Assembly: GCA_035527835.1 (NCBI GenBank)
Contig: DATKZS010000223.1
Coordinates: forward strand, 1-30,326
Source: DATKZS01 sp035527835 [NCBI: bacterium]
GTDB lineage: Bacteria; RBG-13-61-14
Direction of reading: 5' to 3'
Length of the DNA: 30,326 nt
Part shown: in pieces, positions 1-30,326 of the stretch
Position numbering within the stretch: the stretch's first letter is position 1
How the letters are laid out: each line of letters starts with the position of its first letter
Notes under the pieces: generated by a model
The model's input: only the letters and a program-made list of their open reading frames with translations
Databases searched by the model: none
Told to the model about the DNA's origin: nothing
Program-made: the position numbers and the translations under genes

Positions 1-140
1 CCGGTTCGCCAAGCCGGTTGGGGCCAACGCTCCGGAGCTGTTCTTTGCCGGGCCGCCAAGAAACATCAGGTTTTACTTGGCGATCCTTGGCGCTCTTGGC
101 GTCTTGGCGGTTTTCTTACGGCCTATTTTGGACAAGAGTG
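1..140. mobile_element. Partial copy of a MITE-like inverted-repeat element
   Basis: This stretch is the reverse complement of 6550-6689 with about five mismatches by eye, and it runs off the left edge of the window. It contains the GC-rich CTTGGCGCTCTTGGCGTC arm and ends in TTTTGGACAAGAGTG. The start codon of the GT-C gene follows at once at 141. The element therefore forms the whole visible 5' leader of that gene. I see no protein encoded by it. The full-length copy at 6551-6810 defines its ends. Confidence 0.75.
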
Positions 141-1802
141 ATGGACGAAGAAAAACCAAAGAACAAGCTCCGGAGTTCCCCCTGGGGCCCGGTCCTGTTC
201 ACGGTCCTGCTGCTCCTGATCTGCATCCCCCTCCAACTCGCGCTCCTGCAGCGCAACACCCGGCAAATGGCCGATGACGCCATGATCTCCGCCCGCTACG
301 CCCGCAACCTGGCCTGGGGCCGGGGGCTGCGCTACAACCTCGCGCCCGCCGGGGCCCGGCCGGTCGAGGGCTATTCCAATTTCCTCTGGACCTTGGGCAT
401 GGCGCTCGGCGAGCGGTGGCGGCTCCAGCCGCGCGTCGCCACCGCCGCCATGGGCTGGGCCTCGTCGCTCATCGCGGTCATGGCGCTCGGCTTCTGGGTG
501 CGGCGCCGCACCGGCTCTTCCCTGGCCGGCCTGCTAAGCGCGCTCGTGCTCGCCTCCAGCCTTCCCTGGACCCTGTGGGCCGGGCAGGGACTGGAGACCC
601 CGCTCTTCGCCGCGCTGGCGCTGCTGGCCGTGGCGGTGGCCGACCCGGAGAGGCCCCGGCCATACGAATATCTCTTTTCCTTCCTGGCCTGCCTCACCCG
701 GCCCGACGGCCTCATCGTCGCCGCGGCCGTGCTCATCCCGCAGCTGCTGCACAGTCACTACGGTGGGGCCGACACTCCTGTCGGCCCAAAGGCTGGGGAC
801 AAGAGTGTCCCCGCCACCGATCATTTTGCAGACAAGGGCCACGATCTGCGCCGCCTGGCCCGCGCCGCCGCCTGGTTCCTGGTCCCGTTCGCCGCATACA
901 CTATCTGGCGCATGGTTTATTTCCGCGCCCTGCTCCCCAACGTGTTTTACGCCAAGACCGGGCTCGGGCCGCGCGGAGTGCTGATCGGAGCGCATTACGT
1001 CACGGGCTGGGCCGCTGGCCAGTGGCCCCTTTTCCTGCTCCTCCTGGCCGGCGCCGCGGCCCTGCTCGCCGGCAAACGGATGAGCCACGAGCGCCGCGCG
1101 CTGGCCGCGCCCGGGATGCTGGCCGGATTGTACATGGCGTTCATCATCAGCGTGGGCGGCGACTTCATGCCCGACTTCCGCTTCATGGTCCACCTGATGC
1201 CCGTGATCATCGGCATGGGCGCGATCAGCCTGGCCGGGGCCGCGCCATCATCAGCCATGACCCGCAAGGCCGTGTTCGCGCTCGCGGCCGTTGCCGCCCT
1301 CGCCTGGAACGCCCACCAGCTCGTGTCTTACGCGCGCGGCGACTCATTCGCCAGGGACTGGCACCAGAATCAGGCCGTGTGGTACGGCCGCGCCTCCTCC
1401 TGGCTCCTGCGCCACTCCGCTCCCTCCGACGTCATCGCCTGCGGAGACATCGGCTACATCGGTTACGTCACCGGCGTTGACCGCATCCTCGACACCAACG
1501 GCCTCGTTGATCCCTACCTCGCCGCCCGGCCCGGCGCCGCCGCCCTCGACTCCGAACCCGGCTACGTCCTCCAACAAAAACCCCGCTTCATCGTGGTCAT
1601 GGTCCACCATTTCCAGGACGGCGCCATCCTCGGCCACTCCGCCTTTGACCGCGCCGTCCGTGCCGACCCCGCCCTCGGCCGCGACTACACCCTGGCCGCC
1701 CAGCTCCCCGGATGGAAGTCGGTCGAGAAATCGTGGGGGGATGGAAAGACCAGGACCAGCATGGTGAGGTTCAGGATCTACCAGAGAAAGGATGAAGGGT
1801 GA
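141..1802 (+). CDS. GT-C superfamily membrane glycosyltransferase
   Basis: This is a 553-residue polytopic membrane protein. After a short charged N-terminus comes a membrane helix, then the GT-C loop signature DDAMISARYARNLAWG at about residues 45-60, followed by VEGYSNFLW. This pattern is typical of LphB/AftB-like and related lipid-sugar-dependent glycosyltransferases; the acidic pair is the usual catalytic/metal site of the first outside loop. Several Leu/Ala-rich helices follow. The C-terminal part has DIGYIGY and ILDTNGLVDPYLA at about residue 435, also typical of the family. The likely role is transfer of a sugar from a polyprenyl-phosphate donor to a cell-envelope glycan outside the membrane; donor and acceptor are unknown. 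The frame stays open upstream to position 18, but that part is repeat sequence, so I start at ATG 141, where only a weak AAGAG precedes it. Residues about 207-226 are encoded by an inserted palindromic repeat. The gene is convergent with the GH15-like gene. Confidence 0.8.
   Translation: MDEEKPKNKLRSSPWGPVLFTVLLLLICIPLQLALLQRNTRQMADDAMISARYARNLAWGRGLRYNLAPAGARPVEGYSNFLWTLGMALGERWRLQPRVATAAMGWASSLIAVMALGFWVRRRTGSSLAGLLSALVLASSLPWTLWAGQGLETPLFAALALLAVAVADPERPRPYEYLFSFLACLTRPDGLIVAAAVLIPQLLHSHYGGADTPVGPKAGDKSVPATDHFADKGHDLRRLARAAAWFLVPFAAYTIWRMVYFRALLPNVFYAKTGLGPRGVLIGAHYVTGWAAGQWPLFLLLLAGAAALLAGKRMSHERRALAAPGMLAGLYMAFIISVGGDFMPDFRFMVHLMPVIIGMGAISLAGAAPSSAMTRKAVFALAAVAALAWNAHQLVSYARGDSFARDWHQNQAVWYGRASSWLLRHSAPSDVIACGDIGYIGYVTGVDRILDTNGLVDPYLAARPGAAALDSEPGYVLQQKPRFIVVMVHHFQDGAILGHSAFDRAVRADPALGRDYTLAAQLPGWKSVEKSWGDGKTRTSMVRFRIYQRKDEG
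761..819. repeat. 59-bp cruciform repeat inside a coding sequence
   Basis: The outer arms CGGTGG (761-766) and CCACCG (814-819) are perfectly complementary. Between them lie two hairpins: CCGACA-CTCC-TGTCGG and GGGGACA-AGAG-TGTCCCC. A sister copy in reverse orientation lies at 18966-19023, between two genes. Here the repeat is read in frame and adds about 20 residues (GGADTPVGPKAGDKSVPAT) to a loop of the GT-C protein between membrane helices. The first 25 bp are identical between the two copies. Confidence 0.85.
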
Positions 1803-1846
1803 ATTATGAATGATAGACATACGCGAGGGGCGGAGGATAAAAAATT

Positions 1847-4255
1847 TTAATCCACATGAGGTCCGTCCTTTGTTGCGGCGGCCCCGGGAGATGGAGGGGC
1901 CGCGCCCTTGAAAAGCCGCGGCTCATATACGGCCGCCACCGCCAGATACGCCGTCACTCCGTTCCAGATGTGGGGGATGCTGGTCCGCTGCTGGGCCAGC
2001 TTTTCACCGGACAGCTCCCGCCACACCGTAACCTCACCATAGCAGTCCGTGCCCGGAAAAGGGACCTCGCCGGTCATGAACTCGAGGGCCTTCACTAAAA
2101 GGTCCCGGTACTCTCCGCGCTCCTGGTCGGCCAGGGCCAGGATGAATATTTCTTCGCCAAGATAGGCGAACCCGGGGGTGTTGCGGCTGATTTTCTCCTC
2201 GATGCTTTGGGCCAGGGTCTGCTTGATGGCCCTCGCTTCCGGCTCATCGTAATTCTCGAAGATCGGCGCCGGCCACAACGACCAGGCCTGGCCTCTCCAT
2301 CCCGCGTTTTCGAGCGTGCCCGGTTCTCCGATTCTCGCCCTGATCCCGGCGCGCAGGGCCCGGGCGGCCTCGCACCACTTTTCAGAGCGTTCGCGGCCAA
2401 TGCCCCAGCTTGCAGAGGCGTCACAGGCCGAGGCCAGTCCGGTCAGGACGGCGGCGGCGCCGTGCAGGGTCGCGGCGGGCGGAAAGTTGTCATCCTCCAG
2501 CGCCGGCCTGGTCCAGCCTTGCTTCACGTCCACGTAGTCCATGAGGGCATTCGCGCAGCGTTCCAGGACCGGCTTCATGCGCGCCGCGTACTCGCCGGCC
2601 CGCGGCGCGGGCAGGACCGTCCGATGCCGCCACATGTCCCAGGCCATGAGCGCGGTCTCGTCAATCTCAAAGGGCATAAGCTTGGGCACTGATCCATAAG
2701 AGCCGTCGGCGGCCATGTTGGAGGGCCAATGTCCGGCCGGCTTGAAAAACGGGGCCTGGAAATTGGACATCCTGATCGGGGCCCATCCGCGCTCGTGGCG
2801 GAACTGGGTCCGGCCGTAGAAATCGTGGTGTTTGTCCGTGAGCTCCGGAAAGCCGGCCAGGTCCAGGGCCAGGTCAAAGAACGCTCCGTCGCGGGGCCAG
2901 TCAAAATTATAGGCCGGCTGCCGGGAGATGGAGGCGACAATGCACCCGCCTTCCTTGTCCTGGCCCTGGATCAGATTGAGGATCGCTCTTCTCGCCACTC
3001 TGGCGTTGGTCTCTCCCGCGGCCGCGGGCAGGCACACCCGGCTGGACACCCCGAGCCAGTGCTCCACGGACTCCTTTTTAAGCTCCGGACCGGCTTGCCT
3101 GGCGCGCGCGATCATCCGGGCCGCTTCCCGGGCACTCCCGGCGATGGCGATCCAGACCGTGACCTTGTTGTCGTCTCCTTCAATTCTCCTGGCCAGGGCC
3201 GCGTCAACCTTGCCCTCGTAATAACCGTTCATGCCGAGCGCGCCATCGCGGGCGTCGGACCTGCCGGACTGGGGGGCCTGTTTATCGGTCTTTGGGCATT
3301 CATCAGCTCCCACCTGATGCTCGTCGCTCCGCTCGTTTAGCCCCCAGGCGATGAACACGCCGCCGGGAACGGCCCGGTCCAGGTCAGCGGAAGAGAGAAC
3401 GCACTCAAGCGTCTTCCCCTTCCCGGCCGATGGGCCGGCCTGGGGCTGAAAATGGATTATCAGGTCCTCGCCTTCGAGGTAGATGGCGGCGAAGCCGGCC
3501 CTTTTCGGGTCGCTGGCCGTGTACTCGCCGGGCCGGGCCATGAAGGGAGCGAACGTGGCATGGTACAGAAATTTTTTCGCGGGGCCGCTGATGGTGAAGC
3601 TCCTGGCCATGAGGTCGAGCTCCGGATGGATGAAGTCTTCCACGGCCATGGTCACGCTGTCGCCCTGGAGCTCGGTGACCAGCGCCGTGCCGCTTTCGGG
3701 CTCGAAGCGGCGGGAGCTTTGCCAGACCGGATCGTGCGACCAGATGACCTGGCCGCCCGCGGTCACGACCCCGCCCGATGAGCCGAGCCCCGGGCACGGC
3801 TCCATTGGCCGGCCATACCGGTTCCAATCCCGGCAGGGAGCGTTGTCTCCCATCCTCACGGCCCGGGGCTTCAAGCTGATAAAGCCATTGGCCAAGGTGA
3901 AGTACCGGAGCTGGTCCGAGTAGGTGGGGTTGGGCCAGCGGAAAACCGTCAGCTCGGCCCACGGCGAAATTTCCACGAACAACCGCCCGTTGCCGAGCGC
4001 GGTGGCGTAGTTGGAGGCCCCGAAAATAGCTTCCGCGGCCAAGTCCGTCTCAAACATGGAGCCGCTGCCGACGTCCTCGACATTGGGGGCGACCATGGCC
4101 CTGGTCACGCGGGTATACAGCCATTTCAAGCCGGGCACGACCGGGGTCCTGACCTTGCCGTATCGGGACCCATCAGCCCGGGCCGGGGCCGAGAGCAGCG
4201 CCAACATTACCAGACCGACGGCCGCCAAAATCATGGAATAGTCTTTCGTGTCCAT
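1847..4255 (-). CDS. Exported GH15-like glucoamylase family protein
   Basis: An 802-residue protein with a clear signal peptide (MDTKDYSM, then a Leu/Ala-rich core ending PARA|DG). The N-terminal half looks like a beta-rich domain. The C-terminal half, from about residue 420, has features of the (alpha/alpha)6 GH15 glucoamylase fold: YNFDWPRDGAFF near residue 447, FEIDETALMAWDMW near 527, and later WRGQAWSLWPAPIF. It probably hydrolyses terminal glucosidic bonds of an alpha-glucan in the periplasm or outside; I cannot assign the catalytic acid and base with certainty. ATG 4255 is preceded by AAGGAG about 12 nt upstream and gives the signal peptide. A more upstream ATG at 4294 overlaps the stop of the PIG-L gene (TAATG) and could allow coupled translation, but it would bury the signal peptide. 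It is the last gene of the leftward set, and I see no convincing terminator after it. Confidence 0.75.
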   Translation of the reverse strand: MDTKDYSMILAAVGLVMLALLSAPARADGSRYGKVRTPVVPGLKWLYTRVTRAMVAPNVEDVGSGSMFETDLAAEAIFGASNYATALGNGRLFVEISPWAELTVFRWPNPTYSDQLRYFTLANGFISLKPRAVRMGDNAPCRDWNRYGRPMEPCPGLGSSGGVVTAGGQVIWSHDPVWQSSRRFEPESGTALVTELQGDSVTMAVEDFIHPELDLMARSFTISGPAKKFLYHATFAPFMARPGEYTASDPKRAGFAAIYLEGEDLIIHFQPQAGPSAGKGKTLECVLSSADLDRAVPGGVFIAWGLNERSDEHQVGADECPKTDKQAPQSGRSDARDGALGMNGYYEGKVDAALARRIEGDDNKVTVWIAIAGSAREAARMIARARQAGPELKKESVEHWLGVSSRVCLPAAAGETNARVARRAILNLIQGQDKEGGCIVASISRQPAYNFDWPRDGAFFDLALDLAGFPELTDKHHDFYGRTQFRHERGWAPIRMSNFQAPFFKPAGHWPSNMAADGSYGSVPKLMPFEIDETALMAWDMWRHRTVLPAPRAGEYAARMKPVLERCANALMDYVDVKQGWTRPALEDDNFPPAATLHGAAAVLTGLASACDASASWGIGRERSEKWCEAARALRAGIRARIGEPGTLENAGWRGQAWSLWPAPIFENYDEPEARAIKQTLAQSIEEKISRNTPGFAYLGEEIFILALADQERGEYRDLLVKALEFMTGEVPFPGTDCYGEVTVWRELSGEKLAQQRTSIPHIWNGVTAYLAVAAVYEPRLFKGAAPPSPGAAATKDGPHVD

Positions 4256-4293
4256 CAGGGTACGCACTCCTTGCTCAGTTCTCCAGAGCCTCA

Positions 4294-5094
4294 TTATCCG
4301 CCAGAGCCGGCCGCCTGATTTTCCGCGGCCAGCGCGAACCATTCGCGGGGGATGAAGGCGTCCTGCTCCAGCAAAACGCCGACCAGGGAGAAAAACCTCT
4401 GGCTCACGTGCTCGTAGATGGCGAGCCGTTTCAGCGTGAGCTGCGGACGGATGTTGACGGTTATCGTCGGCTTGACGTGGGGGGCCTTCTCGTGGAAAGG
4501 CGTGAAGGTGGAGGTTTGCGCGTAGAGCCACCAGGGTTGGGTGGCGTAGTAGAGGCGGCGGGCGCCGCTCAAGGGAAATGCCTGAGTGACGGCGGCGGAG
4601 CAGGCGACGTGGTCCGGGTGCCGGGTGAGACCGCTGGGGTCATGGGTGATCACCACCTCGGCCCCGGTCCGGTCAATGATCGCGACGATCTTCTTTACCA
4701 GCTCCTCTTGGTCCGCGCCCTTCAAGCCCTGGTCATGGTAATCAAGCTGGATCACCTCGACCGCCTGGTAGACCGCGGCCGCGCTCAACAACTCGCCGCT
4801 CCGGATCCGGCCCAGCTCGTCTTCATCAACCCCCAGAAACCAGCGGGCGTCGGACTTGTCGCCGAGAGTCAGGCAGGCAATGTGGACGCGCACTCTCGGG
4901 TCGTCCATCAGCGCCAGCAGCGTCCCGCCCGCGTAAGACTCGTCGTCCTGGTGCGGGAACACCGTGAGCACGTCAATCATTCCGTCCGGACCCGGCGCCA
5001 CCCCCTCCAATAAGACGCCCGCCGGTTCGGCGGCCCCCGCCGCGGCCGCGGCCAGAAAAAACATCATCGCCGCCATAATAATCTTCTTGTTCAT
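4294..5094 (-). CDS. Exported PIG-L/LmbE family N-acetyl-sugar deacetylase
   Basis: A 266-residue protein with signal peptide MNKKIIMAAMMFFLAAAAAG. It carries the first PIG-L zinc motif as PHQDDE (about residues 46-51; usual form PHPDDE) and the second as HPDH (about 158-161), so both zinc histidines and the catalytic aspartate are present. The family removes the N-acetyl group from GlcNAc-type sugars in lipids, mycothiol precursors or glycans. Because it is exported and sits next to a secreted GH15-like enzyme, a glycan or oligosaccharide substrate is more likely than a cytoplasmic thiol pathway (inference). ATG 5094 is chosen over 5112 because AAAGGAG lies just upstream of it and the signal peptide starts there. 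The gene precedes the GH15-like gene, and its TAA overlaps a possible ATG of that gene. Confidence 0.88.
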   Translation of the reverse strand: MNKKIIMAAMMFFLAAAAAGAAEPAGVLLEGVAPGPDGMIDVLTVFPHQDDESYAGGTLLALMDDPRVRVHIACLTLGDKSDARWFLGVDEDELGRIRSGELLSAAAVYQAVEVIQLDYHDQGLKGADQEELVKKIVAIIDRTGAEVVITHDPSGLTRHPDHVACSAAVTQAFPLSGARRLYYATQPWWLYAQTSTFTPFHEKAPHVKPTITVNIRPQLTLKRLAIYEHVSQRFFSLVGVLLEQDAFIPREWFALAAENQAAGSGG

Positions 5095-5120
5095 TCCCAC
5101 TCCTTTCGGCATCGGTTGAC

Positions 5121-5146
5121 AAGGCAGTTATTGCCTTTTAATTATA
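5121..5146 (-). promoter_or_regulatory. Possible promoter -10 and hairpin/operator before the PIG-L gene
   Basis: The 88-bp gap before the PIG-L gene is strikingly AT-rich. On the minus strand it holds a perfect TATAAT (5141-5146), but I find no good -35 box. Just downstream, AAGGCA-GTTAT-TGCCTT (5121-5137, plus-strand reading) is a perfect 6-bp inverted repeat that would sit at the expected transcription start. This may be a separate promoter with an operator for PIG-L and GH15. Confidence 0.35.
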
Positions 5147-5183
5147 TATATTTAATTATATTTAATATTGCTTTATTAACTTC

Positions 5184-6524
5184 CTATTCCGGCCGGCCGC
5201 CGGCATCATATTGAATCTGTTTTGCTCGCTCTCCCAGAGTGCAGGTCACGCGATCAAGGCCTTCCATCATCCGCGATTTAATCATGAGATAGGTAACGAT
5301 CAGGGGCGCGTAAGCGGCGGCGGTCATGATCAGGGCATAGTGGTATCCTCCACCCAGCGCCTCCGCGATGAGGGGGGTGACATACCAGGCCAACCCGAGC
5401 GCGATACTCGTCCCTATTGACAACAACGCCGAGATCGTTCCCCGATGCTCGGGCAGGTTTACCTCCAGGCTCAGCGTCGTTAACGCCGGCCCGCCCCCGA
5501 TGATGAAAAAATTGGCCGCGATCATTAAGGGCACGAACCAAATCAACCGGAAGGGAAGGGAGAGGGCGGCGATCAGGAACACGGGGGCCAACGCCGCCAT
5601 GAGGATCATGACCCAAACCCGCCCCGAGCGTTTCCATTTGCAGGCCAGGTCGGAAATCGTCCCGCCCAGCGCCAGGCCGATCCCCAGCCCTGAAAAGGAT
5701 ACGAGCATCAACTCCGTGGCCCTCAGTTCGCCCAGTCCGTGATTACGCATTAAATAAGTGACGAACCAGATGGTCAGCACTGCGGGCGGAAAATTAAAGA
5801 GCACCGCGCTCGCGCCCAAAAGAAGGTTGATCGGTTTTCGGGCCAGCTCCTTCAAGTCCCCCAGCTCGATCTGATAACCATATTCGCCCATGCCCGATCC
5901 GACCGCGTCCTGGAGCGCCTCGTCCTGGGAGCCGCGGCGCGGTTCCACCATGAAAAATAGGGAGAGCAGCAGCGTTCCCTCCACGGCCGCGCTCAGCAAA
6001 TAGGTTGCGCCAAGACCAAGTTCCATCTGCATGCATCCCGACGCCATCAACATGCCCATGGCGCCGCCGCCCGCGTAGGCCAGGCTGATCCAACCGAAAG
6101 CCGTGCCCCGTTGGCGGGGGGGAACGCTGTCCATGACCGCGCTGTAGGCGATGGGCAATACTCCGGCGAAGCCGAGACCGGAGAGAAGTTTCACGATAAA
6201 AAACGCCCGGAAGGGAAGGCCGCATTGCAGGCAGGCGCCGACCAAAAACGTGCAGGTGAAGATGATCCCAATGGAAATTTTCATCAGGTTGACGCGGCGG
6301 TGTCTGTCCGCCCAGTAGCCCCAGGGCGCACTCGCCGCGGCCATCACCATGGTTGTCAGTCCCAGCAGGAGGCCTAAAACACCGTCGGAAATGTTATAAA
6401 AGCCGGTGAGTTTCACCACCAGCGGCACGTCGAAATTGTAGCCCGCCCCAGCAATCCCCATAGCGATAAGCAGGATAAAATAGGTCCGAAGGTTGGCGCG
6501 ATTCGTCTTTTTTTCAGTTCCCAT
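5184..6524 (-). CDS. MFS transporter, copy 1
   Basis: A 446-residue protein with about 12 hydrophobic segments and the MFS loop 2-3 signature GYWADRHRR near residues 69-77. A hydrophilic central loop (EPRRGSQDEALQDA) separates the two halves, and loop 8-9 has a second basic patch. It is a close paralogue of the upstream MFS gene, colinear along its length (shared GFYxISDxxxGLxLGLTT, KPINLLL, LSLEVNLPEHRGTI and LGERAKQIQ). It is probably a proton-coupled symporter or facilitator for a sugar or sugar derivative; the substrate cannot be read from sequence. ATG 6524 lacks a strong ribosome site (GCAAGAAC). A MITE-like element lies directly upstream. Confidence 0.85.
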   Translation of the reverse strand: MGTEKKTNRANLRTYFILLIAMGIAGAGYNFDVPLVVKLTGFYNISDGVLGLLLGLTTMVMAAASAPWGYWADRHRRVNLMKISIGIIFTCTFLVGACLQCGLPFRAFFIVKLLSGLGFAGVLPIAYSAVMDSVPPRQRGTAFGWISLAYAGGGAMGMLMASGCMQMELGLGATYLLSAAVEGTLLLSLFFMVEPRRGSQDEALQDAVGSGMGEYGYQIELGDLKELARKPINLLLGASAVLFNFPPAVLTIWFVTYLMRNHGLGELRATELMLVSFSGLGIGLALGGTISDLACKWKRSGRVWVMILMAALAPVFLIAALSLPFRLIWFVPLMIAANFFIIGGGPALTTLSLEVNLPEHRGTISALLSIGTSIALGLAWYVTPLIAEALGGGYHYALIMTAAAYAPLIVTYLMIKSRMMEGLDRVTCTLGERAKQIQYDAGGRPE

Positions 6525-6550
6525 GTTCTTGCGGGTTATGCTTCATTAAC

Positions 6551-6810
6551 ACTCTTGTCCAAAACAGGCCGTAAGAAAACCGCCAAGACACCAAGAGCGC
6601 CAAGGATCGCCAAGTAAATCATGATGTTTCTTGGCGGCCCGGCAAAGAACAGCTCCGGAGCGTTGGCCCCAACCGGCTTGGCGGACCGGCCGATGGGAGC
6701 GCCAAGCAAGAAACATTCGCACCCAAGCCCTCTTAAAATCGTGTTGAAAAATAATCCTTGGCGCTCTTGGCGTCTTGGCGGTTCTCCGGTCCGTTTATTT
6801 TGGACAGCAC
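6551..6810. mobile_element. MITE-like element with target duplication
   Basis: A non-coding element of about 260 bp fills the gap between the two MFS genes. Near its ends, the 28-bp arms at 6580-6607 and 6754-6781 are inverted copies with one mismatch. The extreme ends share GTCCAAAA in inverted orientation. It is flanked by the 12-bp direct repeat TGCTTCATTAAC (6539-6550 and 6811-6822), as expected of a target-site duplication. The paralogous MFS gene has a near-identical unoccupied site three bases past its stop (5169-5180, TGCTTTATTAAC). No transposase is present, so the element would have been moved in trans. Confidence 0.75.
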
Positions 6811-6825
6811 TGCTTCATTAACCGT

Positions 6826-8169
6826 TTATTCCGACCGGCCCGCGCGGGCATGATTTTGAATTTGTTTCGCCCGCTCGCCAAGGATGCTATTCACGTGATC
6901 GAGGTCCTTTTCGATGCGGGAGTTGATGAGGAAATAGGTAATGATCAGGGGAAGGTAAGCGGCGGTGGACATGATCATGGCGTATTGGTATTGGCCGCCG
7001 AAGGCCTCGGCGATGAGGGGCGGGATCAGCCAGGCCAGGCCCAGCGACAGACTGCCGCAGATGATATAAAACGCCGTGATCGTTCCCCGGTGCTCCGGCA
7101 GGTTTACCTCCAGGCTGATCGCGGTCGCCGCCGGCGCGCCCGCCGTGATGAAAAAGTTGGTCAGGATCATCAAGGGCACGAACGGGAACAATCGGAAGGG
7201 CAGGGCAAAGGCGGCGATCAGGAACACCGGCGCCAAGGCGGCCGTGAGAAACATCACCGCCACCCGGCCCGTGCGTTTCCAGCGGTAGGCGCGGTCGGCC
7301 AGGACGCCCCCCACCACGCTGCCGACGGGCTGGCCCGCAAACGCGACCAGGGTCAACACGGTGGCCGCCAATTCGGAAAGGCCGTGATTGCGCATGGCAA
7401 AGGTCACAAACCATATCATCAAGACCGCCGGCGTAAAGCCGGCAAACACCCCGGTTATCGCCAAGAGCAGGTTGATGGGTTTTTGCACGAGCATTTTCAG
7501 GTCATGCGGCTCGATGGCATAATTATATTCCCCCTGGCCGGCGCGGAGCGCGTCGTGCAGGGCCTCGTCCTGCACGCCGCGGCGGGGCTCCGCGAATGAA
7601 AACAGCGCCAGGAAAAAAATCCCCTGCACGATCGCGTCCAGCAGATAGGTCAAAGCCAGACTCAGATGCAGTTGCATACAGCCCGAAGCCATTAACATGC
7701 CCAAGGCCCCGCCGCCCCCAAACGCCACGCCGAACCAGCCGAAGGCGGCGCCGCGTTGGGGCAGAGGAACGCTGTCCATCGCCATGCTGGCGGTGATCGG
7801 CCCGATGCCGGCGAGGCCAAAGCCCCAAAGCAGATTCACCGTGAAAAACATCCAAAAAGGCAGACGCAATTGCAGGCAAAGGGCGAGCGTCAACATGCAA
7901 GCGAAGATGAAGCCCATGGAGATAATCAGCAGCTTGATGCGCCGGTATCTGTCCGTCCAGTAGCCCCAGGGCACGCTCGCCACGCCCATCACCACCGTGG
8001 TCAGCCCCAGCATCAGGCCGAAAATGCTGTCGGAAATGCCGTAAAACCCGGTGATTTTCACCACCAGCGGCACCTCGAATCCGCCGCCCGCCCCGGCAAA
8101 CGCCATCGCCGCCACCAGCATCCAGAAGGTGCGCAGGTCGGCATGGTTCGTATTGATTTCAGATTCCAT
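6826..8169 (-). CDS. MFS transporter, copy 2
   Basis: A 447-residue MFS protein, paralogous to the gene immediately downstream and with the same layout: GYWTDRYRR loop signature near residue 70, EPRRGVQDEALHDA central loop, and a C-terminal LGERAKQIQ tail. The pair arose by tandem duplication; the two proteins are clearly diverged, so they may carry different substrates. The frame opens at ATG 8211, but ATG 8169 aligns with the start of the paralogue (MESEINTNHADLRTF against MGTEKKTNRANLRTY), so I prefer it. Neither has a good ribosome site. It follows the FAD oxidoreductase gene and lies in the same leftward set as the amino-sugar genes, so uptake of an amino sugar or oligosaccharide is plausible but not shown. 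Confidence 0.85.
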   Translation of the reverse strand: MESEINTNHADLRTFWMLVAAMAFAGAGGGFEVPLVVKITGFYGISDSIFGLMLGLTTVVMGVASVPWGYWTDRYRRIKLLIISMGFIFACMLTLALCLQLRLPFWMFFTVNLLWGFGLAGIGPITASMAMDSVPLPQRGAAFGWFGVAFGGGGALGMLMASGCMQLHLSLALTYLLDAIVQGIFFLALFSFAEPRRGVQDEALHDALRAGQGEYNYAIEPHDLKMLVQKPINLLLAITGVFAGFTPAVLMIWFVTFAMRNHGLSELAATVLTLVAFAGQPVGSVVGGVLADRAYRWKRTGRVAVMFLTAALAPVFLIAAFALPFRLFPFVPLMILTNFFITAGAPAATAISLEVNLPEHRGTITAFYIICGSLSLGLAWLIPPLIAEAFGGQYQYAMIMSTAAYLPLIITYFLINSRIEKDLDHVNSILGERAKQIQNHARAGRSE

Positions 8170-8254
8170 GGTCGTCAGCTTGTTCAATCGGAGGATCGGA
8201 TCAGCGTTCATTTTCGATCATAAAACCGCCGCCAGCCCGCGCCGCCCGTCCGTT

Positions 8255-9244
8255 TTATTTCACGTCGAACCATACCTTGCCCATCTGGATGGTGGGCGTG
8301 TAGCCCACTTTCGCCTTCTTGCGGGCGATGTGGGTGATGATGCCGTCGGTGAAGCGTTTGAACTCGGCCTGGGCGCGGTCGGGCTCGGTTACGGCCATGG
8401 CCGCGATCTTGCCGGAGAGCAGCGCGCCGGTGATGCCGCCGCCGAAGGCCGGCTCGACGACCCCCGCCAGGGTGCCGGCCAAGATGAAGTCCTTGCTGAA
8501 AAGGCGCGGCCCCTTGGGCGTGTGCCCCTGGAAGCGGCGCCACTGGTCAAAGGTCTTGCCCTCGACGTCGGCCAGGACCGCGCGGAATTTTTCGAGCAGC
8601 GCCGGGTCCACGTCGCGGCGGGCGTAGAGAAGCACGTACCAGATACCGTTCATGGCGCAGGCGTATCCGTACTCGTTGGAGAACTGGCCGAGGTAAAAGG
8701 TGTTGGAGACGAACCCGGGTCCGGTCTCGGTGTTGGCCCAGTAGCCGGCGAACACGGTGTGCTCGATGCCCAGCCACTCGTACATTCCGGGGGTCAGGCC
8801 GGTGGCGAGGATGGTGCCTTTCGGGGCCTGGGCCAGGTCGGCCTCGGTGAAGGGGCGGCCGAACTCGAATTCCACGCCTTCCTTTTCGGCGATCCGGAAG
8901 AGGATGCTGTCAAGGGAGGTCGGCCGGTCGCCGCGCTCGGTGTTCTTCATGCCCATCTTGCCGAAGACGTTCTTCATCCCCGGCACCTCCTTGCCTCCGA
9001 CCAGGACTTTGAGGACCTCGGTGCTGTCCACGAAGGCATCGGCGCACTTGATGCCGATGTAGTCATACAGGCCCGGGTCGTCCACCGGGGTGGTGTGGAC
9101 CGACGGGTGCCAGCCCGGCTCGCCGCCGACCCGCGCCTGCTTCTCCTTAAGGATCACGTTGAAGCCCTCGCGTTTGAGGTTGATGGCGGCCACCAGGCCG
9201 GCCGGACCCGCTCCCACCACCAACTTGTCCTTGGAACCTTTCAT
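8255..9244 (-). CDS. FAD-dependent oxidoreductase (geranylgeranyl-reductase-like)
   Basis: A 329-residue protein beginning with a Rossmann dinucleotide site (VVGAGPAGLVAAINLKREGF), as in FAD-dependent monooxygenases and geranylgeranyl-reductase-like enzymes. A second typical stretch near the C-terminus, LAGVVEPAFGGGITGALLSG, matches the conserved FAD-contacting GD/GxxxP-type region. No membrane segment or signal peptide is seen, so it is probably cytoplasmic. The substrate is unknown. ATG 9244 is preferred to ATG 9262 because GGGAG lies about nine bases upstream of it. It lies between the GH4 gene and the MFS pair, which hints that it oxidises or reduces a sugar-derived compound or a cofactor for that pathway (inference). 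Confidence 0.7.
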   Translation of the reverse strand: MKGSKDKLVVGAGPAGLVAAINLKREGFNVILKEKQARVGGEPGWHPSVHTTPVDDPGLYDYIGIKCADAFVDSTEVLKVLVGGKEVPGMKNVFGKMGMKNTERGDRPTSLDSILFRIAEKEGVEFEFGRPFTEADLAQAPKGTILATGLTPGMYEWLGIEHTVFAGYWANTETGPGFVSNTFYLGQFSNEYGYACAMNGIWYVLLYARRDVDPALLEKFRAVLADVEGKTFDQWRRFQGHTPKGPRLFSKDFILAGTLAGVVEPAFGGGITGALLSGKIAAMAVTEPDRAQAEFKRFTDGIITHIARKKAKVGYTPTIQMGKVWFDVK

Positions 9245-9278
9245 TTTACTTTCTCCCTTCATCCTTCACCGTGCGGTT

Positions 9279-10574
9279 TCAACCGCAGCCTCTCCCCCAC
9301 TGGATCGCATGGGCCGCGGACAATTCATCCACCAGCGACTCCGCCAGGGCATGGTCGCCGACCAGGGGATGATTGGTCAGGGCCAGCACCGCCAGCTCCC
9401 GGCGCCCCTCCACCGCCGCCCGGACGGTCAGGCTCTCGTATGTTTTCACGGCCTGGACCAGCCCGCGATAGGCCAGCGGTATCGGGCCCACGGGCAAGGC
9501 CTCGGGCCCGCTGCGGCCGACGCGGCAGACGATCTCCACCCCGGCCTCCGCGTCAATCCCGTCAACCGCGCCATGATTCAACACGGTGCAGACCAGCTCC
9601 CGGCCGCGGTCATGGCGGATTGCCTTGATGAACTCGAACGTAATATCGGAGTACCCTAGCCCTCCCCGTTGCTGCAGGGCCCGGGGCTTGGCCGCCAGAT
9701 GAGGGTCCGCGGCCTGCTCGAAAATTTCCTTTTCGATGTCCATGATCTGTTGCGCGCGGGTCGGCCCGCCTTTTTGTAATTCGCCCAGGGTCTTCAGGCG
9801 GTGGTAGTAGTAATGGTCCACGTACATGATCGGGACCGCGCGGACCATCGCGATCAACTTCGGGTCCCCGAAGAAAAACGAGCCGCCGGATGCGCGCGCC
9901 ATTTCCAGCAGCCGGTCAATGACCTTGTCGGTGACGTCCGCGCCGTCGCTGGTGAAGCGATAGAGGAAACCCAGGTGATTGAGCCCCACGGTATAGCTTT
10001 TCAACCGGGGGAAATTCTTCTTGAGCATCGCGGCGAGCAGGACCTGCATGGTCGGGATGCCGGAGCACAGGCCGATGATTTTGGCGCCGGTATGGCGGCT
10101 GACGGCTTCGGTGATGATGCCGCTGGGATTGGTATAATTCAGGATGAAGGCGTGGGGAGCGATGCGCTCGACCTGGCGCGCGATTTCCAGCATGGCCGGG
10201 ATGGTGCGCAGCGCCTTGAACATGCCGCCCGGGCCCGTGGTCTCCTGGCCGATCACGCCGTGCTTGAGCGGGATTGATTCATCCTGGTACCGCGCCGCCA
10301 TGCCGCCCACGCGGATCTGGGTGATGACGAAATCGCTGCCCTCGATGAGCGGCTCCAACCGGCCGCCGGACTCAATCCGGATGGCGCGGCCCTTGGCGGC
10401 CGCCATGCGCCCGGCCAACGCCGCCATGACCGCGAGGCGGCCGGGATCAACGTCATGCATGCTGACGGCGCCGATCGGCAGCTCTGCAACCGGGTGGGCC
10501 AGGATCCCGGCGATCAGCTCGGGGGTGTAGGAGCTCCCGGCGCCCACGATACATACCTTTAATGTGTCCGGCAA
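9279..10574 (-). CDS. GH4 family NAD-dependent glycosidase (6-phospho-glycosidase-like)
   Basis: A 431-residue protein of glycoside hydrolase family 4. It starts with the NAD-binding GAGSSYTPEL, then QIRVGGMAAR and GQETTGPGG, NYTNPSG, the metal-binding Cys in GLCSG and the metal-binding His in GLNHLGF. GH4 enzymes use NAD+ and Mn2+ and cleave by oxidation at C3 followed by elimination. Overall the pattern is closest to the 6-phospho-beta-glucosidase branch, but the substrate is not fixed by these motifs. The start codon is TTG: it lies just after the stop of the NagB-like gene, and a GGGGGG run in the end of that gene serves as ribosome site. The enzyme is cytoplasmic, and it sits with a sugar kinase and a NagB-like protein, which suits hydrolysis of an imported amino-sugar-containing disaccharide. 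No PTS gene is present in the window. Confidence 0.88.
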   Translation of the reverse strand: MPDTLKVCIVGAGSSYTPELIAGILAHPVAELPIGAVSMHDVDPGRLAVMAALAGRMAAAKGRAIRIESGGRLEPLIEGSDFVITQIRVGGMAARYQDESIPLKHGVIGQETTGPGGMFKALRTIPAMLEIARQVERIAPHAFILNYTNPSGIITEAVSRHTGAKIIGLCSGIPTMQVLLAAMLKKNFPRLKSYTVGLNHLGFLYRFTSDGADVTDKVIDRLLEMARASGGSFFFGDPKLIAMVRAVPIMYVDHYYYHRLKTLGELQKGGPTRAQQIMDIEKEIFEQAADPHLAAKPRALQQRGGLGYSDITFEFIKAIRHDRGRELVCTVLNHGAVDGIDAEAGVEIVCRVGRSGPEALPVGPIPLAYRGLVQAVKTYESLTVRAAVEGRRELAVLALTNHPLVGDHALAESLVDELSAAHAIQWGRGCG

Positions 10575-10576
10575 AA

Positions 10577-11428
10577 TTACCCCCCTATCAACCCGGCCCG
10601 CCGGCGGGTCCCGCTTTCGGCCAGAGCGGGAGCGGCGGCCTGGTCGAGCAGGATGCGGCCGTTCGCGGCCGTGAAAACGCAGCTCGCGGGCCAGGCCTCG
10701 TCAAATCCGTCATATTCCAGCAGCCGGCGCGCGGCCTCCCTTTTGTCCGGCCCGTGCATGATGAGCACGGCCTCGCGGGAGAGAGCGCGAATGGTGCCCA
10801 GTCCAACGGTGACGCCGTGGGAAGGGACCTCACCAATGTCGGAGAATTCAGGAAAGGTCGCCATGTTATCGCGGCGCGTGGTCTGGGCCAGCTCGACCAC
10901 GCGGGTCCGGCTGGACCAGGACGTCCCCGGCGGGTTGAACGCCACGTGGCCGTCGCTGGCGCCGGAGGCTAAGATGAACAAGTCAATGCCGCCGGCGTTT
11001 TCCAGACGCCGGTCATAGTCTTCCGGACGCGCCGGGTCCGGCATCCAGATGTTGGATTCCGGGACACGACGCGCGGCGGGCAGGCCCTGATTGAGAACGG
11101 CCTGGATCCGCTCCCGGGCGAAGCGGAGGCAGCTATAGTGCGCGGCGCTGTCACAGGCCACGAAAGCGGGGCCGGCGGCCGCCACGTATTCATCCATCAT
11201 CGCGATGATGAGCCGGCCGAGATCGAGCCCTTGCCTGGCGGCGGCCTTTCCCAGCGCCTGATAGGTCGTCACCGCGCTTCTTCCGCCGGGGCATCCCAGG
11301 ACGAACGGCTTGCCGGCGCGGTTGGCGGCATGAATGAGGCCGGCAACGTGGCCGGCGAGGGCCTGGCCCAGCTCCTCGGGAGAGTCGTGAACTTCCACGG
11401 GACAAGCGTATTGGGTGAGCCGCTTCAC
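10577..11428 (-). CDS. NagB-like glucosamine-6-phosphate deaminase family protein
   Basis: A 283-residue protein with the NagB fold: GCPGGRSAVTTY phosphate loop, MMDEYV carrying the catalytic-base Asp, SDGHVAFNPPG, and GVTVGLGTIRALS. Known NagB enzymes convert glucosamine-6-phosphate to fructose-6-phosphate and ammonia. The Asp and His of the DGH motif are kept, but the Glu that normally follows (AFNEPG) is Pro here. In E. coli NagB that Glu (E148) belongs to the catalytic relay, so activity may be altered or the substrate may differ. The start is GTG, overlapping the stop of the kinase gene by 4 bp (GTGA), with AAGGAG 8 nt upstream; translation is probably coupled. It acts with the kinase and GH4 enzyme in cytoplasmic amino-sugar breakdown. 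Confidence 0.82.
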   Translation of the reverse strand: MKRLTQYACPVEVHDSPEELGQALAGHVAGLIHAANRAGKPFVLGCPGGRSAVTTYQALGKAAARQGLDLGRLIIAMMDEYVAAAGPAFVACDSAAHYSCLRFARERIQAVLNQGLPAARRVPESNIWMPDPARPEDYDRRLENAGGIDLFILASGASDGHVAFNPPGTSWSSRTRVVELAQTTRRDNMATFPEFSDIGEVPSHGVTVGLGTIRALSREAVLIMHGPDKREAARRLLEYDGFDEAWPASCVFTAANGRILLDQAAAPALAESGTRRRAGLIGG

Positions 11429-12387
11429 GGCATTTTCTCCTTCGCCAGAGCGTCGAACAAAACGGAGGGATCAAGGCCGTGCGCGTGTGCGGCCATGAGG
11501 GCCGCGCCCAGGGCCGGCCGCAGCCGCGGCGGTTCCACCCTGGCCGCGGAACAGGCAACCCGCAGCTTATCGGCCAACACGGATTGCAGGGCTTCCCCGC
11601 CCTCTCCGATCACGCCCCCGCCGAAACATACCGCCGCGTCATCGGCTTGCGTCCGCTCGATCATCGCCGCCGCCGCGGTCACGTAATCATCCGCGGCCCG
11701 CTCAACCAGCATGGCCGCGGCCGGGTCTCCTTGCCGCCAGGCGTCAAAAATCAGCGGCGGCGTGGAGAGCAAGAGTTGGATGTTGATCCGCCGCCGGAAT
11801 ATCTTCTCGGCGTAAGAGTCGGGAAGTTCAATGCCGTAGTGCTTTAATGCCGCGTCCAGCAGGCCCGTTTTCGGCAGGCGGCCGTCAATCATGCGGCCGA
11901 CGGCCTTCACCAGCTCCTGCCGGATGTCGAAGATGCCGCCCACGTCGAGATGGTCGAACAAGGTCTCGCTGCCGGGCTCCCCGCGGAAAGCGGCGGTAAA
12001 GGCGGACCCGTGCTGGATGATCGCCGCGGCCCTGGCATTAGTGGCCCCCCACAGGGCCGCGATGGCGTCATTGGCCAGCTTCAGCCGCCCGGGAGGGATG
12101 CCAAGTCCCTCGGACAGGGCCGCATGTTGCCGGTCGAATTCATCGGGGAAATCAATCCCGCTGAGTCCGATGCCCCACGCCGCCGCGTCTTCAATGGAAA
12201 CCCCGGCCTGGCGGCAGGCCTCGGTGGCGTTTTTTATGAGCGAGCCGCAGGCATTCTTTGACGGGATTCCCATGATGGCCGAGCCCGGGCCGCGCGTAAA
12301 GGCCATGAGCGCGCCGTCTTCATTGATCACGGCGGCTTCGGTCTTGCTCATGCCGCCGTCAATGCCTATAAACAACGTCCGTGTCAT
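11425..12387 (-). CDS. BadF/BadG-type ASKHA kinase, amino-sugar kinase-like
   Basis: A 320-residue ASKHA-fold protein. It has the phosphate-1 loop GIDGGMSKTEAAV at the N-terminus, a second phosphate motif in LANDAIAALWGA, HGSAFTAAFRG in the middle, and the adenosine motif CFGGGVIGEGG near the C-terminus. This layout matches the N-acetylglucosamine/glucosamine kinase group of the BadF/BadG family. It has no cysteine cluster of the kind used by the benzoyl-CoA or corrinoid activases of the same superfamily, so I favour a sugar kinase. It would phosphorylate an imported amino sugar before the NagB-like protein. A ribosome site AGGAG lies 9 nt before ATG 12387. The gene follows the flavoprotein gene after 24 bp and overlaps the next gene by 4 bp. 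Confidence 0.8.
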   Translation of the reverse strand: MTRTLFIGIDGGMSKTEAAVINEDGALMAFTRGPGSAIMGIPSKNACGSLIKNATEACRQAGVSIEDAAAWGIGLSGIDFPDEFDRQHAALSEGLGIPPGRLKLANDAIAALWGATNARAAAIIQHGSAFTAAFRGEPGSETLFDHLDVGGIFDIRQELVKAVGRMIDGRLPKTGLLDAALKHYGIELPDSYAEKIFRRRINIQLLLSTPPLIFDAWRQGDPAAAMLVERAADDYVTAAAAMIERTQADDAAVCFGGGVIGEGGEALQSVLADKLRVACSAARVEPPRLRPALGAALMAAHAHGLDPSVLFDALAKEKMP

Positions 12388-12411
12388 GTCGCAAGCTCCT
12401 GCCTGGCCCGG

Positions 12412-13377
12412 TCAGCTCGCGGCCAGGCCGCTGACGATTTCCCGGGCCTCCTTCATGATCCGCTGGAAAAGATCGGCGACCGTCGGGACATCGCGGCACA
12501 GCCCGACCCCCTGTCCGCAGGAGATGACGCCGGCGTCAAGGTCTCCATCCTGGTACATCCGGCGGGCCTTGTCTCCGGCCACGATGCTGATTACCTCGTT
12601 GAATGACCCTTTCGCCGCTTCGATCTGGGCGCACTTTTTCGCGGCCGCGTTGTTCCAGACCCGGTGGTTGGCGCCGATGGAGCGCATGATCAGCATGGTG
12701 TCCAGCTCGGTGGCGTTGACCAGGGCCTCCTTCAGTTTGGGATGGACGGGGCACTCCTGGGTGGTGAGCAGCCGCGTCCCCATGATGGCGGCCTGGGCGC
12801 CGAGCGCGAGCATGGCCACCAGGCCGTGGCCGTCCGACACCCCTCCCCCTCCGATCACCGGAACGTCCACGGCCCGGACCACGGCCGGGACCATCACCAT
12901 GGCGCCGAGGTCGAGCTTGCCGGTGGCGCCGCCGTTTTCATACCCCACCACCGTCACGATGTCCGCGCCCAGCTCCCGCGCTTTCCGGGCGTATTGGACC
13001 CCCACGCACTTGTGGATCCACGTCATCTTGGCTTCCTTGAACGGCCCGGCCAGGTCGGCGGGCGCCGAGTGGCCGGAGGTCTCGACGATCTTGACGCCTT
13101 TCTCCGCCATGACCTCGACGTACACCTTGTTGTCGAACTTGCGCATCGCCGGAAAGAGGTTGATGTTGACCGCGAAGGGCTCCCTGGTCAATTCCTGGAC
13201 CCGGTCCACGGCCGCGGCGAATTCCTCGCGCGTGTTGTACATGGCGGAGTTCAGGATCCCCAGCCCGCCGGCGTTCGAGATCGCGGCGGTGAAATCCGCG
13301 TTGCTGATGGACATCATGGTCCCGCCCACGATCGGGTACTTGATCCCCAGCATCTTCGTAACTGTAGTTGAAAACAT
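12412..13377 (-). CDS. Nitronate monooxygenase-like FMN enzyme
   Basis: A 321-residue TIM-barrel flavoprotein of the 2-nitropropane dioxygenase / nitronate monooxygenase family. Visible family features are the N-terminal IKYPIVGGTMMSI, AGGLGILNS, the FMN phosphate-binding VPVIGGGGVSDGHGL, and ALGAQAAIMGTRLL. In characterised nitronate monooxygenases and FabK a GG-His motif supplies the catalytic base; here the place reads YENGGATG, so the His is missing. A different reaction, for example enoyl or other reductase chemistry, is possible. The start at ATG 13377 has AAGGAG upstream and begins in the usual family way. It lies between the large GH172 genes and the amino-sugar block, with no functional link that I can name. 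Confidence 0.75.
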   Translation of the reverse strand: MFSTTVTKMLGIKYPIVGGTMMSISNADFTAAISNAGGLGILNSAMYNTREEFAAAVDRVQELTREPFAVNINLFPAMRKFDNKVYVEVMAEKGVKIVETSGHSAPADLAGPFKEAKMTWIHKCVGVQYARKARELGADIVTVVGYENGGATGKLDLGAMVMVPAVVRAVDVPVIGGGGVSDGHGLVAMLALGAQAAIMGTRLLTTQECPVHPKLKEALVNATELDTMLIMRSIGANHRVWNNAAAKKCAQIEAAKGSFNEVISIVAGDKARRMYQDGDLDAGVISCGQGVGLCRDVPTVADLFQRIMKEAREIVSGLAAS

Positions 13378-13418
13378 TTTCCTCTCTCCTTTTCTCAGGT
13401 CCCCTTTTTTCAACGGCC

Positions 13419-15578
13419 TCATTCCCGCCCCGGCAATACGATCGAGAACACCGTGTATTCCGCGGCGGTGAAAATTTTCGAGCGCGGCACGATGCGGAGC
13501 GTGATCTTGTCCTTGCCCCGCGTCGCGGCGGGGTCGAGAATCAGGTCGTCTTCCGCGAAGATCTTCCACTTGTTGTTGCCGGTGTTGAACCAGGTGGCGG
13601 CGGGCCGGCCATCAACCTCGACCGTGGCTTTCTGGTCAAACACGCTCTGATCGAGCACGCGGCGGAGCATGACCGCTTCCGCGGCCGGGTCAATGCGGGC
13701 CGTGAACTCATAAGGCGCTTCATGCTCGGCCACGATGAAGCTCACCCGGTCCGGCGAGTCGTCGGGCGGGTCATGAAAATTTCCCCGCGCCGTCATCAGG
13801 GCCGTCCAGACCATCGGGCTGATCCAGTCCGGCCTTTTCTTGAGCCCCAGGTCCTGGCCGTTTTTTTCGCCCTCGAAAAACCCGTCGCGAAGGCGGGTCC
13901 GGGCAGGCGTGCCGGAAAAGCCGTGGGCCTCGAGCCCGGCGGCGTCGGCCACGCTGAAATAATCGGTCCGCGCCATTCCCGGCTCGGGCAGGTGGTAATA
14001 AAAAACCAGGCTGCGATAGTTTCCCGCCACCTCGTTGAACCCGCCGTGCTGGATGGAAAACCGGGCCCCGCTCCGGAACGGGATGAAGTCGGTGACGTGG
14101 AACCGATACATGGTCACGTCAGCGCGGTCGCCGTATTCGCGGGTTTTCATCCGGAAGACGGGCGCGCCGTGGAGCGGGAGGGCGAAGGCGCTCTCCAGGA
14201 AATACCAGTTGCCGTAAAAATAGGTCTCGGTGCCTTCGCCCATGGCGAGCGGCGAGCGGCTGCCGTCCGCGTAAATGCGCTCGTCGCCTTCCAGAAAGGT
14301 CTCGTTGGTGTCCGCGACCGCGAGCACGATCCCCACGATCTGGCCGCGGCCCCGGATCTCGGCGGCATGGTAATCCGCTCCCGGCGTGAGCTGATGCGAC
14401 TCGCGGAACCGCGCGCGCAAATATCCGGCGGACCGGCCCAGCCCCGGGACCACGCGCCCGTCGGACTCGACTCGCGCCAGCGCGATGGTTGCGGCGGCCG
14501 GCCCTCGGTTCTCGAGAGCCAGGCGCGCGCTCCGGGCAAAGGGCATGGGCAGGCGCAGGAAAAATAGTCCTTCCCGGTCCTGGCCGACGATCACGCCCCG
14601 CATCGCCGCATGATCGTTGATGGCCATTTCCGTTTTGCTAAAGCGGTTCTCGACGGCGAAAAACATCGAAAGCGGTACCGCGAGCGATGGCTCCCGGTCG
14701 TCGTCCCACCAGGCTTCGAGCATCATGGTTTTCAGGACGTCGTCGTCCTCCGGGAGCCGCATCCGGATGCACTTGATGGTTCCGCCGGTATCGGAGCGGA
14801 AGAATTCGCGGGTCTCGCCCGGCCCGATGGCGAGATCCTCCACCTCGCGAATGACCGGGCCCGCGGGCTGCCAGGCCGTTTCCGGATCGAGCGCCGCGGC
14901 GGCGGAAGATAAGTCCATGCGGGTCCAGCTCGGCAGGGCCGTGCCCGCGGGATACGAGTGATACCAGAATTCCAGGTCCCACATGGGCAGGCGGCCTCCG
15001 TCCACCGTAACCCGCAAACCGTCCTGGAACGGCAGGGGCACATAGGAGACATAGGCGCCGGCGCTCTGGTCCGCGGTAAAGCAGAAGGGGGAGCTGAAGG
15101 GGGCCGGGCCGATGAGGTCCTTGAGCGGTGTGTTGATTCGCGGCTCGTTCTCATCATCGAAAAAGAACTTGACGTTTCCGAGGAGCCGGGTCTGCATCCG
15201 CTCCAGCCAGTCAGGGTGCAGGACGGGATGGTCCATCCACAGCGCGGCCATGCTGAACACGCAGCCGGGACCGGCCATGTCCAGCGCCACCACGGAGATC
15301 CCCTTGCCCTTGCGCACGAACTCGGCCTTGTTGGAAAAGCCGTTGTCGTTTCCGCCTTTCTTGTCGTGGGCGGCCAGGTTCCGGCACAGGACCAGGTCGT
15401 GGAGCACGGGGAGCTGTTGCATGAAGTCGAAGGCCTGGAGCACTGGCGCGGGCGGCGCGGCCTGGCCCCGGACGGGTCCGCCCGGAGGCGGCGCCGGGTC
15501 CGCGCAGCCCGGCAGGCCCAGGAAAGCGGCTATGCCGACCAGTGCAATGGCTGCAAAGTGCTGTTTGAACCGGCTCAT
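13419..15578 (-). CDS. Large DUF2961/GH172-like lipoprotein
   Basis: A 719-residue protein with a lipoprotein-type signal (hydrophobic core ending LPGC near residue 25), so it is probably membrane-anchored outside the cytoplasm. It belongs to DUF2961, now classed as GH172, whose known members act on alpha-fructofuranosides and alpha-D-arabinofuranosides. Family marks are LEGDERIYADG, the active-site-like GTETYFYGNWYF (about residue 448; usual GTEDYF), MYRFH, and IQHGGFNEV. The protein is about twice the usual length, with an extra N-terminal region containing CRNLAAHDKKGGNDNG and a C-terminal beta-rich region of about 110 residues. It is paralogous along its length to the next upstream gene, and that C-terminal region is nearly identical even in DNA. 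The ribosome site is weak. The substrate is presumably a furanoside, but this is inference. Confidence 0.78.
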   Translation of the reverse strand: MSRFKQHFAAIALVGIAAFLGLPGCADPAPPPGGPVRGQAAPPAPVLQAFDFMQQLPVLHDLVLCRNLAAHDKKGGNDNGFSNKAEFVRKGKGISVVALDMAGPGCVFSMAALWMDHPVLHPDWLERMQTRLLGNVKFFFDDENEPRINTPLKDLIGPAPFSSPFCFTADQSAGAYVSYVPLPFQDGLRVTVDGGRLPMWDLEFWYHSYPAGTALPSWTRMDLSSAAAALDPETAWQPAGPVIREVEDLAIGPGETREFFRSDTGGTIKCIRMRLPEDDDVLKTMMLEAWWDDDREPSLAVPLSMFFAVENRFSKTEMAINDHAAMRGVIVGQDREGLFFLRLPMPFARSARLALENRGPAAATIALARVESDGRVVPGLGRSAGYLRARFRESHQLTPGADYHAAEIRGRGQIVGIVLAVADTNETFLEGDERIYADGSRSPLAMGEGTETYFYGNWYFLESAFALPLHGAPVFRMKTREYGDRADVTMYRFHVTDFIPFRSGARFSIQHGGFNEVAGNYRSLVFYYHLPEPGMARTDYFSVADAAGLEAHGFSGTPARTRLRDGFFEGEKNGQDLGLKKRPDWISPMVWTALMTARGNFHDPPDDSPDRVSFIVAEHEAPYEFTARIDPAAEAVMLRRVLDQSVFDQKATVEVDGRPAATWFNTGNNKWKIFAEDDLILDPAATRGKDKITLRIVPRSKIFTAAEYTVFSIVLPGRE

Positions 15579-15599
15579 CAGATGGTTTCCGTCTCCGGG

Positions 15600-17648
15600 T
15601 CACCGTGCCTTGATGGAGAACACCGTGTATTCCGCGGCGGTGAAAATTTTCGACTGCGGCACGATGCGGAGCGTGATCTTGTCCTTGCCCCGGGTCGCGG
15701 CGGGATCGAGGATGATGTCGTCCTCCGCGAAGATCTTCCATTTGTTGTTGCCGGTGTTGAACCAGGTGGCGGCGGGCCGGCCGTCCACCTCGACCGCCGC
15801 TTTCTGATCGTGCACGGACTGATCCAGGACGCGGCGGAGCATGACCGCGTCGGCGTCCGGGTCAATTCGGGCCGTGAACTCATAAGGCGCTTCATGCTCG
15901 GCCACGCTAAAGCCCACCCTGTCCGGCGAGTCAGGGGGCGGTTCCCGGCGATTGCCTCCGATGAACGTCCAGTAGAGCATCCACCAGATAGGTGGTACCC
16001 ACCACGGTCTCTTGATGGTCCCGATGTCCTGGCCGTTGAATTCGCCCTCAAAAAATCCATCACGTTTGCCCATCTTGACGGGACCCGGCCCGGCGAAGCC
16101 GTGCGCGGAGAGGTCTTCCTGATCGGCCATGTCCAGATAATCCGTCTGAAAAAGACTGGGCGCCGGCAGATGATAATAGAAGACCAGGCTGCGGTAGTGG
16201 CCGGGGACTTCGTTGAAACCGCCGTGCTGGATGGAGAAGCGCGCTTCGCTCCTAAAGGGGACGAACTCGGTGGGGTGGAAGCGGTACATGGTGATGTCGG
16301 AGAGAAGATTTCTATCCAGATAGGTCGTCAGGCGGAAGGTCGGCGCGCCGTGGATGGGGCAGGCAAAGGCCCGATCCAAAAAGTACCAGGAGCCGTTAAA
16401 GAACGTTTCGGTGGCGTCGCCGATGATGGCGGGCGAGCGGCTGCCGTCAACGTAGATGCGCTCGTCTCCTTCCAGGAAGTTCTCGGGGGTTTCCTCGACC
16501 GCGAGCACGCATCCGGCGATCTTGCCGCGGCCCATTACCTGCAGCATCAGATAGTCGCGGCCGGGGGTGAGGTCGTGCGACTCGCGGAACTGGGTGCGCA
16601 GGTATCCAGCGGAGGAGCCCAGGCCGGGGGTCGCCTGGTCGTCCGATTCGATTCTCACCCGGGCGATGGTCGTTTCTTCTTCATTTCTGTTGGTAATGGC
16701 AATGCGCGCGCGTTTCGAAAAAGGCATGGGCAACCGCAGGAAGAAGAGTCCCTCCCGGTCCTGACCGACGATTACGCCTTTCATGTCCGCGTTCTTATCA
16801 ATCCTTCGCTTTCGCTTCGGATAGTCGGGGAAACGGTTCTCAATGGCAAAGAGCAGCGAGAGCGGACATTCGAGCGAAGGCTGTTCGTCGCTGTCCCACC
16901 AGGCCTTGAGCCAGAGTTTGCGGAGGACCGAATCCTTTTGCGGGACGGACATCCGGATGCATTTCACGGTCCCGGCCCGGTCGGAACGGAAGACATCGTG
17001 AGTTTCGCCCGGCTTGATATTCAGATTGTTCAGTTCATGAACGGCAGCCCCCGCGGGCTTCCAGGCCGTTTCCGGAAGAAATTGCCGTGGGGCGTCGCCC
17101 AAATCCCGGCCCTCGGTCCAGGCCGGCACTTTCGTCCCGGCCGGGTAGCAGTGGTACCAGTAATGCAGCCCGAACGACCCGGTCTTGCCGCCGTCCACCG
17201 TGACCTTGAGATGGTCCTGGAACGGCATGGGGACATAGGACAGGGTCGTGCCGGTTGATTCCTCCGCGGTCAAGGCCAGCGGATAGACATGGGGCGGCTT
17301 GCCGACGGATTCCTTCAAGGGCGTGCTGATCCGGGGAGAACTCTCGCGGTCGAAATAGTAGTTGACCTTGCCCAGCCGCTTGAGCTGGCGTCGCTCGACG
17401 AACCCGGGGTGGAGCATTTGATGGTTCTTCCAGAAGGCCGCGAAGTACTTGATGCAGGCCGGCCCGACCGCGTCGAGCAGGACCGTGGTCCGTTCGCCCT
17501 CGAGCCGGATGAACTCGGCCTTGTTGGTGAAGCCGTTGTCGTTCCCGCCCTTTTTGTCATGCGCCGAGATGTTGCGGCAGATGACCAGGTCGTGGAGCAC
17601 GGGGAACTGCTCCATGAAGTCGAAGGAGGAGAGGATGTCATGGTCCAT
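15600..17648 (-). CDS. Large DUF2961/GH172-like protein without signal peptide
   Basis: A 682-residue paralogue of the downstream lipoprotein, but it starts directly at the conserved domain (FDFMEQFPVLHDLVICRN) with no signal peptide, so it is probably cytoplasmic. Shared marks are CRNISAHDKKGGNDNG, GQDREGLFFLRLPMPF, LEGDERIYVDG, ATETFFNGSWYF at about residue 411, MYRFH, and IQHGGFNEV. As in its partner, the Asp of the canonical GTEDYF is Thr while the Glu is kept. The pair suggests the same bond is cut outside and inside the cell, or that one copy has changed specificity. ATG 17648 is preceded only by a weak AAGGAC. The gap upstream contains an inverted tandem repeat. A long antisense open frame over this gene is a by-product of base composition. 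Confidence 0.78.
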   Translation of the reverse strand: MDHDILSSFDFMEQFPVLHDLVICRNISAHDKKGGNDNGFTNKAEFIRLEGERTTVLLDAVGPACIKYFAAFWKNHQMLHPGFVERRQLKRLGKVNYYFDRESSPRISTPLKESVGKPPHVYPLALTAEESTGTTLSYVPMPFQDHLKVTVDGGKTGSFGLHYWYHCYPAGTKVPAWTEGRDLGDAPRQFLPETAWKPAGAAVHELNNLNIKPGETHDVFRSDRAGTVKCIRMSVPQKDSVLRKLWLKAWWDSDEQPSLECPLSLLFAIENRFPDYPKRKRRIDKNADMKGVIVGQDREGLFFLRLPMPFSKRARIAITNRNEEETTIARVRIESDDQATPGLGSSAGYLRTQFRESHDLTPGRDYLMLQVMGRGKIAGCVLAVEETPENFLEGDERIYVDGSRSPAIIGDATETFFNGSWYFLDRAFACPIHGAPTFRLTTYLDRNLLSDITMYRFHPTEFVPFRSEARFSIQHGGFNEVPGHYRSLVFYYHLPAPSLFQTDYLDMADQEDLSAHGFAGPGPVKMGKRDGFFEGEFNGQDIGTIKRPWWVPPIWWMLYWTFIGGNRREPPPDSPDRVGFSVAEHEAPYEFTARIDPDADAVMLRRVLDQSVHDQKAAVEVDGRPAATWFNTGNNKWKIFAEDDIILDPAATRGKDKITLRIVPQSKIFTAAEYTVFSIKAR

Positions 17649-17697
17649 GGCTGTTGTCCTTATTGACAGGTCCGTAAATGGTAAAAAATTCTTTCTC

Positions 17698-17788
17698 GCC
17701 GCAGATGAACGCAGATGAACGCAGATTGATCCGGAAAGAGATTTTATTTATCTGCGTTCATCTGCGTTCATCTGCGTTCATCTGCGGC
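17698..17788. repeat. Inverted tandem 10-mer repeat (GCAGATGAAC)
   Basis: The left arm has GCAGATGAAC repeated two and a half times (17701-17726). The right arm has the complement ATCTGCGTTC three times plus a partial unit (17750-17788). An AT-rich spacer separates them, so the transcript could fold into a long hairpin. It sits between two GH172 genes of the leftward set. No spacers of the CRISPR type and no coding potential are seen. Confidence 0.85.
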
Positions 17789-17829
17789 AAAATTCTTCCT
17801 TCCCCTTCGTTGACGGAAGCCCGGATGGA

Positions 17830-18930
17830 TTACCCGGTCTGCTTGTAATAGAACGCCAGGCTCTCCATTTTGCAGTCCACGTTGTCGAACTCGCCGTGGG
17901 TCATGGTCATGCGGATGCGGGAGTTCCACGGATACGGGTCGGCCTCGTGGAAGCGGTACTGGCTCACCACCCCGCTCCACATCGAACGCACCGGGCAGCC
18001 GTGGTAGAGCGCCGCGAACGGGCCGCTGATGTAGTACCAGCCCGACAGAAAATAGTCCTCCACCCCGGTGCACTCGATGGATTGCGGGCCCTGCGGCGAG
18101 CCGAGCGGTTTGGCGATCATGGCCGGGCCCTGGTCCCCGACCTCATCGTCAACGTAAACCTTCAGGTTCCCCTCCAGGTAGGGAAAGGCCAGGAACGGCA
18201 GCTTGATGCGCGACTTCAGCGGATGGTTGGGATAAAAAGCGAGGGTCATCCCGGCGAAATGGCCCGGCCCCGCGTTCTCCTCCAGGACCAGGTGCGGGTC
18301 ATTGGGAATCATGGATTCGCTGATGTCCCTGGATCCACGGAAGTCGCGCTCGTGGTACTGCGCGTGCAGACAGCCGGCGTCCGGGGGAAGCTCCGGGGCC
18401 TGCATATACGAGATGGCGCCGTAAAAGAGCTGGATGTCCCGCTTCGAGTGGCGGTTCTCCATGACCACGCGGCAGGAGCGCTTGAAGGGCATGGGCAGGT
18501 AGCAGTAGTAGCCGCCGGAGGTCATGCCGACGAACTTGCTCGAGAAGCTCACGTACCTGGTGGTCCCGTTGCCGAAGAAGTGGCCGATGGGCGCGGACAC
18601 CGCGGGCGTTTTTTCGCCGTCATAGTAGATGTTGATCCACAGGTATTTGTGCGCGGGCACGCGCTTCCTGCGCACGGCCTCGATCATGCGTCCGGCCACG
18701 GTAATCCAGATCGCGGTCACGCACCCTGGTCCCTCCATCAGCGGGAACTCCCAGGAGCTTTGCGCCGGGATCGGCTTGAAGTCCCAGTGGCCCACGTCCT
18801 TGAAGTATTCGTGGGACCCGATGCGCATTTGCTCGTGAGTGTGGGTCGTGACCTGCCGGGCCTTGAGTCCAGGGCGGACCGCTGCCATGGCGGCCACCGG
18901 GCCGAGCCGGCTGGAAATGGTGTCGTTCAT
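17830..18930 (-). CDS. DUF2961/GH172 family glycosidase
   Basis: A 366-residue protein of ordinary length for DUF2961/GH172. It has GPGCVTAIWITVAG and IYYDGEKTPAVSAPIGHFFG near the N-terminal half, LPMPFKRSCRVVMEN, LEGNLKVYVDDE, the canonical active-site motif TGVEDYFLSGWYY (about residues 286-298), YRFHEADP, and MTHGEFDNV. Characterised relatives cleave alpha-fructofuranosides or alpha-D-arabinofuranosides through a double jelly-roll fold, usually as trimers. There is no signal peptide, so it is probably cytoplasmic. ATG 18930 is chosen because GAGGAG lies 7 nt upstream; the frame extends further only through a palindromic repeat. It follows the corrinoid protein gene and heads a run of three GH172-type genes, which links furanoside cleavage to the corrinoid system by position. 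Confidence 0.87.
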   Translation of the reverse strand: MNDTISSRLGPVAAMAAVRPGLKARQVTTHTHEQMRIGSHEYFKDVGHWDFKPIPAQSSWEFPLMEGPGCVTAIWITVAGRMIEAVRRKRVPAHKYLWINIYYDGEKTPAVSAPIGHFFGNGTTRYVSFSSKFVGMTSGGYYCYLPMPFKRSCRVVMENRHSKRDIQLFYGAISYMQAPELPPDAGCLHAQYHERDFRGSRDISESMIPNDPHLVLEENAGPGHFAGMTLAFYPNHPLKSRIKLPFLAFPYLEGNLKVYVDDEVGDQGPAMIAKPLGSPQGPQSIECTGVEDYFLSGWYYISGPFAALYHGCPVRSMWSGVVSQYRFHEADPYPWNSRIRMTMTHGEFDNVDCKMESLAFYYKQTG

Positions 18931-18965
18931 GGTTCGCTCCTCATCAGGCGATGATGGAAATATGA

Positions 18966-19023
18966 GGTGGGGGTTACACTCTTGTCCCCCATCCGCTTGG
19001 CCGACAGGAGTGTCGGCCCCACC
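18966..19023. repeat. 58-bp cruciform repeat, intergenic copy
   Basis: This is the reverse-oriented sister of the repeat at 761-819. Perfect outer arms GGTGGGG (18966-18972) and CCCCACC (19017-19023) enclose the hairpin CCGACA-GGAG-TGTCGG and a decayed form of the second hairpin (ACACTCTTGTCCCC). It lies between the stop of the corrinoid gene and the ribosome site of the GH172 gene, where a hairpin could influence mRNA processing. Confidence 0.85.
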
Positions 19024-19028
19024 ATGTC

Positions 19029-19661
19029 TCATGCCTCGCCGGTAACCACGAGGCGGGCGAAGTTGCGGCCCGCGGTGGGATCGGGACCGTAAAAGTCCGC
19101 GCCCACCTCGTCGCAGAACTCCTGGCGGAGGGGAGCGCCGCCGATCATGATCTTGACCTGGCCGCGGATGCCCGCTTCCTCGATGGCCTTGACCGTGTCC
19201 TTCATCGCCAGCATGGTGGTGGTGAGCAGCGCGGAGAGGCCCACCACCTGCGGCTTGTGCTCCTTGATGGCGTCCACGAACTTGGCCGGCGCCACGTCGG
19301 TGCCCAGGTCAATGACCTCGAAGCCCGCGCCCTCCAGCGCCATCACCACCAGGTTCTTGCCGATGTCGTGCAGGTCGCCCTTGACCGTGCCGATGATTAC
19401 CTTGCCGATGGGCTCGATCCCGGACGCGACCAGGCGGGGCTTCAGCACGGAAAGCCCCTGCTGCATGGCCCGCGCCGCCACCAGCATCTCCGGCACGAAG
19501 TACTCGCCCTTCGAGAACAGGTCTCCCACCTCGTCCATGGCCGGGATCATGGCCTCCTGCAACATGGTCCCCGGATCGGCCCCGGCGTCGAGGAGCTTTT
19601 TCACCTGCTCCACCGTCTCCTTGGCCCTGCCTTTCAAAATCATCTCCTTCAATCTTTCCAT
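19029..19661 (-). CDS. Corrinoid (B12-binding) methyl-carrier protein
   Basis: A 210-residue protein of the MtaC/MtbC family. The N-terminal helical cap domain (about residues 1-85, with AMIPAMDEVGDLFSKGEYFVPEMLVAARAM split over two helices) resembles the methionine-synthase cap. The Rossmann-like B12 domain follows, with the lower-ligand motif GDLHDIGKN (about 94-102), the Ser/Leu stretch GLSALLTTT, and IGGAPL. Such proteins accept a methyl group from a substrate on cobalt and hand it to a second methyltransferase. It is the only corrinoid protein in the window, while four URO-D-fold proteins are encoded upstream. The ribosome site AAGGAG lies 7 nt before ATG 19661. No reductive activase of the RamA type is visible here, so it would have to be encoded elsewhere. 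Confidence 0.92.
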   Translation of the reverse strand: MERLKEMILKGRAKETVEQVKKLLDAGADPGTMLQEAMIPAMDEVGDLFSKGEYFVPEMLVAARAMQQGLSVLKPRLVASGIEPIGKVIIGTVKGDLHDIGKNLVVMALEGAGFEVIDLGTDVAPAKFVDAIKEHKPQVVGLSALLTTTMLAMKDTVKAIEEAGIRGQVKIMIGGAPLRQEFCDEVGADFYGPDPTAGRNFARLVVTGEA

Positions 19662-19710
19662 AACTGCTCTCCTTTTTTTATTCGCCCGCTATCCGCGCGC
19701 GGGCCTGGAT

Positions 19711-20865
19711 TCAGTAGTCGCGGCCGAAATGTTCGCGGTTCCACTTATGGCCCTCGTCAATCATGGCCAGGTAATTGCCGAGCGGCACGTAGTTGGCCAC
19801 GGAATTGCCCGTTCCCAGGACATAGCGGCCTTTGGTGGCGCAGAGATCCAGGACCTGGCGGGTGCGGGCCCGCACTTCATCCTCGGAGCCTTTGGCCATC
19901 AGGTTCATGTCCACTCCGCCGATGATGCCGATGCGGTCGCCCCATTTGGCGTGGACCTCTTCCACCGGCATGATCTTGTCCTCGTAGCTGTGCTTGGCGT
20001 CCACCCCCATGGCGATGATGTCGTCCATGACCGCGTACATGTTGCCGCAGGTATGGAGCACGAACACGCCGCCCGCTTTATGGGTGATGTCCACGATCTG
20101 CCTGGTGCGGGGCAGGAACTTCTCGCGGAGCACGCGGGGCGAGACAAAGGTCCCGGAGTAGAAGCCGAGGTCGTCGCCCATGAAGATGCCGCCGACGTTG
20201 GGCTCGGTCATGATGTCTTCCACCACCGCGGCGATCAGGGACGTGACCTTTTCAATCACGGCGTCCACCAGGTCCGGCTGGTCGGCCAGGGCGTAGGAAA
20301 AGGGGACCAGGCCCATGAGCCAGGTGGTCCACTCGAACACTCCGCCCGGGATCACCATCACCTTCATGCCGTCCGGCACGCGCTTGGCCATGGTCCGCGA
20401 CATGGCGTTGACGGCCTTGATGTCGCGAGGCCAGCGGAAGCGCTTGAAGTCGTCCCAGCTCATGATGGGGCCGCGGTTGTCGTTGAGCCATCCCCTCTTG
20501 CCGTCCTTGACCTCGGAGGAGGTGTTGTCGGTGACCTGGAAAGCGAAGCCCTTGAACGGGATGATGCTGTACGACCAGCAATAGTCCCATCCGGCCAGGC
20601 AGCAGAACCTGATGGTCTGTCCCACGAACTTATAGCCCCACCACAGGTCCTTCATGGTGATCTTCTGGTCCGGGTCCTCCGCCAGCGAGATGTAATCCAG
20701 CACCGGCTCCTGGAGCAGATGGCTCACCGTCTCGAAGTCGGCGAAGATGTCGCCCACCGTCACCGGCCCCGGCTCATTGCCGAGCAGCGATCGGCGGAAC
20801 CGCTCGAAGTCCGGCTGGCGGTCCCCCGGCGCCTTCATCTTCAACAACGCTCTCCAGATGTCCAT
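19711..20865 (-). CDS. URO-D-fold (MtaA/MtbA-like) methyltransferase A
   Basis: A 384-residue protein of the uroporphyrinogen-decarboxylase superfamily, whose MtaA/MtbA branch moves methyl groups between corrinoid proteins and acceptors. The zinc motif HTCG is present at about residues 269-272. The third zinc ligand, a Cys in MtaA, is not found at the expected place, which reads LGTGNSVANYVP. It lies directly before the corrinoid gene, so the two are very probably partners. ATG 20865 overlaps the stop of the regulator gene (TGATG), with GGAG six bases upstream; GTG 20868 is an alternative. Whether it demethylates a substrate or transfers the methyl group onward cannot be told from sequence. 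It is the most diverged of the four family members here. Confidence 0.85.
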   Translation of the reverse strand: MDIWRALLKMKAPGDRQPDFERFRRSLLGNEPGPVTVGDIFADFETVSHLLQEPVLDYISLAEDPDQKITMKDLWWGYKFVGQTIRFCCLAGWDYCWSYSIIPFKGFAFQVTDNTSSEVKDGKRGWLNDNRGPIMSWDDFKRFRWPRDIKAVNAMSRTMAKRVPDGMKVMVIPGGVFEWTTWLMGLVPFSYALADQPDLVDAVIEKVTSLIAAVVEDIMTEPNVGGIFMGDDLGFYSGTFVSPRVLREKFLPRTRQIVDITHKAGGVFVLHTCGNMYAVMDDIIAMGVDAKHSYEDKIMPVEEVHAKWGDRIGIIGGVDMNLMAKGSEDEVRARTRQVLDLCATKGRYVLGTGNSVANYVPLGNYLAMIDEGHKWNREHFGRDY

Positions 20866-21644
20866 CACTTGCTCCGGTTCCGGCCCATGTTCTGGACGAT
20901 GCGCACGAACATGTTTCTGACGTCCGGCTTGGAGGACTCGACCAGGGTCTTGATCCTCTCTACGTCATGGGCGCACACGGCCTGGATCAGGCCGCGGTTG
21001 ATCTCATGATATTTTTGCAGAGGGAAGGGCGGCTCCTTGACGATCCCGAGGGCCAGGAGCTTGCGGGAGAGCCTCACCTCCGAGTTATAGGTCATCTGCA
21101 GGATGAGGTCTCCGCCGATGCGGAGCAGCTCGCGGTAGAGTTGGAACTCGTTCTCGTAGAATTCCGTGATCGGGGTCTGGTCGGTCTGGCGTTCGAGGAT
21201 GGCCATCAGCAACGGCTCATCGGCGGCGGTGGCGTTTTTGGAGGCCGCGATCATGATCTGCTGGCATTCCCAGATCCCGTTCTCGGTCATGGTTTCGAGG
21301 AGCTGGAGGCTGATCACGGCCTCGGGGCTCTCGAAGAAGAGGTCGGGCAGGACCTCGATGCCCACGCTGGTCCGGAAGTCCTTGACCGCGTTGCTGCGTC
21401 CCTGCACGATCTCGATCCATCCCTCCTGCGCGAGCAGGAGCAGGGCCTTGCGCAGGGTGCTCCGCGAGATGCCGAAGCGCTCGGCCAGCTCGCGCTCCGG
21501 CGGCAGCTTGTCACCCGGCTGGTACACTCCCGTGAAGATTTCCTTCCGGAGCACCGCGATCACCTGGTCGGTGAGCGATACCCTGTGGACCTCGCTCCCC
21601 ACCGCGCCCGTTGTTTGCTCACATCCGCTTTTTTCCTTGAGCAT
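20865..21644 (-). CDS. GntR-family (FadR-type) transcriptional regulator
   Basis: A 259-residue regulator. The N-terminal winged helix-turn-helix (about residues 22-90) contains YQPGDKLPPERELAERFGIS, RSTLRKALLLLAQEGWIEIVQGR, the classic GntR pattern. The helical C-terminal part fits the FadR/FCD type, which usually binds small acids or sugar acids. It is encoded inside the gene set, so it may control it; the 31-bp palindrome at 28475-28505 is the obvious candidate site, though binding is not shown. The ribosome site AAGGAG lies before ATG 21644 and is derived from the tail of a decayed upstream gene. It overlaps the following methyltransferase gene, so the two are made together. Confidence 0.88.
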   Translation of the reverse strand: MLKEKSGCEQTTGAVGSEVHRVSLTDQVIAVLRKEIFTGVYQPGDKLPPERELAERFGISRSTLRKALLLLAQEGWIEIVQGRSNAVKDFRTSVGIEVLPDLFFESPEAVISLQLLETMTENGIWECQQIMIAASKNATAADEPLLMAILERQTDQTPITEFYENEFQLYRELLRIGGDLILQMTYNSEVRLSRKLLALGIVKEPPFPLQKYHEINRGLIQAVCAHDVERIKTLVESSKPDVRNMFVRIVQNMGRNRSK

Positions 21645-21647
21645 GGT

Positions 21648-21767
21648 TTACTCCTTTTCCAGGTTCGTCCAGCGGACGATGCCCCGGCCCTTTGTTCACC
21701 TCCAGCGTGAGCTTTGCTCCCCGCCCTTCCACGCGCCCCAGGATCCTGTATGGACGTCTCACGCCTT
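21648..21767 (-). pseudogene. Remnant of a third CrtC/AttH-like gene (3' end)
   Basis: Between the CrtC/AttH-like gene and the regulator, one frame reads YRILGRVEGRGAKLTLEV, resembling HYQLRAEGGGATLTAEV of the intact paralogues. A second frame then reads GRGIVRWTNLEKE-stop, matching their conserved ends GRGVVRWMALEEK and GRGIGRWMHLEEK. About 50 residues between the two parts are missing and the frame is shifted. It is therefore a deleted leftover. Its last codons form the ribosome site of the regulator gene. Confidence 0.7.
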
Positions 21768-22805
21768 TTATTTCTCTTCCAACGCCATCCACCGCACCAC
21801 GCCGCGGCCGGAGTACGTTTCCCGCCGGCCTTCCCGCGTGACCGCGATGGAATAATCTCCCAGCCAGTCGTAGACCCATCCGTTCTTGGTCATGGTCTTG
21901 GCGATGGTCCGCACCACCGCGGGCAGGTTGCTGAACAGGTCCTCCTTGAGCAGCAATTCGCCCGCGCGCGCCTCCGCCGTCAGCTGTACTCCCCCGGCCT
22001 CGGCCGCCAGCGCGTAATGTTTCGGATACCGGAAGGCGACCTTTTGCTCCTCCACCCAGTCGTCCCACTTGAGTTCGTAAGCGGTGGAGGTGAACGCGCC
22101 CGCCCGGTCCATGAACGTGAGCCGCTGCACCAGGGTCTCGCCGAACTGCGGCTGCGCGTTGTACTCGGTGAGCATGAGCGCGTGGTCCTCGCCCAGGAAC
22201 CAGAAGAACCTCCACCGCGGCGGCGTGTGCATGATCGAGAGCACCTGGTTGTCGAGGCTCATGTTGCCCAGGCCGTCAAGGCGGTACTCCTTGCCTTCCA
22301 CCACCGCCTCCACGTGGACCCGGGCCCAGGGGATGGGGAGCTTGTAACAGGCGAAGCTCTTGCCGTCCGGATACCTGACCATGCCGTCGCCCCAGGCGCA
22401 GCCCGCCGCCAGCGGGTCGTAGGTGATCCGGGCCTTGACCCTGCCGAGCTCCAGCTCCAGGTGATACTTGTCACCCTCGAGCCACATCCGGTTCGGGCCG
22501 ATGGCGGCCCCGAACCCCTCGTCTTGCCACGTCACTTTCTTGTTCTTATAGGTCTCCTGCTCCCGCATGATTTTCGCCCCCGGCCGGGCCAGGACAAAGA
22601 GCACGGACGCCTCGTTGTTGTTGAACCCGATGAGCACGGTCATCATCGTCCCGTCCGGGAAACTCAGGTGGTGGTAGTAATCCTCGGACCAGGAGGCGTT
22701 CTTTATCTGCTCGTGGCGGAAAAGCGCGGGGTCCACGCCGCCCTTGAAAGGCCCGGGGCCGTTGACCTGGGTCGGAAAAATGCTCCATTCGCCGGCGCTG
22801 GTCAT
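21768..22805 (-). CDS. CrtC/AttH-like beta-barrel protein, copy 1
   Basis: A 345-residue beta-rich protein without signal peptide. Motifs shared with the second copy are VNGPxxF, YYHHLSFPDGTMMTV, GPNRMWLEGDKY, LPIPWARVHVEAV, NMSLDNQV, WFLGED and a GRGVVRWMALEEK end. The overall pattern recalls the CrtC/AttH/Svf1 lipocalin-like superfamily, in which CrtC hydrates carotenoids; I hold this assignment only loosely, and the true role is unknown. ATG 22805 overlaps the stop of the preceding URO-D gene (ATGA) and has AGGAG upstream, so the two are translationally coupled. The same pairing is repeated next door, which implies the two proteins act on one substrate or pathway. This copy is presumably cytoplasmic. 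Confidence 0.6.
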   Translation of the reverse strand: MTSAGEWSIFPTQVNGPGPFKGGVDPALFRHEQIKNASWSEDYYHHLSFPDGTMMTVLIGFNNNEASVLFVLARPGAKIMREQETYKNKKVTWQDEGFGAAIGPNRMWLEGDKYHLELELGRVKARITYDPLAAGCAWGDGMVRYPDGKSFACYKLPIPWARVHVEAVVEGKEYRLDGLGNMSLDNQVLSIMHTPPRWRFFWFLGEDHALMLTEYNAQPQFGETLVQRLTFMDRAGAFTSTAYELKWDDWVEEQKVAFRYPKHYALAAEAGGVQLTAEARAGELLLKEDLFSNLPAVVRTIAKTMTKNGWVYDWLGDYSIAVTREGRRETYSGRGVVRWMALEEK

Positions 22806-23926
22806 GCGTGCTCCTGGTTCCATTGCCTGGTCTCATCCACCATGGCCAGGTAGTTTTCCATCTTGCAGAAGTTGGTGACCGAGTTTCCCGAGCCCATGCA
22901 GAACCCTCCATCGGGCGCGCAGGTTTCCAGGATCTGCCGGGCCCTTTTCCGCACCTCGGCCTCGGTGCCCCGCGCCATCAGGTCAACGTCGAGCCCGCCG
23001 ATGATGGAAATGCGGCCGCCGTATTTAAAGTACGTTTCCTCGACCGGCTCGATGTTGTCCTGGAAGCTGTGCTTGGCGTCTATGCCCACGACCTCGATCA
23101 GGTCCTCCATCAGGGGGTCTATCTGGCCGCAGGCGTGGAGCAGGAAGGGCTTGCCGTGCTTATGGCAGGCTTGGGCGATGCGCTGGTGGCGGGGGATGAC
23201 CCACTCGCGCAGGAGCTTGGGCGAGATCATGGTCTGGGTGTTGAAGGCCATGTCGTCGGCGTAAAAGATGGCGCCGGTCGCGGGATGGGCCGCGGCCTTG
23301 TCCACCAGATTCACGGTCAGCACCGTGAGCCGCTCCAGGATGTCCTGGACCAGGTCCGGCTGGTCCACCGTGGCCACGGCCATGCCCTCGAAACCCATCA
23401 ATGCCCGCAGGTTCTCGAAAATGCCGACGATCAGGGCCATGACCTTGGACCCCGGCGGCAGCCGAGGCGCGGCGTATTGGATGGGCAGAATGTTGACCGT
23501 GTTGACGTGAGGCCAGGGGTAGGCATCGAACTCCTCGCGGTTATTGATGAGGCCGTCATGCTCCCCCTGCCACGCGCGCATTTTGCCGCCTTGTTGAGGG
23601 TTGGCCTGGATTTGCATGGGAGTAGTGGGGATAGACACGATCGGGAGCATGGTCACGTAGTCGTAGTTGGTGGCCTCGGAAAAGGCAATGGACAGGTCCA
23701 TTAATTGAATCCCGAGCTTGGCTATCTCGATGGTTAGCCCGCCGACCACGTTCCAGACCTGGGGCAGCTTTTCCAGGGGGAAATTATTGCCGCTGAGCTC
23801 GATCATATGCTCGGGGTCCACCTCGAATTCAAGCAGCGGCACCGGGCCTTGCTTGGTCTCACGCATCAGGACCTGGCGCATGTGCTCAAAGTCCGGACGG
23901 TCTTGAAACGGCGTCCTGAATGTCAT
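22802..23926 (-). CDS. URO-D-fold methyltransferase B
   Basis: A 374-residue URO-D superfamily protein. It begins MTFRTPFQDRPDFEHMRQ and has HACGQ at about residues 260-264 (His-X-Cys zinc pair), NIEPVEE, IIGGLDVDLMARGT, and a C-terminal GSGNSVTNFCKMENYLAM. The usual third zinc Cys of MtaA/MtbA is replaced by a GSGNS stretch, though a Cys follows seven residues later. It is closely related to the gene at 27122-28243. AGGAGG lies directly upstream of ATG 23926, the chosen start. The stop overlaps the start of a CrtC/AttH-like gene. By family it would handle methyl transfer with a corrinoid protein; the substrate is unknown. Confidence 0.82.
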   Translation of the reverse strand: MTFRTPFQDRPDFEHMRQVLMRETKQGPVPLLEFEVDPEHMIELSGNNFPLEKLPQVWNVVGGLTIEIAKLGIQLMDLSIAFSEATNYDYVTMLPIVSIPTTPMQIQANPQQGGKMRAWQGEHDGLINNREEFDAYPWPHVNTVNILPIQYAAPRLPPGSKVMALIVGIFENLRALMGFEGMAVATVDQPDLVQDILERLTVLTVNLVDKAAAHPATGAIFYADDMAFNTQTMISPKLLREWVIPRHQRIAQACHKHGKPFLLHACGQIDPLMEDLIEVVGIDAKHSFQDNIEPVEETYFKYGGRISIIGGLDVDLMARGTEAEVRKRARQILETCAPDGGFCMGSGNSVTNFCKMENYLAMVDETRQWNQEHA

Positions 23927-23960
23927 GCCGACCCCTCCTTTTCCTTCGGGCCCATCCGGC

Positions 23961-25046
23961 CTACTTCTCTTCCAGGTGCATCCATCTTCCGATCCCCCGG
24001 CCCTGGTAGGTGGACGTTGTCCCGTCCCGGCTGTACTTGATCGTGTAATCGCACCAACGGTCGTCAACCCAGCCGTTTCTGAAAAAATGCTTGGCCATTT
24101 CCAGGCTCGGGGGCAGGTTGCTGTAAAGGTCCTCCCGGAGCAAGAGCTCGCTCACCCGGACCTCCGCCGTGAGCGTCGCTCCCCCACCCTCCGCCCGGAG
24201 CTGGTAATGGCGCGGAAAGCGGAACTTGATCTCCGGGACCTCTTCCCAGTAGTCCCACGAAAGCGGATAAGAAGTCGAAGCGAACATCCGGCCGCCCTGG
24301 TCCACGAACACCAGCCGCTGAATCAGCTTCCCGCCAAACTGCTCCGGCTCGTTGAAATCCGTGACCGCGAACATGTGGTCCTCGCCGAAAAACCAGAACA
24401 CCCGCCATTGCGTCTGCGCATAAGCCGGATTGCGCACCTGGTTGTCATGGTTCATGGTGCCGAAGCCCTTCAAGCTGTAGCTCTGGCCGTCGCACACCGC
24501 CTCCACCTTGGCCCGCGCCCACGGGATGGGCAGGGTATAGGTGCTGTAAACCTTGCCGTTCGGGTTCACCACCCTCCCATCACCGTAAGTATAGGGGGGC
24601 GACAAAATGTCGTATTTGATGTCCGCCTTCACCGTGTCCATCTCCAGGTGCATGAAATATTTATCGCCCTTGAGCCACAACCGGTTCGGGCCCATGGTCA
24701 TGCCAAAGCCGTCCGCGTCGAACTTGACCTCGCTGTTGTCCACGAACACCAGCTCCCGAAATGCCTTCATGCCGGGCCGGCCCAGCACGAACATGACGGT
24801 GGCCTGGGTAATGTCGAACCCCACCGACACCGTGACCATGGAGCCGTCGGGAAAATTCATGTGATGGTAGTAGGCCTCGTCCCAGAAAATCCCCTTGAGC
24901 TGCCGGTGCCGGAAAGCCGCGAGCGGGTCGGCCGCGGGCGACGCCACCGGACCGTTCACCTGGCCCTTGAAAACGACCCAGTCATCCTGGGCCGGCGCCG
25001 CCGCGGCCAGCGCCATTAACGTACCGATGATAACTATGTATTTCAC
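23961..25046 (-). CDS. CrtC/AttH-like beta-barrel protein, copy 2, exported
   Basis: A 361-residue paralogue of the protein at 21768-22805, with the added signal peptide MKYIVIIGTLMALAAAAPAQ. Conserved stretches are VNGPV, YYHHMNFPDGSMVTV, GPNRLWLKGDKY, LPIPWARAKVEAV, NHDNQV, WFFGED, LTAEVRVSELLL and GRGIGRWMHLEEK. The fold is probably a lipocalin-like double barrel; the function is not established. Because this copy is exported and the other is not, the pair may work on the same kind of ligand on both sides of the membrane, like the two large GH172 proteins (inference). The start codon is GTG 25046 with GGGAG six bases upstream, which gives the complete signal peptide. It follows the URO-D gene at 25078 after 31 bp. 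Confidence 0.62.
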   Translation of the reverse strand: MKYIVIIGTLMALAAAAPAQDDWVVFKGQVNGPVASPAADPLAAFRHRQLKGIFWDEAYYHHMNFPDGSMVTVSVGFDITQATVMFVLGRPGMKAFRELVFVDNSEVKFDADGFGMTMGPNRLWLKGDKYFMHLEMDTVKADIKYDILSPPYTYGDGRVVNPNGKVYSTYTLPIPWARAKVEAVCDGQSYSLKGFGTMNHDNQVRNPAYAQTQWRVFWFFGEDHMFAVTDFNEPEQFGGKLIQRLVFVDQGGRMFASTSYPLSWDYWEEVPEIKFRFPRHYQLRAEGGGATLTAEVRVSELLLREDLYSNLPPSLEMAKHFFRNGWVDDRWCDYTIKYSRDGTTSTYQGRGIGRWMHLEEK

Positions 25047-25077
25047 GGCAAGCTCCCGGTCCTCCGTCTCTTCTTCC

Positions 25078-26205
25078 CTAGGCCCGGTTCAGCGGAAACG
25101 TCCCGTGCTCCCGGACCACTTCGGTCACCGCCTGGAGCCTTTCCCAGGTGGTGTTTTTCGGCACCGCGTCGTTGGAACCCAGGGCCATGCGCCGGCCGTC
25201 GCCCATGTTCCGGAGCACCTCCCGCGTGTATTCCTTGAGGTCCGCGGGCTCTTTCGAGGCGAAGGCCGTGGCGTCAATCCCGCCCATGATGAATTTTTCC
25301 GGTCCCCACAGCCGGCGGGCGGTGGCCAGGTCGGGAAGGCTCCCGGTGGGCGGCGTGGCCACGTCCACCAAGCCGTCGAGGGCCAGGCTTCCGATGGCCT
25401 CTCCGAACTCGAACAGGTGGCCGCAGGCGTGACTAAGTAAAATCTTGCCGGCCGGGTGGAGGATTTCGTAATACTCCCGGTACCAGCGCGGCGCGTATTT
25501 TTCCCAGATTTTGGGCGAGACCAGGGTTGACGACAGGTTTTCGTACTCGATGATCACGGGCGCCTTGCCCTCGGCGCAGGCCCGGCAGATCCTTTTCACC
25601 ATCCCGTGCATGGCCTCGAACAGCTCCTCCATCGCCTCGGTGTGGTCGAAGTAGAGGTACCAGAAGGTATCAATATCCATCTCGCTGTTGAGGATGGTGA
25701 GCATGGGGGTGCCGGGAACGGAGATGGTTGAGATGCCGTCGTCGCCGATGCGCTTTTCGGCCAGGTCGAACATGTAGGGCATGGGCACGAATTCAGCCAC
25801 CTCGTACATCCAGGTGAGGATCTTGACGTCCTCGATGGTCCGGACGCGGCGGCGGGTGGTCCAGGGAATGTTGGGAGATTCGGGGTTATACTTGAATTGC
25901 TCGGTCAAAGTACCGAGCGGGGTCTCGTAATTAATCTCGGTCACTCCATCCACGGTCCGCTGCTTCTTGGTCCAGAGCATCTTCTTGCCGGGGATCGTGG
26001 AGGTGAGGTAATAAGGCAGGGTCCCGAGGTAGTTGACGATATGCCGGAGCATGGCGTCGGCCCCGATCCTCCGGAAGCCGTCCACCTGGTCCACCCCGCC
26101 CAGGAAATAGCCGTCAATGCAGGGCGACCACGGAATGCGGTCAACGTCCTCGCCGCGCAGCGCGGCCATGATCCTCTCCCGTCCGCTCATGGTTTCCGTT
26201 GACAT
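25078..26205 (-). CDS. URO-D-fold methyltransferase C
   Basis: A 375-residue URO-D superfamily protein of a different branch from its neighbours. It opens with SGRERIMAALRGEDVDRIPW, the usual start of the MtaA/MtbA-like and uroporphyrinogen-decarboxylase families. The zinc pair appears in SHACGH at about residues 257-262, followed by GGIDATAF and a C-terminal ALGSNDAVPKNTTWERL in place of a Cys-bearing GCG motif. The role is probably methyl transfer linked to the corrinoid protein, but true substrate and direction are unknown. ATG 26205 has GAGGAG seven bases upstream. The first codons overlap, in another frame, with a truncated URO-D start at 26141-26275. A CrtC/AttH-like gene follows, as in the neighbouring pair. 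Confidence 0.83.
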   Translation of the reverse strand: MSTETMSGRERIMAALRGEDVDRIPWSPCIDGYFLGGVDQVDGFRRIGADAMLRHIVNYLGTLPYYLTSTIPGKKMLWTKKQRTVDGVTEINYETPLGTLTEQFKYNPESPNIPWTTRRRVRTIEDVKILTWMYEVAEFVPMPYMFDLAEKRIGDDGISTISVPGTPMLTILNSEMDIDTFWYLYFDHTEAMEELFEAMHGMVKRICRACAEGKAPVIIEYENLSSTLVSPKIWEKYAPRWYREYYEILHPAGKILLSHACGHLFEFGEAIGSLALDGLVDVATPPTGSLPDLATARRLWGPEKFIMGGIDATAFASKEPADLKEYTREVLRNMGDGRRMALGSNDAVPKNTTWERLQAVTEVVREHGTFPLNRA

Positions 26206-26275
26206 TCAGTTCTCCTCGTTCCATCAGCATTGGGCCGAAATCGGTTTGCCGCTTGAACGGCGTCCCGATCTTCAT
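26141..26275 (-). pseudogene. Truncated 5' end of a URO-D-type gene
   Basis: A 44-codon frame starts with ATG 26275 behind GGGAGG. It reads MKIGTPFKRQTDFGPMLMER, strongly like the start of the URO-D protein at 28243 (MKIGKPFKQTHDFEHMRKVM) and that at 23926. After about 20 codons the likeness ends, and the frame runs out of phase into the next URO-D gene. It looks like the surviving head of a lost methyltransferase gene. It may still be translated as a short leader, since its ribosome site is intact. Confidence 0.7.
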
Positions 26276-26286
26276 GCCGCGCCTCC

Positions 26287-27042
26287 CTACAGATTCTTGA
26301 TCGCTTCCTGGGCCAGTCTCTTGTAGAGCCGGTTCTCGGGCACGGCCCCGGGAAGGGCATCATCGGGCTGGCTCACGCAGAACCGGTATTCCTTCCGCGC
26401 CTGGTCTTTCTTGCCGCCCAGTTGGTTGGCGGCGCCCAGGAAGAAGTGGTTCCTGAGGTAGCGCGGCTCGATCTTGATGGCGCGCTGATAGAGCCAGATC
26501 GCGTCATCGTTCGAGAAGTGGAAAAACCGGCCCAGCAGAGAGGGCAGCGAGTTGATCACCAGCGCCCAATAGCAATAGACCCCGCCGTACTCGTACCCGA
26601 CGTCGCTCTTGGACACCATGATGGTGGCCACCAGGGCCTCCTTGAACGCGAAGCCCGAGAAGACCCCCTTCATCAGGGTCTTGCCCGCCATGTTCCACAT
26701 CAGCCAGTAATTCGCACCCGGGTTGTCCTCGTCCCGCGCCAGCACTTCGTTGCACGCCTTGATCCCCTTTTCCATGAGCTCGATCACCCGGTCCTTGCCC
26801 ATCTCCGGGTCCTGCTCAAAGGCCCAGCAGGTCGCGTGGGCCAGCTTGACGCGGACCGCCGCGTCCGCCGGGTTCCGGGCCGCGTATTGCTCATAGAGCT
26901 GGATCGCGACCAACGTCTGCGCCTTGTTGTCCCGGCCGGCCCAGGCCGCGTCCGCCCGCGCCAGAAGATCTTCCGCCGCCTGGCCGGAAAAAGGCGCGAA
27001 CAGCAATGCGGCCAGCGCCCATGACACCGACGATTTATTCAT
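26287..27042 (-). CDS. Exported TatT-like TPR protein
   Basis: A 251-residue protein with a signal peptide (MNKSSVSWALAALLFAPFSG, cleavage near QAAED). The rest is helical with TPR-like repeats: YEQYAARNPADAAVRVKLAHA, split over two helices, an ACNEVLARDEDNPGANYWL repeat, and DDAIWLYQRAIKIEPRYLRN with FFLGAANQLGGKKDQARKEY. The GGVYCYWALVINSLPSLLG segment resembles TatT, the TPR component that accompanies some TRAP transporters in the periplasm. No TRAP transporter genes are present here, so it more likely serves as a binding or scaffolding protein for an unknown ligand. AAGGAGG lies six bases before ATG 27042. It is flanked by URO-D-type genes in the same direction. Confidence 0.7.
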   Translation of the reverse strand: MNKSSVSWALAALLFAPFSGQAAEDLLARADAAWAGRDNKAQTLVAIQLYEQYAARNPADAAVRVKLAHATCWAFEQDPEMGKDRVIELMEKGIKACNEVLARDEDNPGANYWLMWNMAGKTLMKGVFSGFAFKEALVATIMVSKSDVGYEYGGVYCYWALVINSLPSLLGRFFHFSNDDAIWLYQRAIKIEPRYLRNHFFLGAANQLGGKKDQARKEYRFCVSQPDDALPGAVPENRLYKRLAQEAIKNL

Positions 27043-27093
27043 TGCCGCCTCCTTGCACCCCGCCGATGACTCTCGGCCTTGGTCCGCTACTCT

Positions 27094-27117
27094 CCCCGGT
27101 CTCCGAGCCGGCCGGGG
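27094..27117 (-). other. Intercistronic GC-rich hairpin
   Basis: CCCCGG (27094-27099) and CCGGGG (27112-27117) can pair around a 12-nt loop, just after the stop of the first URO-D gene and before the TPR gene. No U-run follows on the minus strand, so a full intrinsic terminator is unlikely. It may tune the levels of downstream genes or stabilise mRNA ends. Confidence 0.35.
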
Positions 27118-27121
27118 CGCT

Positions 27122-28243
27122 TTAATGCTCCCCGTTCCATTTCCGGGTCTCGTCGAGCATGGCGAAATAGTTCTCGACCTTGCAGTAGTTGGTCACGGAA
27201 TTGCCTGAGCCCATGATGTAGCCGCCGCCGGGAGCGCAAACTTCAAGAATCCGTCGAGTCCTCTTCCGGACTTGCTCCACGGTGCCCCGCGCCAAGAGGT
27301 CCACGTCCACCCCGCCGATGATGCAGATGCGGTCGTGGTACTTTTTGTACACCTCCTCCACCGGCTCGATGTTGTCCTGGAAGGAGTGGCGGCCGTCTAT
27401 CCCCACCGTCTCGATCAGGTCCTCCATGATCGCGTCAATCTGGCCGCAGGAATGAAAGAGGAAGGGCTTGCCGTGGCGATGGACCGCCTCGGCCGAACGC
27501 CGGTAGCGGGGAATCAGGTTTTCCCGGATCCATCGCGGCGACATCATGGTCCCGTTGTTGAAGGCCAGGTCGTCGGCATAGATGAACGCGCCCACCCCCT
27601 TGTGGGCCGCGCATTTTTCCAGGGCGGCCAGCTCGATCTCGTGCAGCTTGTCAAGAATGTCGGTCACCAGGTCGGGCTCCTCGATGCTCTTCATCGCCAT
27701 CTGCTCGAACCCCAGCAGACAGCGCAGGTCCTCGAAAATCCCGATGCTGAAGGCGATGACCTTCATGGTCCGGGGAATGCGCCATTGGGTGAAACTGATG
27801 GGCGCCATGTTGACGGACCGGGGCGAGGGCCAGGGGAACCGCTCAAAGTCCTCCCGGTTGCGGATCAGTCCCTCATGCTCGTTCTGCCAGGCCCGGACCA
27901 GGTCCTCCTGCTTGGGGTTCTTGCGGAGGTGCTTGGCCGTCCGGGGCATGAGAATAATGGGGGTCATGATGACATAGTCGTATCCCATCCCTTTATAAAA
28001 GGCGATGGCCATGCGCATCAGCTTGAACCCGAACCACATCTGCGAGAGCGTCGGCCGGGGGCCGGGATCGGAAAACTCCGCCACCCGGTCCATGGGAAAA
28101 TTCCAGCCGAGAATCGCGCAGGCGATCTCCGCGTCCACCACGCCCTCGAAAATCGGCACCGGACCGGACGTGGTCTCGCGCATCATGACCTTCCTCATGT
28201 GCTCGAAATCATGAGTTTGCTTGAAAGGCTTTCCGATTTTCAT
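27122..28243 (-). CDS. URO-D-fold methyltransferase D, first gene of the leftward set
   Basis: A 373-residue URO-D superfamily protein, closest within the window to that at 22802-23926. It starts MKIGKPFKQTHDFEHMRK and has HSCGQ at about residues 262-266, SFQDNIEPVEEVYKKY, GGVDVDLLARGT, and GSGNSVTNYCKVENYFAM at the end. Thus the His-X-Cys zinc pair is kept and the canonical third Cys position is not. The function is probably corrinoid-linked methyl transfer (inference from family and from the corrinoid gene downstream). ATG 28243 is preceded by AAGGG about five bases upstream. Its leader of about 240 nt starts at a promoter near 28.5 kb and carries a 24-bp perfect inverted repeat. Confidence 0.83.
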   Translation of the reverse strand: MKIGKPFKQTHDFEHMRKVMMRETTSGPVPIFEGVVDAEIACAILGWNFPMDRVAEFSDPGPRPTLSQMWFGFKLMRMAIAFYKGMGYDYVIMTPIILMPRTAKHLRKNPKQEDLVRAWQNEHEGLIRNREDFERFPWPSPRSVNMAPISFTQWRIPRTMKVIAFSIGIFEDLRCLLGFEQMAMKSIEEPDLVTDILDKLHEIELAALEKCAAHKGVGAFIYADDLAFNNGTMMSPRWIRENLIPRYRRSAEAVHRHGKPFLFHSCGQIDAIMEDLIETVGIDGRHSFQDNIEPVEEVYKKYHDRICIIGGVDVDLLARGTVEQVRKRTRRILEVCAPGGGYIMGSGNSVTNYCKVENYFAMLDETRKWNGEH

Positions 28244-28318
28244 GGTCCCTTCTGAATATGGTCGCCGCTCCGATCTTTCGTGAACGCGGCTTTTTTCCCA
28301 TGTTCTGCTCAGAAAATA

Positions 28319-28405
28319 ATTTTTGACAGGATTAACAGGATGAACAGGATGAAAGAAAATAAGCATCTACTCGCTCCGGAACATCCTGTTAATCCTGTCA
28401 AAAAT
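28319..28405. repeat. 24-bp perfect inverted repeat with GACAGGAT/AACAGGAT units
   Basis: The arms at 28319-28342 and 28382-28405 are exact inverted copies; their core is GACAGGATTAACAGGATG. The left arm continues with another AACAGGATG unit. In the leader of the URO-D gene the RNA could fold into a long hairpin around a 39-nt spacer. I recall similar sequences as dispersed intergenic repeats in unrelated bacteria, but I cannot check that here. Confidence 0.85.
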
Positions 28406-28474
28406 CTTTTCATTATTTCCGGGCGCCGCCTCGCGGCATGAGGAGCTGTCAGTTATTGATGTCACCTTCCCTGC

Positions 28475-28505
28475 ATTGGTTTACTATGTGACTTAGTAAA
28501 CCAAT
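28475..28505. promoter_or_regulatory. 31-bp operator-like palindrome
   Basis: The perfect 12-bp arms ATTGGTTTACTA (28475-28486) and TAGTAAACCAAT (28494-28505) surround a 7-bp centre TGTGACT. The palindrome covers the -10 region of the leftward promoter, the usual place for a repressor site. The FadR-type regulator encoded at 20865-21644 is the natural candidate, by position only. On the galU side it lies some 400 bp upstream. Confidence 0.75.
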
Positions 28506-28521
28506 TTATTTGCTTTGTCAA
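28493..28521 (-). promoter_or_regulatory. Promoter of the leftward gene set
   Basis: On the minus strand a perfect -35 box TTGACA (28516-28521) is followed after 17 bp by TACTAA (28493-28498), a weak -10. TTTACT with a 15-bp spacer is an alternative. The weak -10 lies inside the palindrome. Transcription would begin near 28486 and leave a leader of about 240 nt before the first URO-D gene. Confidence 0.55.
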
Positions 28522-28771
28522 GAAAAAAATGGGCCTCTTCCTCTTAAAAATCACTTCCTCTAAATATTCATCTTTTATTTCAGATAGTTAACGCTAAGTT
28601 GAAAAATAAAAAATTTCCAACCGTGACAAAAGGGCTGAAACCGCGGGGGGCAAAAGGAGGCGGGAAGGGTTGTTTCTGTCCGGCCCAGGTCAGACCGGGA
28701 TGAGCCGACCGTCTGGGTGGCCGAAGATTTGCTCGGGACCGGAACCCGCCAGGCCGAAAGAATGGCGGGTA
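28506..28771. other. Intergenic stretch with unexplained GC-rich segment
   Basis: The gap between the leftward promoter and galU has an AT-rich part (to about 28620) and then a GC-rich part with several self-complementary pieces, such as CCCGCCA (28745-28751) with TGGCGGG (28763-28769). The minus-strand frame over 28575-28817 has no recognisable domain. I recognise no known riboswitch or RNA family. It could be a structured leader, an RNA gene or a decayed insertion. Confidence 0.4.
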
Positions 28772-28800
28772 TTGACTGCGCGCCTGCCCGCAAGCAAAAT
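28772..28800 (+). promoter_or_regulatory. Candidate galU promoter
   Basis: TTGACT (28772-28777) and CAAAAT (28795-28800) are separated by exactly 17 bp, matching five and four of six consensus bases. This lies about 100 bp before the galU start and just downstream of a 7-bp hairpin. I see no operator at this site. Confidence 0.4.
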
Positions 28801-28909
28801 CGGGGCGCGCCCTTCACCTTAAGCAGGGCACTAGAACGTTTTCCGGCATCGTGGTAAACTACGCTAAACTGCTGCAGCGGCGAGGAAGTTATTAATGGCG
28901 AGGAGAGGC

Positions 28910-29782
28910 ATGAAGATCAGGAAGGCGGTGATCCCGGCGGCGGGGCTGGGCACGAGGTTTTTGCCCGCGACCAAGTGTTTTCCCAAGGAGATGATCCCGG
29001 TGGTGGACAAGCCTCTGATCCAGTACATGGTTGAGGAGGCGGCGGCGTCGGGGATTGAGCAGGTGGTGCTGGTGGTCTCGCGGGGCAAGGACCAGCTTGC
29101 AAGCCACTTTGACGCGGCGCCGGAGCTGGAGGACGCGCTCAAGGAGAAGAAGAAGACGGCGCTCTTGGATGAGGTGCGGCGCCTGAACGGTCTTTGCGAG
29201 ATCATCGCGGTGCGGCAGGAGCGGCCGCTGGGCCTGGGCCACGCCATCGGGTGCGCGCGGGGCGTGGTGGGCGACGAGCCGTTCGTGGTCATGCTTCCCG
29301 ACGACATGATCTTCTGCCCGGAGTACCCGGGATGCAAACAGCTAATGGACGTGTACGAGAAATACGGGGAGTCCGTGGTCGGCCTGATCGAGACGCCGCC
29401 CCACCAGGTGTCGTGGTACGGCATGGTCAAGTTCGAGCCGGTGGCGGACAAGGTGGTCCGGGTCCTGGACTGCATCGAAAAGCCCAAGCCGGAAGAGGCC
29501 CCCTCCAACCTCGGCATCGTGGCCCGCTACCTCTTCACCCCCGACATCTTCGACGCCATCGCCCAGACGCCTCCCGGCATCGGCTCCGAGATCCAGATCA
29601 CCGACGCCATCAAGCGCCGCGCCCGCGAGGGAAAAATCATGGGCCGCATCTTCGACGGCCTCCGCTTCGACGCCGGCGACAAATTGGGCTTCCTCGAAGC
29701 CACCCTCCACTACGCGCTCCATCACCCCGAGCTGGGCGGGCGCTTCCGGGAGATGGCACGGGAGATGCTCAATAAAAAATGA
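28910..29782 (+). CDS. galU: UTP-glucose-1-phosphate uridylyltransferase
   Basis: A 290-residue nucleotidyltransferase that makes UDP-glucose from UTP and glucose-1-phosphate in the cytoplasm. The N-terminus has the GalU signature AVIPAAGLGTRFLPATK followed by FPKEMIPVVDKPLIQYMVEE; the usual Ala after ATK is Cys, a small variation. Further family marks are PLGLGHAI, VVMLPDDMI, the ECIEKP-like DCIEKPKPEEAPS, GRYxFTP-like ARYLFTPDIF and GSEIQITDAI. ATG 28910 has AGGAG four bases upstream and begins in the usual family way; ATG 28895 in the same frame, with AGGAAG upstream, is an alternative that adds five residues. It diverges from the leftward gene set and may supply UDP-glucose for envelope glycans. 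The link to the GT-C gene at the other end is only thematic. Confidence 0.95.
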   Translation: MKIRKAVIPAAGLGTRFLPATKCFPKEMIPVVDKPLIQYMVEEAAASGIEQVVLVVSRGKDQLASHFDAAPELEDALKEKKKTALLDEVRRLNGLCEIIAVRQERPLGLGHAIGCARGVVGDEPFVVMLPDDMIFCPEYPGCKQLMDVYEKYGESVVGLIETPPHQVSWYGMVKFEPVADKVVRVLDCIEKPKPEEAPSNLGIVARYLFTPDIFDAIAQTPPGIGSEIQITDAIKRRAREGKIMGRIFDGLRFDAGDKLGFLEATLHYALHHPELGGRFREMAREMLNKK

Positions 29783-29850
29783 TCTTGCCCGCTCATGTGA
29801 GTTGCCCGGCGCCAACTCTTGTACTCCGCGAACCGCTTGATCTCGTCATA

Positions 29851-30234
29851 TCATGAGATTGTAAACTTGATTCGTTCCTTTTGGGTATAGATGATTGTGC
29901 CGCTTTGGACTGGCACAATTTCACACGGCTCTTTTGAGAAATTGATATTGCCTATCAAACTTCCGTCGCGAGTATACAGCGAGACGATATATCCGCTTTT
30001 TGTGATGAATCCCCAAGTGGCGAAAGAGCAAAGTTCTCCTTTTCCAATATCAATGTGATTAACGACTCTATCGTCTTGAATTACATAAATGCTGTAATTA
30101 GTCTGAATGTAGAGGTAAGATTCTCTCTCCTCAATCATTCTGACAGTCTCGTCAGCAACGAAAGTCTTTAAAACCCTACCTTCCCTATTATTAAGGGGAG
30201 CAAGGTAATTTGGACAATTTTCCCTCATTTTCAT
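29851..30234 (-). CDS. Small AT-rich protein of unknown function
   Basis: A 127-residue protein that I do not recognise. It is rich in short beta-strand-like stretches (ESYLYIQTNYSIYVIQDD, GYIVSLYTRDGSLIGNINF), as in beta-propeller blades or a beta-sandwich, with no signal peptide or membrane segment. Its DNA is much more AT-rich than the neighbours, with codons such as ATA, TTT and AAT that are rare elsewhere in the window, which points to recent acquisition. Its ATG overlaps the stop of the partial gene upstream (ATGA), and there is no separate ribosome site, so it is probably made by coupled translation. It is convergent with galU. Confidence 0.6.
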   Translation of the reverse strand: MKMRENCPNYLAPLNNREGRVLKTFVADETVRMIEERESYLYIQTNYSIYVIQDDRVVNHIDIGKGELCSFATWGFITKSGYIVSLYTRDGSLIGNINFSKEPCEIVPVQSGTIIYTQKERIKFTIS

Positions 30235-30326
30235 GCCGCCGCGTAGCGCACGCTGGGCGCGCGGAAAAAGGAGCGGACCACCGTGGGCTGGCGCTGGGTG
30301 CTGCGCAGATACCCATGGAGGTCAGC
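30231..30326 (-). CDS. C-terminal end of an unknown gene, cut by the window edge
   Basis: The last 31 codons of a minus-strand frame are visible, ending RSFFRAPSVRYAAA-stop. The frame is open to the window edge and has the GC-rich codon use of the main genome. The TGA overlaps the start of the AT-rich gene by 4 bp. Too little is seen to name a family. Confidence 0.45.
   Translation of the reverse strand, partial: ADLHGYLRSTQRQPTVVRSFFRAPSVRYAAA

Follow-up and report, generated by a model that had tools for sequence, protein, structure and literature searches.

A proposed GntR-linked operon of URO-D-fold proteins, a corrinoid carrier and GH172 enzymes: possible corrinoid-dependent use of a methylated glycoside

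Gene Content and Organization

The window (the whole stretch of DNA analyzed here, 30,326 nucleotides) carries a run of 21 genes on the minus strand, extending in the ORF layout from 28243 to 1847 (Table 1). Within the run, 17 of the 20 gaps measure less than 100 bases. Overlaps occur at three genes, and two of these overlaps lie between 15600 and 28243. The URO-D, CrtC, GntR, corrinoid and GH172 genes form the leading part, and genes for a kinase, a deaminase-like protein, GH4, transporters and a deacetylase come after it. The directional set described in an earlier note at 15600–28243 is present, all on the minus strand, while its extent has to be enlarged, as the run goes on to 1847. An Rfam scan of the window gave no match at gathering scores.

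Table 1. Features of the run and its upstream region, in order of transcription. L001 and L098 make up the joint locus, and L005 the second cluster, of the relative G001.
Feature	Position	Strand	Basis
Candidate promoter TTGACA-17-TACTAA, weak -10, overlapped by palindrome	28493..28521	-	read by eye
31-bp palindrome ATTGGTTTACTA-7-TAGTAAACCAAT, likely GntR operator	28475..28505	.	perfect 12-bp arms
UroD4, URO-D-fold methyltransferase-like, UroD2/4 clade	27122..28243	-	PF01208; tree; 80% to L001
TPR protein, signal-like N-terminus	26287..27042	-	TPR similarity; 69% to L001
UroD3, divergent URO-D	25078..26205	-	PF01208; 87% to L001
CrtC2, two-lipocalin CrtC/AttH fold, signal-like N-terminus	23961..25046	-	structure model pLDDT 73
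UroD2, URO-D-fold methyltransferase-like	22802..23926	-	PF01208; model pLDDT 94
CrtC1, CrtC2 paralogue (50%), no signal-like N-terminus	21768..22823	-	PF17187; alignment
GntR-family regulator	20865..21644	-	PF00392 1.4e-21; homologues in L001 and L005 clusters
UroD1, second URO-D lineage	19711..20868	-	PF01208; tree; 78–81% to L001/L005
Corrinoid carrier	19029..19661	-	PF02607 and PF02310 (B12-binding_2, B12-binding); 86% to L001
GH172c, no signal-like N-terminus	17830..18930	-	PF11175; Glu291 and Glu270 equivalents by alignment
GH172b, no signal-like N-terminus	15600..17648	-	PF11175; both catalytic Glu aligned
GH172a, lipoprotein-like N-terminus	13419..15578	-	PF11175; aligned to GH172b
Nitronate monooxygenase/FabK-like (NMO)	12412..13377	-	PF03060; TIGR03151 217 bits, below cut-off; no L098 match
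BadF-type sugar kinase	11425..12387	-	PF01869; present in L098
Glucosamine-6-P deaminase-like (NagB-like)	10577..11428	-	PF01182; TIGR00502 118 bits, below cut-off
GH4	9279..10574	-	nearest solved relatives 6-phospho-beta-glucosidases; 88% to L098
FAD-dependent oxidoreductase	8255..9262	-	profile matches; present in L098
MFS transporter 2 (MFS2)	6826..8211	-	PF07690; present in L098
MFS transporter 1	5184..6524	-	weak NCBIfam MFS matches; no L098 match
PIG-L/LmbE-type deacetylase, signal-like N-terminus	4294..5112	-	PF02585; present in L098
Glucoamylase-like, signal-like N-terminus	1847..4255	-	TIGR01577 65 bits, far below cut-off; L098 in two frames

The GH172 enzymes number three, GH172a lying outside the range first given. 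PF11175 scores 173–177 bits on them against a cut-off of 27 (E about 1e-51), and GH172a and GH172c carry Glu in the same columns as the catalytic glutamates of GH172b, while Asp292 is kept in GH172c only and is Thr in GH172a and GH172b. The glucoamylase-like protein had no match in the PDB, and no P450 was recognized in the run. The MFS carriers, the FabK-like protein and the flavoprotein were also considered as guides to the substrate, and none of these gave a pointer.

The predicted fold agrees with the noted pair of CrtC/AttH-like proteins: the CrtC2 model, built from four sequences, reaches Z 20–26 with Fsa2/CghA, AttH (2ich, Z 22), 25-phosphosteroid lyase and kievitone hydratase, the next other match standing at 9.0. 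Pfam recognized Svf1_C alone on CrtC1 and nothing on CrtC2. Judged from the model, the CrtC-like proteins share the fold of enzymes that act on hydrophobic substrates. The label TatT-like finds no support for the TPR protein, the matches listed being to TPR alone and none to TatT.

URO-D Proteins and the Corrinoid Carrier

Four URO-D proteins are encoded, as counted before (PF01208, E 1e-13 to 1e-24), but they are of three lineages. UroD2 and UroD4 are 55% identical and form one clade by tree and pairwise identity; UroD1 (37%) and UroD3 (about 20–25%) fall outside it. In structure comparison, the UroD2 model is nearest to MtaA (4ay7, Z 32.5), with UROD just behind (Z about 31); MtaA, 14–15% identical in the structure alignments, is the sole URO-D-superfamily methyltransferase among the matches listed for the model (VIA-align). 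The SCMT and MtaA-CmuA models of NCBIfam score 26–66 bits, below their cut-offs of 235–600. The zinc ligands of MtaA are presumably H237, C239 and C316. His267 and Cys269 (UroD2 residue numbers starting at base 23935, so that the ATG is residue 4) are found in all 51 alignment rows, UroD3 among them. The column of MtaA C316 is position 351, where 48 of the 51 rows have Asn; part of the MtaA site is thus missing, and the idea that these URO-D proteins have it in full did not hold. In the same alignment, UroD3 has neither the K/R-H-S motif nor Cys339, and E-x14-E-x20-H, which we take to be the OdmB motif, is present in none of the 51 URO-D rows.

The corrinoid carrier is the only one in the set, as had been noted; both B12 domains are detected, and the translation contains DLHDIG, matching D-x-H-x-x-G, presumably the corrinoid-carrier motif. 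Pfam and NCBIfam scans of the 21 run proteins found no methyl-H4folate:corrinoid methyltransferase (MTII) and no activase, and no Ram/RACE gene of the type 1 mlp kind was found among these 21 (the three flanking genes of the window lay outside the scan). An activase and a folate-linked acceptor, which the earlier note proposed to look for in the genome, are encoded in that of a relative, the Deltaproteobacteria MAG RBG_13_61_14 (G001): it has two RACo-type activases and a stand-alone MTII (L130, 323 bits against the NCBIfam cut-off of 259), as well as AcsE and an ACS/CODH operon. RACo_C_ter was matched in eight of nine genomes searched, and full-length ACS beta (E < 1e-60) in five of the nine. 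Moreover, cassettes of MTII, UroD2 and corrinoid genes are present at L006 and L007, the L006 MTII scoring above the NCBIfam cut-off.

Regulator and Operator

The regulator has a GntR helix-turn-helix, but its earlier assignment to the FadR subtype is uncertain (FCD 21.6 bits against a cut-off of 24.3; NCBIfam FadR 61 against 189). The palindrome upstream of UroD4 recurs in degenerate form at the head of both G001 clusters, with 2+2 mismatches of 22 in the L001 copy and 1+4 of 22 in the L005 copy, the right arm of which is poor; both copies again lie upstream of UroD4. The exact half-site occurs twice in the whole 4.7-Mb G001 genome, both times at a cluster head. The palindrome is likely the GntR operator. 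The candidate promoter that it overlaps was not listed at 28493..28521 by a consensus promoter scan.

Conservation in Other Genomes

In G001, a single locus contains 19 of the 21 run genes; from GntR to MFS2 their order is kept, NMO excepted, both ends are rearranged, and the URO-D/CrtC/TPR part is ordered unlike the window. The second, shorter G001 cluster (L005) contains URO-D, GntR, CrtC, GH172 and GH94 genes without a corrinoid gene. Because the joint locus is conserved and the operator recurs, the gene set appears to be more than chance, and the suggested tie between the URO-D/corrinoid genes and GH172 stands as one set.

Co-conservation of URO-D and corrinoid genes, on which the original proposal had been made to depend, is lacking in the wide family and present in the UroD2/UroD4 group. 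A corrinoid gene lies near 8 of 78 wide-family loci (flanks are often short), so that the expectation of one at most URO-D loci was wrong, and near 8 of the 13 loci examined for the UroD2/UroD4 group. UroD2-like genes adjoin corrinoid genes in further bacteria, including two genomes of another phylum (G046 and G081), where both loci hold DUF1329, corrinoid, UroD2-like, GH13, GH4 and GH3 genes and the shared proteins are 79–89% identical; the G081 locus additionally holds GH38, GH29, GH51, GH1, Gfo/Idh/MocA and IlvD/EDD. The pairing thus recurs in GH-rich loci, and at L004, L006 and L007 the same pair has no GH among the neighbours scanned.

GH172 and CrtC genes are near URO-D at 2 of the 78 loci, both in one genome. 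In G002, the GH172c orthologue is 184 kb away from the URO-D genes, and G004 has a CrtC pair with GH172 and PIG-L, without URO-D. No corrinoid, GH172, CrtC or GntR relative is near the four strongest G004/G005 URO-D homologues examined (L142, L144, L145 and L146), and other URO-D relatives adjoin a PFL-like enzyme, HpaB or an AtuA-like gene.

Among the immediate neighbours of 67 wider-family URO-D loci (117 proteins), the 25 of 128 families listed include 15 URO-D, 4 ROK, 2 B12-binding, 2 Gfo/Idh/MocA and 2 periplasmic-sugar-binding-type proteins. These raw counts, which come without a background set and carry no weight in the proposal below, hint at sugar genes among the neighbours.

Proposed Function and Alternatives

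We see about an even chance that the run is an operon for GntR-controlled, corrinoid-dependent catabolism of a methylated glycoside, with the methyl group passed to H4folate; the proposal builds on the gene content, the conserved locus, the recurring operator and the MTII, activase and ACS/CODH genes of the relative, all of which are read from sequence. The substrate may be a methylated glycoside with a furanose and perhaps an aminosugar, and the operon may be repressed by the GntR protein. Outside the cell, GH172a, the PIG-L deacetylase and the glucoamylase-like protein, all putatively exported, would trim the glycoside, and the MFS carriers would bring the products in. In the cytosol, GH172b, GH172c and GH4 would cut the remaining linkages, while the BadF kinase and the NagB-like protein would pass the sugars onward. 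Methyl ethers would also be removed there, the URO-D proteins taking methyl off the substrate and loading it onto the Co(I) of the one carrier, with UroD2 and UroD4 as probable MTI and UroD1 and UroD3 possibly serving other positions or steps. From the carrier, a methyl-H4folate:corrinoid methyltransferase encoded elsewhere would presumably hand the methyl group to H4folate, and thereby to the Wood-Ljungdahl branch. The carrier would be kept in the reduced state by a RACo-type activase, also encoded elsewhere. Counting against this proposal are the near-equality of true UROD to MtaA in fold and the partial MtaA zinc site; the one-genome linkage of GH172/CrtC to URO-D in the 78-locus set, with no corrinoid gene in L005 and no corrinoid or GH172 gene at L142; the differing order of the URO-D/CrtC/TPR part in window and relative; the lack of an MTII or activase among the 21 run proteins; and the separated GH172c of G002, together with the relatives beside PFL-like, HpaB and AtuA-like genes.

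The methyl ether might instead sit on an aglycone, in which case the operon would degrade glycosides with a methoxylated aromatic or terpenoid part; the hydrolases would then free the aglycone, the URO-D proteins would demethylate it like MtvB or OdmB, and the CrtC/AttH-like proteins would hydrate, dehydrate or bind it. The fold that CrtC2 shares with kievitone hydratase, 25-phosphosteroid lyase and Fsa2/CghA is consistent with this, as are a GH4 nearest to 6-phospho-beta-glucosidases, DUF1302/DUF1329 near the UroD2-like/corrinoid pair in G081, the AtuA-like and HpaB genes adjoining URO-D relatives, and the URO-D-superfamily MTI named in the available part of PMC13222342, which use methoxylated aromatics or haloalkanes. 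However, no aromatic-ring gene was recognized among the 21, although an acyl chain could be the target of the FabK-like protein. The G081 and G046 loci appear glycan-directed, and the CrtC pair may go with the glycoside-directed genes, since in G004 such a pair accompanies GH172 and PIG-L and no URO-D; the aglycone is judged an unlikely site.

It is improbable that the run consists of two unrelated modules which just adjoin, one for glycans with GH172 and one for corrinoid-based methyl transfer. Either part does occur alone, in G004 and at L004, L006 and L007, respectively, but the joint locus and the second cluster of the relative both have the recurring operator, and UroD2-like and corrinoid genes accompany GH genes in G046 and G081. 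Several URO-D proteins with one carrier could also mark the set as akin to type 1 mlp clusters and as acting on methyl-sulfur or methyl-selenium compounds beside incidental GH neighbours; those clusters, as described in the part of PMC10418091 available, likewise combine several URO-D proteins and one corrinoid protein with no H4folate methyltransferase. This is quite improbable, as the described clusters carry a Ram/RACE gene and proteins about 30% identical to SCMTs, against the absence of an activase from the 21 genes, the low MtaA identity, the sub-threshold SCMT scores and the Asn at the third zinc ligand here. Very little weight is given to some URO-D proteins not being methyltransferases, with UroD3 or UroD1 performing other chemistry on the sugar or carrier: UroD3 is divergent and short of the K/R-H-S motif and Cys339, but it keeps His267 and Cys269 and is 87% conserved in the relative.

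Significance and Comparison with Known Systems

Methylated sugars are common in plant, algal and microbial glycans. The set suggests that some oxygen-free microbes may remove methyl groups from sugar-containing compounds via B12 rather than oxygen. Under the methylated-glycoside proposal, a corrinoid route would explain methyl-group recycling from sugars in anoxic sediments, join glycan degradation to one-carbon metabolism and give a function to part of the large, mostly unassigned URO-D protein group. More tentatively, and somewhat short of an even chance, non-oxidative corrinoid demethylation of O-methyl glycans might operate in anaerobes of at least two phyla, with methyl passing to H4folate and acetyl-CoA and the URO-D lineages being position-specific on one carrier inside glycan-degradation operons, as an anaerobic equivalent of sugar demethylation by P450. 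The proposal can be tested through its operator, its regulator and its genes.

In the open-licence PMC literature, no report of corrinoid-dependent sugar demethylation was found, and the P450 route was the only enzymatic sugar demethylation met with in the parts available: in marine bacteria, a P450 monooxygenase demethylates 6-O-methyl-galactose with formation of formaldehyde (PMC10033563). The methyl is there taken off a sugar within glycan use, as proposed here, whereas a corrinoid route is proposed for the present run. The acetogen corrinoid O-demethylase and dehalogenase systems covered in the consulted part of PMC13222342 (MtvB, OdmB, VdmB and CdmBCA) resemble it in the URO-D-fold MTI with a small B12 carrier and in the H4folate-side MTII and RACo-type activase, here in the relative's genome; unlike them, the run has four URO-D proteins of three lineages per carrier, is built around glycoside hydrolases and includes no MTII or activase. 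Type 1 mlp clusters, in the same portion of PMC10418091, share the several URO-D genes, the one corrinoid gene and the lack of an H4folate methyltransferase, and differ in having an activase, whereas the URO-D proteins here are far from SCMT models and stand in a GH context. CrtC2 has the two-lipocalin-domain fold of CrtC, AttH, kievitone hydratase and 25-phosphosteroid lyase (Z 20–26), but at 10–13% identity, and its hydratase or lyase role is putative. With alphaFFase1 and the exo-alpha-D-arabinofuranosidases of GH172, as presented in the parts of PMC8605356 and PMC10115798 available, the GH172 proteins share the DUF2961 domain and the catalytic glutamate pair; they differ in the Thr at the Asp292 position and the extra C-terminal region of GH172a and GH172b, and in their linkage here to methyl-transfer genes.

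Gene run in the window

The window, 30,326 bases long, carries 21 minus-strand genes in one run, which were named by Pfam (20 genes) and NCBIfam, with MFS1 named by NCBIfam only. The order of transcription is UroD4, a TPR protein, UroD3, CrtC2, UroD2, CrtC1, the GntR regulator, UroD1 and the corrinoid protein, followed by GH172c, GH172b, GH172a, an NMO/FabK-like protein, a BadF-type kinase, a NagB-like protein, GH4 and a flavoprotein, and finally MFS2, MFS1, a PIG-L deacetylase and a weakly amylase-like protein. Most intergenic gaps (17 of 20) are shorter than 100 bases, with three overlapping genes, and the longer gaps measure 123, 181 and 301 bases. Signal-like N-termini were seen by eye in the translations of CrtC2, the TPR protein, GH172a, PIG-L and the amylase-like protein, and none in those of the URO-D proteins, the carrier, GH172b, GH172c, GH4 and BadF.

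Positions of features in the window and in compared loci (L-numbers)
Feature	Location	Positions
Perfect palindrome, 12-bp arms, upstream of UroD4	Window	28475-28505
Long inverted repeat, leader between operator and UroD4	Window	28318-28406
Run of 21 genes, minus strand	Window	28243 down to 1847
Base from which UroD2 residues are counted	Window	23935
GH172a and GH172b	Window	13419-17648
NMO/FabK-like gene, inside the run between BadF and GH172a	Window	12412-13377
Truncated UroD4 copy (159 aa) and extra CrtC copies	L001	12034-13622
Very large proteins (1,037-1,325 aa) adjoining UroD1-/UroD2-like genes	L003	1629-9783
As above	L044	4173-7286
GH172, PIG-L, two CrtC-like genes, GH39; no URO-D	L101 (G004:C508)	8664-19802

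Conservation and regulation

In the related Deltaproteobacteria MAG RBG_13_61_14 (G001), whose phylum has three genomes in the collection searched, 19 of the 21 window genes recur in locus L001 and in L098, the stretch next to it, with tblastn identities of 52-87% between L001 and the window. Together, these stretches hold UroD4, UroD3, UroD2, TPR, a truncated UroD4, three CrtC, GntR, UroD1 and corrinoid genes, as well as GH172c, GH172b, GH172a, BadF, NagB, GH4, flavoprotein, MFS2, amylase-like (two frames) and PIG-L genes, while NMO and MFS1 have no match there. Gene order from GntR to MFS2 is the same as in the window, and the arrangement of the upstream TPR, UroD2 and CrtC genes and of the last two genes differs. 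The extra and truncated copies in L001 suggest duplication and decay. A second G001 cluster, L005, contains UroD4, GntR, CrtC (25%), UroD1, GH172c, a GH94 phosphorylase-like gene and GH172a, but its 20.9 kb include no corrinoid gene. Both families are expanded in this 4.7-Mb genome, which has 20 URO-D frames (21 matching stretches, HemE included) and 8 GH172 frames (12 matching stretches).

The palindrome upstream of UroD4 overlaps TTGACA-17-TACTAA, a candidate promoter by eye whose second hexamer is weak and which is missing from the list of a consensus promoter scan. Degenerate copies precede UroD4 in L001 (2 mismatches per 11-bp arm) and L005 (left arm 1 mismatch, right arm 4), and a scan of 14 other loci that tolerated as many as 7 mismatches in 22 positions gave none. 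The exact half-site TTGGTWTAMTAAG is found twice in the whole of G001, only at the heads of the L001 and L005 clusters; with one mismatch allowed there are 6 in all, versus 5 for the control pattern, which was reversed, so the number of imperfect half-sites (four, each with one mismatch) does not exceed that of the control. The recurring site ties the URO-D and GH172 genes together. A GntR gene is present in all three clusters, and its product presumably binds the palindrome. The inverted repeat in the leader, with core GACAGGATTAACAGGAT and its complement, folds into one strong hairpin, and this core is absent from all other loci compared.

URO-D proteins and their partners

In a tree of 51 rows, UroD2 and UroD4 fall in one clade with homologues from L001-L007 (support 100/100), UroD1 in another (100/100) with L003, L005, L016, L017, L044 and L001, and UroD3 lies far off, joined by its L001 orthologue only. 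MtaA (4ay7; Z 32.5, 2.8 A over 322 residues) is the best structural match to the UroD2 model (pLDDT 94), with true UROD close behind (Z 31.5). The zinc ligands of MtaA are His237, Cys239 and Cys316 (chain numbering plus 9). The first two correspond to UroD2 His267 and Cys269, kept in 51/51 rows, while Cys316 aligns with position 351, which is Asn in 48/51 rows; SCMT models score far under their cut-off against the URO-D proteins. This third-ligand Asn and the low SCMT scores point to URO-D-fold, methyltransferase-like proteins in which the MtaA zinc site is incomplete. The excerpted text of PMC13222342 describes CdmB, a substrate-side methyltransferase of the URO-D superfamily, as working without zinc.

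A profile search of genome contigs with a UroD1/2/4 alignment placed the best 80 of 173 relatives in 78 distinct loci, many of them on short contigs; a corrinoid gene was found in 8 of the 78. Among UroD2/UroD4-like loci, assigned by tree or score, the proportion is 8 of 13 examined (L001 and L005 come from one genome, as do L002 and L009): the gene is present in the window, L001, L002 (weak, partial), L004, L006, L007 and the loci of genomes G046 and G081, and absent from L003, L005, L008, L009 and L142, with the URO-D gene running off the contig in L008 and L009. In the wider family (L010-L078), 66 of 69 loci lack a corrinoid-gene relative, and among 117 proteins encoded directly beside URO-D genes 15 belong to URO-D as well; it is common for URO-D genes to stand in tandem with no carrier close by. 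The two very large proteins in L003 match no Pfam family.

As for acceptor-side genes, L006 and L007 share the order MTII (methyl-H4folate:corrinoid methyltransferase), UroD2-like, corrinoid, with the L006 MTII above the NCBIfam cut-off for such enzymes, and one contig (L044) bears UroD3-like, UroD1-like and Pterin_bind genes. G001 has a stand-alone MTII (L130; 323 bits, cut-off 259), two RACo-type reductive activases and a CODH/ACS operon that includes RACo and AcsE. Across nine genomes searched, RACo was found in eight (the exception being G036) and ACS beta (E <1e-60) in five.

Links to glycosides

All three GH172 proteins score above the Pfam cut-off. At the position of Glu291 of alphaFFase1 (PMC8605356), both GH172c and GH172b carry Glu, as does GH172b at that of Glu270; by alignment, the matching columns hold Glu in GH172a and GH172c too, and Asp292 is kept in GH172c only. 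Characterised GH172 substrates, in the portions of PMC8605356 and PMC10115798 consulted, are alpha-D-fructofuranosides or alpha-D-arabinofuranosides, and family matches of this kind cannot name the sugar. GH172a and GH172b, which share 75% DNA identity over 1,176 bases (85% in a 116-base stretch), are a tandem duplication, with a common C-terminal region named by no Pfam model.

Two genomes from G002's phylum rather than G001's, G046 and G081, have a corrinoid and a UroD2-like gene (53-55% to UroD2, 36% to UroD1) divergent from GH13-GH4, with DUF1329 and GH3 in both loci. Their common proteins are 79-89% identical and the core order is the same, with extra intervening genes in G081, where GH38, GH29, an IlvD/EDD dehydratase, Gfo/Idh/MocA, GH51, GH1, DUF1302 and a further URO-D fall within about 13 kb. 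The GH4 of these two genomes shares only 27% identity with that of the window. Judged from gene neighbourhood, this is an independent link to glycosides. Within G002's phylum, GH172c orthologues occur in 2 of 395 genomes (E <1e-100; 4 at 1e-20) and UroD1/2/4-like proteins (E <=1e-90) in five, among them both GH172c carriers; since L002 and L003 are sisters, these carriers look related and the co-occurrence may be a single event. In G002, the GH172c orthologue lies 184 kb from the URO-D genes.

Readings and comparison with known systems

Our first choice, at about even chances, is that a methylated glycoside carrying its methyl group on the sugar part undergoes corrinoid-dependent demethylation. 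It draws on gene content, the conserved locus, the recurring operator and the acceptor-side genes in G001, all read from sequence; methyl transfer, the substrate, export, repression and the roles of the four URO-D proteins would be its putative steps. Against it, UroD2-/UroD1-like genes also lie near PFL-like (L006), HpaB (L009) and AtuA-like (L003) genes, L142 has no corrinoid or GH172 relative nearby, and GH172 is near URO-D in just 2 of the 78 loci from the best 80 of 173 relatives. A methyl group on the aglycone instead seems to us rather unlikely, at half the weight of the sugar. The predicted fold of the CrtC-like pair, that of hydratases, lyases and cyclases acting on hydrophobic substrates (Z 20-26), would be in keeping with an aglycone that is a lipid or an aromatic; however, a module similar to the glycoside part of the window, in a genome of G001's phylum (G004), has a CrtC pair with GH172, PIG-L and GH39 and no URO-D, so the CrtC genes may belong to the glycoside part.

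The components of the demethylation reading are of known kinds, and their joint occurrence was absent from the open-licence PMC papers searched by title and abstract start. PMC10033563 is reported to describe a P450-dependent demethylation of 6-O-methyl-galactose. The clusters in the available part of PMC10418091 differ from the window in having an activase gene and SCMT-like proteins, and, as in the window, they combine multiple URO-D proteins with one carrier.
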